A stretch of DNA of 64,000 nucleotides from Solwaraspora sp. WMMD792 (GTDB lineage: Bacteria; Actinomycetota; Actinomycetes; Mycobacteriales; Micromonosporaceae), in NCBI RefSeq assembly GCF_029626105.1, contig NZ_JARUBH010000009.1, forward strand, positions 930,001 to 994,000. Direction: 5' to 3'. Shown here piece by piece: positions 1 to 64,000 of the stretch. The translations under genes were made by a program, and so were the position numbers. The notes beneath the pieces are model-generated. The model was given only the letters and a program-made list of their open reading frames with translations. It was not told the DNA's origin and did not search any database. Position 1 is the stretch's first letter. The number at the start of each line of letters is the position of its first letter.

Positions 1-339
1 CTGCGTCGACGGCTGGCGGACTTCTTTGCCGCGCACCGGATCGGCGACACCGACCAGTTCGATCTGACCGTGGCGATCTCCGAGGCGGCGGCCAACGCGA
101 TCGAGCACCCGGTCACCCCCGCGCAGCCGGACATCTGGCTGGAGGTCGGTATCGACGGGGACGACCTGGTCGCAAGCGTGCGGGACAGCGGCGGTTGGCG
201 GGAGGCCTCCGACACCGGGTTCCGAGGTCGGGGACTGGCGTTGATCGCCGCCCTGGCCGAACTGCGGATCGACCGGGACGGGCAGGGCAGCGAGGTTACG
301 TTGCGCCGTCGACTGGCTCCCCGACCGGATCCGGCCTGA
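1..339 (+). CDS. ATP-binding anti-sigma factor kinase (HATPase_c, RsbW/SpoIIAB type), 5'-truncated
   Basis: The frame is already open at the first base, so the N-terminus lies outside the window; 112 residues are visible. The fold is read from an N-box (SEAAANAIEH), a DSGGW segment matching the ATP-lid aspartate/glycine box, and a glycine-rich RGRGLALI lid. These are the marks of small GHKL serine kinases that bind and inhibit sigma factors and phosphorylate STAS antagonists. The neighbour on the opposite strand is such a STAS protein, and the two genes overlap at their 3' ends by 44 bases, so they probably form a partner-switching pair. The target sigma factor is not in view. Confidence 0.8.
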   Translation: MRRRLADFFAAHRIGDTDQFDLTVAISEAAANAIEHPVTPAQPDIWLEVGIDGDDLVASVRDSGGWREASDTGFRGRGLALIAALAELRIDRDGQGSEVTLRRRLAPRPDPA

Positions 340-682
340 CCATCCGGGCCGGGCTGCCGGCCCGGATCGCCTCGGCGGCCAGCCACGGCTGCCCGCCGAG
401 GCCGGAGATGTCCAAAACCCGGCGGACCTGCCGGGACGGCAGCACCGTCAGCGCCTGCGGGTAGCGGTCGGTGAGCTGGAGCAGCGCGTGGATGGCCGCC
501 GAATCGAAGAACGAGACCGTACGCAGATCGAGGGTCACCTTGCCGGCGTCCTCGTGGATCGCGGCCTGGTACATGTGCTCGGCGGTGGCCATGTCCACCT
601 CGCCGTTGACAGTGACGGTCAGGTGGTCACCGTCCAGGTCACTGGTGGCGGAGAAGAGCTGCTCCGGACCCTGCTGATCCAC
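296..682 (-). CDS. STAS-domain anti-sigma factor antagonist
   Basis: 128 residues from a GTG start at 682. The open frame extends further upstream, but that part has no family character and would make the protein unusually long. The body is a single STAS domain: a beta strand with NGEVDMATAE, the loop VSFFDSAAIHAL that carries the phosphorylatable serine of this family, then a helix and the closing ISGLGGQPW region. Such proteins bind an HATPase anti-sigma factor when unphosphorylated and free the sigma factor. It converges on the truncated kinase gene with a 44-base overlap and diverges from map. The start is uncertain because no clear ribosome site precedes it. Confidence 0.75.
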   Translation of the reverse strand: MDQQGPEQLFSATSDLDGDHLTVTVNGEVDMATAEHMYQAAIHEDAGKVTLDLRTVSFFDSAAIHALLQLTDRYPQALTVLPSRQVRRVLDISGLGGQPWLAAEAIRAGSPARMVRPDPVGEPVDGAT

Positions 683-798
683 GAACGTAAAGATGGCACA
701 ACTGTGCGGATCCAGCAAGATTCGGCGGTAAACGGTCGGTCGCTCAGCGTGTGGGTGGCGGCCCGGTCGCCGGCCGGTCGGGTCGGCACCGACGGCGC

Positions 799-810
799 TA
801 GGCTGGACGC
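799..810 (+). promoter_or_regulatory. Leaderless promoter of map (-10 box TAGGCT)
   Basis: TAGGCT at 799-804 lies exactly six bases before the ATG of map. There is no Shine-Dalgarno sequence. Transcription would start at or next to the A of the start codon. The same geometry occurs at ylxR, dapB, dapA and thyX in this window. Confidence 0.6.
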
Positions 811-1671
811 ATGACCTCCGTCCGCGCTCCGCTGACCCCTGGAAAGATCTCACCGTGGCGGCCGGTGCCGGCGCACATCACCCGGCCGGAGTACGTCGGT
901 CGCAAGCAGCCCGCACCCTGGCGCGGCTCGCACGTCCAGTCCCCGGACACCATCGAGCGGATGCGGGTGGCGGGTCGGCTCGCCGCCCGGGCCGTGCAGC
1001 TCGCCGGTGAGCACTGCAAACCGGGGGTCACCACCGACGAGATCGACGCGGTGGTGCACGACTTCCTCTGCGACAACGGCGCCTACCCGTCGACCCTGGG
1101 CTACAAGGGGTTCCCCAAATCCTGCTGCACCAGCCTCAACGAGGTCGTCTGCCACGGCATCCCCGACTCCACGGTGCTGGCCGACGGCGACATCGTCAAC
1201 GTCGACGTGACCGCCTACATCGGCGGGGTGCACGGCGACACCGACGCGACCTTCTGCGTCGGTGAGGTCTCGCAGGAGGCCCAACTGCTGGTCGAGCGGA
1301 CCCACGAGGCGATGATGCGGGGCATCCGGGCGGTGGCCCCGGGGCGGCAGATCAACGTGATCGGCCGGGTGATCGAGTCCTACGCCCGTCGGTTCGGCTA
1401 CGGTGTGGTACGCGACTTCACCGGCCACGGCATCGGTGAGGCGTTCCACAGCGGGCTGTACGTTCCGCACTACGACAGTCCACGGCCCACGGACGTGATG
1501 GAACCGGGAATGACGTTCACCGTCGAGCCGATGATCACGCTCGGCACGCACGAGTACGACATGTGGCGGGACGGCTGGACGGTGGTCACCAAGGACCGCC
1601 GGTGGACCGCCCAGTTCGAGCACACGATCGTGGTCACCGAGGACGGCTTCGAGATCCTCACCCTGCCCTGA
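811..1671 (+). CDS. map: Type I methionine aminopeptidase
   Basis: 286 residues. Removes the initiator methionine from nascent proteins in the cytosol. All five metal ligands of the pita-bread fold are present: D132 (NVDVTAY), D143 (HGDTD), H206 (TGHGIG), E239 (FTVEP) and E270 (QFEHT). The first 40 or so residues are the N-terminal extension with a proline-rich linker typical of actinobacterial MetAP1 enzymes. The ATG at 811 follows a leaderless-type promoter box. The last 14 bases overlap the convergent PadR gene. Monocistronic by its context, between a divergent STAS gene and the convergent regulator. Confidence 0.95.
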
Positions 1672-2185
1672 CCGGACCGGGGCCCAGCAGACTGGTCTCA
1701 CAGTGGTCGAGCCAGCGGATCTCCGCCTCAGCCCGGAACAGCATCGCGTCGAGCACCAGTCGGCCGACGCGGTCGACGTCGGCCGACCTCGCTCTGGCGC
1801 GGGTCAGCTCCCGTACCGCGTCCAGGGTTGCCGCCCGTTGCGCCGCGACCACCCCGCGTACGTCCGCCCCTGGCGTGCTCAGCGCGAGGGCGATCTTCAC
1901 CGTCAGTTCGTCGCGGCCTTGGCCGACGCGGTCGACCGGGCTGCTGAACCAGGTGGCCAGCGCGTCCCGGCCGGCGGCGGTGATGGCGAACGGCCGCTGC
2001 CCGGCCGCGTTGCCCGCCAGCGCACGCACCAGCCCGTCGCGTCGCAGCCTGGCGAGCGTGGTGTACACCTGTCCGATGTTGAGCGGCCACGCCCCACCGG
2101 TGGTCTCCTCGAAGGCCGCTCGGAGCTGGTACCCGTGCATCGGGCCCCGGTCGAGCAGCGCGAGCAGTCCGTGGCGGATCGACAT
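1658..2185 (-). CDS. PadR-family transcriptional regulator
   Basis: 175 residues starting at MSIRHG. The N-terminal winged helix reads [21 protein letters not shown], then the recognition part [18 protein letters not shown], both diagnostic of PadR. Residues from about 95 form the helical dimerisation arm, and the length fits the longer (Vir-type) PadR subfamily. The open frame upstream of this methionine is rejected because the winged helix begins at residue 4. A palindrome, GTATGCATAC, sits ten bases before the start and could be its own operator. The regulated target is unknown; the next gene upstream on the same strand is a ferritin-like protein. Confidence 0.88.
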
Positions 2186-2194
2186 GCCAGCTGA

Positions 2195-2204
2195 GTATGC
2201 ATAC
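2195..2204. promoter_or_regulatory. Palindrome GTATGCATAC upstream of padR
   Basis: Perfect 10-base inverted repeat ten bases upstream of the PadR start. On the minus strand it overlaps a possible -10 (CATACT). PadR proteins often bind ATGC-containing palindromes in their own promoter, so autoregulation is a reasonable inference. Confidence 0.4.
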
Positions 2205-2245
2205 CGGGTAGGTGGGCGGCAACCGGGATCATGAATCGCGGTTCC

Positions 2246-2334
2246 GGTCACGCTTGCGCCGGGCCGGCCCGGCCAGGTCGCGCTTGCGCCGGGATGGACT
2301 GGCCAGGTCACGCTCAGCCGGGCCGGCCCGGCCA
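2246..2334. repeat. Three tandem copies of a ~30-base GC-rich unit
   Basis: Units at 2246-2275, 2276-2305 and 2306-2334, each starting GGTC[A/G]CGCT and ending GGCCA. The third unit contains the stop codon and last residues of the ferritin-like gene on the minus strand, so the repeats grew from that gene's 3' end. Confidence 0.8.
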
Positions 2335-2727
2335 GGTCGGCACAGCCGGTGTGACGCCGGCCGCCTGTCGCCAGCGGGTCGCGCGGACCGCGTACTCGAT
2401 CAGGACGGTGAGCGCTGCCTCGCGCTCCGTGCCCGAGGTGACCGGCAGTACCGCCCGCCAGACGGCCGCGACCCGCTCCTCCACCTCGGCGGCCAGCCGC
2501 ATGGCGCTGGTCGCGTCGGTGACCGGGAACGGCAGCTGATAGGCCGGGTCGACCGGCGGCGCGGCGGCACCGACCCGCAGGATCAGCTGGTCGCGCCGGT
2601 CCCGGTGGGCGGCCTCGGCGTCGTGTGCCCGGGCAGCGGCGTCGCCGTCGAGATGGACCCCGAGCACGCCGTAGGCGAAGATCGCCGCGTACTCGGCGGT
2701 GAGTGCCTGCTCCCATCCGTCAGCCAC
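2314..2727 (-). CDS. Ferritin-like domain protein (DUF4439 type)
   Basis: 137 residues from a GTG start. The sequence is a helical bundle beginning WEQALTAEYAAIFAYGVLG, with the spaced EAAHRDRRDQL and AEVEERVAAVWRAVL helices that mark DUF4439 ferritin-like proteins. No signal peptide is visible, so it is probably cytosolic. It lies 33 bases downstream of a DUF4439-like lipoprotein on the same strand, and the two are likely co-transcribed. This pair commonly sits next to rimP in actinomycetes. The last residues (PTWPGRPG) fall inside the tandem repeat. Biochemical role unknown; metal binding is not shown. Confidence 0.72.
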   Translation of the reverse strand: MADGWEQALTAEYAAIFAYGVLGVHLDGDAAARAHDAEAAHRDRRDQLILRVGAAAPPVDPAYQLPFPVTDATSAMRLAAEVEERVAAVWRAVLPVTSGTEREAALTVLIEYAVRATRWRQAAGVTPAVPTWPGRPG

Positions 2728-2760
2728 GGTCGGCGCTCCTTCTGATCCGGTGGTCCACGT

Positions 2761-3384
2761 TTATCGGAGCACCTCGAGGTGGCAGGCGCGGGCCGCGGCG
2801 ATCGAGCCCAGTAGTGCGGCCCGGTCGGCTGCGGCGGTGTGGCACGCCGCGGCGGCCTCGGCTGCGGCGGCCTCCTCTGCGGACCGCAACGCGGTGAGTG
2901 CGGCGGCCCGGTCGACTGGCGGGGCCGAGGTGCCGGTCCCCGGCGTGGCCGTGCCCGACGGTACGGCGGAGCCCGGGGCGCTGGGCTGGCCGCCCGGGTC
3001 GGCGGTCGTCGGGGCCGGTAGGGCGATCCCGGTCAGCCGGCTGAGCTCCTCGGCGTGCGTCCGGTGGGTGGCGACGACCGGGGCCAGCAGCGGGCCGAGC
3101 TCTGCTGTCGTGGTCATCGCGGCGTCGTACCGCGCCACCAGGTCCAGGGTGGCGGCGAGCAGTCCGGCGAGTGGATCCGGCTCCGGTTCGGGCTCCGGCT
3201 CACCGCCGAGCAGGCCGCATCCGGCCAGCCCGGCCGGGACGGCGACGGCGACCGCGGCACCGACGGCACCCCGGATCACTCCGCGTCGGCTGCAGTGGCC
3301 GGCCGGAGGAGTGGCCGGGTGCGCGGTGCTGCCGATCGCCCGCCGGCCTGGTTGGTTCGCGAACACCGGACCAGTCAACACCAT
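2761..3384 (-). CDS. Secreted lipoprotein with DUF4439-like helical domain
   Basis: 207 residues from ATG at 3384. After an N-terminal stretch of about 35 residues comes a twin-arginine-like SRRGVIRG, a hydrophobic alanine/valine segment, and a lipobox LAGC, so export and lipidation are likely. A short acidic/proline linker (PEPEPEPD) precedes helices containing THRTHAEEL, a low-complexity proline/threonine linker, and a final helix ending ARACHLEVLR. The pattern fits exported DUF4439 proteins. It diverges from rimP, with 272 bases between the starts. A GTG inside the RRGVIRG segment is an alternative start. Function unknown. Confidence 0.65.
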   Translation of the reverse strand: MVLTGPVFANQPGRRAIGSTAHPATPPAGHCSRRGVIRGAVGAAVAVAVPAGLAGCGLLGGEPEPEPEPDPLAGLLAATLDLVARYDAAMTTTAELGPLLAPVVATHRTHAEELSRLTGIALPAPTTADPGGQPSAPGSAVPSGTATPGTGTSAPPVDRAAALTALRSAEEAAAAEAAAACHTAAADRAALLGSIAAARACHLEVLR

Positions 3385-3656
3385 CGGCGCCGCAATCGGT
3401 CCGCGCCTCCCGGGGATCGGTCCGCGAGAGCCTATCCGGAAAGTCCTGCAGTAGCGACTCAGTGTGGTCGTCGCTGTCCCGATGGCTACCCGTGTCGGCT
3501 TGCGGTCGGGTGTCCGGTTTCCCTCGGTGCGCCGGGGGGTCGATCGCCTCGGCCGCGCGTTACGCTCTGCCCAGTCGCGTCGGAGTAACATCCGACGGCA
3601 CTGCTGGTGTCGCCTCGAGCGGCCAACGAAGAAGATAACGGTGGAAGGGTGCGGAG

Positions 3657-4304
3657 ATGACACAGCGTGACCGTGCCGGTGGCAGGTCACCCGGTTCCCG
3701 CGCCCGCCGGGCCGCTACCCCCCGGCCCCGTCCGGACGGCGCCCAACGGCCCCAGGTCGCAGCTGCGGCCCGGCGCGACCGGTTGCGGGCGATCGTCGAG
3801 CCGGTGGTCCGGGCGGCCGGCTTCGATCTGGAGGACGTCTCGGTCTCCCGGGTGGGTCGTCGACACCTGGTCCGGGTGATCGTCGACGCCGACGGCGGTG
3901 TCGGGCTCGACTCGGTGGCCGAGGTGTCCCGTGCGGTCTCGGCGGCCCTGGACGAGGCCGAGTCGGTGGCCGGTGCGGAGCTGATCGCCGGCGAGTACCA
4001 GCTCGAGGTCAGCTCGCCCGGCGTGGACCGGCCGCTGCGGTTGCCCCGGCACTGGCGCCGCAACGCCGGCCGGCTGGTGCGGGTGACCGCGGCGCAGCGC
4101 CAGGTGACCGGCCGGATCGTCACCGCCGACGACGAATCGGTGCAGTTGGACGTTGACGGTGGCGTCCAGCGGTGGCCCTACGACGACCTCGGCCCCGGGC
4201 GGGTCCAGGTGGAGTTCAACCGCCTCGACGAGGTCGTCGACGACGACCCGGCGGATGTCGACGACCCGTCCGACGACGACGAAGTGGAGGACGAGGAGAG
4301 GTGA
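3657..4304 (+). CDS. rimP: Ribosome maturation factor RimP
   Basis: 215 residues. Needed for assembly of the 30S subunit. After a basic tail of about 35 residues the RimP N-terminal domain reads [39 protein letters not shown], given here in parts: [19 protein letters not shown] and [14 protein letters not shown]. The family signature [14 protein letters not shown] follows near residue 120. The C-terminal SH3-like domain ends in a long acidic tail (DDDEVEDEE). The stop overlaps the GTG of nusA by four bases, so translation is coupled. The 272-base gap upstream holds the operon promoter region; no RNA gene was recognised there. Confidence 0.95.
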
Positions 4305-5338
4305 ACATCGACCTCGCGGCGCTGCGCGCACTGGAGCGCGAGCGGGAGATCCCGTTCGACACGATTCTCGCGGCGATCGAGGCCGCGTTGCTGACCGCGT
4401 ACCGGCACACCGAGGGTGCGCAGACCCATGCCCGGGTCGAGATCGACCGGCGCAGCGGGATGGCGCTGGTCTACGCCCAGGATCTCGACGCCGAGGGCGC
4501 GGTGCTGCGCGAGTGGGACGACACACCGCATGATTTCGGGCGGATCGCCGCGATGACCGCCAAACAGGTGATTCTGCAGCGGTTGCGGGAAGCGACCGAC
4601 GAAGTTCACTTCGGGGAGTACGCCGGGCGCGACGGTGACCTCGTCACCGGAGTGATCCAGGCCCATGAGGCCCGTACCGAGAAGGGGATCGTCACCGTCG
4701 ACCTGGGCAAGTTGGAAGCGGTGCTGCCGGCCGCCGAGCAGGTGCCGGGTGAGACCTACCCGCACGGCCAGCGGATCCGGTGCGTGGTGGTGCACGTGGC
4801 CAAGGGATTCCGAGGGCCGCAGATCACCCTTTCCCGGTCCCACCCCAATCTGGTCAAGCGGCTGTTCGCGCTGGAGGTCCCGGAGATCGCCGACGGCACC
4901 GTGGAGATCGCGGCGATCGCCCGGGAAGCGGGCCATCGGACCAAGATCGCGGTACGGTCGACCGCTTCCGGGGTCAACGCCAAGGGTGCCTGTATCGGTC
5001 CGATGGGCCAGCGGGTGCGGGCGGTGATGAGCGAACTGCACGGCGAGAAGATCGACATCATCGACTGGTCCGACGACCCGGCCGCCTTCGTGGGCAACGC
5101 GCTGTCGCCGGCGAAGGCGTTGCGGGTCGAGGTGGTCGACGCGGCCACCCGTACCGCCCGGGTGACGGTGCCGGACTTCCAGCTCTCGCTGGCCATCGGC
5201 AGGGAAGGGCAGAATGCCCGGCTTGCTGCCCGACTGACCGGCTGGCGGATCGACATCCGGCCGGACACCGAGGCCGGTTCCGCCGGTCGGGATCCGGCCC
5301 CGGAACCGGGCGGCGCGGTCTCTGGCGCGTCGGGGTAG
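4301..5338 (+). CDS. nusA: Transcription termination/antitermination factor NusA
   Basis: 345 residues from a GTG at 4301, preceded by GAGGAGAG and overlapping the rimP stop (GTGA). Binds RNA polymerase and nascent RNA to control pausing, termination and rRNA antitermination. Residues 1-110 are the polymerase-binding domain ([20 protein letters not shown]), about 111-180 the S1 domain ([12 protein letters not shown]), about 200-260 KH1 with GPMGQRV, and about 285-325 KH2 with [18 protein letters not shown]. It lacks the acidic C-terminal repeats of E. coli NusA, as usual in Gram-positives. The stop codon TAG is part of a -10 box for ylxR. Confidence 0.96.
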
Positions 5339-5347
5339 ACTTTTCTC
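5336..5347 (+). promoter_or_regulatory. Leaderless promoter of ylxR overlapping the nusA stop codon
   Basis: TAGACT at 5336-5341 begins with the TAG stop codon of nusA and lies six bases before the GTG of ylxR. The spacing equals that at map, dapA and dapB. It would allow ylxR-infB to be transcribed separately from rimP-nusA. Confidence 0.5.
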
Positions 5348-5680
5348 GTGGTACGACGTGCGTTGCCGGTGCGCACCTGTGTGGGCTGCCGACGACGTGC
5401 ACCGGTTCACGAGCTGCTACGGGTTGTCGTAGTTGGAGGCGAGGACGTGTCGCGCCTGCGACCTGATCCGATCCGTGGTCTGCCGGGGCGGGGTGCGCAC
5501 CTGCATCCCGATCCGGCATGTCTGGAGCTGGCGCAGCGGCGTCGCGCCTTCGGGCGGGCGCTGCGAGTGTCCGGTGTCGTCGACACCGGCGAGCTGGCCG
5601 AGTACATCAGCACGTCAACCGCTACGTCCGGTCATCCGGCCGGACGAGGGTCGCACAGCAAGGTAGGACGACCGACATGA
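5348..5680 (+). CDS. ylxR: YlxR (DUF448) RNA-binding protein
   Basis: 110 residues from a GTG. The DUF448 signature is complete: RTCVGCRRRAP near the start, ELLRVVV, then GRGAHLHPDPACLELAQRRRAFGRALR. The family sits between nusA and infB in most Gram-positives and has been linked to RNA binding and to RNase P activity; the exact role is not settled. The C-terminal 20 residues are low-complexity and probably disordered. No Shine-Dalgarno precedes the start, in line with the leaderless promoter box. Confidence 0.93.
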   Translation: MVRRALPVRTCVGCRRRAPVHELLRVVVVGGEDVSRLRPDPIRGLPGRGAHLHPDPACLELAQRRRAFGRALRVSGVVDTGELAEYISTSTATSGHPAGRGSHSKVGRPT

Positions 5681-5726
5681 GCACACGATGAAGTCCCAGC
5701 AATGAGCAGGCTTCTAGTGCACGAGT

Positions 5727-5758
5727 GAGGTCGCTGCGGGTGCTGCCCGCACGACCTC
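5727..5758 (+). promoter_or_regulatory. Stem-loop upstream of infB ribosome site
   Basis: GAGGTCG (5727-5733) pairs with CGACCTC (5752-5758), and GCGGG (5736-5740) with CCCGC (5746-5750), around a five-base loop TGCTG. It ends six bases before the GAGGAG ribosome site of infB. It may be an attenuator, a processing site, or a translational control element. Confidence 0.5.
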
Positions 5759-5773
5759 GGAGTGAGGAGTGCA

Positions 5774-8734
5774 GTGGCAGGCAAGGCCCGCGTACACGAG
5801 CTCGCCAAAGAGCTCGGGGTCGAAAGCAAGACCGTTCTCGCCAAGCTCAAGGAGATGGGCGAGTTCGTGAAATCCGCGTCGAGCACGGTGGAAGCACCCG
5901 TCGCCCGACGCCTCCGTGGTGCGTTCGCGGCGGCTTCCCAGTCGTCGCCGTCGGCACCGGCCCGACCGGCCGCGTCGCCGACGAACAGCACCGAGCCGAG
6001 AGTCTCCGCCAAACCGGCGCCACCGCGCCGGCCGGCGGCGCCGTCGTCGATGCGCCCCAAGGGCCCGGTGCCCGGTCCGCCGCCGTCGGCGGCCCCGGTG
6101 GCCAAGCCAGCGAGTGCGCACGACATCGAGGTGGCCGCCGCCGAGGCGCGGGCGGCAGCGCTCAAGGCCGAGCAGGAGGCCAACGTCAAGGCCGCCCAGC
6201 AGGCGGCGAAGCAGCGGGACACCGGCCGGCGGGAGCCCCCGGCGGACGGCGGTCCCCGACCCAAGCCCGGGCCGGGGTCGGTGCCGCCGCGTCCGGGTAG
6301 CCCGGCAGCCGGTCGCTCGGCCGGTGGTCGGCCGGCGACGCCCGGTGCGCCGTCGCCTGGGGCACCCGGCCGGCCGGGTGCCCGCCCGCCGGCGCGGGGC
6401 GGCAACAATCCGTTCGGCATCAGCCAGGGTGGCGGGCAACGACCCGCCGCCGGTGGCGGGCAGCGGCCCAACCCGGCGTCGATGCCCCCGCGGCCGAGTC
6501 CGGCGTCGATGCCCCCGCGGCCGAGTCCGGCCTCGATGCCGTCGCAACGCCCGGGTCGCCCGGGTGGTCCCGGTGGCGCCGGTCGTCCCGGCGGTCCCGG
6601 TGGCGGCGGCCGCGGCGGCGGTGGTGGCGGTTACCGTGGCGGTCCCGGTGGCGGCGGTGGCGGCGGCGGTTACCGTGGCGGTCCCGGTGGCGGCGGCGGT
6701 GGCGGCGGTTACCGTGGCGGTCCCGGTGGCGGCGGCGGCTTCCGTGGCGGTGCCCCTGCCGGTGGCGGCGGTCGGCCCGGTGGCGGCGGTCGTGGCCGTG
6801 GCGGCGGCACCGCGGGTGCCTTCGGCCGGCCGGGTGGCCGTCCGACCAGGGGCCGCAAGTCCAAGAAGCAGCGCAGACAGGAATTCGACAACCTCTCCGC
6901 GCCGACGATGAGTTCCGGTGCGCCGCGTGGCCAGGGCCAGACGGTCCGGCTGTCGCGTGGCGCGTCGCTGTCGGACTTCGCTGACAAGATCAACGCTAAT
7001 CCGGGGTCGCTGGTCCAGGAGATGTTCAACCTGGGCGAGATGGTCACCGCCACCCAGTCCTGCTCGGACGAGACGTTGCAGTTGCTGGGTGAGCACCTCG
7101 GGTTCAACGTACAGATCGTCAGCCCGGAGGATGAGGACCGCGAACTGCTCGCGCAGTTCAACATCGACCTCGACGCCGAGGTGGACTCCGACCGGCTGGT
7201 CACTCGCCCGCCGGTGGTGACCGTGATGGGTCACGTCGACCACGGTAAGACCAAGCTGCTCGACGCGATCCGGCAGACCAACCTGGTCGAGGGCGAGGCC
7301 GGCGGCATCACCCAGCACATCGGTGCCTACCAGGTGCACGTGCCGCACGACGGGGTGGACCGCGCGTTGACCTTCATCGACACCCCGGGTCACGAGGCGT
7401 TCACCGCCATGCGTGCCCGTGGTGCGCAGGTCACCGACATCGTGGTGCTGGTGGTCGCGGCCGACGACGGAGTCATGCCGCAGACCATCGAGGCGCTGAA
7501 CCACGCCAAGGCGGCCGACGTGCCGATCGTGGTCGCGGTCAACAAGATCGACAAGCCGGAGGCCAACCCGGACAAGGTTCGCCAGCAGTTGACCGAGTAC
7601 GGTCTGGTCGCCGAGGAGTACGGCGGCGAGACCATGTTCGTCAACGTGGCGGCCAAGCCCGGCACCGGCATCGATCAGTTGCTGGAGGCGGTGCTGCTGA
7701 CCGCCGACGCGGCGCTCGAGCTCACCGCTCCGGTCGACGGCCCGGCGCAGGGCATCGCGATCGAGGCGCACCTGGACAAGGGCCGGGGCGCGGTGGCGAC
7801 CGTACTGGTTCAGAAGGGCACCCTGCGTACCGGCGACTCGATCGTGGCGGGCGGCGCGCACGGCCGGGTCCGGGCCATGCTCGACGAGAACGGCAAGCAG
7901 GTCGCCGAGGCGGGTCCGGCCCGACCGGTGCTGGTGCTCGGCCTCACCGCGGTGCCCAGCGCCGGCGACACCTTCCTCGCCGCGCAGGACGACCGGACGG
8001 TGCGGCAGATCGCCGAGCAGCGGCAGGCCCGACGGCGGGCGGCGAGCTTCGCCAACTCGCGCGGCCGGGCCACCCTGGAGACGCTCATGGAGCAGATCAA
8101 GGAGGGCGAGAAGACCTCGCTCAACCTGATCCTCAAGGGCGATGTCTCCGGCTCGGTCGAGGCGTTGGAGGACGCGCTGTTCAAGCTCGACATCCCGGAC
8201 GAGGTCCAGCTGCGGATCCTGGACCGGGGTGTGGGTGCGATCACCGAGAGCAATGTGATGCTCGCGAGTGCGTCCGCCGAGGCGGCGACGATCATCGGCT
8301 TCAACGTCCGGGCCTCCAACAAGGTCCGGGAGATCGCCGACCGCGAAGGCGTGGAGATCCGGTACTACACCGTCATCTACCAGGCCATCGAGGAGATCGA
8401 CGCGGCGCTCAAGGGCCTGCTCAAGCCGGAGTTCGAGGAGGTCGAGCTGGGCAGCGCGGAGATCCGCGACGTGTTCCGTTCGTCCAAGATCGGCAACATC
8501 GCCGGCTGTATGGTCCGTTCGGGCATCATCCGACGCAACGCCAAGGCCCGGTTGCTGCGCGACGGCGCGGTGGTGGCGGACAACGTCACCATCAGCTCGC
8601 TCAAGCGCTTCAAGGACGACGCGACTGAGGTCCGGGAGGGCTTCGAATGCGGTCTGACCCTGGGGAACTACAACAACATCCAGGTGGGCGACATCATCGA
8701 GACCTTCGAGATGCGGGAGAAGGTACGTACCTGA
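5774..8734 (+). CDS. infB: Translation initiation factor IF-2
   Basis: 986 residues from GTG at 5774, four bases after GAGGAG; an in-frame GTG at 5762 would place the ribosome site inside the gene. GTPase that delivers fMet-tRNA to the 30S subunit. Residues 1-50 are the IF2_N helix domain ([19 protein letters not shown]). About 50-360 is a long disordered region with proline/alanine stretches and [11 protein letters not shown] repeats near 276-358. The GTPase domain follows: G1 GHVDHGKT near 485, G3 DTPGHEAF near 536, G4 NKID near 590. Domains II-IV complete the C-terminus. A nested hairpin terminator follows. Confidence 0.97.
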
Positions 8735-8759
8735 TCCGCGCGGCGTAGGGCTCGCAGTA

Positions 8760-8816
8760 CGCCGACAGGCGGTCCGCGACCGGTGCAGCTCACCGGTTGC
8801 CGGCCGCCTGTCGGCG
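8760..8816 (+). terminator. Nested hairpin terminator after infB
   Basis: CGCCGACAGGCGG (8760-8772) is the exact complement of CCGCCTGTCGGCG (8804-8816). Inside it, CCGGTG (8780-8785) pairs with CACCGG (8791-8796) over a five-base loop. No U-tract follows, as usual for actinomycete terminators. A second copy of the 3' arm lies at 8842-8854. Confidence 0.7.
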
Positions 8817-8865
8817 TCGGTGCCGCCCTGCCGGTCGGGTGCCGCCTGTCGGCGTCGGTGCCGCC
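8803..8865. repeat. Direct repeat of a 25-base unit between infB and the DUF503 gene
   Basis: The unit beginning GCCGCCTGTCGGCGTCGGTG occurs at 8803-8827 and 8841-8865. Each copy carries the 3' arm of the infB terminator hairpin. Confidence 0.8.
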
Positions 8866-8909
8866 GGCCGGTCGGCGTCGGGTGCCGGTTGAGTCCGCCG
8901 GTCACCGCG

Positions 8910-8915
8910 TATCCT
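8910..8915 (+). promoter_or_regulatory. -10 box TATCCT of the DUF503 gene
   Basis: TATCCT lies eight bases before the ATG, with no ribosome site, suggesting a leaderless or near-leaderless transcript that restarts transcription after the infB terminator. Confidence 0.5.
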
Positions 8916-8923
8916 TCGGGACG

Positions 8924-9217
8924 ATGTTCACCGGAACCGCCACCTTCGACATGCTGCTGCCGGGCGACTCCCAGTCGCTGAAGGCGAAACGCTCCTACGT
9001 ACGCCCGATCGTCGCCGCGCTGCGCCGCTTCGAGGTCTCCGCCGCCGAGGTCGGCGCGCTCGACCGGCACGGCCGGGCGGAGATCGCGGTGGCCGTGGTC
9101 GCGGCCGACGCGGCGCACGTACGTGAAGTACTGGACAACTGTGAACGGACGGTGGCCGGTCGGCCCGAGATCGAGCTGCTCTCCGTCCGGCGCCGGCTCT
9201 ACGGCGCCGACGACTGA
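8924..9217 (+). CDS. DUF503 (YlxP-like) protein
   Basis: 97 residues, the usual size of the family. The conserved core reads SQSLKAKRSYVRPIVAALRRFEVSAAEVG near the N-terminus (seen as SQSLKAKRSYVRPI), followed by VAVVAADAAHVREVLDNCER. DUF503 genes lie between infB and rbfA in many Gram-positive bacteria and are thought to work in translation or ribosome biogenesis, but no activity is established. The methionine at 8924 is chosen because the conserved strand FTGTATFDMLLPG starts there; the upstream open frame crosses the terminator repeats. Confidence 0.9.
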   Translation: MFTGTATFDMLLPGDSQSLKAKRSYVRPIVAALRRFEVSAAEVGALDRHGRAEIAVAVVAADAAHVREVLDNCERTVAGRPEIELLSVRRRLYGADD

Positions 9218-9317
9218 TCTACGACACCGACCGGTCCGGCACGCAGGCGCACCGACCGGTCCGGCGTACGGCGCACAGGTAGGGTCGACACGTTGACCGG
9301 ACACCGCGGAGGTAGAG

Positions 9318-9851
9318 ATGACGGACCCGGCGCGGGTGCGCAGGCACGCGGAGCGCGTGCGCGAGCTGGTGGCTTCGGTGGTGCGTACCCAGATCAAGGA
9401 CCCCAGACTCGGCATGATCACCATCACCGACGCGCGGATCACCGCTGATCTGCGCGACGCGACGGTCTTCTACACGGTCCTCGGTGACGCCGCCGCCCAG
9501 GCCGGCACCAAGGCGGCGTTGGACAGCGCGAACGGGCTGCTGCGCAGCACGGTCGGCAAGGCGCTCGGGCTGCGCCATTCACCGACGCTGACCTTCGTCC
9601 TCGACGACGTGCAGGAGCACGCCAAGCACATCGACGATCTGCTCGCCGCTGCCCGCAGCGCCGACGCCGAGGTGCAGCGGCTGGCAGCAAACGCCGAGTA
9701 CGCCGGTGACGCCCAGCCGTACCGGGCCGAGTCGGACGACGACGAGGACGCAGCGGACGACGAGGACCCGGCGGAGGGGGCCTCGAAGGGCGCGGCGACC
9801 GCCGAGGCAGCCGGGTCCGGCCAGCCCCATCCGGACGGGCGACCTCGATGA
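9318..9851 (+). CDS. rbfA: 30S ribosome-binding factor RbfA
   Basis: 177 residues, preceded by GGAGGTAG. Binds the immature 30S subunit and helps 16S rRNA processing and cold adaptation. The KH-like fold runs over residues 1-115: RVRELVASVVRTQIKDPRLGMITITDARI, seen as VRTQIKDPRLGMITIT, then GLRHSPTLTFVLDD. The C-terminal 60 residues are acidic and low in complexity (DDDEDAADDEDPAEG), longer than in E. coli but common in actinomycetes. The stop overlaps the next start (ATGA), so nrnA is translationally coupled. Confidence 0.95.
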   Translation: MTDPARVRRHAERVRELVASVVRTQIKDPRLGMITITDARITADLRDATVFYTVLGDAAAQAGTKAALDSANGLLRSTVGKALGLRHSPTLTFVLDDVQEHAKHIDDLLAAARSADAEVQRLAANAEYAGDAQPYRAESDDDEDAADDEDPAEGASKGAATAEAAGSGQPHPDGRPR

Positions 9852-10882
9852 TCAGCGTTCCGTCCCCGGTCGGCCCGGTCGCCGACCAGGCGACCGGGCC
9901 GACCGGGGACGAGTGGGCGGCCGCGGTCGCCGCAGTCCGTGCGGTCCCGCCCGGCGGGAGGGTCCTGCTGCTGTGCCACGTCAATCCCGACGGTGACGCG
10001 CTCGGCAGCATGCTCGGCTTCGGGCTGGGCCTGACCCGGCTCGGCGGCTGCGCGGTGCAGGCCGCGTTTCCCGGCAACCAGGAGCTGCCGCCGTCCCTGC
10101 GTGGAATGCCTGGCTCCCACCTGCTGGTCCAGCCGGACGAGGCGTGGGCCGATCCGGATCTGGCGCTCTGCTTCGACGTCGCGAGCGCGTCCCGGCTGGA
10201 CACCCTCGCCGATCGGATGACGGCCCGGACGGCGATCGTGGTCGACCACCATGCCTCCAACACCCGGTTCGGCGGTATCCATCTCGTGGACCCGACCGCG
10301 GCGGCCACCTCGGTGGTGGTCGACCAGTTGCTCGGCCGGCTCGGCGTACCGCTGGACCGGGAGATCGCCGAGTGTCTCTACATCGCGCTGATCACCGACA
10401 CCGGTTCGTTCCGGTTCGACATGACCACCCCGGCGGTGCACCAGTTCGCCGCCCGGTTGCTGGCCACCGGCATCAGCCCGGCCGAGGTCTCCCGGCGGGT
10501 CTTCGACAGCCGACCCTTCGGGGCGGTCCAGCTCTTCGGCGCGGTGCTGCAACGTAGCGTCCTGGAGCCGGCGGTAGCCGGGGGCCAGGGTCTTGTCTGG
10601 ACCCATGCCACCCTGGCCGATCTGGAACGTTACGACCAGCCGCCGTACGTGCTTGAGGCGTTGATCGATTCGGTCCGGTGCACGGTCGAGGCGGACGTGA
10701 GCTGCGTGCTCAAGCAGGTGAGCGAGACCGGCTGGGCGGTCTCGATGCGCAGCAAGGGCGGCGTCGACGTGAGTGCGGTGGCGGTGGCGCTCGGCGGCGG
10801 TGGGCATCGGCTCGCCGCCGGCTTCACCGGCGTCGGCAGTGCCGACGAGGTCATCGCCGCCATCCGCGCCCAGCTTGGCTGA
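9848..10882 (+). CDS. nrnA: DHH/DHHA1 phosphoesterase, NrnA-type oligoribonuclease / pAp phosphatase
   Basis: 344 residues. DHH-family phosphoesterases of this type degrade short oligoribonucleotides and dephosphorylate pAp. Motifs in order: HVNPDGDALGS (metal-binding, near residue 40), the lone aspartate in CFDVAS, the DHH motif VVDHHASN near residue 137, and D in LITDTGSFRF. The C-terminal DHHA1 domain ends with GGGGHRLAAGF, the substrate-binding glycine motif. It overlaps rbfA by four bases, the standard actinobacterial arrangement. The cytosolic role in RNA turnover fits the pnp and RNase J genes in the same window. Confidence 0.9.
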   Translation: MISVPSPVGPVADQATGPTGDEWAAAVAAVRAVPPGGRVLLLCHVNPDGDALGSMLGFGLGLTRLGGCAVQAAFPGNQELPPSLRGMPGSHLLVQPDEAWADPDLALCFDVASASRLDTLADRMTARTAIVVDHHASNTRFGGIHLVDPTAAATSVVVDQLLGRLGVPLDREIAECLYIALITDTGSFRFDMTTPAVHQFAARLLATGISPAEVSRRVFDSRPFGAVQLFGAVLQRSVLEPAVAGGQGLVWTHATLADLERYDQPPYVLEALIDSVRCTVEADVSCVLKQVSETGWAVSMRSKGGVDVSAVAVALGGGGHRLAAGFTGVGSADEVIAAIRAQLG

Positions 10883-11004
10883 GTGACCTCGACGCTGAAC
10901 CGGGGCGTGGGCCGGTGTCCACGGGTCGCCGGATCTCGCCAACCGAGCTTTGACCGCCCGCCTAGACACTTCACTCGTCGTCACCGACCAGGGACAATCG
11001 AGTG

Positions 11005-11412
11005 ATGGAGCAGTCGTCTGAGCTCACCGCGGAGGTGCCGCGGGCCTGGGACCGACCGGTCGTCTCGATCCCGGTCATTGCCGTGTTGTCGCTGGTGGGC
11101 GGGCAGTTGCCGTCGTTCTCGACGGCGGCGAACCTGTACACCATCGGCACCGGCGGGGCGCTGATCTGGTTCGGTCTGTCGCACCGGGTGCCACGGCGGC
11201 CGACCCCGCGTCGACTCGGTGACGGCGCGGTGTGGTGGATCGTGCCGGTCGCGATGTTCACCGTCGTCGAGGGCGCCACGTTCGCGATGGGCTCGACCGA
11301 CGACTTCCCGACCTTTTCCAAGCTGGCCGATCCGGTGCTGGACGGTCAGGCGGCCCGGTCGGCGGCGTACTTCGGCTGGCTGGCCGCGTTCTGGGTGCTG
11401 GTGCGGCGATGA
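11005..11412 (+). CDS. Small integral membrane protein, unknown function
   Basis: 135 residues. Four hydrophobic stretches can be read: about residues 22-40, 45-60, 75-95 and 118-133, with a basic RRPTPRRLG loop between the second and third. No family was recognised. It overlaps the next gene by four bases (ATGA), and the two are an obvious two-gene unit of small membrane proteins. A GTG one codon upstream is an alternative start. It follows nrnA after about 120 bases. Confidence 0.6.
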   Translation: MEQSSELTAEVPRAWDRPVVSIPVIAVLSLVGGQLPSFSTAANLYTIGTGGALIWFGLSHRVPRRPTPRRLGDGAVWWIVPVAMFTVVEGATFAMGSTDDFPTFSKLADPVLDGQAARSAAYFGWLAAFWVLVRR

Positions 11413-11627
11413 GCGCCACCCGGGCGTCGGTGATCGGCGGTTTCGTCGTCGCGCTGGCGCTGTTGGGGGTGCTGGAGCTGCTCGCCCGGCGGCCGGGCTC
11501 GCGGATTCCGACGTTCGGTGACGTCTGCGCGTACGTGATGCAGTACGAGGTGGGCAGGGTGCCGGTTGGTCGGATCGGGGTCTTCGGGTTCTGGTGGTGG
11601 GTCGGGTGGCACTTCTTCGCACGGTGA
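11409..11627 (+). CDS. Small membrane protein, probably DUF6186 family
   Basis: 72 residues. One N-terminal membrane segment (GGFVVALALLGVLELLA), a loop with RIPTFGDVCAYVMQYEVGR, and a C-terminal hydrophobic GVFGFWWWVGWHFFAR. The tryptophan-rich ending resembles small actinobacterial proteins filed as DUF6186; this is from memory and moderate. It is coupled to the preceding membrane protein by ATGA and may form a complex with it. No function known. Confidence 0.6.
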   Translation: MSATRASVIGGFVVALALLGVLELLARRPGSRIPTFGDVCAYVMQYEVGRVPVGRIGVFGFWWWVGWHFFAR

Positions 11628-11699
11628 TCGACGTGGCCAAATATAATCCTCTCGCATTCTGGGAACAGTGCGCAGGATGTGGACCTGAACGATAACTTG

Positions 11700-11719
11700 G
11701 GTGTGGTGCGGGCCACACC
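11700..11719 (+). terminator. Hairpin downstream of the small membrane-protein pair
   Basis: GGTGTGG (11700-11706) pairs with CCACACC (11713-11719) over a six-base loop. It lies in the 186-base gap after the DUF6186-like gene. The gap also holds an AT-rich TATAAT at 11642-11647 without a fitting -35. Confidence 0.4.
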
Positions 11720-11813
11720 TGCCCGCCGCTTGTCCGCCTGGTCACGGCCCCGGTGATCCCGGAAGTGTCGTCGTCGGCAATCCGGTGTCAACCTGTGGGA
11801 AGGTCGTGGCGTC

Positions 11814-11903
11814 ATGCCCAGCAAGCCCAAGCCCGAATCCGCCGACGAAGCGCGCGAGCAGGCCCGGCGGGCGTTGCAGATGTCGATGGATACCCGCCAG
11901 TAA
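11814..11903 (+). CDS. Possible 29-residue small protein
   Basis: ATG at 11814 to TAA at 11903. GGGAAGG lies about nine bases upstream as a plausible ribosome site. The peptide is charged and helical in character, with AREQARRALQMSMD in the second half and a lysine/proline start (PSKPKPES). Nearly all third codon positions are G or C, as expected for a translated frame in this genome. No family is recognised and no neighbour hints at a job. It stands alone between a hairpin and the MATE gene. Confidence 0.4.
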   Translation: MPSKPKPESADEAREQARRALQMSMDTRQ

Positions 11904-12047
11904 CGTCTCTGGGCCGCCGCCGGCCGCGCCGTCGCACGAAACCGCACGGCCTGGGCCGGTGCCGTCGCCTCGGTGTGCGGTGATCCGCCTAGGTAAGTGA
12001 CCCAGGCAATAGCACTCCTTACCAATCGGCTGTCAGGCTGTACCTCG

Positions 12048-13412
12048 ATGGCCACCTCCCGCACGGCGCCCCCATCTCCACCGTCAGGCCCGGGGCCCGA
12101 ACCACAGTCGGCGTCCACCCGACGGATCGTGCGCCTGGCACTGCCCGCTTTTGTCGTGCTGGCGGCCGAGCCGATCTACGTCCTCGTCGACACCGCCGTC
12201 GTCGGCCGTCTCGGGCCGGTGGCCCTCGCCGCCGTCGCGGTGGGCGGCACCGTGATGTCGGTCGCCGCCTGGCTCGGCACCGTCGCGGCGTACGGCACCA
12301 CCGGCCGTGCCGCCCGCCGTTACGGCGCCGGCGACCGGTCCGCCGCCCTGGCCGAGGGAGTCCAGGCGTCCTGGCTCGGGGCGTTCGCCGGACTGCTGCT
12401 CGCCGTGGCGCTGCAGATCCTGGCCGGTCCGATCACCGCTGGGCTCGCCGGGCAGCACAGCCCGGTCGCCGACGCCGCCGAGCAGTGGCTGCGGATCGCT
12501 GCCTGGGGCGCGCCGGGTCTGCTACTGGCTGCCGCCGGCAACGGCTGGATGCGCGGGGTGCAGGAGACCCGCCGTCCGGTGCGGTACGTGCTGGCGGCCA
12601 ACGTCGTCTCCGCTGTGCTCTGCCCGGTGCTGGTCTACCCGCTGGGTCTGGGGCTGACCGGATCGGCGGTGGCCAACGTCGTCGCGCAGACCCTGGGCGG
12701 TCTGCTCTTCGTCCGGGCGTTGGTGACGGCCGGGGCACCGTTGCGCCCCCGGCCGCACCTCCTGCTGACCCACCTCACCGTCGGACGTGACCTGCTGATC
12801 CGAGGTGCCGCGTTCCAGGTGAGCTTCCTGTCCGCCACCGCAGTCGCGGCCCGGTACGGCACCATCCAGGTCGGTGCCCACCAGATCGCCATCCAGCTGT
12901 GGTTCTTCACCGCGCTGGCGATGGACGCGCTGGCGATCGCCGGGCAGTCGCTGGTCGGCGCGGCGCTGGGCGCCGGAGACGCGGCGGGCGCCCGGCTGCT
13001 CGCCCGCCGGCTGGTGCTGTTCGGCGCCGTTGCCGGCGTCGGGTTCGCGGTGCTGTTCGCCGTCGGTGCCCCGGTGATTCCCGGCTGGTTCAGCCCCGAC
13101 CCCGGGGTGCACGACCAGGCGATGGTCATCTGGCCGTGGTTCGTGGCGTTGCAGCCGGTAGCCGGGGTGGTCTTCGCTCTCGACGGGGTCTTCATCGGGG
13201 CGGGTGATCTGCGTTACCTGCGTGACCTCACGATCGGTGGCGCGCTCGGCGGATTCCTGCCGGTCATCTGGGCCGGCTACCTGCTCGACCTCGGTCTGGC
13301 CGGCATCTGGGCCGGGCTGGCGGTGTTCATGCTGGTCCGGCTGGTCGGGCTGGTCCACCGGCTGAAGTCGCCGCGGTGGACGGTGCTCGGCGTGCCGGCC
13401 GGCCGGACCTGA
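12048..13412 (+). CDS. MATE-family efflux transporter (DinF-like)
   Basis: 454 residues with about twelve hydrophobic segments. The N-terminal half shows LALPAFVVLAAEPIYVLVDTAVVGRLG and AAVAVGGTV, the first-helix pattern of the DinF branch, given here as AEPIYVLVDTAVVGRLG. MATE proteins export cationic drugs or metabolites using Na+ or H+. The ATG at 12048 is preferred because the protein start fits the family; a GTG at 11997 is the alternative, and neither has a good ribosome site. The stop codon falls in the first copy of a 27-base tandem duplication. truB follows after 68 bases. The transported substrate cannot be told from sequence. Confidence 0.88.
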   Translation: MATSRTAPPSPPSGPGPEPQSASTRRIVRLALPAFVVLAAEPIYVLVDTAVVGRLGPVALAAVAVGGTVMSVAAWLGTVAAYGTTGRAARRYGAGDRSAALAEGVQASWLGAFAGLLLAVALQILAGPITAGLAGQHSPVADAAEQWLRIAAWGAPGLLLAAAGNGWMRGVQETRRPVRYVLAANVVSAVLCPVLVYPLGLGLTGSAVANVVAQTLGGLLFVRALVTAGAPLRPRPHLLLTHLTVGRDLLIRGAAFQVSFLSATAVAARYGTIQVGAHQIAIQLWFFTALAMDALAIAGQSLVGAALGAGDAAGARLLARRLVLFGAVAGVGFAVLFAVGAPVIPGWFSPDPGVHDQAMVIWPWFVALQPVAGVVFALDGVFIGAGDLRYLRDLTIGGALGGFLPVIWAGYLLDLGLAGIWAGLAVFMLVRLVGLVHRLKSPRWTVLGVPAGRT

Positions 13413-13452
13413 TCGCCACGGCCGTCGGCCGGCCGGACCTGATCGCCACGGC
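13396..13452. repeat. Tandem duplication (27-base unit, 30-base period) across the MATE stop codon
   Basis: Copies at 13396-13422 and 13426-13452. The first copy contains the MATE stop codon at 13410-13412; the second repeats it in the same frame. The duplication lies directly upstream of truB. Confidence 0.8.
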
Positions 13453-13480
13453 GCATCGGGATCTGGCAGGCTTGGCAGTC

Positions 13481-14365
13481 GTGAGTACGCACGGACTGAT
13501 CGTGGTCGACAAGCCGGCCGGGATGACCTCGCACGACGTCGTCGCCCGGATCCGGCGGTTGGCCGGCACCCGGCGGGTGGGCCACGGCGGCACCCTGGAT
13601 CCGATGGCGACCGGCGTGCTGGTGGTCGCGGTGAACCGGGCCACCCGGCTGCTCACCTACGTGCTCGGCGTCGGCAAGACCTACACGGCCACCATCCGGC
13701 TCGGCGTGTCGACGGTGACCGACGACGCCGAGGGGGAGGTCACCGACCGGTCGTCGGTGGACGGTGTCACCGAGGAGCGGATCCGGGCCGGCCTGGCGGC
13801 GCTGACCGGGGAAATCGACCAGGTGCCCAGCGCCGTGAGCGCAATCAAGATCAACGGACAGCGGGCGTACCGGCGGGTCCGCTCCGGTGAGCAGGTCGAG
13901 CTGGCCGCCCGCCGAGTGACCATCTCCCGCCTCGACGCGGTCGCCGTCCACCCGCCGACCGACGGCAGCGTCGACGTCGACGTCGAGGTGGCCTGCTCGT
14001 CCGGCACGTACATTCGGGCCATCGCCCGGGACCTGGGGGCCGCGCTCGGCGTCGGTGGGCACCTCACCGCGCTGCGCCGGACCGCGGTCGGCGGGTTCAC
14101 GGCGGCCGAAGCCGCCACCCTGGCCGAGCTTGAGCAGCGGGCACCGGACGTGGTGCAGTTGCCCATGGCGGCCGCCGCTGGTCGGCTCCTCACCAGCCGT
14201 GAGGTCGGCGCGGAGGAGGCCCGGGTGCTCGGCCACGGTGGTCCGATAACGCCGGTCGGCCGGCCCGGGCCGTACGCGGTCTACGCCCCGGACGGCGAAC
14301 TGCTCGCGGTGGTGTCGGAACGCGACGGCCGGGCCCGGGCGGAGATCGTGCTCGCGCCGGCGTGA
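13481..14365 (+). CDS. truB: tRNA pseudouridine(55) synthase TruB
   Basis: 294 residues from GTG at 13481; the frame upstream runs through the tandem duplication and is not part of the gene. Makes pseudouridine 55 in the T-loop of tRNAs. The start reads GLIVVDKPAGMTSHDVV, the family N-terminus. The catalytic aspartate is D40 in GHGGTLDPMATG. Later motifs are YTATIRLG, VSAIKINGQRAY and SGTYIRAIARDLG. The C-terminal PUA-like part (LLTSREVGAEEARVLGHGG) is present. ribF follows after 62 bases, as in other actinomycetes. Confidence 0.95.
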   Translation: MSTHGLIVVDKPAGMTSHDVVARIRRLAGTRRVGHGGTLDPMATGVLVVAVNRATRLLTYVLGVGKTYTATIRLGVSTVTDDAEGEVTDRSSVDGVTEERIRAGLAALTGEIDQVPSAVSAIKINGQRAYRRVRSGEQVELAARRVTISRLDAVAVHPPTDGSVDVDVEVACSSGTYIRAIARDLGAALGVGGHLTALRRTAVGGFTAAEAATLAELEQRAPDVVQLPMAAAAGRLLTSREVGAEEARVLGHGGPITPVGRPGPYAVYAPDGELLAVVSERDGRARAEIVLAPA

Positions 14366-14427
14366 CAGCATCGAACCCGGCCGGTCACCCGGTTGGGCAA
14401 ACCTTGGCGGCACAGGCGGGAGGCATC

Positions 14428-15390
14428 ATGCAGCGGTGGCGGGGAGTGGAGGCGGCCGGTGGCGGCTGGGGCCGCGCGGTGGTCACCATCGGGGTGTTCG
14501 ACGGCATCCACCGCGGGCATCAGGCAACCATCGGGCACGCCGTCAAGCGGGCCCGTGACCTCGGTATCCAGTCCGTGGTGGTGACCTTCGACCCGCATCC
14601 GGCAGAGGTGGTGCGGCCCGGTAGCCATCCGGCGGTACTCACCGGGCCGGCCCGCAAGGCCGAGCTGATCGAATCGCTCGGCGTGGACGTGCTCTGCGTG
14701 CTGCCGTTCACCGTCGAGTTCTCCCGGCTGACCGCCGAGCAGTTCGTCCACGACCTGCTGGTCGAGCACCTGCACGCCGCCGTGGTGGTGGTGGGGGAGA
14801 ACTTCCGGTTCGGGCACCGGGCCACCGGCGACGTCGCGCTGCTGGCGCGGCTCGGTCGCCGGTTCGGGTTCGCCGTGGAGGACGCCAGCCTGGTCACCGA
14901 CAGCGGTACGGTCTTCTCGTCGACGTACATCCGGGCCTGTATCGACGCCGGGGACGTGACCGCCGCCGCCGCCGCACTCGGCCGGCCGCACCGCCTCGAA
15001 GGGGTGGTGGTCCGCGGCGACCGTCGCGGCCGGGAGATCGGCTTTCCCACCGCGAACCTGCTCACCCCGCGGTACGCGGCGGTGCCGGCGGACGGCATCT
15101 ACGCGGCCCGGCTGGTGCGCTCGGACGGCCCGGTCCGCCCGGACGGGCTCAGCGGAGGAGGCCCCGGGCTGCCGGCCGCGGCCTCCATCGGCACCAACCC
15201 CACCTTCGCCGGCCGCGACCGCCGGGTGGAGGCGTACGTCCTCGACTTCGACCGGGACATCTACGGCGAGCAGGTGGCGATCGACTTCGTCGCCCGGTTG
15301 CGGGAGACCCGCCGGTTCGACGGGGTCGGTCCGTTGGTCGCCCAGATGAACGAGGACGTCGCCCAGGTCCGGACGGTGCTCGGGGCCTGA
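14428..15390 (+). CDS. ribF: Bifunctional riboflavin kinase / FMN adenylyltransferase
   Basis: 320 residues. Makes FMN and FAD from riboflavin. The start at 14428 follows GGGAGGC. Residues 30-170 are the nucleotidyltransferase domain: TIGVFDGIHRGHQ (the HxGH motif), TFDPHPAEVVRP and GENFRFGH, then SSTYIR. The riboflavin kinase domain from about 195 shows VVRGDRRGREIGFPTANL with the PTAN motif, and ASIGTNPTF, then E in VEAYVLDFDRDIYG. A GTG at 14362 overlapping truB is an alternative but weaker start. Confidence 0.95.
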   Translation: MQRWRGVEAAGGGWGRAVVTIGVFDGIHRGHQATIGHAVKRARDLGIQSVVVTFDPHPAEVVRPGSHPAVLTGPARKAELIESLGVDVLCVLPFTVEFSRLTAEQFVHDLLVEHLHAAVVVVGENFRFGHRATGDVALLARLGRRFGFAVEDASLVTDSGTVFSSTYIRACIDAGDVTAAAAALGRPHRLEGVVVRGDRRGREIGFPTANLLTPRYAAVPADGIYAARLVRSDGPVRPDGLSGGGPGLPAAASIGTNPTFAGRDRRVEAYVLDFDRDIYGEQVAIDFVARLRETRRFDGVGPLVAQMNEDVAQVRTVLGA

Positions 15391-15491
15391 CCCGAGCCGA
15401 CGAGCGGGGCCTGGCACCCCGGCGTCGGCAACCCCGGTGGGCAGCGGCGATACGACGCACCGTGGCCTTGCCAGCCCCCGTGCCGACCGGC

Positions 15492-15500
15492 TGGTAGCCT
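15492..15500 (+). promoter_or_regulatory. Extended -10 promoter of rpsO (TGGTAGCCT)
   Basis: TAGCCT at 15495-15500 with TG one base before it. Transcription would start near 15507, just before the first leader hairpin. No -35 at proper distance was seen. Confidence 0.45.
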
Positions 15501-15508
15501 GAACACAG

Positions 15509-15567
15509 CGTCGGACCACCGACGATTCGTCTCGCCTGCCTGCACGACGCCGCGGGTGCGAGGCGAG
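15509..15567 (+). promoter_or_regulatory. Structured rpsO leader, candidate S15 autoregulatory RNA
   Basis: Hairpin 1: CGTCGG (15509-15514) and CCGACG (15519-15524) over ACCA. Hairpin 2: CTCGCCT (15531-15537) with AGGCGAG (15561-15567), and inside it GCAC (15542-15545) with GTGC (15556-15559). The ribosome site follows about 20 bases later. S15 is known to repress its own mRNA through unrelated leader structures in several phyla; this one is inferred from position and folding. Confidence 0.5.
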
Positions 15568-15596
15568 GGACGACCCCACACAGATTCAGGGAGACC

Positions 15597-15866
15597 ATGG
15601 CGCTCGATCAGGAAGCCAAGCGCAAGATCCGCGAGGAGTACGCCACCGCCGACGCGGACACCGGTTCGCCGGAGGTCCAGGTCGCGGTGCTCACCAAGCG
15701 GATCGCCGACCTCACCGGGCACCTCAAGGTGCACAAGCAGGACCACCACAGCCGTCGTGGTCTGCTGCTGCTGGTCGGCCGGCGCCGCCGGCTGCTCAAC
15801 TACCTGCAGAAGAAGGACATCAACCGCTACCGGTCGCTCATCGAGCGGCTCGGCCTGCGGCGGTGA
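15597..15866 (+). CDS. rpsO: 30S ribosomal protein S15
   Basis: 89 residues, the canonical length. Binds the central domain of 16S rRNA early in 30S assembly. The family pattern is complete: [20 protein letters not shown], seen as [16 protein letters not shown], then [19 protein letters not shown] with the rRNA-binding HHSRRGL, and [22 protein letters not shown], seen as [23 protein letters not shown] precedes the ATG. The leader is structured, and a strong hairpin separates it from pnp, as in the E. coli rpsO-pnp operon. Confidence 0.97.
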
Positions 15867-15870
15867 CGTA

Positions 15871-15909
15871 GCGGCGCGGCGGCGGTCGTCCGCGACCCCG
15901 CCGCGCCGC
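15871..15909 (+). terminator. 17-bp hairpin between rpsO and pnp
   Basis: GCGGCGCGGCGG (15871-15882) pairs with CCGCCGCGCCGC (15898-15909), and GGTCG (15884-15888) with CGACC (15893-15897), closing on a TCCG tetraloop with one bulged C. It starts five bases after the rpsO stop. It may terminate, or serve as a cleavage site controlling pnp. A second small hairpin (7 bp) is at 16000-16019. Confidence 0.75.
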
Positions 15910-16105
15910 ACCACCACCATTCGACACACCGGGCACCACGACCCCACCCGTCGAAGGGAGCCGGTCAACGTACCGGTCCTCGGTAGTGGCCCCCGGGCCA
16001 GCCGGCCATCACGCCGGCTCCCCCGGGCGCTTCGATCGATGACCGGCCGGTTGAGCAGCTCCCCGAGGTCGTGGCCCACGACGCGTAAAGGAGCGCGACC
16101 CGACC

Positions 16106-18451
16106 ATGACCGAGCAGCACAATCTCGGCACCCAACGCAGCACCGCCGTGATCGACAACGGAGCCTTCGGCACCCGCGAGGTCACCTTCTCCGCCGGACG
16201 GCTGGCCCGCCAGGCCGCCGGCTCGGTGATCGCCCAGCTGGGCGACACCGTGGTGCTCTCCGCGACCACCGCCAGCAAGCAGCCGCGTGAGCACCTCGAC
16301 TTCTTCCCGCTCACCGTCGACGTCGAGGAGCGGATGTACGCCGCCGGGCGGATCCCCGGCTCGTTCTTCCGCCGCGAGGGCCGGCCCAGCGAGGAGGCGA
16401 TCCTCACCTGCCGGCTGACCGACCGGCCGCTGCGCCCGACGTTCGCCAAGGGCCTGCGCAACGAGGTCCAGGTGGTGGCCACCGTGCTGGCGCTGGACCC
16501 GGCCCACCCGTACGACGTGATCGCGATCAACGCGGCGTCGATGTCCACCAAGCTGTCCGGCCTGCCGTTCTCCGGCCCGATCGGGGCGACCCGCGTCGCC
16601 CACGTCGACGGCGCGTGGGTGGCCTTCCCGACCCTGGACGAGCTGTCCCGGGCCACCTTCGACATGGTGGTCGCCGGCCGGGCCCTGCCGGACGGCGACG
16701 TGGCGATCATGATGGTCGAGGCCGAGGCCACTCCGCACGCGGTCGGGCTGATCGCCGGTGGCGCCACCGCCCCCACCGAGGACGTGGTGGCCAGCGGGCT
16801 GGAGGCGGCCAAGCCGACCATCCGCGAGCTGTGCCGGGCGCAGAGCGAGCTGGCCGAGGTGGCGGCGAAGCCGGTCGCCGACTTCCCGGTCTTCCTCGAC
16901 TACGGTGACGACGTCTACGACGCGGTCGTGGCCGCCGGCCGCGACGAGGTCGCCGAGGCGTTGAAGATCGCCTCCAAGGCGGAGCGTGAGGACGCGCTGG
17001 ACCGGATCAAGGACAAGGTCGCCGGCGAGCTCGGCGAGCAGTTCGAGGGCCGGGAGAAGGAGGTCGGCGCGGCCTTCCGGTCGCTGACCAAGTCCGAGGT
17101 CCGGTCCCGGGTGCTGCGCGAGCAGGTACGCATCGACGGCCGTGGCCCGCGGGACATCCGCCCGCTCACCGCCGAGGTCGGGGTGCTGCCCCGGGTGCAC
17201 GGCTCGGCGCTGTTCGAGCGCGGCGAGACGCAGATCCTCGGGGTCAGCACACTCAACATGCTCCGGCTCGAGCAGACCCTGGACACCCTCTCCCCGGAGA
17301 AGTCCAAGCGCTACATGCACAACTACAACTTCCCGCCGTACTCCACCGGCGAGACCGGCCGGGTCGGTTCGCCGAAGCGGCGGGAGATCGGCCACGGCGC
17401 GCTCGCCGAGCGGGCCCTGGTGCCGGTGCTGCCGACGCGTGAGGAGTTCCCGTACGCGATCCGTCAGGTGTCCGAGGCGCTCGGCTCCAACGGTTCGACG
17501 AGCATGGGCTCGGTCTGCGCTTCCACGCTGTCGCTGCTGTCGGCCGGGGTGCCGCTGAAGGCCCCGGTGGCCGGGATCGCGATGGGCCTGATCTCCGACG
17601 AGGTCGACGGGCAGACCCGGTACGTCACGCTGACCGACATCCTCGGCGCCGAGGACGCGTTCGGCGACATGGACTTCAAGGTGGCCGGCACTCCCGAGTT
17701 CGTCACCGCGCTGCAGCTGGACACCAAGCTCGACGGCATCCCGTCGGACGTGCTCGCCGGTGCCCTGCAGCAGGCCCGTGAGGCCCGGATGACCATCCTG
17801 GAGGTCATGCGCCAGGCGATCGAGGGCCCGGCCGCGATGAGCGAGCACGCTCCCCGGGTGACCACGGTGAAGATCCCGGTCGACAAGATCGGTATGGTGA
17901 TCGGCCCGAAGGGCCAGACCATCAACGCGATCCAGGACGAGACCGGCGCGGACATCTCGATCGAGGACGACGGCACCATCTACGTCGGCGCCACCAACGG
18001 GCCGGCCGCCGAGGCCGCAGTCGAGCGGATCAACGCGATCGCCAACCCGACGCTGCCGAAGGTCGGCGACAAGTTCCTCGGCACGGTCGTCAAGACCGCC
18101 GCGTTCGGCGCGTTCATCTCGCTGCTGCCCGGCCGCGACGGCCTGCTGCACATCTCCAAGGTGGGCGACGGCAAGCGGGTCGAGCGGGTCGAGGACCACC
18201 TCAACGTCGGCGACAAGGTCGAGGTGCAGATCGCCGACATCGACGCCCGGGGCAAGATCTACCTGGACAAGGTCCGCCCGGAAGGCGCGGAGGCGCCGGC
18301 CGCGTCCGACGGCGGCGAGCGTCCCGGTGGCCGCGACCGTGGCGACCGGGGGCCGCGCGATCGCGGTGACCGCGACCGTGGCGACCGGGGCCCCAGCCGG
18401 GGTGACGGTGGCGAGGGCGGCGAGCGCCGCCGACGTAACCGGCACAGCTGA
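16106..18451 (+). CDS. pnp: Polyribonucleotide nucleotidyltransferase / guanosine pentaphosphate synthetase
   Basis: 781 residues. Phosphorolytic 3'-5' exoribonuclease; the actinomycete enzyme (GPSI) is also reported to make pppGpp. Two RNase PH domains are seen, the second with [23 protein letters not shown], read as [19 protein letters not shown], and acidic catalytic residues in [18 protein letters not shown]. The KH domain follows ([20 protein letters not shown]), then S1 ([21 protein letters not shown]). The tail of about 45 residues is a repetitive Arg-Gly-Asp stretch ([15 protein letters not shown]). AAAGGAG lies upstream. A 239-base gap with hairpins separates it from rpsO. Confidence 0.96.
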
Positions 18452-18462
18452 CGCCGGCCAAG

Positions 18463-19830
18463 ATGGCCCGGACCGAACCGGTCACCGGCCGGGGCCTGTC
18501 CCGGCCGGTGACCCGGACACTCACCGCCGACCCGTTGGGCGGCACGGTACGCCGTACCGTGCTGCCCAACGGGCTGCGGGTGATCACCGAGGCGATTCCG
18601 GCGATGCGCAGCGTCTCCTTCGGCGTGTGGGTCGGGGTCGGCTCGCGCGACGAGACCCCGGCCCGATCCGGTGCCTCGCACTTCCTGGAACACCTGCTGT
18701 TCAAGGGGACGAAGCGACGTACCGCGTGGGAGATCTCATCGCAGATCGAGGCCGTGGGCGGCGAGACCAACGCCTTCACCACCAAGGAGTACACCTGCTA
18801 CTACGCCCGGGTGCTCGACGAGGACCTGCCGCTGGCCGTCGACGTCGTCTGTGACCTGGTGGCCAACTCGGTGATCGACCCGGCCGACGTGGAGACCGAA
18901 CGTGGCGTGATCCTCGAAGAGATCGCCATGCACGACGACGAGCCCGACGACGAGGTCCACGACCTGCTCGCCGAGGCCGTCTTCGGCCCGCACCCGCTCG
19001 GCCGGCTGATCTCCGGCACCGAGGCGACGATCTCGGCGTTGACCCGCCGGCAGATCCACGACTTCTACCGGCGCCGATACACGCCGGGGGCGATGGTGAT
19101 CGCCGCCGCCGGCAACCTCGACCACCGGGCGGTGGTCCGCCAGGTACGGGCGGCGCTGCGGGGCAGCCCGTTGGACGCCGAACGGCCCGGTGCGCCGGCA
19201 CCGCTGCGCCCGGCCACCCCGGCGGTGCGCACCCGTCGGCCCCGCACGGTGCTGCGCCGTAAGGAGACCGAGCAGGCCCATCTGGTGCTCGGCGGCCCGG
19301 GTATCAGTCGCGGCGACGACCGTCGGTTCGCGCTCGGGGTGCTGAACAACGTCCTCGGCGGTGGCATGTCCAGCCGGCTGTTCCAGGAGGTGCGGGAACG
19401 CCGAGGGCTGGCGTACTCGGTCTACTCGTACGCCAGCCAGTACGCCGACGGCGGGACGTTCGCCGTCTACGCCGGTTGTGCGCCGAGCCGGGTCGACGAG
19501 GTGCTGGAGCTGGTCCGGGCGGAGCTGGCGGCGGTCGTCGAGCACGGGCTGAGCTCCGACGAGCTGGCCCGGGGCAAGGGCATGAGCCGGGGCGGGTACG
19601 TGCTGGGCCTGGAGGACACCGGGTCGCGGATGGGTCGGCTGGCCAAGGGGGAGCTGCTCTACGGCGAGCAGTTGACCGTGGACCAGCTGCTCGCACGGGT
19701 GGCGGCGGTGACCGCCGAACAGGTCGGCGCGGTCGCCGCCGAGCTGCTCACCCGGCCGATGTCCCTGGCGGTGATCGGCCCGGTGGAGTCCGCGACGTTG
19801 GCCGGCGCGCAGCCCTCGCCGGTGGGGTAG
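18463..19830 (+). CDS. M16 family zinc metallopeptidase (processing-peptidase-like)
   Basis: 455 residues, starting 11 bases after pnp. The inverted zinc motif HxxEH is H73-F-L-E-H77 in SHFLEHLLFKGT, and the distal glutamate lies in ETERGVILEEIAM. The N-terminal VLPNGLRVITEAIPAMRSVSFGVWVGVGSRDE, read as VSFGVWVGVGSRDE, is typical of the pnp-linked M16 peptidases of actinobacteria (M. tuberculosis Rv2782c type). The second half is the inactive M16_C domain (GGGMSSRLFQEVRERRGLAYSV, read as LFQEVRERRGLAYSV). Physiological substrate unknown. No signal peptide, so cytosolic. Confidence 0.92.
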   Translation: MARTEPVTGRGLSRPVTRTLTADPLGGTVRRTVLPNGLRVITEAIPAMRSVSFGVWVGVGSRDETPARSGASHFLEHLLFKGTKRRTAWEISSQIEAVGGETNAFTTKEYTCYYARVLDEDLPLAVDVVCDLVANSVIDPADVETERGVILEEIAMHDDEPDDEVHDLLAEAVFGPHPLGRLISGTEATISALTRRQIHDFYRRRYTPGAMVIAAAGNLDHRAVVRQVRAALRGSPLDAERPGAPAPLRPATPAVRTRRPRTVLRRKETEQAHLVLGGPGISRGDDRRFALGVLNNVLGGGMSSRLFQEVRERRGLAYSVYSYASQYADGGTFAVYAGCAPSRVDEVLELVRAELAAVVEHGLSSDELARGKGMSRGGYVLGLEDTGSRMGRLAKGELLYGEQLTVDQLLARVAAVTAEQVGAVAAELLTRPMSLAVIGPVESATLAGAQPSPVG

Positions 19831-19865
19831 GGGCGCTGGCCGGACCGCCGTCCCCGCCGGTGGGA

Positions 19866-20690
<825 letters not shown>

Positions 20691-20706
20691 GCCCTACCGG
20701 GTCCCC

Positions 20707-20752
20707 GGCTGGCCAGGTCACTTCTCCTCGGCTGGCCGGGTCACTGCTCCTC
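20707..20752. repeat. Tandem 23-base duplication at the 3' end of a GNAT gene
   Basis: Copies at 20707-20729 and 20730-20752, beginning GGCTGGCC[A/G]GGTCACT. The second copy contains the stop codon of the minus-strand acetyltransferase; the first repeats it just downstream. Confidence 0.75.
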
Positions 20753-21319
20753 GGCGGCCGGTGGGACCGCCACGTGCAGCCGTAGCTGCGGCACCAGCAT
20801 GTCGGCCACGTCCAACGCCCGCGTCGCCCCGTCCGGCTCCCAGCCGGCCGAGCCGAGGAACTTGCGGGTCGCCGGGTCCCGTTCGTACGCCCAGGCGAGC
20901 GCGGTGTCGAAGCCGTCGGTGCGCCACAGGTCCACGGCGGCGGCGAGCAGCCGGCTACCGTGTCCCCGCCGACCCCAGCGCGGCTCGACCAGCAGGTCGG
21001 TGACGGCGGCGACCCGGTCACCGAGCGCCTCGGCCGGTTCCTCGGGGGCCAGGGCCTGCTCGTCGGCCGGGCCGGACGCGGTGAAGCCCACCAGATAGGA
21101 TTGCTCGGCCTGCTCGACGGCGACCAGCACCCGGTGCCGCTGCGACGGCGGATCGTTGATCGCGGCGTCCCACCGCTGCGCCAGCCAGTCCTCGTCCACC
21201 TCGTCGAGCACCTGCCGGGGCAGCAGCCGCCGGTAGGCGACCCGCCAGGTGGTCAACTGGATGCGGGCGATCTCACCAGCGTCGCCCGGTCGGGCAGGAC
21301 GGACATATCCGAGCGCCAT
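20741..21319 (-). CDS. GNAT-family N-acetyltransferase
   Basis: 192 residues. Motif D/A of the GNAT fold is visible: VTDLLVEPRWGRRGHGSRLLAAAVD near residue 120, read as VEPRWGRRGHGSRLL, which is the acetyl-CoA pyrophosphate loop R/Q-x-x-G-x-G/A. The N-terminus IRPA-type start (YVRPARPGDAGEIARIQ) and GAGWEPDG-like end (SAGWEPDG) are usual. TACGCT at 21328-21333 (minus strand) lies eight bases upstream, so it may be leaderless. It diverges from the GT87 gene. Substrate unknown. Confidence 0.85.
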   Translation of the reverse strand: MALGYVRPARPGDAGEIARIQLTTWRVAYRRLLPRQVLDEVDEDWLAQRWDAAINDPPSQRHRVLVAVEQAEQSYLVGFTASGPADEQALAPEEPAEALGDRVAAVTDLLVEPRWGRRGHGSRLLAAAVDLWRTDGFDTALAWAYERDPATRKFLGSAGWEPDGATRALDVADMLVPQLRLHVAVPPAAEEQ

Positions 21320-21350
21320 GAGTGGTCAGCGTACGGACAGGGGGGCGGCC

Positions 21351-22595
21351 ATGCCGCAGCGGGCCGCCGGGGGCACCGGTCGGCGGGTGGCGATCGTCGC
21401 GGTGCTGGCGGTCGTCGTCGCCGGCTTCCTCGCCGTCGCCGCCGAACGGCACGGCTTCTTCGACCTCAAGGTCTACTACGGGGCGATGCACCACTGGCTG
21501 CGCGACGGCGGCCAGCTCTACGACCACATGAAGCCGTTCAGCCAGTACGGGTTCACCTACCCGCCGTTCGCCGCGCTGGTGATGTCGCCGATGGCGGTCC
21601 TGCCGTGGCATCTGGCGATCGTGGTGAGCGTGACGCTCGCCGTGGTGACCAGCGCGCTGGTGCTGTGGTGGCTGGTCGACCCGATCTCCCGCCGCGAGGG
21701 CTGGACCCGCTGGTTCGCCTTCGCGGTCGCCGGCTGCCTGGTGGCCGCGTACGAGCCGATGCGTGAGACGGTGAACTTCGGCCAGGTCAACACGCTGCTG
21801 CTGGTGCTGGTCGCGGCCGACCTGCTGTGGCTGGTCGCGGCCGGGTCGCCGGTGCCGGCGCGCTGGCGCCGGTTCGCCGGGGTCGGGGTCGGCCTGGCGA
21901 CGGCGATCAAGCTGACCCCGGGCATTTTCATCGTCTACCTGCTGGTCACCCGGCGGTGGCGGGCGGCGGTCACTGCCGCCGGTACGGCGACCGTGGCGAC
22001 GCTGGTCGCGGCGGCGGTCGCCCCGGACGCGTCCCGGGAGTTCTGGACGCAGGCGCTGTGGAACACCGACCGGGTAGGTGCGTTGGACTTCGTCTCCAAC
22101 CAGTCGTTGCGCGGAGTCGTCGCCCGGATCGATCCGCTGCATCCGAGTACCGTCGCCTGGCTGGTGCTGGTGCTGGTCACGTTGATCTGGTGGGCGTGGC
22201 GGTGCCGCCGCGCGGTCGCCGCCGGCGACGAGGCGACCGGGCTGGCGTTGACCGGCGTGGTCGGCTGCCTGGTCAGCCCGGTCACCTGGGTGCACCACCT
22301 GGTGTGGTTGCTGCCGGCGCTGATCCTGCTGGTGGACAACGGGCTGGCCGCAGCGCGGGGCAGTCGGCGGCGGCGGGCGTTGCTCGGCTTCGCCGTGGTC
22401 GGCTATCTGCTGCTGATCAGCCGGCTGGTGTGGATCTGGCGCGAATCCGACGCCGCGAACGTGGCCGGCTTCGTCGGCAGCAACGCGTACGTGTGGGTGA
22501 GCCTGGGGCTCCTGCTGTTCCTGCCGGTGCGCCAGCTGGACCGGTCCGCCCGCTGGCCGGCGCCGGCCGCCGGTCGACCGATCACATCGAGGTGA
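21351..22595 (+). CDS. GT87-family polyprenol-phosphate mannosyltransferase-like membrane protein
   Basis: 414 residues with about ten membrane segments. GT87 (DUF2029) enzymes such as PimE transfer mannose from polyprenyl-phosphate-mannose to lipid or glycan acceptors on the outer face of the membrane. Diagnostic parts: FFDLKVYYGAMHHWL with the D-x-x-x-Y pattern in the first loop, QYGFTYPPFAALVMSP, NFGQVNTLLLVL and SPVTWVHHLVWLLP. The ATG at 21351 follows AGGGGGGCGG and leaves the divergent GNAT promoter free; an ATG at 21318 overlaps the GNAT start. The stop codon lies in a long palindromic hairpin. Confidence 0.85.
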   Translation: MPQRAAGGTGRRVAIVAVLAVVVAGFLAVAAERHGFFDLKVYYGAMHHWLRDGGQLYDHMKPFSQYGFTYPPFAALVMSPMAVLPWHLAIVVSVTLAVVTSALVLWWLVDPISRREGWTRWFAFAVAGCLVAAYEPMRETVNFGQVNTLLLVLVAADLLWLVAAGSPVPARWRRFAGVGVGLATAIKLTPGIFIVYLLVTRRWRAAVTAAGTATVATLVAAAVAPDASREFWTQALWNTDRVGALDFVSNQSLRGVVARIDPLHPSTVAWLVLVLVTLIWWAWRCRRAVAAGDEATGLALTGVVGCLVSPVTWVHHLVWLLPALILLVDNGLAAARGSRRRRALLGFAVVGYLLLISRLVWIWRESDAANVAGFVGSNAYVWVSLGLLLFLPVRQLDRSARWPAPAAGRPITSR

Positions 22596-22644
22596 GGCTG
22601 ACGCACGTCATCTTCGAACTTGACGTGCGTCAGCCTCACCTCGA
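22587..22644. terminator. 24-bp palindromic bidirectional terminator
   Basis: Arms 22587-22610 and 22621-22644 are perfect complements; the ten-base loop is itself centred on TTCGAA. The stop codon of the GT87 gene (22593-22595) lies in the left arm, and the convergent GNAT gene ends at 22659. It can serve both genes. Confidence 0.85.
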
Positions 22645-22658
22645 CGCCGGATGCCGGG

Positions 22659-23306
22659 TCATCGTGCGGCGGTGCCGGTGGTTGGGCTGGTCGGCTGCGG
22701 CTGCCGCCACATCGGCCACAGCGGCGGGCCGTTGTCGGGTAACGCCAGCGGGTGTCGGGTGGTGGGTCGGTAGCCGTGGCGTAGGTAGAGGTCGCGGGCG
22801 GCGGGGCTGGTGGCGACGAGGTAGCTGGCGATGCCGGCGGTATCGCAGATCCGGTGTCGGTGACGTAGTAGCGCACCGCCGATGCCATTGCGCTGCCGGT
22901 GCGGTGCCACCCCGAGGTACGCCAGGTAGGTGTGTGGTTGGCGCGGCGCGTGGGTGTGGAGCAGGGCGGCGAGTTGGAGGAACCGGTCGGCGTGGCGGCC
23001 GCTGATGCGTCGTAGCCGGGCGGTCTGCCGGTCGGTGGTGGTGTGGGCGATCGGGTACGGCAGCCACAGCGCCGCTGCGGCCCGGTCGATCGTCGTGTGG
23101 ACGGTGCCGTCGGTCATCGCCTGGGCCAGCAGGCCGGGGCAGAGCCGCTGGTAGACGTCCCGCCGCCGTGCCGTGCCGGGGATCAGCCAGCGGGCGTCGG
23201 GGGTGTCTACGAACGCGTCGACCAGCACCCGGGCCAGGCGCGGTACGTCGTCCACCCCGGCCCGCCGCACCCGCACCGTGCCGGCGGGGCCGGCGGTCGC
23301 GGTCAC
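22659..23306 (-). CDS. GNAT-family N-acetyltransferase, last gene of the GPP34 operon
   Basis: 215 residues from GTG at 23306, whose GTGA overlaps the stop of the GPP34 gene. The acetyl-CoA loop reads YLGVAPHRQRNGIGGALLRHR, seen as GVAPHRQRNGIGGALL, and the late GNAT strand is SPAARDLYLRHGYRPT. The N-terminal half (VRRAGVDDVPRLARVLVDAF) is also standard. The open frame upstream is a shadow of GPP34. Substrate unknown; its coupling to a GPP34 protein suggests modification of a membrane-associated molecule, which is inference. Confidence 0.85.
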   Translation of the reverse strand: MTATAGPAGTVRVRRAGVDDVPRLARVLVDAFVDTPDARWLIPGTARRRDVYQRLCPGLLAQAMTDGTVHTTIDRAAAALWLPYPIAHTTTDRQTARLRRISGRHADRFLQLAALLHTHAPRQPHTYLAYLGVAPHRQRNGIGGALLRHRHRICDTAGIASYLVATSPAARDLYLRHGYRPTTRHPLALPDNGPPLWPMWRQPQPTSPTTGTAAR

Positions 23307-24067
23307 CGCCGGCCCTGTCGGTCGTGCCGGCTCCGCCGGTCGTGCTGGCTGTGCCGGCTCTGTCCGTCGGCGGCGGCAAGATGCCGCACCAGCTCGTCGA
23401 TCCCCGGCGGTACGGGGGTGAGCAGCTGCCGCAGCTGCCGACGGGCGGTGAGGGTGTCCACGCCGAGGATGTGGCCGTCGAGTCCGGTCGCCAGGCAGAG
23501 TCGGGTCAGCGTGCTGTCGTGCGCGCTGAGGCGGGTGCGGCGGCGTACCCGCATCGTCAGCCGCGCCCATGGCCAGGCGGCGGCGTTCGTGTCCACCGGC
23601 GGGTATGCGGTGTCCCGACGCCACCACCAGCGGCGGACCGTACGCGGCCGGACCACCCCGGCGATGGTGAGCCGGTCGGCGACCGTGCGGTACGCGTGCC
23701 CGGCGAGCCGGTCGATCCAGGCGGCCGGCGGGTGCGGTGGGTCGGTGTCGATCCAGCGCAGCACCGTACGCCCCCACGGGTCAACGGCACCTGGCGCGGC
23801 CGTGCCGGTGACGACCATGCCGGTCGCGGCGACCGTGACCGCGCCGACGAGGGCCAGGTCGGCGAGCATCGCGGCGGCCAGCCCACGCCGAATGGTCCGG
23901 GCCGGCACGCGTAGCGCGCCGGTGACGTCGTCGTGGGCGATGAGGAACAGTTCGTCGGCGAGCCACCCGGTCGACGGCAGCGGTACGGCCGGCTCCGCCA
24001 GCACCGCCGGTGCCGCTGCGGGTGATGGCGTTGACCAGTCGCGGGTGCAGGTGCGGTAGACGGTCAC
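23303..24067 (-). CDS. GPP34 (GOLPH3-like) phosphoinositide-binding-fold protein
   Basis: 254 residues from GTG at 24067, coupled by GTGA to the gene before it. The GPP34 core begins STGWLADELFLIAHDDVTGALRV, seen as LADELFLIAHDDVTG, and continues IRRGLAAAMLADLALVGAVTV. The later WPWARLTMRVRRRTRLSAHDS and LTPVPPGIDELVRHLAAADG parts are family-typical. Eukaryotic GOLPH3 binds Golgi phosphoinositides; actinomycetes carry many GPP34 genes with no defined role. The C-terminal tail is Arg/His-rich (QSRHSQHDRRSRHDRQGRR). It sits third in a four-gene chain, all with four-base overlaps. Confidence 0.82.
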   Translation of the reverse strand: MTVYRTCTRDWSTPSPAAAPAVLAEPAVPLPSTGWLADELFLIAHDDVTGALRVPARTIRRGLAAAMLADLALVGAVTVAATGMVVTGTAAPGAVDPWGRTVLRWIDTDPPHPPAAWIDRLAGHAYRTVADRLTIAGVVRPRTVRRWWWRRDTAYPPVDTNAAAWPWARLTMRVRRRTRLSAHDSTLTRLCLATGLDGHILGVDTLTARRQLRQLLTPVPPGIDELVRHLAAADGQSRHSQHDRRSRHDRQGRR

Positions 24068-24312
24068 CGGCGGGCCCGCCTCGTCCAGGCCAGGAACCGG
24101 GTGAACAGTTCCCCCGGCGTCGCCTCCTCGGGTAGGTCGGTGATCGCCTCGACCATCCGCTCGGCCGCGTACATGCTGCGGGAGATCGGGTCCAGGTTTG
24201 CGGTCAACTCGGCCCGCGCGTACTCGCAGGGCCAGTCGACCTGCGGCCCGCACCCGGAACAGGACCAGATTGGCCGTACGGGCACGTGCAGCCCGTCGTC
24301 GCGGCCGGTCAC
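24064..24312 (-). CDS. Small cysteine-motif protein in the GPP34 operon
   Basis: 82 residues from GTG at 24312, overlapping the upstream stop by GTGA. A short CxxC...C pattern (WSCSGCGPQVDWPC) lies near residue 20, followed by an acidic helix with MVEAITDLPEEATPGELFTRFLAW, seen as PEEATPGELFTRFLAW. Small proteins with V/I-R-P-x-W-x-C-x-x-C...WPC starts are common in actinomycetes, but I know no function. The cysteines may bind zinc or a thiol partner. The start is fixed by the overlap rather than by a ribosome site. Confidence 0.65.
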   Translation of the reverse strand: MTGRDDGLHVPVRPIWSCSGCGPQVDWPCEYARAELTANLDPISRSMYAAERMVEAITDLPEEATPGELFTRFLAWTRRARR

Positions 24313-24533
24313 CGGTGCTGCACCCCGGCCTGGTTGCGCCACCGCCGCCCGCGTGGGCCCGACTGCGGTGGTGGTGGCGTGGTGCCCCAGGCCCGCTCGA
24401 TCGGGGCGGTGCAGTCCGGGCAGGTCAAGGTCTGCCCGCACACCGGACACCACCGGTGCCGACACCGACACAACACGAACCCACCCACCACGCCAACGAG
24501 AAAACCGGCCACGGTCGCAAAGAAAATCCACAA
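24309..24533 (-). CDS. Single-pass membrane protein with zinc-ribbon-like cysteines, first gene of the GPP34 operon
   Basis: 74 residues from TTG at 24533, just after GGAGGAGCG. One membrane helix (FFATVAGFLVGVVGGFVL) is followed at once by six cysteines: CRCRHRWCPVCGQTLTCPDC. This looks like a membrane-anchored zinc ribbon facing the cytosol. The rest is basic and proline-rich. Its stop overlaps the next GTG. TTG starts are rare, but the ribosome site and the downstream overlap support it. Confidence 0.6.
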   Translation of the reverse strand: MWIFFATVAGFLVGVVGGFVLCRCRHRWCPVCGQTLTCPDCTAPIERAWGTTPPPPQSGPRGRRWRNQAGVQHR

Positions 24534-24760
24534 CGCTCCTCCAAGAGCAGACGCGAATTCGGTGTTTGATCGTGCGATCCGTTCACCTTGCGACGGCGTC
24601 GATGATGTGAGAGCGGGTCGCAGATTCAGTCGACCAGTATCGAGACGATCTGGGAATGCGCCCGAGCCGTGAACACCGGGAATGATTGGAGTAGCGGGTG
24701 AACTACGTGAACTTCAAACGCGGCGATTTGCTCAACCGGGAGGAGGATGATGAGTGATCG
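24534..24760. other. Lower-GC gap with two possible tiny frames
   Basis: This 227-base stretch is visibly richer in A and T than its surroundings. On the plus strand a 19-residue frame (24698-24757) overlaps a 41-residue frame (24747-24872) that starts directly after GGGAGGAGG, a strong ribosome site. The second frame runs antisense into the GNAT gene. They may be remnants of a lost gene; no family was recognised. Confidence 0.3.
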
Positions 24761-25291
24761 CTATCGGGAGGTGACTCGCTCGACTGCCGGCTCGGAGACC
24801 GGAGGCAAACACTTCATAAAGGCCCTGTTGATCGCCGGATCGCGGCCAGCAACGTACGCATCAATTGGCTGATAACCGCGCTCGGCGAAAAACGTAAGCG
24901 CGTCGGTGTTGCGTACGCCGGTTTCGAGGACTGCTCGCCGCGCACCCCACCTGGCCGCCTGATCTTCGAGGCAGGTCAACAGCGCTTTTCCGATCCCGAG
25001 GCCGCGTGCCTCGGGAAGGAGGAACGTCTTTTTGATCTCGACCGTGCCGGTGTCCCGCTCGTACCAGCGGCAACCACCACAGCCGACCGGGCCGCCCGGC
25101 CCGTAGGCGACGAGGAAGATGCCGTTCGGAGCAGCGAACGCCGCCGGGTCAAGAGTCACCGGCTCAGCGAAGCCGTACCGGCCAACCTGCTCCTGGTAGA
25201 AGCTGCGCAGCAGGAGCGCCGCGTCCGGGTGTTGCACGCTGCGTTCGAGCAGAGCAAACCCGGCAGGGAGCGCGGTGTGACTGTTCCTCAC
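24761..25291 (-). CDS. GNAT-family N-acetyltransferase
   Basis: 176 residues. The acetyl-CoA loop reads EIKKTFLLPEARGLGIGKALL, seen as LLPEARGLGIGKALL, followed by ETGVRNTDALTFFAERGYQPI, seen as TDALTFFAERGYQPI; both are textbook GNAT. The start is GTG with a weak GAGG just before it. Third positions hold more A and T than in neighbouring genes, and the next gene upstream is a frameshifted regulator with similar composition, so this short segment may be recently acquired. Substrate unknown. Confidence 0.82.
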   Translation of the reverse strand: MRNSHTALPAGFALLERSVQHPDAALLLRSFYQEQVGRYGFAEPVTLDPAAFAAPNGIFLVAYGPGGPVGCGGCRWYERDTGTVEIKKTFLLPEARGLGIGKALLTCLEDQAARWGARRAVLETGVRNTDALTFFAERGYQPIDAYVAGRDPAINRAFMKCLPPVSEPAVERVTSR

Positions 25292-25383
25292 ATCCTCGAT
25301 AATGCCGCATCGAACTCCGGAAGGAATTCAGCTACCGGTGCGGAGCGGGACCGACGGGCCAGCATCGGGCGGAGCCCTCGGAG

Positions 25384-26708
25384 CTAGCTCCGCCCGCGTG
25401 GCGACTGCACCAGCGGCAGCAGCCCCAGGCCGGCCCGCATGACCGCCACGGCTTCCGGCGCGTCGCCGCGGAGGAGGTGCGCCCTGGCGAGGAACGTGAG
25501 GTGCAGCAGGCCGGACCGTGCATATGGAGGCGCACCACCGGCCCGGCGTGGAGTGATCATGGTGGTGACGGCACCCGTCAACAGGTTGATCCCCTCGTCG
25601 AGGAGCCGGCTGCGATTCGCGGTGGTCCGCTCCGCGAGGACGACCAGTCCCTGCCCGGTTTCGGCAGTGAGCTGCTCGGGATTCAGGTAGTACAGGAACG
25701 ACGCTTCCGCCGAATCCTGACCATGGTCGAGCGCTTCGATAGCCCGATCAGCGGACCGACGAACCTGGACAGGTCCCCGTCAGCTGCCGCAGCGGTGGCT
25801 TCTCGTCCCAACAGTCGAGCCCGCAACCGCCGGTACGGGGAACGCCCCTCAGCGGCGGCAGCCTCCGCCAGCCGGACAGCGTGCGCGCCGTGGCCGGCGA
25901 AAGCCGACACGTAGCTCAGCATCCCGATGGCGTTGGCCGCCCGGTCGCTCGCGCCGGACGCCCGGCACACGCCGACGCTCAGCAGCAGATACCGCTCGGC
26001 AGAGCCGTAGCGACTGGAATCGAAGTGCAGCCAGCCCAGGAGCTGTGCCAGATCGGCGACGATGGCCAGCAGTCGCCGGCCGGTCGCCGCGTCATAGTTC
26101 GCGTGATCGACGAGATCAACCACGTTGCGCAGCTCTGCCGTGACGTATCGAAGACTCAACGTGCCGCCGCCCTGGCGGTCGTCGAGTTGGCGCAACGCCG
26201 CGACGTGCGCTTCGATCAGGTCCACCTGCTCCGCGAGCACGTACTCATGGCCGGCGCGATTGCGCGCCGCGAGGACAGCTCCCCGGAGCTGATCGAGAAT
26301 CACAGCCGTCAGGTCAGCGCCGGACGCATCAGCGATCGGGCTGCTCGGCGCGGGTGTGGTGACGGCGAGTCGGCCGAGTTCACGCAGCAGATCGTCAAGA
26401 TGCGCCATCGAGCCGAGGTCATCGACTGCCGATTGTCGCCGGGTCGCCATGCCGCCTCGCCCTGGCCACAGTTGAGCTACGGAAACCGGGTAGCCGAGCC
26501 GGTCGGAGAGCACAGCCGCAGCCAGGTCCGGAATGGGCTGCCGAGGGCAGAACCCGCGTCGTACCCAGGCGTATCCGGCAGTCGGGTCGAGCCGGAGTCG
26601 ATCCCGCCCCTGACTGGAGAGCCTTGCATTGATCGCCGCCACAAACTGTCGTGGCCCCCACTCCGCAAGCTGCAACAGCTCGACCAGCGTTGCCGACGCC
26701 CTGTCCAC
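25384..26708 (-). pseudogene. HTH/TPR-type regulator, frameshifted
   Basis: The gene starts at GTG 26708, six bases after GGAGG. The N-terminus (LLQLAEWGPRQFVAAINARL and GYAWVRRGFCPRQPIPDL) matches the HTH domain of large actinomycete regulators with TPR-like helices. The first frame breaks after DGDLSRF, about residue 315, and stops at 25683. A second frame continues the same protein (RRSADRAIEALDHGQDSAEA ... LNPEQLTAETGQGLVVL) to a stop at 25384. One missing base near 25758-25764 explains it. Full length would be about 441 residues. It may be a true pseudogene or a sequencing error. Confidence 0.75.
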
Positions 26709-26891
26709 CAGAACCTCCGCGTGTCGGTGTCCCCACCGCAAGCTACCGAGTGAGCGGTGCCGGCGGCTGTCCGCAAGCGACCACCCGTCAAAGTTCACGA
26801 GATTCACGGACGGGACTGCGGTGGACCGGCCGGCCGCTGGCGGGCTCTCGTGGCCCTCGTAGGGCGGATGACGAACTCTTCCGATCACATG

Positions 26892-27467
26892 TCAGCCGGC
26901 CAGGGTGAGGATCCGGTCGCCGGCGATCCGGGCCAGGTAGCGCACCTCGTCGAGCCCGACCGGGGTCTGGCCGGGTGAGCGGGGCACCTGGTAGACGCTG
27001 CGTTCCCCGTCCGGGCGCAGCCCGGCTGCCTGGTAGAACCGCCGGGCCCGCTGGTTGCCGTCGAGCACCCACAGTCGCATTGTGCGCCAGCCCTGCCCGG
27101 TCAGGCCGGCGATCGATGCGGTGAGCAGGAGCCGACCGACTCCGGTGCCCCAGTGGACGGGGTCGACGTACATGCTGACGATCTCGCCGTACGTCGGATC
27201 GAGCTGGTCCCGGTCCTGGTCGATCCGGTACGGGCCGAAGGTGCTGAACCCGACGATCTGCTCGCCTTCGGTGGCGACCAGGGTGCGGAATGGCTGCTCC
27301 GGGTCGGCGGTGCCGACGTCGCGGCGGCGCTGCGCCCAGGCGGCGACATTGAGCCGGTCGAGCACGTCGGCGGGGATCAGGCCCGCGTAGCCGGCCTGCC
27401 ACGCGCGCACGTGGACCCCGGCGATCGCGTCGGCGTCCTCCGGGGTCTCCTGCCTGACTTCTGGCAT
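26892..27467 (-). CDS. GNAT-family N-acetyltransferase
   Basis: 191 residues from ATG at 27467. The N-terminus VRQETPEDADAIAGVHVRAWQAGYAGLIP, seen as HVRAWQAGYAGLIP, is typical of a GNAT subfamily found beside regulators. The acetyl-CoA loop is MYVDPVHWGTGVGRLLLTAS, and the late strand LWVLDGNQRARRFYQAAGL, both classic. The C-terminal extension ends VGLDEVRYLARIAGD. A much longer open frame covering 26892-28679 is a shadow of the DUF2855 gene. Substrate unknown. Confidence 0.86.
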   Translation of the reverse strand: MPEVRQETPEDADAIAGVHVRAWQAGYAGLIPADVLDRLNVAAWAQRRRDVGTADPEQPFRTLVATEGEQIVGFSTFGPYRIDQDRDQLDPTYGEIVSMYVDPVHWGTGVGRLLLTASIAGLTGQGWRTMRLWVLDGNQRARRFYQAAGLRPDGERSVYQVPRSPGQTPVGLDEVRYLARIAGDRILTLAG

Positions 27468-27577
27468 ATGGGGATTTCTATCCTGTTTCACAACCGACGT
27501 CCAGCAGCGCCGGCCGGGTGTCGGCCGGCGCCGGACGCGGTGCGGCCAGAGGCGGTTATAGCGCGGTCGGAGCGTGG

Positions 27578-28645
27578 CTAGAGCTGGACCACCTGGCCCA
27601 CCCGGGGCGGGGTGCGACCGGCTAGGACCTCCAGCCAGGCGCTGCGCAGGGCATCCGGCCCGTGGCCGACCCTGATGTCGACCCATCCGGTGACGCTGGT
27701 GGCGAACCGCCGCCAGGCGTCGGCGAAGCGCCGGTCGAGGCCGTCGCGACCCCAGTCGACGGTGCGTTTGCGCATCTGGGCCGGGGCGAAGAAGACCTCG
27801 CCGGCGGCATCGGCGTTCGGGGTCTGGTTGGTCAGACCCACCGCCACGTCCCGGACCAGCCGGTCGCCGAGGTGCGCGTGCAGGGCGGCGCGGGTCGCCG
27901 GTACGCCGGACAGGTCGAGATAGACGGTCGGGATCCGGTCGAGCGCGGCCACGCCGTTGTACGGCAGCACCTGGTCGTAGCAGCCGAGTGACTCGGTGAA
28001 GGCGACGTTTCCGGGTGAGGTGAGGCCGACCAGTCGCGGGCCGCGGCCTCGCAACTCGAACGCGGCGGCGTACGCGGTCTTGCTGGAGGCGGAGGAGAGC
28101 ACCACGGTCGAGGCGCCGTGGCAGTCGTTGTCGACGAGACGGTCGGCGAGCATGAACGAGGTGAAGAAGAGCGGCCGGTAGAGGATCAGCAGATCCTCCT
28201 CGTCGGCGCGGTACGCTTCGTCGCCTGTGGTCAGCCGGTACGCGTTGTAGGGCGACGGGAGTTCGCTTCGGTGTTCGCTGACGTCGCGGAACCCGGTCGG
28301 GTCCAGCCGGCCGGGACGCACGACCAGGTGGCGGGCGGGCGGCAGGTAGCCGTAGAGCCGCTGGCCGGCGATCACCCCGGTGACCCTCGACGCGACCACC
28401 TCGGCGAATCCCCAGAGCGGAACGAGCCCGTGGTCCGGCCCCAGCCCGTGCGGCTCGGGTGGGAAGAACCGCCAGTATCGCAGGGCGTCGCCGAGTACCG
28501 CGTACGTCACGTTGTTCGCGGTCACCCCGACCCGGTCGACTCGTAGCACCGCTTCGCCGTCGGCGGGGTCGGGTGCCGGCCTGTCGACCAGGACGGTTCG
28601 GGTGAGGTCGTCGCGCGCGACCGCCAATGTCCAGCTGGGAGCCAT
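27578..28645 (-). CDS. DUF2855 protein (MDR-like fold)
   Basis: 355 residues. The protein resembles a quinone-oxidoreductase/MDR fold that lacks zinc ligands: VDRVGVTANNVTYAVLGDALRYW and PLWGFAEVVASRV near the N-terminus, then a Rossmann-like stretch TVVLSSASSKTAYAAAFELRGRG, seen as VVLSSASSKTAYAAAF, and VGLTSPGNVAFTESLGCYDQVLPY. These are DUF2855 signatures. Enzymatic role is not known; NADPH-dependent reduction is a reasonable guess. It diverges from the cutinase gene, with 138 bases between starts. Confidence 0.8.
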   Translation of the reverse strand: MAPSWTLAVARDDLTRTVLVDRPAPDPADGEAVLRVDRVGVTANNVTYAVLGDALRYWRFFPPEPHGLGPDHGLVPLWGFAEVVASRVTGVIAGQRLYGYLPPARHLVVRPGRLDPTGFRDVSEHRSELPSPYNAYRLTTGDEAYRADEEDLLILYRPLFFTSFMLADRLVDNDCHGASTVVLSSASSKTAYAAAFELRGRGPRLVGLTSPGNVAFTESLGCYDQVLPYNGVAALDRIPTVYLDLSGVPATRAALHAHLGDRLVRDVAVGLTNQTPNADAAGEVFFAPAQMRKRTVDWGRDGLDRRFADAWRRFATSVTGWVDIRVGHGPDALRSAWLEVLAGRTPPRVGQVVQL

Positions 28646-28783
28646 GCCGCGACGCTAGGGCAGGTGGCGACGACCGCACAACGTTCCAGCGGGCAGGCCG
28701 GTGATTCTACCGATGCGGTACGCGGACGGCGCCACAGAGACTGATGTGTGTCGATAGCCTTCCGTCCTTGAGGAGGATCTGGC

Positions 28784-29677
28784 ATGCGTCCCACCATCAT
28801 GAGCGGTGCGCGTCCCGTCCCGGGCTTCGTGACCCGGCTCTGCCTGACCGTCGCGTTGGTTGCCGTCGCGGGTGTCGCGGCGGCCGCCCCGGCGCAGGCG
28901 CAGACCAATCCGTACCAGCGCGGCCCGGCACCCACGCACGCGATCCTGGAGGCCAGCCGCGGCCCGTTCGCCACCAGCCAGCAGTCGGTCTCGTCGCTGG
29001 TCAGCGGCTTCGACGGCGGGGTCATCTACTACCCGACGACCACCAGTGAGGGAACCTTCGGCGCGGTCGCCATCTCGCCCGGCTACACCGCGAGCTGGTC
29101 GAGTCTTGCCTGGCTCGGCCCGCGGATCGCCTCGCATGGTTTCGTGGTCATCGGCATCGAGACCGAGAGCCGGTTCGACCAGCCGGGCAGCCGGGGTCGC
29201 CAGCTGCTGGCCGCGCTCGACTACCTGGTCGACCGGAGCCCGGTGCGGACCCGGATCGACCCTGACCGGCTCGCGGTGGCTGGTCACTCCATGGGCGGCG
29301 GGGGCAGCCTGGAGGCCGCCGTCGACCGGCCGTCGCTGCGGGCCGCGGTGCCGATCGCACCGTGGAACACGGACAAGACCTGGACCACCGTCGCAGTGCC
29401 GACGCTGATCGTCGGCGGCGAGTACGACACGATCGCCCCGGTCTACAGCCACGCGAAGCCCTTCTACGACTCGATCCCGGCCTGGACGGAGAAGGCGTAC
29501 CTGGAGCTGAACGGCGAGGGGCATCTCTTCCCACAGGTCCCGAACACCGAGCTGGCCAAGCAGGGGGTGGCCTGGCTGAAGCGCTTCGTGGACGACGACA
29601 CCCGGTACACGCAGTTCCTCTGCCCGGGGCCGTCCGGTCTGGCGATCGAGGAGTACCGCAGCACCTGTCCCTTCTGA
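28784..29677 (+). CDS. Secreted cutinase / polyester hydrolase (Thermobifida TfCut2-like)
   Basis: 297 residues preceded by GAGGAGG. Alpha/beta hydrolase that cleaves cutin-like and synthetic aliphatic or aromatic polyesters. A signal peptide of about 39 residues ends APAQA|Q. The mature part opens [20 protein letters not shown], close to the mature start of T. fusca cutinase. Catalytic triad S169 (GHSMGGG), D215 ([10 protein letters not shown]) and H247 (NGEGHLF). Oxyanion-hole residues Y101 (SPGYT) and M170, and the substrate-clamp W194 (APWNTDKTW), are kept. The terminal disulfide C280/C295 (QFLCPGP ... YRSTCPF) is kept. A 17-bp terminator follows. Confidence 0.93.
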
Positions 29678-29701
29678 TCCGGCAGGTAGGCAGGCAGGCG
29701 G

Positions 29702-29740
29702 GGTGCGGGGTGGTCGCCGACCGGGCGACCACCCCGCACC
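29702..29740 (+). terminator. 17-bp hairpin after the cutinase gene
   Basis: Arms 29702-29718 and 29724-29740 are perfect complements around the loop GACCG. It lies 25 bases after the stop codon and insulates the cutinase from the catabolic region. Confidence 0.85.
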
Positions 29741-29783
29741 GTTCCGTCACCCCGTGCTGCTTCCGTGTCCGCGACCTGTCGGC

Positions 29784-29802
29784 TAAATTGCAGTCAGAGT
29801 GC
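29784..29802 (+). promoter_or_regulatory. Promoter box TAAATT with degenerate operator at the first ACAD operon
   Basis: TAAATT at 29784-29789 is followed at once by GCAGTCAGAGTGC (29790-29802), which matches the GCACTGACAGTGC palindrome of the thiolase promoter at 10 of 13 positions. The start codon lies 24 bases later. Confidence 0.35.
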
Positions 29803-29825
29803 AGAAACAATTCTCGGAGGTTGCC

Positions 29826-31049
29826 GTGCCGGACACCGACACCGACACCGACACCGACCAGCTCCGTGACTCGGACCAGCCCGGCGACCCGGATCGGCTC
29901 CGCGACCCGGATCAGCTGCGTGGCGTGGTGGCCGGGTTCCTCCGCCGGCACGACCGGACCGGGGACCGGACCGCCTTCCTGCGGGCCCGGTTCGATGCCG
30001 GGCTGGCCTGGGTGCATCATCCCGTCGGCCTCGGCGGGCTGGGCCTGCCCTGGCATCTGCAGGCGGTCGTCGACGACGAGTTCACCCGGGCGGGTGCCCC
30101 GGACAACCGCCCGCGCCGCAACAGCATCGGCCTCGGGATGGCTGCGCCGACGCTACTGCGCCACGGTACGCCACAGCAGCAGCGGCGCTGGCTGCGCCCG
30201 CTCTGGACCGGTGAGGAGATCTGGTGCCAGCTGTTCAGCGAGCCCGACGCCGGCTCCGACCTGGCTGCGGTGGCGACCCGCGCCGAGCGGTCCGGCGACG
30301 GTTGGCTGGTCGACGGTCAGAAGGTCTGGACGTCGCTCGCCCACCGGGCCCGGTGGGCGATCCTGCTCGCCCGCACCAGCTCCACCGGCCGGTGCCACGC
30401 CGGGTTGACCTACTTCGTCTGCGACATGACCGCACCGGGAGTGCAGGTTCGTCCGCTGCGCCAGCTGACCGGTGAGGCCGAGTTCAACGAGGTCTTCCTC
30501 ACCGGGGTCCGGCTGCCCGATGCCATGCGGATCGGCGAGGTGGGCGAGGGCTGGCAGGTCGCCCGTACCACGCTGATGAACGAGCGGGTCGCCATCGGCG
30601 GCCGGCCGCTGGCCCGCGAAGGCGGCATGATCGGCGTTCTCACCGACGTGTGGCGCCGGCATCCGGAGGTTCGGCGTACCGGCCCGCACCAGGATCTGCT
30701 GCGGCTGTGGGTCCGGGCCGAGGCGGCCCGGCTGACCGCGCTGCGCCTGCGTCAGCAGCTGGTCGCGGGACAGCCCGGACCGGAGGGCTCCGCGGTGAAG
30801 CTCAGCTTCGCCGAGCTGAACCAGCTGATCAGCGGCCTGGAGATCGAGGTAAGTGGCGCGGCCGGCCTGCGGCACGACGACTGGACGATGCGCCGCCCCG
30901 AGGAGCCGGACCTGCTCGGCCGGACCGCCACCTACCGCTACCTGCGGGCCCGCGGCAACTCCATCGAAGGTGGAACCTCGGAGATCCTGCGCAATGTCAT
31001 CGCCGAGCGGGTGCTCGGCCTGCCGAGCGAACCCCGGGTGGACCGATGA
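29826..31049 (+). CDS. Acyl-CoA dehydrogenase, catalytic subunit of a likely heteromeric pair
   Basis: 407 residues from GTG at 29826, five bases after GGAGG. The start runs into a (GACACC)4 tract coding DTDTDTD. The middle domain has WCQLFSEPDAGSDLAAVATRA (flavin and substrate contacts), seen as QLFSEPDAGSDLAAVATRA, and the C-terminal helical domain ends NSIEGGTSEILRNVIAERVLGLP. The glutamate in IEGG sits where MCAD has its catalytic base. It is coupled by ATGA to a second dehydrogenase. This layout is that of the mycobacterial alpha2beta2 FadE pairs. Substrate unknown. Confidence 0.85.
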   Translation: MPDTDTDTDTDQLRDSDQPGDPDRLRDPDQLRGVVAGFLRRHDRTGDRTAFLRARFDAGLAWVHHPVGLGGLGLPWHLQAVVDDEFTRAGAPDNRPRRNSIGLGMAAPTLLRHGTPQQQRRWLRPLWTGEEIWCQLFSEPDAGSDLAAVATRAERSGDGWLVDGQKVWTSLAHRARWAILLARTSSTGRCHAGLTYFVCDMTAPGVQVRPLRQLTGEAEFNEVFLTGVRLPDAMRIGEVGEGWQVARTTLMNERVAIGGRPLAREGGMIGVLTDVWRRHPEVRRTGPHQDLLRLWVRAEAARLTALRLRQQLVAGQPGPEGSAVKLSFAELNQLISGLEIEVSGAAGLRHDDWTMRRPEEPDLLGRTATYRYLRARGNSIEGGTSEILRNVIAERVLGLPSEPRVDR

Positions 31050-32233
31050 CGAATCTGCTCTACGACGAGACCGAAGAGGCGCTGCGGGCGAGTGTCCGCG
31101 CGTTGTGTGCGGCGGTCAGCCCGACCGGGCGCGTGCTGGCCCGGTTGGCCGCCGACGAGCCGTACGACCCGCGACTCTGGCAGCGGCTCGCCGACGAGCT
31201 GGGCGTCGTCGGGCTGGCGGTGCCCGAGGAGTACGGCGGTGCCGGCGCCGGTCTTCGGGAGGTCGCCGTGGTTCTGGAGGAGCTGGGCCGGGCCGTGGCG
31301 CCGGTGCCCTATCTGGGCAGCGCGGTGGTCGCCACCCGGGCCCTGCTGCGCTGCGGTGCGACCGAGCTGCTCGCCCCGGTCGCGGCCGGTCGTACCCGCG
31401 CGGTGCTGGTGGTGCCGGTGTCGACCGCACCGGGAGACGACTGGCCGACGGTCGAGGCCGGGCCAGCGGCGGCACCGGGCGCGGGCTCCGGCGCGGCGAC
31501 CGTTCCCGGCGCGGCGACTGTCTCCGGCGCGGCTACCGTTTCCGGCGCGGTGACCAGTGTCGCCGACGCGCTCCCCGCCGATCTGCTGCTCGTCCCGGCC
31601 CGGGACGGGCTCTACGCGGTCCGGGCCTCCGACCCGGGAGTGCGGATCTCCCCGGTGGTGTCGCTGGACGGCACCCGGCCGCTCGGCGACGTCGACCTGA
31701 CCGCCGCCCCGGCGGTCCGGCTCGCCGGCGGTTCGGCGGCGGTCGTGGCGGTACGCGACGGGCTGGTGGCCGGTGCGGCGATGCTCGCGTCGGAGCAGGT
31801 GGGGGTCGCCGAGTGGTGTCTGGACAGTACGGTCCGCTACGTCCGCGAGCGGTTCCAGTTCGGTCGCCCGGTCGGCTCGTTCCAGGCGGTCAAGCATCGG
31901 CTGGCCGATGTCTGGGTGGGTATCGCCGAGGCCCGGGCGGTGGCCCGGTACGCCGCTGACCGCGTCGCGGCTACGCAGCCACCGGGCCCGGCACCCGTTG
32001 ACGCCGAGACGGAGCTGGCGGCGGCCGTCGCCGCGGCGCACTGCTCGGCGGTCGCGGTCACCGCGGCGGAGACCTGCGTGCAGTTGCACGGCGGAATCGG
32101 GTTCACCTGGGAGCACCCGGCCCACGTGTTCCTGAAACGGGCCAAGAGCAACGCCGTCATGTTCGGTACGCCCGACCGGCACCGCGCGGCGCTGGCCCGG
32201 CTGGTCGACCTGCCCGGCCCGGACGTGGCCTGA
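31046..32233 (+). CDS. Acyl-CoA dehydrogenase-like partner subunit
   Basis: 395 residues, coupled by ATGA to the previous gene. The N-terminal helices read GLAVPEEYGGAGAGLREVAVV, seen as LAVPEEYGGAGAGLREV; the C-terminal domain RFQFGRPVGSFQAVKHRLAD and QLHGGIGFTWEHPAHVFLKRAK. Where catalytic glutamate would be, the sequence is SNAVMFGTPDRHR, with no acid in the right place, so this subunit is probably non-catalytic. A 21-base repeat codes four AATVSG-like units near residue 150, replacing part of the middle domain. A strong hairpin follows the operon. Confidence 0.82.
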   Translation: MTNLLYDETEEALRASVRALCAAVSPTGRVLARLAADEPYDPRLWQRLADELGVVGLAVPEEYGGAGAGLREVAVVLEELGRAVAPVPYLGSAVVATRALLRCGATELLAPVAAGRTRAVLVVPVSTAPGDDWPTVEAGPAAAPGAGSGAATVPGAATVSGAATVSGAVTSVADALPADLLLVPARDGLYAVRASDPGVRISPVVSLDGTRPLGDVDLTAAPAVRLAGGSAAVVAVRDGLVAGAAMLASEQVGVAEWCLDSTVRYVRERFQFGRPVGSFQAVKHRLADVWVGIAEARAVARYAADRVAATQPPGPAPVDAETELAAAVAAAHCSAVAVTAAETCVQLHGGIGFTWEHPAHVFLKRAKSNAVMFGTPDRHRAALARLVDLPGPDVA

Positions 32234-32277
32234 CCGGTCGTGCCCGGCCCGGTCGGCCGGCCCGCGTCCGCCATCGA

Positions 32278-32314
32278 GTCAAAGATCATGCATCTGTAAT
32301 GCATGATCTTTGAC
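32278..32314 (+). terminator. 16-bp hairpin after the ACAD pair
   Basis: GTCAAAGATCATGCAT (32278-32293) pairs with ATGCATGATCTTTGAC (32299-32314) around CTGTA. It is AT-rich, unlike other terminators here, and separates the ACAD operon from the transporter promoter. Confidence 0.85.
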
Positions 32315-32382
32315 CCATCCTCTGATGACCGCCCGAGTCTTCAATCTGGTTCCAAGCAGGTTACACAGTTGCTTCGCGGGTG

Positions 32383-32418
32383 TTGACCTGGTGATCCAAA
32401 AACGTACACTGTCAGTGT
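32383..32418 (+). promoter_or_regulatory. LIV-transporter promoter with overlapping palindromic operator
   Basis: -35 TTGACC (32383-32388), 16-base spacer, -10 TACACT (32405-32410). The perfect palindrome ACACTGTCAGTGT (32406-32418) covers the -10 and the start site. A repressor bound here would block transcription. The same CACTGACAGTG core lies in the thiolase promoter. The pattern suits a TetR dimer. Confidence 0.65.
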
Positions 32419-32423
32419 AATTA

Positions 32424-33290
32424 ATGCCCCCGGCCAAGGGACGGGCGATGGGACGAGGACTCGGACTGCGAAACGTCGGGGTGCGCTTCGGTGGGCTCAC
32501 CGCCCTCGACGACGTCTCCCTCGACGTGCCGCCCGGCACCGTGATCGGGGTGATCGGCCCGAACGGCGCAGGTAAGACCACCCTGTTCAACGTCGTCTGT
32601 GGATTCGTGTCGCCGGACGTCGGCACGATGACCCTGGACGGGCAGCCGTTCCGGCCCCGCCCGCACCGGCTCACCCGACTCGGGATCGCCCGCACCCTGC
32701 AGGGCACCGGACTCTTCGCCGGGCTCACCGTCCTGGAGAACGTGATGACCGGGGCCAACCACCGCGCCCGGACCGGCTTCCTCGCCGCCCTGTTCGCACT
32801 GCCCCGGGCCGACCGTGACGAACGGCGGCTGCGTGCTGAGGCGCTCGACACCCTCGACCGGCTCGGCGTCGCCGCACACGCGGCACGGCTGCCGGGCACC
32901 CTGCCGTTCGCGGTCCGCCAGCGGGTGGCGCTGGCTCGGGCGCTCGTCGCCCGGCCCCGCCTGCTGCTGCTCGACGAGCCGGCCGGCGGGCTCGGCGACG
33001 AGGACGTCAGGCAACTCGCCGACCTGATCCGCGACCTGCCCGGTCAGGCCGTCGACCCCTGCGCGGTGCTGCTCGTCGAGCACCACATGGACCTGGTCAT
33101 GTCCACCTGCGACCAGGTCGTCGTGCTGGACTTCGGCCGGGTCGTCGCGACCGGCACCCCTGAGCAGGTCCGCGCCGCTCCCGCGGTCGTCGAGGCGTAC
33201 CTCGGCGCGGCGGTCGACGACCCGGCCCTCACATCCGGGCCCCGCTCGGCCGCGGCACCGCAACCGCCCGCGACAGCGGACGGGCGGTGA
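32424..33290 (+). CDS. LIV-type ABC transporter ATP-binding protein (LivG-like)
   Basis: 288 residues. One of two ATPases of a branched-chain-amino-acid-type importer. Walker A is GPNGAGKTT near residue 50, Walker B LLLLDEPAGGLGDED, and the H-loop lies in LLVEHHMD. The signature motif is degenerate (LPFAVRQRVALARAL instead of LSGGQ), which is common in LivG. The ATG at 32424 lies seven bases after the likely transcription start; an ATG at 32448 after AAGGGACGGGCG is an alternative. First gene of the five-gene importer set; only four bases separate it from the next. Confidence 0.88.
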   Translation: MPPAKGRAMGRGLGLRNVGVRFGGLTALDDVSLDVPPGTVIGVIGPNGAGKTTLFNVVCGFVSPDVGTMTLDGQPFRPRPHRLTRLGIARTLQGTGLFAGLTVLENVMTGANHRARTGFLAALFALPRADRDERRLRAEALDTLDRLGVAAHAARLPGTLPFAVRQRVALARALVARPRLLLLDEPAGGLGDEDVRQLADLIRDLPGQAVDPCAVLLVEHHMDLVMSTCDQVVVLDFGRVVATGTPEQVRAAPAVVEAYLGAAVDDPALTSGPRSAAAPQPPATADGR

Positions 33291-33294
33291 CCCC

Positions 33295-34017
33295 GTGACC
33301 GCCGAGGAGCTGCTCACCGTCCGGGACCTTGCCGCCGGGTACGGGGCCGTGCCGGTCCTGCGGGACGTCGACCTGACCATCCGCGCCGGCACCATCGTCG
33401 CCGTGGTGGGTGCCAACGGCGCCGGCAAGACGACGCTGCTGCGGACCCTCTGCGGCATGGTCCCGGCGAGTGCGGGACGGGTGGTGCTCGCCGGCGCGGA
33501 CCTGCGCGGCGTACCGGTCGAGGAGGTGGTCCGGCGGGGCATGGCGCACGTGCCGGAAGGGCGTGGGGTGATCGGCGAGCTGACCGTCCACGAGAACCTG
33601 CGACTCGGTGGGCTCTGGCGGCGCGACCGGGCCGACGCGGCCCGTGCCCTCGACGAGGTCTATCAGCTCTTCGAACCGCTGGCCCGGCGGCGCCGATGGC
33701 ACGGCCACCAGCTCTCCGGCGGGGAGCGGCAGATGCTCGCCCTCGGTCGGGCGCTCGTCGCCCGTCCCCGGCTGCTGCTGCTCGACGAACCGTCACTCGG
33801 CCTGGCGCCCCGGGTGATCACCCAGATCATGGCGCTGCTCCGGCGGCTGCGGGACGAGACCGGACTGACCGTCCTGCTCGTCGAGCAGAACGTCCACGGC
33901 GCACTCTCCGTCGCCGACGAGGCGGTGGTCATGTCCCTGGGCCGGATCGTCGTGCGGGCTCCCGCCGCGCGACTGCGCGACGACGAATCGCTGCGCCACC
34001 ACTATCTCGGCTTCTGA
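33295..34017 (+). CDS. LIV-type ABC transporter ATP-binding protein (LivF-like)
   Basis: 240 residues from GTG at 33295. Walker A GANGAGKTT, signature QLSGGERQMLALGRAL, Walker B LLLLDEPSLGLAP, and switch LLVEQNVHGAL; the RGVIGELTVHENL and MAHVPEGRG parts are typical of LivF. It pairs with the LivG-like ATPase to drive import through the two permeases downstream. The substrate need not be an amino acid: this transporter class also imports urea, amides and aromatic or short organic acids. Confidence 0.92.
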   Translation: MTAEELLTVRDLAAGYGAVPVLRDVDLTIRAGTIVAVVGANGAGKTTLLRTLCGMVPASAGRVVLAGADLRGVPVEEVVRRGMAHVPEGRGVIGELTVHENLRLGGLWRRDRADAARALDEVYQLFEPLARRRRWHGHQLSGGERQMLALGRALVARPRLLLLDEPSLGLAPRVITQIMALLRRLRDETGLTVLLVEQNVHGALSVADEAVVMSLGRIVVRAPAARLRDDESLRHHYLGF

Positions 34018-34057
34018 CCGCCGAATCCCGGATCTCCGACCGCACCAGGAGGCCCCG

Positions 34058-34936
34058 TTGGACCGCTTCCTCTTCCTCACCCTCGACGGGCTGTCGCGAG
34101 GCGCGGTCTACGCCGCGTTCGCGCTGGCCCTCGTCCTGATCTGGCGGGCCGCCCGGGCGGTCAACTTCGCCCAGGGCGCGATGGCCGCCGCCACCGCGTA
34201 CGTCGGCTACGGCGTCGCCGCCGCGACCGGCTCGTACTGGATCGGCTTCCTGACCGCGATCGCCGCCGGTCTGCTGCTCGGCGCCGCCGTCGAGCGGATC
34301 GTCATGCGGCACGTCGGGCACGCCTCCCCGCTCAGCCCGGTGATCGTGGCGCTCGGGCTGGTCCTGGTCATCCAGGCCGCGCTGGGCATCGTGTACGGCA
34401 ACGAGTTCCGCCCGGCGCCGACGCCGCTGTCCCGCTCCGCCGTCACGGTCGGCGGGCTGCGCCTGCTCTCCCCGTACGATCTGTTCGTCTTCGGCGCCGT
34501 CGGGGTCGTCGTGGTCGCGCTGGCGTGGATCTTCGCCCGGACCGCCGTCGGCCTGCGGATGAGGGCGGCGGCCTTCGCCCCGGACGTGGCCCGGTTGCTC
34601 GGGGTACGGGTCGGCGGGATGCTCACCCTCGGCTGGGCGCTCGCGTCGGCCGTCGGGGCGCTCGCCGCGATGCTGATCGTCCCCACCGAGCTCGGCCTGC
34701 ACCCGAACGCGATGGACCTGGTCTTCGTCTCGGCGTTCACCTCGGCCGTGGTCGGTGGTCTGGAGAGCCCACCCGGGGCGGTGGTCGGTGGCCTCGCCGT
34801 CGGTCTGGCCCTGTCCTACGTGGGCGGCTACGTGGGCAGCGACGTCACCCCGCTCGCCGTCCTGACACTGCTGCTGGCGGTGCTGCTGATCCGACCGGGC
34901 GGACTGTTCGCCACGACGACGGCGAGGCAGGTGTGA
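34058..34936 (+). CDS. LIV-type ABC transporter permease (LivH-like)
   Basis: 292 residues from TTG at 34058, chosen because AGGAGG lies five bases before it. About eight membrane segments. The start LTLDGLSRGAVYAAFALALVLIW, seen as DGLSRGAVYAAFALALVLIW, is typical of LivH (G-x-x-x-G-A-x-Y-A-L-x-A). VNFAQGAMAA is the family's N-F-A-x-G motif. The end VVGGLESPPGAVVGGLAVGL, with the GG-x-x-S/P-G-A-x-x-G pattern, is the cytoplasmic coupling region. It overlaps livM by four bases (GTGA). Confidence 0.88.
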   Translation: MDRFLFLTLDGLSRGAVYAAFALALVLIWRAARAVNFAQGAMAAATAYVGYGVAAATGSYWIGFLTAIAAGLLLGAAVERIVMRHVGHASPLSPVIVALGLVLVIQAALGIVYGNEFRPAPTPLSRSAVTVGGLRLLSPYDLFVFGAVGVVVVALAWIFARTAVGLRMRAAAFAPDVARLLGVRVGGMLTLGWALASAVGALAAMLIVPTELGLHPNAMDLVFVSAFTSAVVGGLESPPGAVVGGLAVGLALSYVGGYVGSDVTPLAVLTLLLAVLLIRPGGLFATTTARQV

Positions 34937-35985
34937 GCGCCTACACGTTGCCCCGTCACCTCGGCCTGCTCGCCGTCGGCGTACTGGCGGTGTTGGCGAC
35001 CAGCTACCTGCTGGAGCCGTACCGGCTGTTCCAGGCCGCGACCGTGGCCGCCTTCCTCTGCGCCACCGCCGGCCTGACCATCCTCACCGGCCTGAGTGGG
35101 CAGCTCTCCCTCGGCCACGGTGCGCTGATGGCGGTCGGCGCCTACAGCCTGGCGCTCAGCCAGCGTGCCCTCGCCGAGCGCGGCCTGACCGGCGGCGGGG
35201 CGCTGCCGATCTCGCTGCTGGTGGCGGTGCTGGTCACCACCGCCCTCGGCGCGGTGATCGGGGTGGCGGCCGCCCGCATCCGGGGGCCCTACCTGGCGGG
35301 CGTCACGCTGACCGTGGCGATCGCGGTGCCCGCGCTGACGGTCACCTTCAGTGGGGTCTTCAATGGCGAGCAAGGGCTCGCGGTGCCGCTCGCGCCACCG
35401 CCGGGCGTCCTCGGGCCGTACTTCCCGTACGAGCGGTGGCAGCTCTGGCTGGCGGCGGCGGTGACCCTGCTCGCGTTGCTGCTGCTGACGAACCTGGTCC
35501 GGAGCCGGTACGGCCGGCTGCTGCGCGCGGTCCGCGACGACGAGGTCGCCGCCGGCCTGGCCGGCCTGCCGGTGGCCGGCATCCGGGTGCTCGCCTTCGT
35601 GGTCAGCGCCGCCGCCGCCGGACTTGGCGGGGCGCTGCTCGCGTTGCTGACCCAGAACGTCTCCCCGGGAGCGTTCTCGCTGGCCCTGTCACTCTCCCTG
35701 CTGACGGCGGTGGTGGTCGGCGGGCTCGGCCGGCTCGCCGGAGCAGCCTGGGGCGCGCTGCTGCTGGTGGCGTTGCCGGAGCTGACCCACAGCCTCGCCG
35801 AGGCGCTGCCGTTGACACCGGCGTTGGCGCACCGGATGGAGGGCAACCTGCCGTTGGCGATCTTCGGGCTCACCCTCGTCCTCGTCGTGATCGTCGCACC
35901 CGGTGGGGTGCAGGGACACCTGTCCCGGCTGGCCCATGCCGCGTGGACGCGGCTGCCGCATCGGGCGGCACCACCGACCACCTGA
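34933..35985 (+). CDS. LIV-type ABC transporter permease (LivM-like)
   Basis: 350 residues from GTG at 34933, coupled to LivH by GTGA. About ten hydrophobic segments. Diagnostic parts are LTGLSGQLSLGHGALMAVGAY (S-L-G-H-x-A-F pattern), seen as GLSGQLSLGHGALMAVGAY, the loop AVRDDEVAAGLAGLPVAGIRVLAF, seen as VRDDEVAAGLAGLPV, which contacts the ATPase, and VVVGGLGRLAGAAWGALLL. A run of 16-base tandem repeats follows before the binding-protein gene. Confidence 0.88.
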   Translation: MSAYTLPRHLGLLAVGVLAVLATSYLLEPYRLFQAATVAAFLCATAGLTILTGLSGQLSLGHGALMAVGAYSLALSQRALAERGLTGGGALPISLLVAVLVTTALGAVIGVAAARIRGPYLAGVTLTVAIAVPALTVTFSGVFNGEQGLAVPLAPPPGVLGPYFPYERWQLWLAAAVTLLALLLLTNLVRSRYGRLLRAVRDDEVAAGLAGLPVAGIRVLAFVVSAAAAGLGGALLALLTQNVSPGAFSLALSLSLLTAVVVGGLGRLAGAAWGALLLVALPELTHSLAEALPLTPALAHRMEGNLPLAIFGLTLVLVVIVAPGGVQGHLSRLAHAAWTRLPHRAAPPTT

Positions 35986-35996
35986 CCACCCGACCG

Positions 35997-36099
35997 CCGC
36001 ACCCGTACCGACCCGCACCCGTACCGACCCGCACCCGTACCGACCCGCACCTGTACCGACCCGCACCTGTACCGACCCGCACCCGTACTGACCCGCACC
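35997..36099. repeat. Six 16-base tandem repeats between livM and the binding-protein gene
   Basis: Unit CCGCACCCGTACCGAC, copies starting at 35997, 36013, 36029, 36045, 36061 and 36077 plus a 7-base partial. Two copies have C to T at position 8, one at position 13. It fills most of the 164-base intercistronic gap. Confidence 0.95.
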
Positions 36100-36149
36100 G
36101 ATCAAGCACACCGTCACGACCACGCCAGCATCGAGAGAGGTGTCCGTCG

Positions 36150-37427
36150 ATGTCACCCACCCTTCGTCGCGGTCTCGCGTCCGCCGCGTCCCTGACCCTG
36201 CTCCTCGGTCTCGCCGCCTGCGGCGCCGATCCCGGTGACGATTCCGGCGTCGCGACGCCCGGCGTCACCGACACCGAGATCCTGGTCGGCACCCACATGC
36301 CGTTGACCGGGCCGGCCTCGGCCGGATACTCCACGATCGCGCCCGCCACCCGGGCGTACTTCGAGCACGTCAACGAGGCCGGTGGGGTGTACGGCCGGAA
36401 GATCAACTACAAGATCATGGACGACGGCTACAACCCGGCCACCACTCAGCAGGTGGTGCGGGAACTCGTCCTGCGGGACGGCGTCTTCGCCGTCCTCAAC
36501 GGGCTCGGCACCCCTACCCACACGGGCGTGCTCGACTTCCTGCACACCAACCGGGTCCCCGATCTGTTCGTCGCCTCGGGCAGCCGTACCTGGGACCAGC
36601 CGCAGAAGTATCCCGGCACCTTCGGGTTCAACCCGGACTACATCGTCGAAGGGAAGATCCTGGCCAGCCACGTGGCGGAGAACTTCGCCGGCAGAACGGT
36701 CTGCTTCTTCGGCCAGGACGACGACTTCGGCCGGGACAGCCTGGTCGGGGTGGAGAAGATCCTGGGCCCGGTGACCGACAAGCAGACGTACGTCACCAGC
36801 AACACCAACGTGGCACCACAGATCGGTGCGCTCAAGGCCGCCGGCTGTCAGGTGGTGATCCTGGCGACGGTGCCCGGTTTCACCGCGCTCGCCATCGGCA
36901 CCGCCGCCCGGATCGGCTTCCAACCGCAGTGGGTGGTCTCGAACGTCGGCGCAGACCACCTGACCCTGGCCAGCCAACTCGGTGAGGCGGCCGGGCTGCT
37001 GGAGGGCCTGATCGGCGTCAACTACCTGCCGATGCACAACGACGAGACGAATCCGTGGATCGTGCTGTTCCGCCAGATCCACGAGAAGTACAACGCGGAC
37101 GCGCCGTTCGACGGCAACACGGTGTACGGGATGGCGGTCGGCTACGTCTTCGTCCAGGCGCTCCAGGCGGCCGGACCCGATCTGACCCGTACGGCGCTGG
37201 TCGAGGCGGTCGAGCGGGGTGGCTTCGAAGGCCCGGGACTGGCCCCGCTGCGCTTCTCCGCCACCGACCACTCCGGGTACGGCGGGCAGCGGCTGACCCG
37301 GGTCAGCGGTGGGACGCAGGAGTACTTCGGGCCGACGTACGAGACGGATCCGGCCGATGGTCCGGTGAACGAGTACCCCGGCGAGTCGGCCACCCCGCCG
37401 GCCGACGGGATCCCGTCGGCGCCCTGA
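36150..37427 (+). CDS. LIV-type ABC transporter substrate-binding lipoprotein
   Basis: 425 residues preceded by GAGAGAGG. Signal peptide with lipobox LAAC, Cys24 lipidated. The type I periplasmic-binding fold reads TDTEILVGTHMPLTGPASAG, then GGVYGRKINYKIMDDGYNP and FVASGSRTWDQPQKYPGTFG, seen as GSRTWDQPQKYPGTFG, all typical of LivK/aliphatic amidase-sensor proteins. C-terminal LVEAVERGGFEG and an open tail rich in Pro/Glu. It captures the ligand outside the cell for the two permeases. Ligand unknown; the surrounding enzymes suggest an acid that is later activated with CoA. Confidence 0.9.
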   Translation: MSPTLRRGLASAASLTLLLGLAACGADPGDDSGVATPGVTDTEILVGTHMPLTGPASAGYSTIAPATRAYFEHVNEAGGVYGRKINYKIMDDGYNPATTQQVVRELVLRDGVFAVLNGLGTPTHTGVLDFLHTNRVPDLFVASGSRTWDQPQKYPGTFGFNPDYIVEGKILASHVAENFAGRTVCFFGQDDDFGRDSLVGVEKILGPVTDKQTYVTSNTNVAPQIGALKAAGCQVVILATVPGFTALAIGTAARIGFQPQWVVSNVGADHLTLASQLGEAAGLLEGLIGVNYLPMHNDETNPWIVLFRQIHEKYNADAPFDGNTVYGMAVGYVFVQALQAAGPDLTRTALVEAVERGGFEGPGLAPLRFSATDHSGYGGQRLTRVSGGTQEYFGPTYETDPADGPVNEYPGESATPPADGIPSAP

Positions 37428-37442
37428 GCCGCCTTCGGCGGC
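37428..37442. terminator. 6-bp hairpin between convergent genes
   Basis: GCCGCC-TTC-GGCGGC, directly after the stop codon of the binding-protein gene and two bases before the end of the convergent thiolase gene. Confidence 0.6.
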
Positions 37443-37444
37443 GG

Positions 37445-38653
37445 TCAGGCCAGCCGTTCGATGATCAGGGCCATGCCCTGGCCGCCGCCGACGCACATGG
37501 TCACCAGCCCGGTCTGCCGGTCGTGCCAGCGCAGCGAGTTGATCATCGTGGTGGTGAGCCGGGCACCGGTCATGCCGAACGGGTGTCCGACCGCGATCGC
37601 GCCGCCGTTGACGTTGAGCCGGTCCCAGTCGACCCCCAACTCCTCGGCGCTCGGCACCACCTGCGCGGCGAACGCCTCGTTGATCTCCACCAGGTCGATG
37701 TCGTCGATGGACATGCCGGCCCGGGCCAGCGCCCGCCGGGACGCCTCCACCGGCCCCAGACCCATGATCTCCGGCGAGAGTCCACTCAGACCGGTGGCGA
37801 CGATCCTGGCCAGCGGCCGGATGCCGAGGTCGCGGGCCCGGGTGTCGGACATGATCACCAGAGCGGCGGCCCCGTCGTTGAGCGGGCAGGCGTTGCCGGC
37901 GGTGACCGTGCCGTCCGGACGGAACCGCGGGGCCAGCGCGGCCACCGCGTCCAGGGTGACGCCGGGCCGTGGTCCGTCGTCGGCGGTGACCACCGTACCG
38001 TCGGGCACGGTGACCGGGGTGATCTCCCGGGCCCAGAAACCGGTCGCGGCGGCCTGCTCGGCGCGGTTCTGCGAGCGGACCGCGAACTCGTCCTGGCGTC
38101 GCCGGCTGACCCCGCGCAGCCGGGCCACGTTCTCGGCGGTCTGCCCCATGGCGATGTAGACGTCGGGCAGCGCGCCGTCGTCGCGCGGGTCCCGCCAGGG
38201 CGGGGTGTCGGCGCCGGCCCGCTCCGCGGTACGGGCCCGTGCCCCGGCGAACGCCGGGTTGGTGACGTCCGGCTGCCCTTCGGGGTACCGGGACACGCAC
38301 TCCACGCCGGCGGAGATGAATGCGTCGCCCTCGCCGGCCCGGATGGCGTGCAGGGCCATCCGGGTGGTCTGCACGGACGAGGCGCAGTACCGGGTGACGG
38401 TGGTGCCGGGCAGTTGGTCGTGGCCGAGCAGGGTGGCGACCACTCGGGCGAGGTTGTGTCCCTGCTCGCCGACGGGCTGCCCGCATCCGAGCATCAGGTC
38501 GTCGAGTTGGTCGGCGGGCAGTTCGGGGACCTGGTCGAGTGCGGCCCGGACGATGGCGGCGGCCAGGTCGTCCGGGCGCAGGTCCCGCAGCGAACCCTTG
38601 GCGGCCCGCCCGATCGGTGAGCGGGCGGCGGCGACGATCACTGCGTCGGGCAT
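37445..38653 (-). CDS. Thiolase (acetyl-CoA acyltransferase)
   Basis: 402 residues. Cleaves 3-ketoacyl-CoA with CoA, the last step of a beta-oxidation round. The acyl-enzyme cysteine is in TRYCASSVQTTRMAL near residue 89; the catalytic histidine in GGAIAVGHPFGMTGAR and the second cysteine in MCVGGGQGMAL near the C-terminus are intact. The start VIVAAARSPIGRAAKGSL is standard. It stands alone on the minus strand. Its promoter region carries the GCACTGACAGTGC palindrome shared with the transporter, so the two are likely co-regulated. Confidence 0.94.
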   Translation of the reverse strand: MPDAVIVAAARSPIGRAAKGSLRDLRPDDLAAAIVRAALDQVPELPADQLDDLMLGCGQPVGEQGHNLARVVATLLGHDQLPGTTVTRYCASSVQTTRMALHAIRAGEGDAFISAGVECVSRYPEGQPDVTNPAFAGARARTAERAGADTPPWRDPRDDGALPDVYIAMGQTAENVARLRGVSRRRQDEFAVRSQNRAEQAAATGFWAREITPVTVPDGTVVTADDGPRPGVTLDAVAALAPRFRPDGTVTAGNACPLNDGAAALVIMSDTRARDLGIRPLARIVATGLSGLSPEIMGLGPVEASRRALARAGMSIDDIDLVEINEAFAAQVVPSAEELGVDWDRLNVNGGAIAVGHPFGMTGARLTTTMINSLRWHDRQTGLVTMCVGGGQGMALIIERLA

Positions 38654-38682
38654 GGCAGACTCCTTCGCGTGGCGCTATTTAT

Positions 38683-38695
38683 GCACTGACAGTGC
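38683..38695. promoter_or_regulatory. Palindromic operator GCACTGACAGTGC upstream of thiolase
   Basis: Perfect 13-base inverted repeat 30 bases upstream of the thiolase start. On the minus strand TTGACT lies upstream at a distance that would put the palindrome on the -10 region. The core CACTGACAGTG equals that in the transporter promoter at 32406-32418. Confidence 0.65.
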
Positions 38696-38748
38696 TTCTA
38701 TCTTGTCTAGAAGTCAATGCGTCTGGCGGCCGCTTAGTGGCTGTACAG

Positions 38749-38794
38749 ATGGGATATCTCATTGTTGACGAGGTGAAGGTCCCTCTCGTACTAT
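38749..38794 (+). promoter_or_regulatory. Promoter of the SDR-kinase-ACAD operon with a second palindrome
   Basis: TTGACG (38765-38770), 18-base spacer, TACTAT (38789-38794), then seven bases to the ATG at 38802, so the mRNA is leaderless. Upstream, ATGGGATATCTCAT (38749-38762) is a 14-base inverted repeat with two unpaired positions and may be an operator. Confidence 0.55.
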
Positions 38795-38801
38795 ACGCAC
38801 T

Positions 38802-39572
38802 ATGAGTGAAGCTTGCGGCAGGCTTTCCGGGCGGGTCGCGCTGGTGACCGGGGCCAGCCGCGGGATCGGGCTGGCCATCGCCCGCCGGCTGGTCGCCGAG
38901 GGCGCCCGGGTCGGCCTCACCGCCCGGCGGGCCGGCGCCCTGGACGAGGCGGTCGCCGCCCTCGGTGGTCCGGATCACGCCGTGGCGGTCCCCGGCGGAA
39001 CCGACGATCCGGACCACCGCGCCGCCGCGGTACGCCAGGTCACCGAGACCTTCGGGCCGGTGGACGTCCTGGTCAACAACGCCGGGATCAACCCGGTCCA
39101 CGGCCCGCTGGCCGGGCTCGACCTGGCGGCCGCCCGCAAACTGCTGGAGGTCAACCTGCTCGGCGCCCTCGGCTGGGTGCAGCAGGTCTGCGCCGCCGGG
39201 ATGACCGACCGGGGCGGCTGCGTCGTCAACGTCTCGTCGATCGCCGGGCTGCGGCCGTCGCCGGGCATCGCGTTCTACGGCGTGACGAAGGCCGCCGTCA
39301 ACCACCTCACCGCCAGCCTTGCCGTCGAACTCGCCCCGTCGGTGCGGGTGAACGCCGTCGCCCCCGCCGTGGTCCGGACCCGGTTCGCCGCCGCCCTCTA
39401 CGAAGGGCGGGAGGAGGAGGTCGCCCGGGCGTACCCGCTGCGTCGGCTCGGCGAGCCGACCGACGTGGCCGGTGCCGTCGCCTTCCTCGCCTCGGCCGAC
39501 GCGGCCTGGATCACCGGCCAGACCCTGGTCGTGGACGGCGGGATCTCGCTGGCCAGCCGGACCACCGGGTGA
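38802..39572 (+). CDS. Short-chain dehydrogenase/reductase (FabG-like)
   Basis: 256 residues. NAD(P)-dependent oxidoreductase of the classical SDR type. Cofactor loop TGASRGIGLAIA, NNAGINPVHGP, catalytic serine in NVSSIAGL and Y-x-x-x-K in FYGVTKAAVNHL. The end WITGQTLVVDGGISLA is classical. It is the first gene of an operon of two SDRs, an APH-like kinase, an ACAD and a TetR gene. In the levulinate (lva) pathway one SDR reduces a 4-ketoacyl-CoA to 4-hydroxyacyl-CoA; this or the next gene could play that part. Confidence 0.9.
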   Translation: MSEACGRLSGRVALVTGASRGIGLAIARRLVAEGARVGLTARRAGALDEAVAALGGPDHAVAVPGGTDDPDHRAAAVRQVTETFGPVDVLVNNAGINPVHGPLAGLDLAAARKLLEVNLLGALGWVQQVCAAGMTDRGGCVVNVSSIAGLRPSPGIAFYGVTKAAVNHLTASLAVELAPSVRVNAVAPAVVRTRFAAALYEGREEEVARAYPLRRLGEPTDVAGAVAFLASADAAWITGQTLVVDGGISLASRTTG

Positions 39573-40477
39573 GCGGACCGGGACTGGCCGTCGCCGGTGC
39601 GCGGGTGGTGGTGACCGGTGCCGGGTCCGGCATCGGTGCCGCGTTGGCCGCCCGGTTCGTGGCCGGCGGCGCCCGGGTCGTCGTCAACGACATCGCCTCC
39701 GACGCCGTGCGTGCCGTCGCCACCCGACTCGGCGCGGCAGCCTTCCCCGCCGACGTGGCGGAGCCGGCGGCGGTGTCCGCCCTGGTCGGCTATGCCCGAC
39801 GACATCTCGGCGGCATCGATCTGTACTGCGGTAACGCCGGTGTCGCCGGGAACGGCCCGGGGGAGCCGACCGACGAGGTCTGGCACCGCGCCTGGCAGGT
39901 CAACGTGATGTCCCACGTGTACGCCGCCCGGGAGTTGCTCCCACACTGGCTCGCCGCCGGCCGGGGCCGACTGCTCGTCACCGCCTCCGCCGCCGGCCTG
40001 CTCACCATGCTCGGCAACGCTCCGTACTCGGTGACCAAGCATGCCGCCGTCGGCTACGCGGAGTGGTTGCGGGCCACCTACGCGCACCGCGGTGTGACCG
40101 TCCAGTTGCTCTGCCCGCGTGGGGTGCGCACCCCGATGCTGGCGGCCGGCGGGGACCGGGCCGCCGCCCAGCTCGACGACGACGCCGTCACCCCCGAGCA
40201 GGTCGCCGACGCTGTCGGAGAGGCCCTGACCGACGACCGGTTCCTGGTCCTGCCACATCCGGAGGTCGCCACGTACCACGCCCGCCGGGCCGCCGATCCG
40301 CAGCGCTGGCTGCGGACGATGAACCGTGCGCAGCGGGAGCTGGAGCGACGCGGCGACCTGCCCGGTGCGGTGCCGCGACCGGCGGACGGTGCGGTGCCGC
40401 GACCAGCGGACGGTGTGGTGCCGCGACCGGCGGACGGTGTGGTGCCGCGAGTAGCGGACGGCGCGGCCGATGACTGA
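39569..40477 (+). CDS. Short-chain dehydrogenase/reductase with repetitive tail
   Basis: 302 residues from GTG at 39569, overlapping the previous stop (GTGA). Cofactor loop TGAGSGIGAALAAR, NDIASD cofactor-selecting acidic strand, CGNAGVAG, catalytic S in VTASAAGLL and YSVTKHAAVGYAEW. The core ends near residue 265. The tail is four 8-residue repeats of the form AVPRPADG encoded by a 24-base minisatellite, and reads into the kinase gene by eight bases. Reaction unknown; likely oxidises or reduces a hydroxyacyl-CoA intermediate. Confidence 0.86.
   Translation: MSGPGLAVAGARVVVTGAGSGIGAALAARFVAGGARVVVNDIASDAVRAVATRLGAAAFPADVAEPAAVSALVGYARRHLGGIDLYCGNAGVAGNGPGEPTDEVWHRAWQVNVMSHVYAARELLPHWLAAGRGRLLVTASAAGLLTMLGNAPYSVTKHAAVGYAEWLRATYAHRGVTVQLLCPRGVRTPMLAAGGDRAAAQLDDDAVTPEQVADAVGEALTDDRFLVLPHPEVATYHARRAADPQRWLRTMNRAQRELERRGDLPGAVPRPADGAVPRPADGVVPRPADGVVPRVADGAADD
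40364..40459. repeat. 24-base minisatellite in the SDR C-terminus
   Basis: Four in-frame copies starting at 40364, 40388, 40412 and 40436, each coding G-x-V-P-R-x-A-D. The 24-base period keeps the frame. Confidence 0.9.
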
Positions 40478-41549
40478 GCTGCCGGGCCTGGACCTGACCC
40501 GGCTCGCCGCCCACCTCGACCGGGCCGGGCCGGGGTTGTTCGGCGGGGCGCTGACCGGCGAGGTGATCGCGGGCGGTCGGTCCAACCTGACCTATCGGGT
40601 CAGCGACGGGCGACGGACGCTGGTCCTCCGTCGTCCGCCGCTGGGACACGTCCTGGCCACCGCGCACGACATGGGGCGGGAGGTCCGGGTGCTGCGGGCA
40701 CTCGCGACCACCGCGGTGCCGGTCCCCGCGATACTGCACCACTGCCCGGATCCCGGCCCGGTCGGTGCGCCTTTCTACCTCATGGAGTTCGTGCCGGGGC
40801 CGGTCCACCGCACCGCAGCGGAGCTGGCCCGGCTCGGGCCGGCGGGGGTCCGCACGCTGGCCCTGGCACTCGTCGACACCCTGGCCGACCTGCACGCGAT
40901 CGACCCCGCCGGGGTGGGGCTGGCCGGCTTCGGTGTCCCGGTCGGCTTCGCCGCCCGGCAGGTGCGCCGCTGGAAGCGGCAACTGGACGCCTCCCGCAGC
41001 CGGGACCTGCCGGGCGTCGACGAACTGCACGCCCGGCTGGCCGCGTCCGTACCGACCGCCGGGCCCGGCACCGTGCTGCACGGCGACCTGCGGGCGGACA
41101 ACGTGGTGGTGGGCGATCTGCGGGCGGACGTCGGTCCGGCCGGCGGACACGGTCCGGGCGGGGGGCACGGTCCGGGCGGGGGTCACGGTCCGGTCGGGGG
41201 TACGCCGGGCGGTCGGCGTCCGATCCGGGCCGTGCTGGACTGGGAGATGTCCACCCTCGGGGACCCGCTGACCGACCTCGGGCTGACCCTGGTGCACGCC
41301 GGGCGGGTCCGGGTGCCGGGGCAGCCCGGCACCGACGAGCTGGCCGCCCGGTACGCCCGACGCAGCGGCCGGTCCCTGGACGACCTGCCCTGGTACCTCG
41401 CCTTCGGTGCGTACAAGCTCGCCGTCATCCTCGAGGGCGTCCACTACCGCTACGTACGCGGCCAGACCGTCGGCGAGGGATTTGACACGGTCGGTCAGCG
41501 GGTGCTTCCGCTGGTCGCCCAGGGACTACGCGAGTTGGCGAGGCGCTGA
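40470..41549 (+). CDS. APH-like phosphotransferase, LvaA / ACAD10-11 kinase-domain type
   Basis: 359 residues. Kinase fold of the aminoglycoside-phosphotransferase superfamily: GGRSNLTYRVSDGRRTLVLRRPP at the nucleotide loop, seen as AGGRSNLTYRVSDG, Brenner motif VLHGDLRADNVVV, and DFG-equivalent AVLDWEMSTLGDPLTDLG. This branch occurs with acyl-CoA dehydrogenases; P. putida LvaA phosphorylates 4-hydroxyacyl-CoA. Between the Brenner motif and LDWE lies an extra glycine/histidine repeat (GGHGPGGGHGPGGGHGP) from an 18-base repeat. Starts inside the SDR gene and its stop shares one base with the ACAD start. Confidence 0.88.
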   Translation: MTELPGLDLTRLAAHLDRAGPGLFGGALTGEVIAGGRSNLTYRVSDGRRTLVLRRPPLGHVLATAHDMGREVRVLRALATTAVPVPAILHHCPDPGPVGAPFYLMEFVPGPVHRTAAELARLGPAGVRTLALALVDTLADLHAIDPAGVGLAGFGVPVGFAARQVRRWKRQLDASRSRDLPGVDELHARLAASVPTAGPGTVLHGDLRADNVVVGDLRADVGPAGGHGPGGGHGPGGGHGPVGGTPGGRRPIRAVLDWEMSTLGDPLTDLGLTLVHAGRVRVPGQPGTDELAARYARRSGRSLDDLPWYLAFGAYKLAVILEGVHYRYVRGQTVGEGFDTVGQRVLPLVAQGLRELARR

Positions 41550-42775
41550 TGGACTTCGGCTACGACCAGACGACCGCCCGGCTGCTGGCCGAGCTGCGCG
41601 ACTTCATGACCGGGTGGGTCCACCCGGCGGAGGAGGAGTTCGAGCGTCAGGTGCGGGAGGCACCCGGGCGGTGGGAGCCGCCGCCGGTGCTGGACCGGCT
41701 GCGGGCCGAGGCCCGGCGCCGTGGGCTGTGGAACCTGTTCCTGCCCGGCGAGTACGGGGCCGGCCTGACCAACTTGCAGTACGCCCCGCTGGCCGAGCTC
41801 ACCGGATGGTCGCCTTCGCTGGCACCGGCCGCGCTCAACTGCGCCGCGCCGGACACCGGCAACATGGAGCTGCTGGCCCGGTTCGGCACCCCGCAGCAGC
41901 GCGAACGCTGGCTGGTGCCGCTGCTCGACGGTCGGATCCGGTCGGCCTTCGCGATGACCGAGCCTGCGGTGGCCTCGTCGGACGCGACCAACATCGCCAC
42001 CCGGATCGAACGCGACGGTGAGACGTACGTGGTCAACGGTCGCAAGTGGTTCGTGACCGGGGCGATGGACCCGCGCTGCGAGCTGTTCATCGTGATGGGG
42101 CGTACCGATCCGGCCGCGCCCGTGCGGCGGCAGCAGAGCCAGCTGCTGGTGGAGCGGGACACCCCGGGCGTCACGGTCCGCCGGGGCATGTCCGTCTACG
42201 GGTACGAGGACCGGGAGCACGGCGGCCACGCCGAGATCGACTTCGTGGACGTACGGGTGCCGGCGGCGAACCTGATCGACGTGGAGGGCTCCGGTTTCGC
42301 CATCTCCCAGGCCCGGCTCGGGCCGGGCCGGATCCACCATTGCATGCGGCTGCTCGGGATGGCCGAGCGGGCGTTGGAGCTGATGTGCCGGCGGGTCGCC
42401 GGCCGGCGGGCGTTCGGCGGGCCGTTGGCCGACCAGGGAGTGATCCGGGACTGGATCGCCGAGGCCCGGGTGCGGATCGAGCAGGCCCGGCTGCTGGTCC
42501 TCAAGGCCGCCTGGTTGATGGACACGGTCGGCAACCGGCAGGCGCACACCGAGATCCAGGGGATCAAGATCGTGGTGCCGGCGGTGGCCGAATGGGTCGT
42601 CGACCGGGCGGTGCAGGCGCACGGCGCGGCCGGGGTCAGCCAGGACACCGTACTGGCCCGGTTCTGGGCCCGGGCCCGGACGCTGCGGCTGGCCGACGGC
42701 CCGGACGAGGTGCACCGGCAGTCGTTGGCCCGGCGCGAACTACGGCGCCACGGCGGCGACGCGCGGCGTGTCTAG
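41549..42775 (+). CDS. Acyl-CoA dehydrogenase, LvaC / ACAD11 type
   Basis: 408 residues, start and previous stop share one base (TGATG). The N-terminus WVHPAEEEFERQV, then FLPGEYGAGLTNLQYAPLAE, seen as FLPGEYGAGLTNLQYAPL, and FAMTEPAVASSDATNI are marks of the ACAD10/11 branch. The C-terminal RTLRLADGPDEVHRQSLAR has Asp-Gly-Pro-Asp-Glu where MCAD has its YEG catalytic glutamate, also as in that branch. With the kinase it would eliminate phosphate from 4-phosphoacyl-CoA to give a 2- or 3-enoyl-CoA; this role is transferred from lva and ACAD11 work. Confidence 0.88.
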   Translation: MDFGYDQTTARLLAELRDFMTGWVHPAEEEFERQVREAPGRWEPPPVLDRLRAEARRRGLWNLFLPGEYGAGLTNLQYAPLAELTGWSPSLAPAALNCAAPDTGNMELLARFGTPQQRERWLVPLLDGRIRSAFAMTEPAVASSDATNIATRIERDGETYVVNGRKWFVTGAMDPRCELFIVMGRTDPAAPVRRQQSQLLVERDTPGVTVRRGMSVYGYEDREHGGHAEIDFVDVRVPAANLIDVEGSGFAISQARLGPGRIHHCMRLLGMAERALELMCRRVAGRRAFGGPLADQGVIRDWIAEARVRIEQARLLVLKAAWLMDTVGNRQAHTEIQGIKIVVPAVAEWVVDRAVQAHGAAGVSQDTVLARFWARARTLRLADGPDEVHRQSLARRELRRHGGDARRV

Positions 42776-42868
42776 ACTCGGCCGGGGAAGCCCACCGGGC
42801 GCCCGGCCGGTTCCGACGGGCGTGACGCAGTGCCGGGTGGTCCGGCGGCGGGTGTCGAAGGAGGCGTG

Positions 42869-43489
42869 ATGGGCAGGGGCGCCGAGGCGCCGGGCCGGGT
42901 CGACGGGCGCAGCGCCCGGGCGGAGCGGACCCGGGCGGCGATCGTCGAGGCGCATCTGGCGCTGATCTCCGAGGGCGACCTGCGGCCCACCGGGGAACGG
43001 ATCGCGGAACGGGCCGGGATCTCGCTGCGGACCCTGTGGACCAACTTCAAGGACATGGAAACCCTCTTCGAAGCCAGTGGCGAGGAGGTGCTGCGGCAGC
43101 AGGAGGCGGCGTACCGGCCGATCTCGCCGAACCTGCCGTTGGCCAAGCGGGTGGACGCGTACTGCCGGCAGCGGGCCCGGTTGTTGCAGCTCATCGCGCC
43201 GTCGGCCCGGGCGGCGCAGATGCGTGAGCCGCTCTCTCCGCAGCTGCACCGGAACCGGCTCAAGCACATCGACCGGGTCCGGGCGGAGGTCGAGCAGCTC
43301 TTCGCGGTGGAGCTTGACCGCGCGGGGGCGGGCCGCGAGCAGCTGGTGCAGGCCGTGACGGTCGCCAGCATGTGGTCGGCGTGGTCGATGCTGCGCGACG
43401 GGCTCGGACTCGGGGTGGACCAGGCCCGGGCGGTGATGACCCGGACGGTCGGCGCGTTGCTGTCGACCGGCTCCGCCGATTCACCCTGA
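42869..43489 (+). CDS. TetR-family regulator at the end of the SDR-kinase-ACAD operon
   Basis: 206 residues, ATG after AGGAGG at 42859-42864. The HTH is ERTRAAIVEAHLALISEGDL and TGERIAERAGISLRTLWTNFKDMETLF, seen as RIAERAGISLRTLWTNFKDM. The C-terminal ligand domain is all-helical with no family I can name. By position it probably controls this operon, and it is a candidate binder of the CACTGACAGTG sites at the transporter and thiolase promoters, with an acyl-CoA as effector. That assignment is inference. Confidence 0.85.
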   Translation: MGRGAEAPGRVDGRSARAERTRAAIVEAHLALISEGDLRPTGERIAERAGISLRTLWTNFKDMETLFEASGEEVLRQQEAAYRPISPNLPLAKRVDAYCRQRARLLQLIAPSARAAQMREPLSPQLHRNRLKHIDRVRAEVEQLFAVELDRAGAGREQLVQAVTVASMWSAWSMLRDGLGLGVDQARAVMTRTVGALLSTGSADSP

Positions 43490-43537
43490 TGTTTCCCGGC
43501 TCTTTCCTGTTGGTTACACATCAGCGACACTGACCTC

Positions 43538-46345
43538 ATGTTCACTGCATCCCCAGTGCAAAAATCTGGGTTGTGGGGGCGGGTCGAGGAATGTCGCGCT
43601 CTCGACCGCCTGCTGTCGGCGGCGGCCGGGCACCAGGGGACGGCCGTCCTGTTCCACGGTGAGCCGGGCTCCGGCCGCAGTTCGCTACTACACGAGGCCG
43701 TCCGGCGGATCCGCCTCCGCCGCTGGCACCTGCTGATCTCGGCCGGTGTCGCCGACGAGGCCACGCTGCCGTACGCCGGACTGCACCGCCTCCTCGACCC
43801 GGTCCGGGACCAGGTGGCCGCCCTGGCCGACCGGCACCGGCTGCTGCTGCGGGCGGTGCTAGCCGGTGACGGCTGTCCGCCGCAACGACGACTCGCCCTG
43901 GCGATAGCCGTACGCGAGCTGCTGACCATGGTGGCGGCCGACGGTGTCCTGCTCTATGCGTTCGACGACCTGGATCTGGGCGACCCGGGCACCGCCGAGG
44001 TGCTCACCGCGGTCGCCCGCCGGCTGGCCGGCCGCCCGGTCGCCGGAGTGCTCACCGGGACCTGCGGTGTCGCCGGTGTCCCCGGCCACCGGCTCGGGCC
44101 ACTCGACGACGACCAGAGCCGGGCCGTCCTCGCCGACCGCCTCCCCGTGCCGGTACCGCGGCACGTGCTCACCGCCCTGGTCACCGCCGGCGGCGGCAAC
44201 CCACAGGCACTGGTGGACCTGGCCGCCGCCCTTGGCCCCGGCCAGCTGCGCGGGGACGAGCCGGTGCCGGACCTGCTGCCGGCCGACGGCGGCCTCGGCC
44301 GTGCCTACCGTGCCCGACTGGCGAACCTGCCGGACCGGACCCGTCGACTGCTGCTCGTCGCGGCCCTCGACGAGCGCCCGGATCAGCAGCTGCTGGCCCG
44401 GGCGGCGGCGGCGACCGGCACCGGGGTCGGCGATCTCGCACCGGCCGAGCACGCCGGCCTGGTCCGGGTCGACGGTGAGACGGTGACCTTCCCGCAGCGG
44501 TTGGCCCGCGCCATGATTGTGGCAACCGCGCCGTTGGCCGAACGGCACGCCGGGCACCAGCTGCTCGCCGGGCTGCTCGACCGACCCGAGCACCGGCTGC
44601 GCCGGGCCGTCCACCTCGCCGACGCGACCACCGGGCCGGCCCCTGACCTCGCCGACGAGCTGGAACGCGCGGCGTTCGCCGGTGGCGAGGACCGGGCGAG
44701 CGCGGCGTACGCGCTGCACCGGGCCGCCCGGCTCGGTCCTGAGCCGGCCCGCAGTGCCCGGTTGGTGGCAGCCGCGGGCTTCGCCTGGGCGGCGGGACAA
44801 CCCGCGCGCGCCCGTCAGTTCCTGCGTGACCTGCCCGGATCCACCAACCCGTTGGCGTTGGCCGGCCGGGAGGCAGCGGCCGGCCGGGCGGATCTGCTCC
44901 GCGCGGAGATCGAACTGCGGTGCGGCGCGCCGACGCGGGCGTTACCGGATCTGCTCGCGGCGGCCCACCGGCTCGCTCCGTACGACCGCGCGTCGGCCGT
45001 CGCGGCACTGTCCGGGGCGGGCGAGGCGATCGGCTACCTCGGTGACCAGTACCGCTACGTCGACCTGGCGCGCCGGGCCGAGGCGCTGACCAGAGCGGAC
45101 GACCCACCCGAGGTCGAGGTGATGGCGGCCCAACTCGTCGCGACGGCGGCGACGCTGAGCGGCGCGCACGACCACGCGGTCCCCGCGTTGCGCCGGGCGG
45201 TCGACCTCGGGATCCGGCTCACCGGGCCGCAGCGGACTCCAGCCGCGTTGAACTGCGCCGCAGCCGCCGCGCACCTGCTCGCCGCAGACCGTGAGGCGCA
45301 CCGGCTGGCCGACGACGCGGTCGAGGTGGCCCGTGGCCGTGGGGAGCACTCGGGTCTGCCCCGGGCGTTGGAGCTGCGGGCCTGCGCCGAATACTGGCTC
45401 GGCCGGCACGGCGCGGCGGCCGCGAGCGCCCGCGACGGGCTGCGGACCGCGCGGTCGACCGGCCAGCAGAACTGGGCCGCGATCCACCTGGGTCTGCTGG
45501 CCGTGTTGTCGGCGGTACGCGCGGACCGGGCCGGCTGCCTGGACCGGATCCGGGAGCTGGGCGAGCTGACGGAGGGCCCGGATCCGGGCAGCCGGCCGCA
45601 GGCTCTGGCCCAGTGGGCACTGGCCGTGCTTGAACTGACCGCCGGGCACGCCGAACCGGCCCTGGCCCGGCTGCTGAGCCTGGCTCACCCCGGCACCGGC
45701 CGGGGACAGGTGCTGGTGCAGGTGATGGCCGCCCCGTATCTGATCGAGGCGGCCGCGCAGCTGCCCGGGCAACGTCGGACGGCCCGCAACGTGTTGGCGG
45801 TGTTCGACGCCTGGGCGGCCAGCACCGCCAACCCGGTCCGGCGGGCGCTGTCCGCCCGCTGCCACGCACTGCTCGCTCCGCGCGGTGGCGAGTCCGCGCA
45901 GGACTGGTACCGGACGGCGCTGCGGCTGCACCCGGTGGGCGCCGCAACGTTCGAGCGGGCCCGTACGGAGCTGCTGTTCGGCCGGGAACTGCGTCGATCC
46001 CGGCACCCCCGGGCCGCGCGTGAACATCTGCACTGGGCCCACGACACCTTTTTCGGGCTGGGCCTGACCGACTGGGCCGACCAGGCGGCCGCCGAGTTGC
46101 GCGCGGCAGGCGAGTTGCGCGTGCCAGGCGAGTTGCGCGCGGCAGGGCTGCTCACCGGGCAGCAGCTGCGGGTCGCCGAACTGGTCGTCGAGGGGGCGAC
46201 AAATCGGGAGATCGCCCGCCGGCTCTTCCTGTCCACCCGGACCGTCGACCACCACCTGCGCAACGTCTACGTCCGGCTCGGCATCCGGTCCCGTACCGAG
46301 CTGGTCCGCGCCCTGACCGTCCCGGCCCGGCCGGCGCCGGCATGA
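43538..46345 (+). CDS. Large LuxR-family (LAL-type) ATPase regulator
   Basis: 935 residues. The N-terminal ATPase has a Walker A-like GEPGSGRSS at 41-49 with arginine in place of the invariant lysine, and a Walker B-like VLLYAFDDLDL. The middle is TPR-like helices. The last 65 residues are a LuxR HTH: LTGQQLRVAELVVEGATNREIARRLFLSTRTVDHHL, seen as VVEGATNREIARRLFLSTRT. An 18-base repeat codes ELRAAGELRVPGELRAAG just before the HTH. It starts 48 bases after tetR. Target unknown; it may activate the flanking catabolic genes. Confidence 0.88.
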   Translation: MFTASPVQKSGLWGRVEECRALDRLLSAAAGHQGTAVLFHGEPGSGRSSLLHEAVRRIRLRRWHLLISAGVADEATLPYAGLHRLLDPVRDQVAALADRHRLLLRAVLAGDGCPPQRRLALAIAVRELLTMVAADGVLLYAFDDLDLGDPGTAEVLTAVARRLAGRPVAGVLTGTCGVAGVPGHRLGPLDDDQSRAVLADRLPVPVPRHVLTALVTAGGGNPQALVDLAAALGPGQLRGDEPVPDLLPADGGLGRAYRARLANLPDRTRRLLLVAALDERPDQQLLARAAAATGTGVGDLAPAEHAGLVRVDGETVTFPQRLARAMIVATAPLAERHAGHQLLAGLLDRPEHRLRRAVHLADATTGPAPDLADELERAAFAGGEDRASAAYALHRAARLGPEPARSARLVAAAGFAWAAGQPARARQFLRDLPGSTNPLALAGREAAAGRADLLRAEIELRCGAPTRALPDLLAAAHRLAPYDRASAVAALSGAGEAIGYLGDQYRYVDLARRAEALTRADDPPEVEVMAAQLVATAATLSGAHDHAVPALRRAVDLGIRLTGPQRTPAALNCAAAAAHLLAADREAHRLADDAVEVARGRGEHSGLPRALELRACAEYWLGRHGAAAASARDGLRTARSTGQQNWAAIHLGLLAVLSAVRADRAGCLDRIRELGELTEGPDPGSRPQALAQWALAVLELTAGHAEPALARLLSLAHPGTGRGQVLVQVMAAPYLIEAAAQLPGQRRTARNVLAVFDAWAASTANPVRRALSARCHALLAPRGGESAQDWYRTALRLHPVGAATFERARTELLFGRELRRSRHPRAAREHLHWAHDTFFGLGLTDWADQAAAELRAAGELRVPGELRAAGLLTGQQLRVAELVVEGATNREIARRLFLSTRTVDHHLRNVYVRLGIRSRTELVRALTVPARPAPA

Positions 46346-46370
46346 TCATGGCCGGCGCCGGCACCGGCGT

Positions 46371-46446
46371 GATCAGGGCAGGCACCGCTGCGGTCAGGGC
46401 AGGCACCGCTGCGGTCAGGGCCGGCACCCGCTGCGGTCAGGGCAGG
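46371..46446. repeat. 21-base tandem repeats between luxR and the alcohol dehydrogenase
   Basis: Units at 46371-46391, 46392-46412 and 46413-46434 (one extra base) plus a partial to 46446, beginning G[A/G]TCAGGGCAGGCACC. The stop codon of the minus-strand dehydrogenase (46437-46439) lies in the last copy. Confidence 0.85.
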
Positions 46447-47555
46447 ACCACGGTGCGGGCGCCCTCGCCCCGGGCCATCCGGGCGAACGCCTCCGCGGCG
46501 CCGTCCAGGTCGGTGCGATCGGTGATCAGGACGGCCGGGTCAAGGTCGCCGGCGAGGAGATCCCGGGCCAACGCGGGCAGATCGCGGTCCGGGTCGGAGG
46601 AGCCGTAGACCGAGGAGCGCAGGGTACGGGCCGAATGGAAGATCTCCAGGGCGGAGAGCCCGACGGTGTCGTCGGCCGACCCCATCCCGACCACGGTGAC
46701 CTGGCCGCCGCGCCGGGTGGCGCGCCAGGCGGCCCGGATGGTGCCGGCCCGCCCGACGCATTCGATGGCGTGGTCGACGCCCCGTCCGTCGGTACGGGCC
46801 CGGATCGCCCGGGTCAGCGCGGCGTCGGCGACCAGGAAGTCGGTGGCACCGGCCGCGACGGCCAGGTCCGCCTTGGCGGCGGCGAGGTCGACGGCGATCA
46901 CTGGTGCCGCGCCGGCCGCCCGGGCCGCCCCGACGACCGACAGGCCGACCCCGCCGAGGCCGATCACCGCGACCGACTCGCCGGCCCGGACCCCGGCGGT
47001 ACGCCGTACCGCGCCGGTTCCGGTCAGCACGGCGCAGCCGAGCAGCGCGGCCACCTCGTACGGCAGCCCGACCGGCACCCTGACGACGGCCTGCTCGCCG
47101 ACGACCACCTCCTCGGCGAGCGCCCCGAGGCCGAGGGTGACGTGCAGCTGCTCGCCGGCCGCGGTGCGTCCCCGGGGGACCGAGGCGGCACCGGCGCGGT
47201 CGCACAGCCATGGTTCGTCGCGCTGGCAGTACCAGCACCGTCGGCACGGTGGTGCCCAGTTGAGCACCACCGGGTCGCCGGGCGCGACCCGGTCGACCCC
47301 CGCCGCGACCTCGAGCACCGTGCCGGCCGCCTCGTGCCCCAGTACGAGCGGGTACTCCGGCGTGATGGTGCCGTTCATCATGGACAGGTCGGAGTGGCAG
47401 ACACCGGCGGCCCGGATACCGACCCGGACCTGACCGGGGCCGACCGGCGGTAGCGTGATCCGCTCGACCCGGGGCGGCTGCCCGGGAGCCCGGGCCACCA
47501 CCGCCCGTACCGGGGATCCCGACGTCGCCACGTCGCCGGCCGGACCGGCGCTCAT
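46437..47555 (-). CDS. Zinc-dependent alcohol dehydrogenase (MDR family)
   Basis: 372 residues. Catalytic zinc ligands in GVCHSDLSMMNG (Cys) and VLGHEAAGTV (His, Glu). Structural zinc cysteines are in CRRCWYCQRDEPWLC. Cofactor loop VIGLGGVGLSVVGAARAAGA, seen as GLGGVGLSVVGAARAAG, with an aspartate (VDLAAAK) after the second strand that favours NAD(H). It is coupled by ATGA to the aldehyde dehydrogenase gene upstream, so the pair would take an alcohol to an acid. Downstream end of the tetR-ALDH-ADH unit. Substrate unknown. Confidence 0.92.
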   Translation of the reverse strand: MSAGPAGDVATSGSPVRAVVARAPGQPPRVERITLPPVGPGQVRVGIRAAGVCHSDLSMMNGTITPEYPLVLGHEAAGTVLEVAAGVDRVAPGDPVVLNWAPPCRRCWYCQRDEPWLCDRAGAASVPRGRTAAGEQLHVTLGLGALAEEVVVGEQAVVRVPVGLPYEVAALLGCAVLTGTGAVRRTAGVRAGESVAVIGLGGVGLSVVGAARAAGAAPVIAVDLAAAKADLAVAAGATDFLVADAALTRAIRARTDGRGVDHAIECVGRAGTIRAAWRATRRGGQVTVVGMGSADDTVGLSALEIFHSARTLRSSVYGSSDPDRDLPALARDLLAGDLDPAVLITDRTDLDGAAEAFARMARGEGARTVVLP

Positions 47556-48970
47556 CGCTGGATCGCCTTGGTCTGCAGGAACTCGTCCAGCCCGTAGGTG
47601 CCGAATTCGCGGCCGAGACCGGACTGCTTGTAGCCGCCGAACGGGGCGAGCGGGTTGAACGCGCCCCCGTTGATGTCGACCATGCCGGTGCGGATCCGTC
47701 GGGCGACGCGTACCGCCCGTTCCTCGTCGGCCGACCAGACCGCGCCGGCCAGCCCGTACCGGGAGTTGTTGGCGACCGCGACGGCGTGTTCGTCGTCGTC
47801 GACCGGCAGGATCGCCAGCACCGGCCCGAAGACCTCCTCCTGGGCCAGATGGGCGTCCGGGTCGACGTCGGCGATCACGGTGGGGGCGACGTACCAGCCG
47901 CGCTCCGGCAGCGGGGCGTCCGGCCCGCCGGCGACCAGCCGGCCGCCGTCGGCGAGGCCGCGTTCGACGTGGCGGCGGACCCGGTCCCGCTGGGTCGCCG
48001 AGACCAGTGGACCCAGCCGCGTCCGGGGGTCGAACGGGTCGCCGGTCCGGTAGCCGTCCGCGACCCGGGCGGCCTCGTCGACCGCCTCAGCGTACCGGTC
48101 CCGGTGCACCAGCATCCGGGACCAGGCGGTGCAGGTCTGTCCCGAGTTGAGCAGGGCGTTGCCGACTCCGACCCGGACGGCGGTCGGTAGATCGGCGTCG
48201 GGCAGGATCACGTTGGCGGACTTGCCGCCCAGCTCCAGGGTGACCCGGGCGATCCGGTCGGCGGCCAGGTGGCAGATGTGCCGGCCGACGGCGGTCGAGC
48301 CGGTGAACGAGACCACGTCCACGTCGGGATGTGCGGCGAGTGCCGCGCCGGCCTCCGGACCGGTGCCGGTGACCAGGTTGACCACCCCGGGCGGGAAGCC
48401 GGCCTCGTCGATCGCCTCGAAGAGCAGGTACGCCACCATCGGTGTCAGTTCGCTCGGCTTGAGCACCACCGGACATCCGGCGGCGAGCGCCGGGGCGAGT
48501 TTGGCCATCATCTGGTGCAGCGGGTAGTTCCACGGGGTGATCGCCCCGACCACCCCGGCTGGTTCCCGCAGCACCAGCGAGTTGCCGACCGTCTCGGGCC
48601 GGGGCGGCTGGGCGGCCAGCTCGACGTAGCCCGCGAGCACGGTCAGCGGCAGGCCGACCTGGACGCGGGCGGCGACCCGCAGCGGGGTGCCGACTTCCCG
48701 GACGACCGTGTGCGTGATCTCCTCGGTGCGGGCGGTGAGCGCGGTGTGCAGCCGGCGCAGGCAGGCGGCCCGCGTCTGCGGTGCGGTGTCGGCCCAGCCG
48801 TCGAAGGCGGCGCGGGCGGCGGCGACGGCCCGGTCCACGTCGGCTGCCGTGCCGCCCGGCACGGTGGCGATCAGTTCCTCACTGCTGGGGTCGTGCACCG
48901 GTAGGCGTTCCCGGGTCGCGGCGGTGACCCAGCGTCCGGCGAGGTACAGGTCGGTCCGTTCGTCCACCAT
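47552..48970 (-). CDS. Aldehyde dehydrogenase
   Basis: 472 residues. NAD(P)-dependent oxidation of an aldehyde to an acid. Motifs: PWNYPLHQMMAKLAPALAAG, seen as TPWNYPLHQMMAKLAPAL, cofactor FTGSTAVGRHIC, catalytic glutamate in TLELGGKSANVIL, catalytic cysteine in NSGQTCTAWSRM, and EEVFGPVLAILP. The 5' side carries a copy of the operator shared with the divergent ACAD gene, between this gene and tetR. It is coupled to the alcohol dehydrogenase by four bases. The acid product could be activated by the CoA ligase of the facing operon. Confidence 0.94.
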   Translation of the reverse strand: MVDERTDLYLAGRWVTAATRERLPVHDPSSEELIATVPGGTAADVDRAVAAARAAFDGWADTAPQTRAACLRRLHTALTARTEEITHTVVREVGTPLRVAARVQVGLPLTVLAGYVELAAQPPRPETVGNSLVLREPAGVVGAITPWNYPLHQMMAKLAPALAAGCPVVLKPSELTPMVAYLLFEAIDEAGFPPGVVNLVTGTGPEAGAALAAHPDVDVVSFTGSTAVGRHICHLAADRIARVTLELGGKSANVILPDADLPTAVRVGVGNALLNSGQTCTAWSRMLVHRDRYAEAVDEAARVADGYRTGDPFDPRTRLGPLVSATQRDRVRRHVERGLADGGRLVAGGPDAPLPERGWYVAPTVIADVDPDAHLAQEEVFGPVLAILPVDDDEHAVAVANNSRYGLAGAVWSADEERAVRVARRIRTGMVDINGGAFNPLAPFGGYKQSGLGREFGTYGLDEFLQTKAIQR

Positions 48971-48985
48971 CGTGACCTCCGGAGC

Positions 48986-49008
48986 AAAAACTAGCGCTGC
49001 AAGTTTTT
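48986..49008. promoter_or_regulatory. TetR operator copy 1, upstream of the aldehyde dehydrogenase
   Basis: An imperfect palindrome bounded by AAAAACT and AGTTTTT. Read on the minus strand its 20-base core is AAAACTTGCAGCGCTAGTTT, identical to the second copy at 49747-49766. It lies between tetR and the aldehyde dehydrogenase start. Confidence 0.75.
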
Positions 49009-49012
49009 GACT

Positions 49013-49678
49013 CTAGTACGTCTCGTCGATCGGCGACAGGGGCGGCAGCGGGCCGACGGTGCGCTCGTAGGTCCGGGCAAGGCCATCGATCAGCGCCTCC
49101 AGGCCCAGCGCGAAGGCGCCCTCGTCGACCTGCTTCTGGTGTTCGGGGAGCCGGTGGGCCTGGCCGAGATGCGGGTACTGCTCGGCGTAGAACGCCGGGT
49201 CCTCGCCGAAGCCGCGCGCGAACGAGCCGAGTGCCGAACCGGTCACGAAGTAGCGCATCAGGGCACCGATGTGGGTGGCCCGGGCGGGCGGCCAGCCGGC
49301 CGCGACCAGGCCACCGTAGACCGCGTCGGCCATCGCCAGCGAGGCCGGCCGACGGCCGGGCCCCTGAGCCAGGTGCGGCACGATGTTCGGATGGGCGGCG
49401 AGCGCCGCCCGGTACGAGTACCCCCACCGGCGCAGCGCTTCCCGCCAGTCCAGCGTGCCGAAGAACGAGACATCCACCCGGGTCGTGACGTTGTCCACCA
49501 CCGCGTCGATGATCTCGTCCTTGGTGGCGAAGTGGTTGTAGAGCGACGGACCGCGTACCCCCAGCGCGGCGGCGAGGCGGCGGGTGGAGAACGCGGCCAG
49601 CCCGTCCGCGTCGATCAGCGCCGCTGCCGTCTCGATGATCCGTTCCCGACTCAGCAGCGCCTGCCGTGGCCGTGGCAT
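49013..49678 (-). CDS. TetR-family regulator of the second catabolic module
   Basis: 221 residues. HTH: RERIIETAAALIDADGLAAFSTRRLAAALGVRGPSLYNHFATKDEI, seen as RLAAALGVRGPSLYNHFATK. The C-terminal part (GALMRYFVTGSALGSFARGF, EGAFALGLEALIDGLA) fits the TetR_C-type ligand domain. It is flanked on both sides by the same 20-base operator, which makes local regulation of the divergent ACAD operon and of the downstream ALDH-ADH pair very likely. Probable effector: an acyl-CoA or aldehyde intermediate (inference). Confidence 0.9.
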   Translation of the reverse strand: MPRPRQALLSRERIIETAAALIDADGLAAFSTRRLAAALGVRGPSLYNHFATKDEIIDAVVDNVTTRVDVSFFGTLDWREALRRWGYSYRAALAAHPNIVPHLAQGPGRRPASLAMADAVYGGLVAAGWPPARATHIGALMRYFVTGSALGSFARGFGEDPAFYAEQYPHLGQAHRLPEHQKQVDEGAFALGLEALIDGLARTYERTVGPLPPLSPIDETY

Positions 49679-49746
49679 GGGTGATCTCCTCGGGCGACGG
49701 GTTCCTGATCGACTACGAACTCTGCCACAGCAGGTCTGGACGGAAT

Positions 49747-49766
49747 AAAACTTGCAGCGCTAGTTT
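49747..49766. promoter_or_regulatory. TetR operator copy 2, at the ACAD-FabG-ACAD-MaoC-ligase promoter
   Basis: AAAACTTGCAGCGCTAGTTT, ending one base before an ATG and seven before the likely start at 49774. It lies between the divergent tetR and ACAD genes and would cover the promoter or start site of the ACAD operon. Confidence 0.78.
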
Positions 49767-49773
49767 AATGCCC

Positions 49774-50943
49774 ATGGACCTTCGCCTCTCCGCCGAACAG
49801 GCCGCGCTCCGCGAACTCGCCGCGCGGTTCGCCGACCGCGAGGTGGCGCCGTACGCCGCCGACTGGGACCGCCGGGAGGCGGTCGACCCGGCGATCGTCG
49901 GCAAGCTCGGCGAGGTCGGCTTCCTCGGCCTCACCATCGACGAGCCCTACGGCGGATCCGGCGGCGACCACCTGTCGTACTGCCTGGTCCTGGAGGAACT
50001 GGGTCGGGCGGACGCCGCCGTTCGTGGCATCGTCTCGGTCACCCTCGGCCTGGTCGCCAAGACCATCGCCAGCCACGGCAGCGACGAGCAGCGGACCCGG
50101 TGGTTGCCCCGGCTGTGCGCCGGAACGGCCCTGGGCTGTTTCGCGCTGACCGAACCGGACGTCGGCTCGGACGCCGCGTCGCTGACCACCCGGGCCGTGC
50201 GCGACGGCGACGACTGGTTGCTGACCGGCAGCAAGATGTTCATCAGCAACGGCACCACCGCCGACGTCGCCCTGGTGTTCGCCCGCAGCGGCGGGGCCGG
50301 CCCGCGGGGCATCACCGCCTATCTGGTCCCCACCGACGCCCCCGGCCTGCAGCGCCGCGAGATCCACGGCAAGCTCGGCCTGCGCGGACAGGCCACCGCC
50401 GAGCTCGCCCTCGACGGGGTCCGGGTGTCCGACGCCGACCGGCTCGGCCCGGTCGGCGGCGGCTTCCGGATCGCCCTCGCCGCCCTCACCAAGGGCCGGA
50501 TGTCGGTCGCCGCCGGCTGCGTCGGCCTCGCCCAGGCCTGCCTGGACACGGCGGTACGGCACGCGGGCCAGCGGACCCAGTTCGGCCGGCCGATCGCCGG
50601 ACACCAGCTGGTCCAACGGTTGCTCGCCGGGATCGCGGTCCGGACCGATGCCGCCCGGCTGCTGGTCTGGCGGGTCGCCGACCTGATCGACCGGGGCGAG
50701 CCGTTCGCCACCGAGGCGTCCATGGCCAAACTGTTCGCCAGCGAGGCGGCGGTCGACGCGGCCAACGACGCGATCCAGGTGCTCGGCGGGTACGGCTACA
50801 TCGACGAGTACCCGGTCGGCAGGTACCTGCGCGACGCCCGGGTCACCACCCTCTACGAGGGCACCAGCCAGATCCAGGAACTGCTCATCGGCCGCGCCCT
50901 CACCGGCGTGAACGCCTTCTCGCACCCACCGTCCACCAGCTGA
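49774..50943 (+). CDS. Acyl-CoA dehydrogenase
   Basis: 389 residues from MDLRLSAEQ; an ATG two codons upstream is an alternative. Classical short-chain-type ACAD: GFLGLTIDEPYGGSGGDHLS, seen as LTIDEPYGGSGGDHLSY, CFALTEPDVGSDAASLTTRA, MFISNGTTADVALVFARSG and RTQFGRPIAGHQLVQRLLA. The end is VLGGYGYIDEYPVGRYLRD, then TLYEGTSQIQELLIGRAL, in which the YEG glutamate is the expected catalytic base. First gene of a five-gene operon under the TetR operator. Confidence 0.92.
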   Translation: MDLRLSAEQAALRELAARFADREVAPYAADWDRREAVDPAIVGKLGEVGFLGLTIDEPYGGSGGDHLSYCLVLEELGRADAAVRGIVSVTLGLVAKTIASHGSDEQRTRWLPRLCAGTALGCFALTEPDVGSDAASLTTRAVRDGDDWLLTGSKMFISNGTTADVALVFARSGGAGPRGITAYLVPTDAPGLQRREIHGKLGLRGQATAELALDGVRVSDADRLGPVGGGFRIALAALTKGRMSVAAGCVGLAQACLDTAVRHAGQRTQFGRPIAGHQLVQRLLAGIAVRTDAARLLVWRVADLIDRGEPFATEASMAKLFASEAAVDAANDAIQVLGGYGYIDEYPVGRYLRDARVTTLYEGTSQIQELLIGRALTGVNAFSHPPSTS

Positions 50944-50956
50944 ACCAGGGAGCACC

Positions 50957-51715
50957 ATGTCCAGATTCACCGACCGTACCGCCGTGGTGACCGGCGCCGC
51001 CCAGGGCATCGGCGCGGCGACCGCGCGCCGGCTCGCCGGCGAAGGAGCCGCCGTGGCCGTCGTGGACCTCGCCGCCGACGGCGCCAGGACCGTCGCCGAC
51101 GAGATCACCGCAGCCGGTGGCCGGGCCGTCGCGATCGGCTGCGACGTCACCGACGCCGACGCGGTGGAGGCGATGACCGCGCAGGTCGTGGAGACCTTCG
51201 GCGGCCTGCACGTACTGGTCAACAACGCCGGGATCACCCGCGACAACCTGCTGTTCAAGATGCCGGTCGAGGAGTGGGACGCGGTGCTCGCCACCAACCT
51301 GACCAGCATGTTCCTGTGCTGCCAGGCGGCCCAGCGGCAGATGGTCACCGCCCGGTACGGCCGGATCGTCAACCTCAGCAGCCGGTCCGCGCTGGGCAAC
51401 CGGGGCCAGGCCAACTACGCAGCGGCCAAGGCCGGGGTACAGGGACTCACCGCCACCCTGGCGCTGGAACTCGGCCCGTTCGACATCGCGGTCAACGCGG
51501 TCGCGCCGGGGTACGTGGCGACCCCGATGACCGCGGCCACCGCGGTCCGCACCGGCAGCGACCCGGCCGCCCACCAGCAGCGGGCCGCCGAGCAGATCCC
51601 GTTGCGCCGGGTCGCCCAGCCGGCCGAGATCGCCTCGGTCATCGCCTTTCTGGCCAGCGACGACGCCTCGTACGTCACCGGGCAGACCCTCTACGTCAAC
51701 GGCGGCGCCCGCTAG
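50957..51715 (+). CDS. 3-oxoacyl-ACP/CoA reductase-like SDR (FabG type)
   Basis: 252 residues, 13 bases after the ACAD stop, with CAGGGAGC upstream. Cofactor loop TGAAQGIGAATA, VNNAGITRDNLLFKM (the FabG N-A-G-I-T-R-D-x-L motif), catalytic S in NLSSRSALG and YAAAKAGVQGLT. End YVTGQTLYVNGG. In this operon it most likely acts as a 3-hydroxyacyl-CoA dehydrogenase between the MaoC hydratase and a thiolase. Confidence 0.92.
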   Translation: MSRFTDRTAVVTGAAQGIGAATARRLAGEGAAVAVVDLAADGARTVADEITAAGGRAVAIGCDVTDADAVEAMTAQVVETFGGLHVLVNNAGITRDNLLFKMPVEEWDAVLATNLTSMFLCCQAAQRQMVTARYGRIVNLSSRSALGNRGQANYAAAKAGVQGLTATLALELGPFDIAVNAVAPGYVATPMTAATAVRTGSDPAAHQQRAAEQIPLRRVAQPAEIASVIAFLASDDASYVTGQTLYVNGGAR

Positions 51716-51739
51716 ACCCGGCGCAGCGAAGGAGCGGAC

Positions 51740-52912
51740 ATGGACTTCGGACTCTCCACTGAGGAACGGGCGATCCGGGACACGGCGCGGGACTTCATCA
51801 CCCGGGAGGTGGTGCCGCTGGAGTCGGAGCTGCTGCGCCGCGAGCGGGCGCACCAGCCCGGGCTGACCCGCGACGAGCTGCGCGAGCTGCAGCGCCGGGC
51901 CCGCACGTTCGGCTTCTGGGGCCTGGCCACCCCCGAGGAGTACGGCGGGATGGACCTGCCGGCCGTCATGCAGTCGCTGATCTGGACTGAGATCGGCCGG
52001 ACGGTGGTGCCGTTCCGGTTCGGCGGCGAGGCGGACAACATCCTGTTCCGGGCCGACCCCGACCAGCGGCGCGAGTACCTGCTCCCGACCATCGAGGGGG
52101 AGCGCGCCAGCTGTTTCGCGATCACCGAGCCGGGCGCCGGTTCCGACGCGGCGAACATCAGGTTCCGCGCCCGCCGCGACGGCGACGACTGGGTGCTCAA
52201 CGGGGAGAAGACCTTCATCACCGGGGGCAACGACGCGGACTTCGCCATCGTCGTCGCGGTGACCGATCCCGAACGCGACGTACGCGCCGGCGGGGCCACC
52301 GCGTTCCTGGTGGACCGGTCGATGGGGTGGCGCTCGGAGTTCATCCCCACGATGGGCGAGGGCGGCCCGGCGGCGTTGATCTTCGACGACGTACGGGTCC
52401 CGGGCCGCAACGTGCTCGGCGCGGTCGGCGAGGGGTTCCGGCTGGGCATGGAATGGATCGGCAAGGGGCGCTACACCATCCCCTCACACGCCGTAGGCAT
52501 CGCCGAACGGGCCCTGCGGATGGCGATCGACCACGCCACCACCCGGCACACCTTCGGCCGACCGATCGGGGACAACCAGGCGATCAGCTGGATGATCGCC
52601 GACTCGGAGACCGAGCTGGAGGCCGCCCGCTGGCTCATCCTGCGGGCCGCCTGGACCGTCGACGCGGGTCTCGACCCACGCCACGCCTCCTCCATGGCGA
52701 AGCTCTACGGCGCCGGGATGGTCAACCGCGTGGTGGACCGGGTGCTGCAGATCCACGGCGGCATGGGCTACACCCGTGAGCTGCCGATCGAGCGGTGGTA
52801 CCGGCTGGTCCGGCTCTACCGCATCTTCGAGGGCACCGACGAGATGCAACGGCTGATCATCGCCCGCGACCTGCTGCGCGGCTACACCATGTTGGGAGGG
52901 CATCTGGCATGA
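51740..52912 (+). CDS. Acyl-CoA dehydrogenase
   Basis: 390 residues. Second dehydrogenase of the operon. TPEEYGGMDLPAVMQSLIW in the N-terminal domain; CFAITEPGAGSDAANIRFRA and NGEKTFITGGNDADFAIVVA in the middle; HTFGRPIGDNQAISWMIAD, QIHGGMGYTRELPIERWYR and EGTDEMQRLIIARDLL at the end. The glutamate of FEGTDE fits the catalytic base. It resembles ACADs acting on branched or larger acyl-CoAs, though the substrate cannot be set by eye. Coupled by ATGA to the MaoC gene. Confidence 0.92.
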   Translation: MDFGLSTEERAIRDTARDFITREVVPLESELLRRERAHQPGLTRDELRELQRRARTFGFWGLATPEEYGGMDLPAVMQSLIWTEIGRTVVPFRFGGEADNILFRADPDQRREYLLPTIEGERASCFAITEPGAGSDAANIRFRARRDGDDWVLNGEKTFITGGNDADFAIVVAVTDPERDVRAGGATAFLVDRSMGWRSEFIPTMGEGGPAALIFDDVRVPGRNVLGAVGEGFRLGMEWIGKGRYTIPSHAVGIAERALRMAIDHATTRHTFGRPIGDNQAISWMIADSETELEAARWLILRAAWTVDAGLDPRHASSMAKLYGAGMVNRVVDRVLQIHGGMGYTRELPIERWYRLVRLYRIFEGTDEMQRLIIARDLLRGYTMLGGHLA

Positions 52913-53373
52913 GGACCTTCGCCACCACCGAGGAGCTGGCCGCGGCCGTGGGTGACTCGCTGGGCCCGGGGGACTGGTTCCCGGTCGACCAGACCCGGGT
53001 CGACGGGTTCGCCGACGCCACCGACGACCATCAGTGGATCCATCTCGACCCGCAACGGGCGGCCGACGGGCCGTACGGCGGCACGATCGCCCACGGCTTC
53101 CTCACCCTGTCGCTGATTCCGGCCCTGATGCGCCGGCTCTACCAGGTGGACGGAGTGCGGATGGCCGTCAACTACGGGCTCAACAAGGTCCGGTTCCCAG
53201 CTCCGGTCCGCACCGGTTCCGCCATCCGGGCCGAGGCCGTCATCGCCTCGGTCGACCCGGTGGACGGCGGCGTTCAGGTGGTCATGGCGGTGACCGTGAC
53301 CGCCGACACCGCAGGCAAACCGGTCTGCGTCGCCGAGACGGTGAGCCGGCTGCTGACCGGAGCGACCCGGTGA
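52909..53373 (+). CDS. MaoC-like (R)-specific enoyl-CoA hydratase
   Basis: 154 residues; hot-dog fold. The catalytic loop is FADATDDHQWIHLDPQRA, with the Asp and His of the hydratase-2 motif, followed by GGTIAHGFLTLSLIP, the helix start with the conserved T-I-A-H-G. YGLNKVRFPAPVRTGSAIRA completes the family pattern. It would hydrate the enoyl-CoA made by the dehydrogenases to an (R)-3-hydroxyacyl-CoA. Coupled by ATGA to the ACAD and by GTGA to the ligase, so all three are translated together. Confidence 0.92.
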   Translation: MRTFATTEELAAAVGDSLGPGDWFPVDQTRVDGFADATDDHQWIHLDPQRAADGPYGGTIAHGFLTLSLIPALMRRLYQVDGVRMAVNYGLNKVRFPAPVRTGSAIRAEAVIASVDPVDGGVQVVMAVTVTADTAGKPVCVAETVSRLLTGATR

Positions 53374-54938
53374 CCGCCCTGTCGCTGGCCGCCGTGCTGG
53401 CCGAGAGCGCGCGGCGGCACCCGGACACCGTCGCGGTGGTGGACGGGGCGTCCCGGATCACCTACGCCGAGCTGTGGCTGGAGGCCCGCTGCCACGCCGC
53501 CGCCCTGGCCGAGCTGGGCGTGCGACCCGGCGACCGGATCGCGCTGTTCGCCCCCAACGTGGCCGACTTCCCCCGCGTCTACTACGCGGCGTTGGCGGCC
53601 GGCACGGTGGTCGTGCCGGTGCACCTGCTGCTCACCCCGGACGAGGCCGGGTACGTGCTGCGCGACAGCGGCGTCACGTTGGTGGTCTGCCACACCGCGC
53701 TGCTGGCGCTCGGTGCCGCCGCGGCCACGCTCGCCGGGGTCGAGGTGGTGACGGTCGGACCGGCGGCGCCCGGGTCGGACCTGCGGCGGCTGGAGGATGT
53801 CGGGGACGGCCTGGCACCACTGCCCTCGTACCGGACCCGGTCCGCGGCGGACCCGGCGGTGGTCCTCTACACCAGTGGGACCACCGGTACCGCCAAGGGT
53901 GCCCTGCTCACCCATCTCAACCTGGTGATGAACGCGACGGTCAACGCCTTCGACGCCAACGAGGCCCGGGCCAGCGACGTCGTCCTCGGCTGCCTGCCGC
54001 TGTTCCACAGCTTCGGCCAGACCGTCGCGATGAACGGCACCTTCCGGGTCGGCGCGACCCTGGTGCTGCTGAGCCGGTTCAGTGGCCCGGCCGCGCTCGA
54101 CCTGATGGTCCGGGAACGGGTGGACGTCTTCCACGGCGTGCCGACGATGTACATCGCGTTGCTGGAGGCCGCCCGCAACCGGGAGGTGCTGCCGAGCCTG
54201 CGGCTGTGCATCAGCGGCGGGGCGGCACTGCCGACCACGGTCCTGGACCGCTTCAACACGGCGTTCCGGACGACCATCTACGAGGGGTACGGGCTTTCCG
54301 AGACCTCCCCGACCGCCACCACCAACCAGCCGTGGTCCGGCACCCGGGCGGGCAGCGTCGGGCACCCGGTCTGGGGGGTCGAGGTGGAGATCGCCCGCGC
54401 GGAGGTTGCGGACCGGATCGAACTGCTGGGCGTCGACGAGCTCGGTGAGATCGTGATCCGGGGACACAACGTCTTCGCCGGTTACCTCGGCCGTCCCGAA
54501 GCCACCGAGGAGGCGATCGTGGACGGCTGGTTCCGCAGCGGCGACCTCGGTCGCAAGGACGCCGACGGGTTCGTCTTCATCGTCGACCGGAAGAAGGAGA
54601 TCGTGATCCGGGGTGGCTTCAACGTCTATCCCCGGGAGGTCGAGGAGGTCCTGGCCCGACATCCGGCGGTCGGCCAGGTCGCGGTCGTCGGCGTACCCGA
54701 CGCCCGGCACGGCGAGGAGATCTGCGCGGTGGTCGTGCCGGACAGCACCGCCGGCCCGGTGCCGACCGAGGCCGAGCTGGTCGACTGGGCGCGTGGCCAC
54801 CTCGGCCGGCACAAGTATCCCCGGATCGTGCGGTACGTCGACTCGCTGCCGCTCGGACCCAGCCTCAAGGTGCGCAAACGCGAGCTGCGGGAGTCGATGC
54901 GCCAGGAGATGGCGGTCGACCGGGCGGACCAGGGCTGA
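53370..54938 (+). CDS. Acyl-CoA synthetase (AMP-forming fatty-acid-CoA ligase)
   Basis: 522 residues from GTG at 53370. ANL superfamily: P-loop VVLYTSGTTGTAKGALLTH (A3), PLFHSFGQT, GGAALPTTVLDRF, YEGYGLSETSPTATTN (A5), WFRSGDLGRKDADGFVFIVDRKKEIVIRGGFNVYPREVE, seen as SGDLGRKDADGFVFIVDRKK, and the catalytic lysine region LGPSLKVRKREL. Activates a carboxylic acid as the acyl-CoA using ATP. It supplies substrate for the dehydrogenases of its own operon, possibly from acids brought in by the LIV transporter or made by the ALDH. A 21-bp terminator follows. Confidence 0.94.
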   Translation: MTALSLAAVLAESARRHPDTVAVVDGASRITYAELWLEARCHAAALAELGVRPGDRIALFAPNVADFPRVYYAALAAGTVVVPVHLLLTPDEAGYVLRDSGVTLVVCHTALLALGAAAATLAGVEVVTVGPAAPGSDLRRLEDVGDGLAPLPSYRTRSAADPAVVLYTSGTTGTAKGALLTHLNLVMNATVNAFDANEARASDVVLGCLPLFHSFGQTVAMNGTFRVGATLVLLSRFSGPAALDLMVRERVDVFHGVPTMYIALLEAARNREVLPSLRLCISGGAALPTTVLDRFNTAFRTTIYEGYGLSETSPTATTNQPWSGTRAGSVGHPVWGVEVEIARAEVADRIELLGVDELGEIVIRGHNVFAGYLGRPEATEEAIVDGWFRSGDLGRKDADGFVFIVDRKKEIVIRGGFNVYPREVEEVLARHPAVGQVAVVGVPDARHGEEICAVVVPDSTAGPVPTEAELVDWARGHLGRHKYPRIVRYVDSLPLGPSLKVRKRELRESMRQEMAVDRADQG

Positions 54939-54982
54939 CCGGTACGGCGGTCCCGGTCGCCGACCGGGACCGCCGTACCGGT
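54938..54982. terminator. 21-bp perfect hairpin after the ligase gene
   Basis: Arms 54938-54958 and 54962-54982, loop GCC. The last base of the ligase stop codon is its first base. The convergent YggT-family gene ends at 54990, so it can serve both directions. It closes the catabolic region. Confidence 0.9.
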
Positions 54983-54989
54983 GGCCGGG

Positions 54990-55268
54990 TCAGGGCAGCA
55001 ACGCCCGGATCAGCGCGATGGCGACGAAGACGACGATGAAGGAGAGGTCGATGGCGGCGCCGCCGACGCGCAGCGGCGGCAGCACCCGTCGGACCGGGGC
55101 CAGCACCGGCTCGGTCACCGTGTGCAAAGCGGCGGTGGCGCGGGAGCGGAGCGAGTCACGCGGGCTCGGCCCGGCCAGCACGGTGCTCCAGTCGAGGATC
55201 GCGCGGGCGATGAGCAGCAACTGGAAGACCAGCAGTAGCAGACTCAGAAGTGCGAGCAGGGGACCCAT
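54990..55268 (-). CDS. YggT-family membrane protein
   Basis: 92 residues, two hydrophobic segments: LLALLSLLLLVFQLLLIARAILDW at the N-terminus, seen as LVFQLLLIARAILDW, and IDLSFIVVFVAIALIRALLP at the end. Between them lies EPVLAPVRRVLPPLRVGGAAIDLS, seen as TEPVLAPVRRVLPPLRVGG, which is the YggT signature. In most actinobacteria YggT lies in the ftsZ-sepF-divIVA cluster; here a copy stands alone. Role unclear, perhaps in osmotic or cell-division functions. Confidence 0.85.
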   Translation of the reverse strand: MGPLLALLSLLLLVFQLLLIARAILDWSTVLAGPSPRDSLRSRATAALHTVTEPVLAPVRRVLPPLRVGGAAIDLSFIVVFVAIALIRALLP

Positions 55269-55417
55269 CGGGGCAGACCTCCAGGACGACCGGTGAGCGT
55301 TCCACTATGCCTGGCGACCGTGTGTGGTCGCTGAGAATCGCCGGGGCGGACGAGGCGATCAACCGCGCTTGGCTGCCGGGCCATCCGGCACCGCCGGCAA
55401 ATGTCGTACCGGGGCGG

Positions 55418-55423
55418 TAGCTT
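55418..55423 (+). promoter_or_regulatory. -10 box TAGCTT of the YcaQ-like gene
   Basis: TAGCTT, eight bases before the ATG at 55432, without a ribosome site. Confidence 0.4.
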
Positions 55424-55431
55424 GCCTGGCG

Positions 55432-56679
55432 ATGCCCGCACCAGACAGTCTCTCGCTCGCCCAGGCCCGCCGGATCGCCCTGGCCGCTCAGGGCTTCGCC
55501 GATCCCGCGCCGACCGGGGTGCCGACCCGTCGGCACCTGCGCCGGGTGCTGGACCGGGTCGGTCTGATCCAGATCGACTCGGTCAACGTCCTGCAGCGCG
55601 CCCACTACCTGCCGCTGTACAGCCGGCTCGGTCCGTACCCGACCGACCTGCTGGACCGGGCCGCCGGTCACGCCCCCCGGGAGCTGTTCGAGTACTGGGG
55701 CCATGAGGCGTCGTTGATCCCGGTCGATCTGCAGCCGGCGCTGCGCTGGCGGATGGCCCGCGCCCGCGACGACGCCTGGGGCGGCATCCGACGCATCGCC
55801 GTCGAGCAGCCGGAGCTGGTCGACCGGGTGCTCGCCGAGGTTCGCGCGCGCGGCCCGGTGACCGCCGCGCAGCTCGAGCAGGACGCGACACGGCCGAGCG
55901 GCAACTGGGGGTGGAACTGGTCGGCGGTCAAGACCGCCCTGGAGTACCTGTTCTGGGCCGGTGAGATCAGCTCCGCCGGGCGGACCAGCACCTTCGCCCG
56001 CCGCTACGACGTGCCGGAGCGGGTGCTGCCGCCCCGGGTCGTCGCCGCGCCGACGCCGACCGAGGCGCAGGCGCACCGGCAGCTGGTCGAGATCGCCGCC
56101 CGTTGCCTCGGCGTGGCCGCCGAGCCGGAGCTGCGTGACTACTTCCGGCTGTCGGCGGCGGCGGTCCGGCCGGTCGTCGCCGACCTGGTCGCCGACGGCA
56201 TCCTGCGCCCGGTCCGGGTGCAGGGCTGGTCGCAGACCGCCTACCTGCACCACCAGACCCGGCTGCCGCGCTGGATCCGCGCCGCCACGCTGCTCAGCCC
56301 GTTCGACCCGGTGGTGTGGGAGCGGGCCCGCACCGAGCGGCTGTTCGGGCTGCGGTACCGGATCGAGATCTACGTACCTGCCGCGCAGCGGGTGCACGGC
56401 TACTACGTACTGCCGTTTCTCGAAGGCGACCGGCTGACCGCGCTGGTCGACCTCAAGGCGGACCGGGCCGCCGGGGTGCTGCGGGTGCCGGCCGCCTGGC
56501 CGGTGCCGGACGCCACCACCGATCCGGAGCGGACCGCGACCGCCCTGGCCGGCGAGCTGACCCGGCTGGCCGGCTGGCTCGGCCTGTCCGAGGTCGCGAC
56601 ACCGGCCGCCGGCGACCTGGCCGGCCCGCTGACCCGGGCGTTGCCCGCCGCCGGTACGCGCGGCGTGGTCGTTGGCTGA
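55432..56679 (+). CDS. YcaQ/AlkX-type winged-helix DNA glycosylase (HTH_42)
   Basis: 415 residues. HTH_42 proteins are DNA glycosylases; AlkZ/YcaQ unhook interstrand crosslinks. Here the catalytic Q-x-D is Q47-I-D49 in [18 protein letters not shown], as in YcaQ rather than the Q-x-Q of AlkZ. The tandem winged-helix body includes [40 protein letters not shown], seen as [20 protein letters not shown], and [21 protein letters not shown], seen as [18 protein letters not shown], near the end. A 32-base tandem duplication covers the stop codon. It may protect against alkylating agents. Confidence 0.88.
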
Positions 56680-56711
56680 CCGGGCGGGTGCGCGGCGTGG
56701 TCGTTGGCTGA
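56658..56711. repeat. 22-base unit tandemly repeated (period 32) across the YcaQ stop codon
   Basis: Copies at 56658-56679 and 56690-56711, beginning GCGCGGCGTGGTCGTTGGCT, each including a TGA; the gene stops in the first copy. Confidence 0.85.
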
Positions 56712-56768
56712 GCCGGCGGGACCGGCCCGTGTACGGTGGGACGATCGGCATCGAGGGAGGCATGACGG

Positions 56769-57347
56769 ATGGCGGGTCCAGACGGCGTGGCGGTGCAACG
56801 GCCCGTCGGTGACGGTCCGGCACCGCCCGGCGACGCCGGTCCCTACCCGGACGATCACTCCCACTATCACCAGCAGTACGCGTACCAGCCGCAGGCCCAA
56901 CCGGACCGGTTCACCCGCCTGGTCAACCGGCTCTGGGCCCGATCGCCGCGCTGGCTGGCCCCGCTGGCGGTGCTCGGCTGTATCGGCGCGGCCGCCGGTT
57001 ACACGGTGATCACCGATCCGACGACCAGCAGCGCGGAGGCGGCGCCCAGTTGTCTGCTGAAGCTGACCACCGGACTGGACTGCCCAGGCTGCGGCGGGAC
57101 GCGGGCGGTCTGGTACCTGCTCAACGGTGATCTCGGCGCTGCCGCCCGGCACCACCTGCTGGTGGTCTTCGCCGTTCCGTTCCTGCTCTACGTCTACCTG
57201 GCCTGGGTCGGCCAGCAGCTGTTCCGCTGGCGGCTGCCGCAGCTGTCGCTCAGCCCGACGGCGGTCGGCTGGTCGCTGGGCGTCTGGCTGGCGTTCTCGG
57301 TGCTGCGCAACCTGCCGTGGGAGCCGTTCAGCTGGTTCTACGTCTGA
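56769..57347 (+). CDS. DUF2752 membrane protein
   Basis: 192 residues. A disordered N-terminus of about 50 residues rich in His, Tyr, Gln and Pro ([17 protein letters not shown]), then three membrane segments. The DUF2752 motif is complete: [24 protein letters not shown], seen as [20 protein letters not shown], with the C-P-x-C-G-x-T-R-A box near residue 107. A GAGGGAGG site precedes the start. Function unknown; the two cysteines suggest metal or redox chemistry at the membrane. It is the last accessory gene before thyX. Confidence 0.85.
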
Positions 57348-57416
57348 CCACCGCGGCCTGCCCAGCGGGCCGGCCCGAGCGGGAGGGCTGTGTTTGCCCG
57401 TGGTGCCGGCCGCAAC

Positions 57417-57429
57417 TAGAGTCCGAGAA
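57417..57429 (+). promoter_or_regulatory. Leaderless promoter of thyX (TAGAGT)
   Basis: TAGAGT at 57417-57422, seven bases before the ATG; no ribosome site. Confidence 0.5.
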
Positions 57430-58185
57430 ATGCCGGAAATCGTGTCGCCGCAGGTCACGCTGATCGCCTGGACCCAGTTCCAGCCGCCCGCCGACGTCGA
57501 CTGGTCGACCGACGCCGACGGTGGTCAGGCCTTGGCCGAGTTCGCTGGCCGGGCCTGCTACCAGTCGTGGCGCAAGCCCAACCCGGCGACCGCCACCAAC
57601 GCCGGCTACCTGCGGCACATCCTGGACAGCGGGCACCTGTCGGTGCTGGAGCACGGCAGTGTCACGTTCTACCTGACCGGGATCTCCCGGTCGCTGACCC
57701 ACGAGCTGATCCGGCACCGGCACTTCTCCTACTCCCAGCTGTCCCAGCGGTACGTGCCGGAGCGCGACGCGGCCATGGTCGAGCCGGCGGTGATCGCCGA
57801 GGATCCCGAGCTGCACCAGCAGTTCGTCGCCGCCGCCGAGGCGAGCGTGCGGGCCTACACCGAGCTGCTGGAGGGTCTGGAGAAGCGGTTCGTCGACGAA
57901 CCCAACCCGACGCTGCGCCGTAAGCAGGCCCGCCAGGCGGCCCGGGCGGTGCTGCCGAACGCCACCGAGACCCGGATCGTGGTCACCGGCAACTACCGCG
58001 CATGGCGGCACTTCATCGGGATGCGGGCCACCGAGCACGCCGACGTGGAGATCCGCGACCTGGCGGTGGAGTGCCTGCGGCAGTTGCAGCGGGTGGCGCC
58101 GAGCGTCTTCGCCGACTTCGAGATCAGCCGGTTGCCGGACGGCAGCGAGGTCGCCGCGAGCCCGTACACCCGGCAGGGGGAGTAG
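57430..58185 (+). CDS. thyX: FAD-dependent thymidylate synthase
   Basis: 251 residues. Makes dTMP from dUMP with methylene-tetrahydrofolate, FAD and NADPH. The ThyX motif [14 protein letters not shown] is at 95-108. [26 protein letters not shown], seen as [20 protein letters not shown], precedes it, and [26 protein letters not shown], seen as [19 protein letters not shown], carries the C-terminal nucleotide contacts. The start fits the leaderless -10 box; the open frame upstream is a shadow. It begins the conserved thyX-dapA-rnj block. Confidence 0.96.
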
Positions 58186-58233
58186 GCCGCCGGCCCGCAC
58201 CACCAGCGCTGAGAACGCGATGCGGCCGTCCGA

Positions 58234-58245
58234 TAGGTTGTCCGT
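58234..58245 (+). promoter_or_regulatory. Leaderless promoter of dapA (TAGGTT)
   Basis: GATAGGTTGT with TAGGTT at 58234-58239, six bases before the ATG. Box, flanks and spacing equal those of dapB. Confidence 0.6.
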
Positions 58246-59165
58246 ATGACGCAGCACCACCTAGCCGGTCCCGGGGCGGGGACACCGACCCCGTTCGGGC
58301 GACTCCTGACCGCCATGGTCACCCCGATGAACGACGACGGCTCGCTCGACCTCGACGGCGCCGCCCGGCTGGCCAGCTACCTGGTCGACGAGCAGGCCAA
58401 CGACGCCCTGGTGATCAGCGGCACCACCGGCGAGTCGCCGACCACCACCGATGCCGAGAAGGAGCAACTGCTCCGGGTCGTCATCGACGCGGTCGGGGAC
58501 CGGGCCCGGGTGGTCGCCGGTGTCGGCACCAACGACACCCGGCACACGGTCGAGCTGGCGGTCGCCGCCGAGAAGGTCGGCGCGCACGGGCTGCTGGTGG
58601 TCGCGCCCTACTACAACAAGCCGCCGCAGGCCGGGGTGGTCCGGCACTTCACCGAGGTCACCGACGCGACCGGGCTGCCGATCATGGCGTACGACATCCC
58701 GCACCGCACCGGCATCGCGATGAGCAGTGAGACCCTGGCCCGGCTCGGCGAGCACGAGCGGATCGTCGCGGTCAAGGACGCCAAGGGTGACCTGGCCGCC
58801 ACCTCCTGGGTGACCGGCCGCACCGACCTGGCGTTCTACTGCGGCGACGACGCGCTCACCCTGCCGACGCTGGCGATCGGCGGCGTCGGGCTGGTCGGCA
58901 CCTCGACCCACCTGACCGGTGCGTTGACCAAGCAGATGATCGAGGCGTACGTCGCTGGCGAGCACGCCGCCGCGCTGGCCCTGCACCGCCGGTTGCTGCC
59001 GCTGTTCACCGGCATCTTCCGCAGCCCCGGCACGATCCTGGTCAAGGCGGCGCTCGGGGTGCTCGACCTGCCCGCCGGTCCGGTGCGCTCGCCGCTGGTC
59101 GAGGCCACCGACGCCGAGCTGGACCAGCTGCGGGCCGACTGCGCCGACGCCGGACTGGAGCTGCC

Positions 59166-59169
<4 letters not shown>
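58246..59169 (+). CDS. dapA: 4-hydroxy-tetrahydrodipicolinate synthase
   Basis: 307 residues. Condenses pyruvate with aspartate semialdehyde, first step of diaminopimelate synthesis. Pyruvate-binding GTTGESPTTTDAEKEQLL, seen as SGTTGESPTTTDAEKEQL, catalytic Tyr149 in MAYDIPHRTG, Schiff-base Lys177 in VAVKDAKGDL. Substrate region PYYNKPPQAGVVRHF is also seen. It overlaps rnj by GTGA. The promoter matches that of dapB, so the two enzymes of sequential steps may be co-regulated although 37.6 kb apart. Confidence 0.96.
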
Positions 59170-60854
<1,685 letters not shown>

Positions 60855-60912
60855 AGACGTCCTGAGGCCCGCCGGGGCTGACCGGGCGGCCGGTCGACGG
60901 GCATACTGGTCG

Positions 60913-60929
60913 GACAGTTACCCACTGTC
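60913..60929. promoter_or_regulatory. Inverted repeat GACAGT-N5-ACTGTC before the XRE gene
   Basis: Perfect six-base arms around TACCC, 18 bases upstream of the GTG of the XRE regulator and just after a possible -10 (TACTGG). It may be an autoregulatory site. Confidence 0.4.
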
Positions 60930-60946
60930 GTGACGAGAAGGCTGGC

Positions 60947-61864
60947 GTGCCAGGCGATCCCGGCTCCGGCGAGTCCCCTGCGGCGGCGCGGCGCAGGCTC
61001 CGACTCGCGCTGCGTCGCGCCCGGGAGTCGGCCGGGCTGACCCAGGGCAAGGTAGCGGACGCCCTCGACTGGTCGGTCTCCAAGGTCAACCGGATCGAGA
61101 AGGGCAGCGTCTCCGTCTCCACCACCGATCTGCGGGCCCTGCTGGAGCTGTACGGCGTGGTGGACGCCGACCGGGCCGAGCGGCTGCTGCGCGACGCCCG
61201 TACCTCCCGGTTGCGGGGCTGGTGGGACGAGCCGCGCTACCGGGAGCACCTGACTCCGGCGATGCTGCAGTTGCTGCAGTTGGAGGGCGAGGCCAGCGCC
61301 ATCCGGGTGTTCCAGCCGACGTTGATCCCGGGGCTGCTGCAGACCCGCGAGTACGGCGAGTTCGTGTTGAACTTCTGGCGCAGTGAGCTGCCGGAGGCCG
61401 ACCGGGCGCTGCGGCTCGAGGCCCGGCTGCGTCGCCGTGACCAGGTGCTGGACCGACCCGATCCGCCGGAGTTCCACCTGGTGTTGGACGAGTCGGTGCT
61501 GTGGCGCACGATCGGCGGGCCGCGGGTGATGGCCGGGCAGTTCGCCGCCCTGCTACGGGTGGCGCGGCGACCGAACGTGCGGGTGCGGATCGTGCCGTTC
61601 GCCGACGCGGCGATCATGGCGATGCTGGCGCCGTTCACGCTGCTCGACTTCGGCGACGAGGAGAACGCGCTGCTCTACCGCGAGGGCATCCTGCTGGACG
61701 AGATCGTCCACGCGGCGCAGCGGATCAGCCGGCACCGCGACTACTTCGCGCACATCTGGGACTCGGCCCACGACGAGGCGACCTCGGCCCGGTTGATCAC
61801 CGAGCGGACGGCGGCGTTGACCGCCGATCTGCCGGTCGCGCAGGCCCCGTCCGTCGGTGGGTGA
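60947..61864 (+). CDS. XRE-family regulator with DUF5753 domain
   Basis: 305 residues from GTG after AGAAGG. HTH at about 15-70: RRARESAGLTQGKVADALDWSVSKVNRIEKG, seen as LTQGKVADALDWSVSKVNRI. The rest is DUF5753: LRGWWDEPRYREHL, QPTLIPGLLQTREY, FHLVLDESVLWRTIGG, PNVRVRIVPF. Such regulators are very numerous in actinomycetes and usually pair with a DUF397 gene, as here; some members affect antibiotic production and sporulation. A short palindrome lies between the two genes. Confidence 0.93.
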   Translation: MPGDPGSGESPAAARRRLRLALRRARESAGLTQGKVADALDWSVSKVNRIEKGSVSVSTTDLRALLELYGVVDADRAERLLRDARTSRLRGWWDEPRYREHLTPAMLQLLQLEGEASAIRVFQPTLIPGLLQTREYGEFVLNFWRSELPEADRALRLEARLRRRDQVLDRPDPPEFHLVLDESVLWRTIGGPRVMAGQFAALLRVARRPNVRVRIVPFADAAIMAMLAPFTLLDFGDEENALLYREGILLDEIVHAAQRISRHRDYFAHIWDSAHDEATSARLITERTAALTADLPVAQAPSVGG

Positions 61865-61910
61865 GTTCCGGTCGCGTATCGGCCGGGCCAGCTGCCGCGT
61901 TAACCAGGCA

Positions 61911-61930
61911 AATGCCGAATAATCGGCATT
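61911..61930. promoter_or_regulatory. Inverted repeat AATGCCGA-N4-TCGGCATT upstream of the DUF397 gene
   Basis: Perfect eight-base arms around ATAA in an AT-rich patch, 24 bases before the DUF397 start. A plausible operator for the XRE protein encoded just upstream. Confidence 0.5.
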
Positions 61931-61953
61931 AAGTCTGAAGCGGAGGAAAAGCT

Positions 61954-62151
61954 ATGATGCGGACATATCGCGGCTGGTGGCGGAGCAGCCGGTGCGACAC
62001 CAACGCGTGCCTGGAAGCCACCGTGACCGCCTCCGGCGACGTGGCGCTGCGCGACTCGGCCGAGCCGGACGGGCCCTGGCTGGACGTCGACCGGCAGCAG
62101 TGGCGACGGTTCCTGCGCGGGGTCAACCGAGGCGACTTCGCCGGCCGGTAG
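61954..62151 (+). CDS. DUF397 small protein
   Basis: 65 residues, GGAGG eight bases upstream; an in-frame ATG follows directly. Family pattern: GWWRSSRCDTNACLEATVT, then DVALRDSAEPDGPWLDVDRQQWRRFLRGV, seen as VALRDSAEPDGPWLDVDRQ. DUF397 proteins are encoded beside XRE/DUF5753 regulators and are thought to be their partners or antagonists, in a toxin-antitoxin-like or BldB/AbaA-like arrangement; function is not proved. The 89-base gap between the two genes contains the palindrome above. Confidence 0.88.
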   Translation: MMRTYRGWWRSSRCDTNACLEATVTASGDVALRDSAEPDGPWLDVDRQQWRRFLRGVNRGDFAGR

Positions 62152-62173
62152 GAGGCGGGTGGAGGCCGCCTCC
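62151..62173 (+). terminator. 8-bp hairpin at the DUF397 stop
   Basis: GGAGGCGG (62151-62158) pairs with CCGCCTCC (62166-62173); the last base of the TAG stop is the first base of the stem. Confidence 0.6.
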
Positions 62174-62327
62174 CACCGACTCGGCCAAGGGTTCATACGC
62201 GGCGCTGCCCCGGGCGGTTCACCAACCCGGCTGTGACATTCGGCATCCGTACGGGTCGATCCATCGACCGGTGTCCTCCGTACCACCTGCCGGCGTCTAC
62301 CCGACGCCAGCCGCAGAGGAGGTACGG

Positions 62328-63905
62328 ATGCGTCGCCGCCGGATCGTCACCGCCGGAATCACCGTCGCCGCGGTCGGGCTGCTCGCCGCGGTGACCCTGC
62401 CGGCCGTTGCCGGCGACGACCCGACCGACGGCGACCCCGGCACCGGTCAGCCGGCCGGCACCGACGGTCAGCCGGCCGGCGCGCACGACGACCTCGTCGA
62501 CGCGCTGCGTCGCGACCTCGGCGTCAGCGCGGCGGACGCCCGGACCCGGCTGGCCACCGAACGCTGGGCCACCCGTACCGTCGACGTTCTGCGGGCCGAC
62601 CTCGACGCGGCGTACGCGGGCGCGTGGATCAGCCGCGACGGCGCCGACCTCGTCGTCGCGGTGACCGACCCCGCACAGCTGGACCGGATCCGCGCCGCCG
62701 GTGCCGAGGCCCGCCTGGTGGCCCGCAGCCAGCAGCAGTTGACCGGCGTGAAGGAGAGCCTGGACCGGGTGGGCGACGCCGCCAGCCCCGACCTGGCCGG
62801 CTGGTACGTCGACCTGGCCGACAACACCGTGGTGCTGCTCGCCCGGCCCGGCGCCCAGGCCGCCGCCCGGGACTTCGCCGCCGCCGCCGGAGTGCCGGCC
62901 GACGCGGTCCGGGTGGACGCCTCCGACGAGGCGCCGGTGCCGCTGTTCGACGTGCGCGGCGGCGACCCGTACTTCATCGGTGCCGGTGGCCGGTGCTCGG
63001 TCGGCTTCTCCGTGGTAGGCGGCTTCGTCACCGCCGGGCACTGCGGCCGCCCCGGCGACACCACCACCGGGTTCAACCGGCAGGCGCAGGGCGTGTTCCA
63101 GGCGTCGTCGTTCCCCGGCGACGACTGGGCGTTCGTCGCGGTCGACGACGACTGGACGCCGCAGCCGGTGGTCAACGACTTCAACGGCAACAACCTGCCG
63201 GTCGCCGGCAGCGTGGAAGCGCCGGTCGGGGCCAGCATCTGCCGCTCCGGGTCGACCACCGGGACCCGGTGCGGCGTGATCCGGGCCAAGGACGTCACGG
63301 TCAACTACCCGGAGGGTGCGGTCAGCGGGCTGACCCGTACCGACGTCTGCGCCGAACCCGGCGACTCCGGCGGTGCCTGGCTCTCCGGCGACCAGGCGCA
63401 GGGCGTCACCTCGGGCGGCTCCGGCAACTGCCGCACCGGTGGCGTCACCTTCTTCCAGCCGCTGGCCGAGATCCTGCAGGTCAACAACCTGACCCTGGTC
63501 ACCACCGAGGACGGTGCGGCCCCGCCGACCGGCGCGCCGACCGCCGTACCGACGTCGGCGCCGACCCAGCCGGCGGACCCGCCGCAGAGCCCGTGCGCCG
63601 ACCACACGGTGCTGCGTGACGGCGAACTGACCCGGGCCGGTGGCCGACAGATCCAGCCGGACGGACGGTTCTTCCGGGCCGGTGCCGGACGGCACAGCGC
63701 CTGCCTGCAGGCACCGGCCGGCACTGCCTTCCGGCTTACGCTGCAACGCTTCACCGCCGACGGCTGGCGTACGGTCGCCCGGGGCGACCGCGCCGGGGCC
63801 ACGGTGACCCGGTTGAGTTTCTCCGGACCCGCCGGTGCCTACCGGTACCGGGTGCAGTCCGGTCGAGGCGTGGGTGGCTACCTCCTCGGGTTCTCGGTGA
63901 ACTGA
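62328..63905 (+). CDS. Secreted S1-family (streptogrisin-like) serine protease with C-terminal domain
   Basis: 525 residues, AGGAGG six bases before the ATG. Signal peptide of about 28 residues (IVTAGITVAAVGLLAAVTLP) ending VAG. Residues about 50-205 are an alpha-lytic-type pro-domain (DDLVDALRRDLGVSAADART, ASPDLAGWYVDLADNTVV). The protease domain has His238 in VTAGHCG, an aspartate at 265/266 in PGDDWAFV and Ser347 in CAEPGDSGGAW; paired cysteines fit two to three disulfides. A Pro/Thr linker leads to a beta-rich C-terminal domain (RFFRAGAGRHSACLQAPAG) that may bind a polymer. Probably digests proteins outside the cell. Confidence 0.92.
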   Translation: MRRRRIVTAGITVAAVGLLAAVTLPAVAGDDPTDGDPGTGQPAGTDGQPAGAHDDLVDALRRDLGVSAADARTRLATERWATRTVDVLRADLDAAYAGAWISRDGADLVVAVTDPAQLDRIRAAGAEARLVARSQQQLTGVKESLDRVGDAASPDLAGWYVDLADNTVVLLARPGAQAAARDFAAAAGVPADAVRVDASDEAPVPLFDVRGGDPYFIGAGGRCSVGFSVVGGFVTAGHCGRPGDTTTGFNRQAQGVFQASSFPGDDWAFVAVDDDWTPQPVVNDFNGNNLPVAGSVEAPVGASICRSGSTTGTRCGVIRAKDVTVNYPEGAVSGLTRTDVCAEPGDSGGAWLSGDQAQGVTSGGSGNCRTGGVTFFQPLAEILQVNNLTLVTTEDGAAPPTGAPTAVPTSAPTQPADPPQSPCADHTVLRDGELTRAGGRQIQPDGRFFRAGAGRHSACLQAPAGTAFRLTLQRFTADGWRTVARGDRAGATVTRLSFSGPAGAYRYRVQSGRGVGGYLLGFSVN

Positions 63906-63918
63906 CCGCCACCCGCCG

Positions 63919-63954
63919 CGCCGTCCCCGGGGACCGCCCTCCCCGGGGACGGCG
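63919..63954 (+). terminator. 14-bp hairpin after the protease gene
   Basis: CGCCGTCCCCGGGG (63919-63932) pairs with CCCCGGGGACGGCG (63941-63954) over an eight-base loop, 13 bases after the stop codon. Confidence 0.85.
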
Positions 63955-63982
63955 CACTCCCCGTCGCACCGCTGAGTACGCG

Positions 63983-63988
63983 TACCCT
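63983..63988 (+). promoter_or_regulatory. Possible -10 box TACCCT at the window edge
   Basis: TACCCT in GTACGCGTACCCTGTC. It resembles the leaderless promoters in this window, but the gene it would serve lies beyond the edge. Confidence 0.25.
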
Positions 63989-64000
63989 GTCGGCCGTCGA

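Follow-up and report, generated by a model that had tools for sequence, protein, structure and literature searches.

What does a kinase do beside an ACAD, and on which substrates? The question is raised by an operon of Solwaraspora sp. WMMD792 in which two SDRs, an APH-like kinase and an ACAD are encoded one after another, within a stretch of 64,000 nucleotides that was analysed as a whole and is hereafter called the window. Very likely, the operon encodes the ACAD10/11 reaction in split form, by which a 4-hydroxyacyl-CoA would be phosphorylated and its phosphate eliminated, and is part of a regulated acyl-CoA degradation island. The four ORFs, all intact, lie end to end on the + strand (38802-42775), and overlaps of 4, 8 and 1 nt bear out the initial annotation, which had described two SDRs, a kinase and an ACAD with overlapping ends:

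38802..39572, + strand: SDR1, 256 aa, ATG start, first gene of the operon (Pfam PF13561, 5.6e-56)
39569..40477, + strand: SDR2, 302 aa, GTG start, 4-nt overlap with SDR1 (Pfam PF00106, 4e-39)
40470..41549, + strand: APH/ACAD11-type kinase, 359 aa, 8-nt overlap with SDR2 (Pfam APH, PF01636, 2e-45)
41549..42775, + strand: LvaC/ACAD11-type ACAD, 408 aa, 1-nt overlap with the kinase (Pfam Acyl-CoA_dh_1/M/N)

Both SDRs are adh_short/adh_short_C2 proteins in Pfam, and SDR1 falls into the PRK07231 subfamily (293 bits, cut-off 215). SDR2, whose C-terminal tail is a 24-bp minisatellite, has 22 other matches in its own genome, all at or below 38% identity, and is by inference a candidate LvaD-like oxidoreductase.

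The ACAD is the only copy of the ACAD11/LvaC branch in the genome. Its PDB matches are ACAD11 and 4hr3 (E 1e-120 to 1e-122), with the next PDB family at 7e-41, and the best folds for its AlphaFold model (pLDDT 84.5) are 4hr3, 8v3u, which is ACAD11 with 4-hydroxyvaleryl-CoA, and 2wbi. The best fold match, 4hr3, is a Mycobacterium abscessus ACAD of the same branch (50% identity) deposited as a putative acyl-CoA dehydrogenase. The residues named for catalysis and phosphate handling in the ACAD11 paper correspond to R256, R261, H264, R267 and D383, all of which are present together with C265 and M266, so that the HCMR motif, the upstream arginine and the catalytic Asp are retained. The window's four other ACADs all lack the full set of five, R261 alone being common to three of them and R267 to one. 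ADGPDEVH, earlier noted as replacing the usual ACAD motif in the manner of the ACAD11 branch, indeed occupies residues 382-389, where the four others carry EGG, FGT, EGT and EGT. Among 44 rows of the branch, R....R..HCMR is kept in 42 and A[DNE]GPDEVH in 39. In a tree of 49 selected rows, built by a quick method and with very long outgroup branches, the protein groups with the ACAD10/11-LvaC branch against five ordinary ACADs. It is predicted to be a 4-phosphoacyl-CoA phosphate-eliminating enzyme.

The kinase, the sole match of its kind in the genome at E ≤ 1e-4, matches 9o56, ACAD11 and 3dxp in the PDB, and its structure model (pLDDT 87.1) adopts an APH fold that fits 3dxp best (8.6e-22). The catalytic D206, N211 and D257 do not vary across two kinase alignments, one of 12 and one of 34 sequences. 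In the comparison with ACAD11, the counterparts of D206, N211 and R163 are D220, N225 and R176; residue numbers in the ACAD11 chain are one below those of the paper. The paper names R86 and R176 as CoA contacts; a counterpart of R86 was not located in the kinase, whose R70 aligns with R84 (paper's numbering). From the alignments termed A2 and A3, L126 and L125 respectively were omitted, as the match overran the stop codon. The protein is a predicted 4-hydroxyacyl-CoA kinase.

The kinase was also compared with kinases partnered by DUF6285 (PF19802). We take this domain to be the family of LvaB, the 12-kDa partner of LvaA, and DUF6285 loci represented the LvaA/LvaB-type kinases in the kinase tree, in place of LvaA itself. 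In the same alignment, the kinase is 30-35% identical to the ACAD11 kinase and 24-30% to DUF6285-partnered kinases, a small difference that counts against the split ACAD10/11 reading. In a tree of 59 rows (eight of the nine kinase-bearing DUF6285 loci among 12 such loci, L118-L120 and selected other fetched kinases; the partial L112 left out), the DUF6285-partnered kinases split off with support 100/100 on a branch of 1.54, and the window's kinase falls on the same side as ACAD11; two DUF6285 rows, both from Variovorax, are weak (L118, E 0.05; L119, E 0.8), and a terminal stop in three input rows was written X. Matches, residues and trees uphold the initial proposal that the ACAD10/11 enzyme is here divided into a separately encoded kinase and ACAD.

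The two genes also travel together. Of 80 named actinobacterial loci, picked for the similarity of their kinases, 76 have an LvaC-like gene (identity of 45% or more, same strand, gap below 150 bp) directly 3' of the kinase; at L133, L134, L170 and L199, none was found within the 8-10 kb read downstream of the kinase. Because the adjacency is kept so widely, the pairing is not due to chance. SDR2 homologues (at least 45%) occur in the fetched flanks of 63 of these 80 loci. Among 150 genomes of the family, matches were obtained to the kinase in 96 (E 1e-60), to the ACAD in 122 (E 1e-90) and to SDR2 in 94. It is against this background that a resistance kinase, or one acting on some unrelated small molecule, which happens to stand ahead of an ordinary beta-oxidation ACAD has to be judged. 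PF01636 is common to aminoglycoside phosphotransferases, and the kinase matches an APH(3') model weakly (25 bits, cut-off 205), but the conserved linkage, the ACAD11-type residues in kinase and ACAD alike and the position in the kinase tree make this reading extremely improbable, and aminoglycoside resistance was dropped on these grounds. Plain beta-oxidation was likewise dropped.

The operon sits in a 27-kb island that is missing from five of seven genomes sampled in the genus. A CoA ligase, a thiolase and a LIV importer had been reported close by, and all three were located among the island genes:

28784..29677, + strand: PETase/cutinase-family hydrolase (PF12740, 5.9e-121; PDB matches are polyester hydrolases and cutinases)
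29799..32233, + strand: ACADa (29799-31049) and ACADb (31046-32233), by Pfam; NCBIfam pimC/IpdE2-type models below cut-off
32424..37427, + strand: LIV/HAAT-type ABC importer, with livG 32424-33290 (PF00005/PF12399), livF 33295-34017, livH 34058-34936 (PF02653), livM 34933-35985 and a binding protein 36150-37427 (PF13458), called by Pfam plus synteny; livF and livM assigned by position and translation
37445..38653, - strand: acetyl-CoA acetyltransferase (thiolase), divergent from SDR1 (NCBIfam PRK07851, 732 bits, cut-off 580)
46437..48970, - strand: zinc alcohol dehydrogenase 46437-47555 (PF08240/PF00107) and aldehyde dehydrogenase 47552-48970 (PF00171)
49768..54938, + strand: ACADc, FabG-like SDR, ACADd, MaoC hydratase and AMP-binding CoA ligase (53370-54938), by Pfam

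The importer, the thiolase and the kinase operon have in common a promoter palindrome, CACTNNNAGTG, which is conserved across genera. The regulatory features are as follows:

32407..32417, no strand: operator-like palindrome CACTGTCAGTG, immediately ahead of livG
38684..38694, no strand: operator-like palindrome CACTGACAGTG, between thiolase and SDR1, in their divergent promoter region
38765..38794, + strand: sigma70-like promoter TTGACG-18-TACTAT ahead of SDR1 (a scan of 5 kb gave one, with 0.1 expected)
38798..38808, no strand: second palindrome CACTATGAGTG, immediately 3' of the -10-like hexamer and covering the start codon of SDR1
42830..43489 (start could be 42866), + strand: TetR-like regulator (PF00440, E 1.4e-4, 22 bits, cut-off 24)

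The TetR-like protein is the presumed repressor of the island, and we infer that it binds the palindrome. Genome-wide, a stricter form of the palindrome occurs at nine places (seven outside the island) against 18 for a reversed control; since the control is commoner, the idea of a genome-wide enriched motif was dropped, and the palindrome is claimed only for the island promoters. The tally of 41 palindromes includes stretches fetched twice, and a later recount takes each once. A LuxR-type regulator is also encoded in the island.

Given gene order, family, residues, fold, conserved linkage and the shared promoter palindrome, all of which were observed, the bacterium probably degrades a 4-hydroxy (or 4-oxo) acid as food, and the chemistry can be sketched by analogy with ACAD10/11 and lva work. 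A carboxylic acid would be imported, putatively by the LIV system, and then joined to CoA. In the case of a 4-oxo acid, SDR1 or SDR2 may reduce the 4-oxo group to 4-hydroxy; alternatively, because the ACAD10 kinase prefers R, the two SDRs might invert the 4-hydroxyl. The kinase would then phosphorylate the 4-hydroxyl of the acyl-CoA through D206. In the ACAD, R256, H264 and R267 would hold the phosphate and D383 take the C2 proton, a hydride being parked on FAD, the phosphate expelled and the hydride then returned, so that a 2-enoyl-CoA would arise with no external electron acceptor. MaoC, FabG and the thiolase would complete beta-oxidation. Levulinate, a gamma-lactone and a longer hydroxy acid are all candidate substrates.

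If the island were a strict levulinate (lva) operon, where the initial annotation spoke of a levulinate-like module, levulinic acid would be taken up and an SDR would reduce levulinyl-CoA to 4-hydroxyvaleryl-CoA. The clustering of SDRs, kinase and LvaC-like ACAD agrees with this, as does the CoA ligase of the island. In addition, according to excerpts of PMC6692424, levulinate supported growth of Pseudomonas citronellolis LA18T, and no lvaB was detected in its cluster. Against it, a profile search of the genome (E ≤ 0.01) returned no PF19802 match, a control search having matched in two of 14 genomes, and the kinase stands apart from DUF6285-partnered kinases. Among the island genes, the regulators are TetR-like and LuxR-type and transport is by the LIV ABC importer, in place of LvaR, a sigma54-type regulator in the same excerpts (PMC6692424), and of the symporter-type LvaF. 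Moreover, four extra ACADs, ADH, ALDH, MaoC and FabG exceed the needs of a C5 acid. The levulinate operon as stated was therefore set aside as improbable, while the part of the module reading that posits a split kinase and ACAD of the ACAD10/11 type stands.

How far the split ACAD10/11 reaction resembles known systems can be told from gene content. In mammals, such a kinase and ACAD serve to take a hydroxyl off carbon 4 of fatty acids. Mammalian ACAD11, whose sequence was compared, is homologous over the full length of its kinase and ACAD domains and has the catalytic aspartates, HCMR and the upstream arginine in common with the window's pair, whereas the window has two separate proteins, an operon with two SDRs and a disordered insert in the kinase; the HAD domain that ACAD10 carries (ACAD10/11 papers) has no counterpart. 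The lva operon likewise places kinase, LvaC-type ACAD and SDRs side by side, but differs in DUF6285, LvaR and transporter, as above, and in that the window has a full beta-oxidation set and a hydrolase. The P. citronellolis cluster PCLA_07f0390-0396, as excerpted from PMC6692424, has homologues of the kinase, LvaC and LvaD with no lvaB found, and also a histidine phosphatase family gene, a family not seen among the window island genes scanned. In Burkholderia-type orthologues, kinase and ACAD are separate as they are here, and those of B. pseudomallei substituted for the ACAD10 domains in vitro (excerpts of PMC11342911, in which the term LvaB occurs nowhere); the B. multivorans kinase groups with ACAD11 in the kinase tree, but identities to the window are 33% (kinase) and 57% (ACAD), and the neighbour genes differ. 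The literature, as excerpted, describes this route for mammals (2024, 2025), for levulinate use by pseudomonads and for one Burkholderia pair in vitro. Among the matches listed for the route combined with actinobacteria or bacterial gene clusters, no report of an actinobacterial version was found, and the 2025 mammalian paper nowhere contains the string 'Actinobac'. Because the pair is common in the family, what it acts on in nature is a genuine gap in knowledge, and induction, gel-shift and growth tests have defined targets in the palindrome, in SDR2 as a partner and in sister islands that lack the kinase.

These sister islands emerge from a table of 24 islands, comprising the window's own (entered as 100 throughout), that of G114 and those of genomes fetched for SDR2, kinase or LvaC matches, a fetched subset of the 94 genomes with an SDR2 match; identity cut-offs vary by gene, and G032, G078 and G104, with SDR2 alone or with TetR, lie outside the table, so that SDR2 is in 24 of 24 by construction. 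Counting the window, the TetR homologue (at least 50%) is in 21 islands, the SDR1 homologue (at least 60%) in 15 and the PETase-family hydrolase in eight. Some flanks stop within islands, for example that of G006 where its contig begins and those of G051, G100 and G132 where the stretches end, and the counts for end genes such as PETase, MaoC and CoA ligase are therefore lower bounds. The kinase is missing from nine of the 24 islands, and six of these have no LvaC-like gene either, which counts against the split ACAD10/11 reading: the kinase/LvaC step is either dispensable to the island or supplied in trans. All nine genomes have a kinase match elsewhere, in eight beside an LvaC-like gene, but the in-trans argument is weak, because 96 of the 150 family genomes have such a match anyway.

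ACADa and ACADb, perhaps a two-subunit ACAD, accompany kinase-LvaC in 10 of the 80 named loci, and their homologues lie directly 3' of it in Amycolatopsis, Tsukamurella and Cryobacterium. This association would suit a kinase acting on the hydroxyl of a bulky terpenoid or steroid acid, away from carbon 4, followed by elimination, with ACADa/ACADb handling the bulky acyl-CoA. Models for pimeloyl-CoA dehydrogenase and IpdE2, which the pair matches with scores below cut-off throughout, point the same way, as does the second-nearest fold to the kinase model, 9fsg (1.4e-13, 21-22% identity), a 25-hydroxysteroid kinase whose entry titles describe an APH-fold kinase acting on a substrate hydroxyl. However, 3dxp is by far the better fit, and the ACAD retains the phosphate pocket of ACAD11, so that a bulky substrate is improbable.

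A broader view, rather unlikely but somewhat less so than the bulky or the strict levulinate one, makes the island a self-contained polyester-to-acetyl-CoA system for the hydroxy acids of a natural polyester such as cutin or suberin, with one TetR and its operator TNCACTNNNAGTGNA as the switch. The PETase/cutinase-family enzyme, whose N-terminus resembles a signal peptide by eye, would, if secreted, free hydroxy acids for uptake by the LIV importer; ADH and ALDH would oxidise the end hydroxyl, and CoA ligase and ACADs begin beta-oxidation. An even-carbon in-chain hydroxyl, such as C10 of 10,16-dihydroxypalmitate, would arrive at carbon 4 after three rounds, where kinase and LvaC would remove it. 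If true, the phosphate-elimination route would have a natural and abundant soil substrate. The hydrolase was dropped as a fixed island member in view of its eight islands.

The disordered insert of the split-system kinase is a feature of its own:

41115..41204, + strand: low-complexity kinase insert of about 30 residues (~216-245), hypervariable, between HGDLRADN and LDWE

It is not present in the 11 other kinases of alignment A1 and was seen only in this genus. Residues 220-247 have pLDDT below 50, and the insert, lying beside the catalytic loop, could impair the enzyme. The insert contains an 18-bp tandem repeat, and the versions of the window and G114 differ. Partly through it, the kinase dN/dS between the two (0.44) is among the highest of 22 genes compared; the ACAD has no stops and a dN/dS of 0.23.

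The four genes initially annotated as an overlapping series, two short-chain dehydrogenases (SDR1, SDR2), an APH/ACAD11-type kinase and an LvaC-like ACAD, do form one on the plus strand, and the CoA ligase, thiolase and LIV importer said to be nearby all lie within the window:

upstream of the operon, + strand, PETase-family hydrolase, ACAD pair (ACADa, ACADb) and LIV-type importer
37445-38653, thiolase, divergent from SDR1
38802-39572, + strand, SDR1, overlapping the next gene
39569-40477, + strand, SDR2, overlapping its neighbours on both sides
40470-41549, + strand, kinase, overlapping its neighbours on both sides
41549-42775, + strand, LvaC-like ACAD, overlapping the kinase end
42830-43489, TetR-like gene, after the ACAD
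43538-46345, LuxR-type regulator, after the TetR-like gene
downstream of the operon, ADH, ALDH, second TetR, two ACADs (ACADc, ACADd), FabG, MaoC and CoA ligase

In a phmmer search of the PDB with the operon ACAD, mouse and human ACAD11 (8v3u, 8v3v, 2wbi) and 4hr3 were the top matches, their E values of 1e-120 to 1e-122 standing against 7e-41 for the family ranked second, and the AlphaFold model (pLDDT 84.5, 30 sequences) has its best fold matches in 4hr3, 8v3u (ACAD11 with 4-hydroxyvaleryl-CoA) and 2wbi. PMC12440821 gives R626, R631, H634 and R637 as key residues of ACAD11 and D753 as catalytic; these align with R256, R261, H264, R267 and D383 of the operon ACAD, the ACAD11 structure chain being numbered one below that paper. 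ADGPDEVH, earlier proposed as an ACAD11-branch motif, contains D383 and is upheld as such. None of the four other window ACADs carries the full five-residue set in the alignment: the R631 equivalent is common to three and that of R637 occurs in one, while the D383 position holds E, E, G and F. The operon ACAD groups with its sister-island homologues in a quick tree (49 rows). The genome encodes no other member of this branch; the ordinary ACADd ranks second, at E 7e-48. On a Thermus oshimai plasmid (L120, 3793-4950), an ACAD only 38% identical to the window's, adjoining a kinase partnered by DUF6285 (which we take to be the family of LvaB), also has R....R..HCMR.

The solved relatives of the kinase are 9o56, ACAD11 and 3dxp. 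It is 30-35% identical to the mouse ACAD11 kinase (two alignments), and its D206, N211 and R163 align with ACAD11 D220, N225 and R176; D206, N211 and D257 are invariant across 12 and across 34 aligned kinases. No equivalent position was placed by alignment for ACAD11 R86, a residue named in PMC12440821. Its AlphaFold model (pLDDT 87.1) best matches the fold of 3dxp, then a 25-hydroxysteroid kinase and Rv3168, and the ACAD11 kinase domain is absent from the 50 fold matches listed. The genome holds no second copy at E<=1e-4.

In a tree of 59 kinases built by a careful method, DUF6285-adjoining kinases are split (support 100/100, branch 1.54) from a set comprising mouse ACAD11 and kinases of Burkholderia, Bosea, Deinococcus and actinobacteria. 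Within this set, mouse ACAD11 clusters beside four kinases of proteobacteria, and related-island kinases surround that of the window (support 100/99). The suggested kinship with ACAD10/11 is supported for ACAD11. A kinase, 24-28% identical to the window's, lies within 1.5 kb in nine of 12 DUF6285 loci from the phylum; DUF6285 is present in only 18 of 198 genomes sampled there and has no match in the window's genome. Because of this absence and the split in the tree, the kinase and ACAD are read, from sequence, as a split ACAD11, not as the LvaA-LvaB-LvaC set of the pseudomonad levulinate (lva) operon. Published work gives some support to the idea that bacteria can manage with no LvaB. Orthologues from Burkholderia pseudomallei stood in for ACAD10 domains in vitro (PMC11342911, a paper in which the word LvaB is absent), and the cluster of P. 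citronellolis LA18T, a strain grown on levulinate, contains no lvaB (PMC6692424), a likeness to the window's genome with its lack of DUF6285. Near such kinases in other lineages (L064, L069, L100, L103, L104, L120), phosphatase annotations of HAD, histidine or tyrosine type recur; none was seen in the window's island, the ~27-kb gene set around the operon. A HAD domain is also part of ACAD10 (PMC12440821).

By analogy with ACAD10/11 and lva work (PMC12440821 and PMC11342911), an acid would probably be imported and joined to CoA, reduced or inverted at carbon 4 by an SDR, and phosphorylated on its 4-hydroxyl by the kinase, whereupon the ACAD would eliminate phosphate with transient use of FAD, and hydratase, dehydrogenase and thiolase would finish. 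An R preference is reported for ACAD10 (PMC11342911). Of the 4-hydroxyacyl-CoA module initially proposed, the family assignment stands, on the ACAD11-type residues and the kinase tree, and the chemistry is probable; its levulinate-like label is unproven.

The window kinase carries an insert of ~30 residues between HGDLRADN and LDWE. It consists partly of GGHGPGG repeats and is found in none of 11 aligned relatives; an 18-bp repeat (41123-41212) encodes part of it. The insert differs in the same-genus genome G114, where it holds further catalytic-loop-like copies (GDLRADD...), and outside it the two kinases are nearly unchanged (whole-gene dN/dS 0.44, against 0.23 for the ACAD). The model is disordered at residues 220-247 (pLDDT <50) and folded elsewhere. 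The insert is taken to be a minisatellite within a loop that probably tolerates it. A 24-bp repeat (40363-40466) encodes the C-terminal tail of SDR2 and did not align in G114.

Among the best 80 of 584 confirmed named actinobacterial loci, some of them short, the LvaC-like gene lies directly 3' of the kinase in 76; at >=45% identity, SDR2 is found in 63, MaoC in 19, SDR1 in 18, and ACADa, ACADb and FabG in 10 each. FabG-MaoC-kinase-LvaC-ACADa-ACADb forms a single run in Tsukamurella, Amycolatopsis and Cryobacterium, and plasmids of Bosea, Deinococcus and Paraburkholderia carry kinase-LvaC pairs with SDRs close by. Three loci (L096, L097, L099) have an LvaC-like gene with no kinase seen nearby; in L099, a Sulfitobacter pontiacus plasmid, it accompanies two SDRs, a CoA ligase and a hydratase, with no kinase in the 13 kb covered. 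Ten of the loci examined have a kinase-LvaC pair of a second type, with no such SDRs nearby, whose kinases form a separate clade of the 59-kinase tree; in one (L080), the neighbours look by eye like a sugar ABC transporter, a glycosidase and a LacI-type regulator.

The whole island is present in G114. Five other same-genus genomes (G034, G060, G079, G093, G105) keep the dapB to thyX-dapA-rnj neighbourhood without the stretch from the DUF2855 gene to the CoA ligase (~27.6-54.9 kb of the window), and no kinase, LvaC-like or SDR2 match was found in them at the cut-offs used. Alone of the five, G093 has a MaoC gene (76% identity to that of the island) where the downstream edge of the island would lie (L091, 5744-6208); it may be either a remnant of island loss or an older resident. 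Other genera of the family have the set too, and G036 and G037 preserve its gene order. Across 24 islands, the window's and G114's included, SDR2 is in 24 (by selection), TetR in 21, LvaC and importer in 18, kinase, SDR1 and ACADa/b in 15, LuxR and ADH in 14, ALDH in 13, and thiolase, TetR2, ACADc, FabG and ACADd in 11 each; MaoC (at least 10), CoA ligase (at least 9) and PETase (at least 8) are lower bounds, since some stretches stop inside the island. The kinase is missing but LvaC kept in three (G044, G081, G143), and both are missing in six (G051, G058, G071, G100, G112, G132). A kinase match lies elsewhere in each of these nine genomes, as is common in the family anyway (96 of 150 genomes), with an LvaC-like gene beside it in eight. 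In L073 (G143:C13), L219 (G081) and L224 (G044), SDR1, SDR2 and LvaC occur without a kinase between them.

The window holds three copies of a palindrome, CACTNNNAGTG, against 0.48 expected; none of 100 shuffles gave as many as three:

32407, just 5' of livG
38684, thiolase-SDR1 interval
38798, over the SDR1 start

Across 42 island stretches there are 41 occurrences against 6.6 expected (five simulations), of which 37 precede a matched island gene by <=350 bp; the remaining four, by inspection of coordinates, sit just ahead of ACADa matches. After deduplication (35 sites, ~805 kb, 18 genomes), 83% have T at -2 and A opposite. None occurs in 15 island-less control loci of the family (299 kb), and one in 70 named loci (1.34 Mb), a few of which have island genes. 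The stricter RCACTNNNAGTGY occurs at nine places genome-wide, two in the island, and its reversed control at 18; there is therefore no genome-wide enrichment. Since the CACTNNNAGTG sites overlap or adjoin promoter-like hexamers, a repressor fits, and the TetR encoded 3' of LvaC would be the obvious candidate binder. The ACADb-livG interval (32280-32312) also holds an inverted repeat, CAAAGATCATGCAT...ATGCATGATCTTTG, whose core occurs once in the genome.

Levulinate is a possible substrate, though not the favoured one; to judge by the further ACADs, ADH and ALDH, the acid may be larger and end in a hydroxyl or aldehyde. The genome encodes four PETase-family enzymes. The one in the island is close to cutinases and polyester hydrolases, and its gene precedes ACADa or livG in 8 of the 24 islands, the window's included, which makes cutin-like polyesters a serious but unproven idea as the source. 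A literature search joining cutin monomers, beta-oxidation and actinobacteria listed no paper that seemed relevant by its title and the opening lines of its abstract. The hydrolase (28784-29677) is identical in protein sequence in G114 (dN 0).
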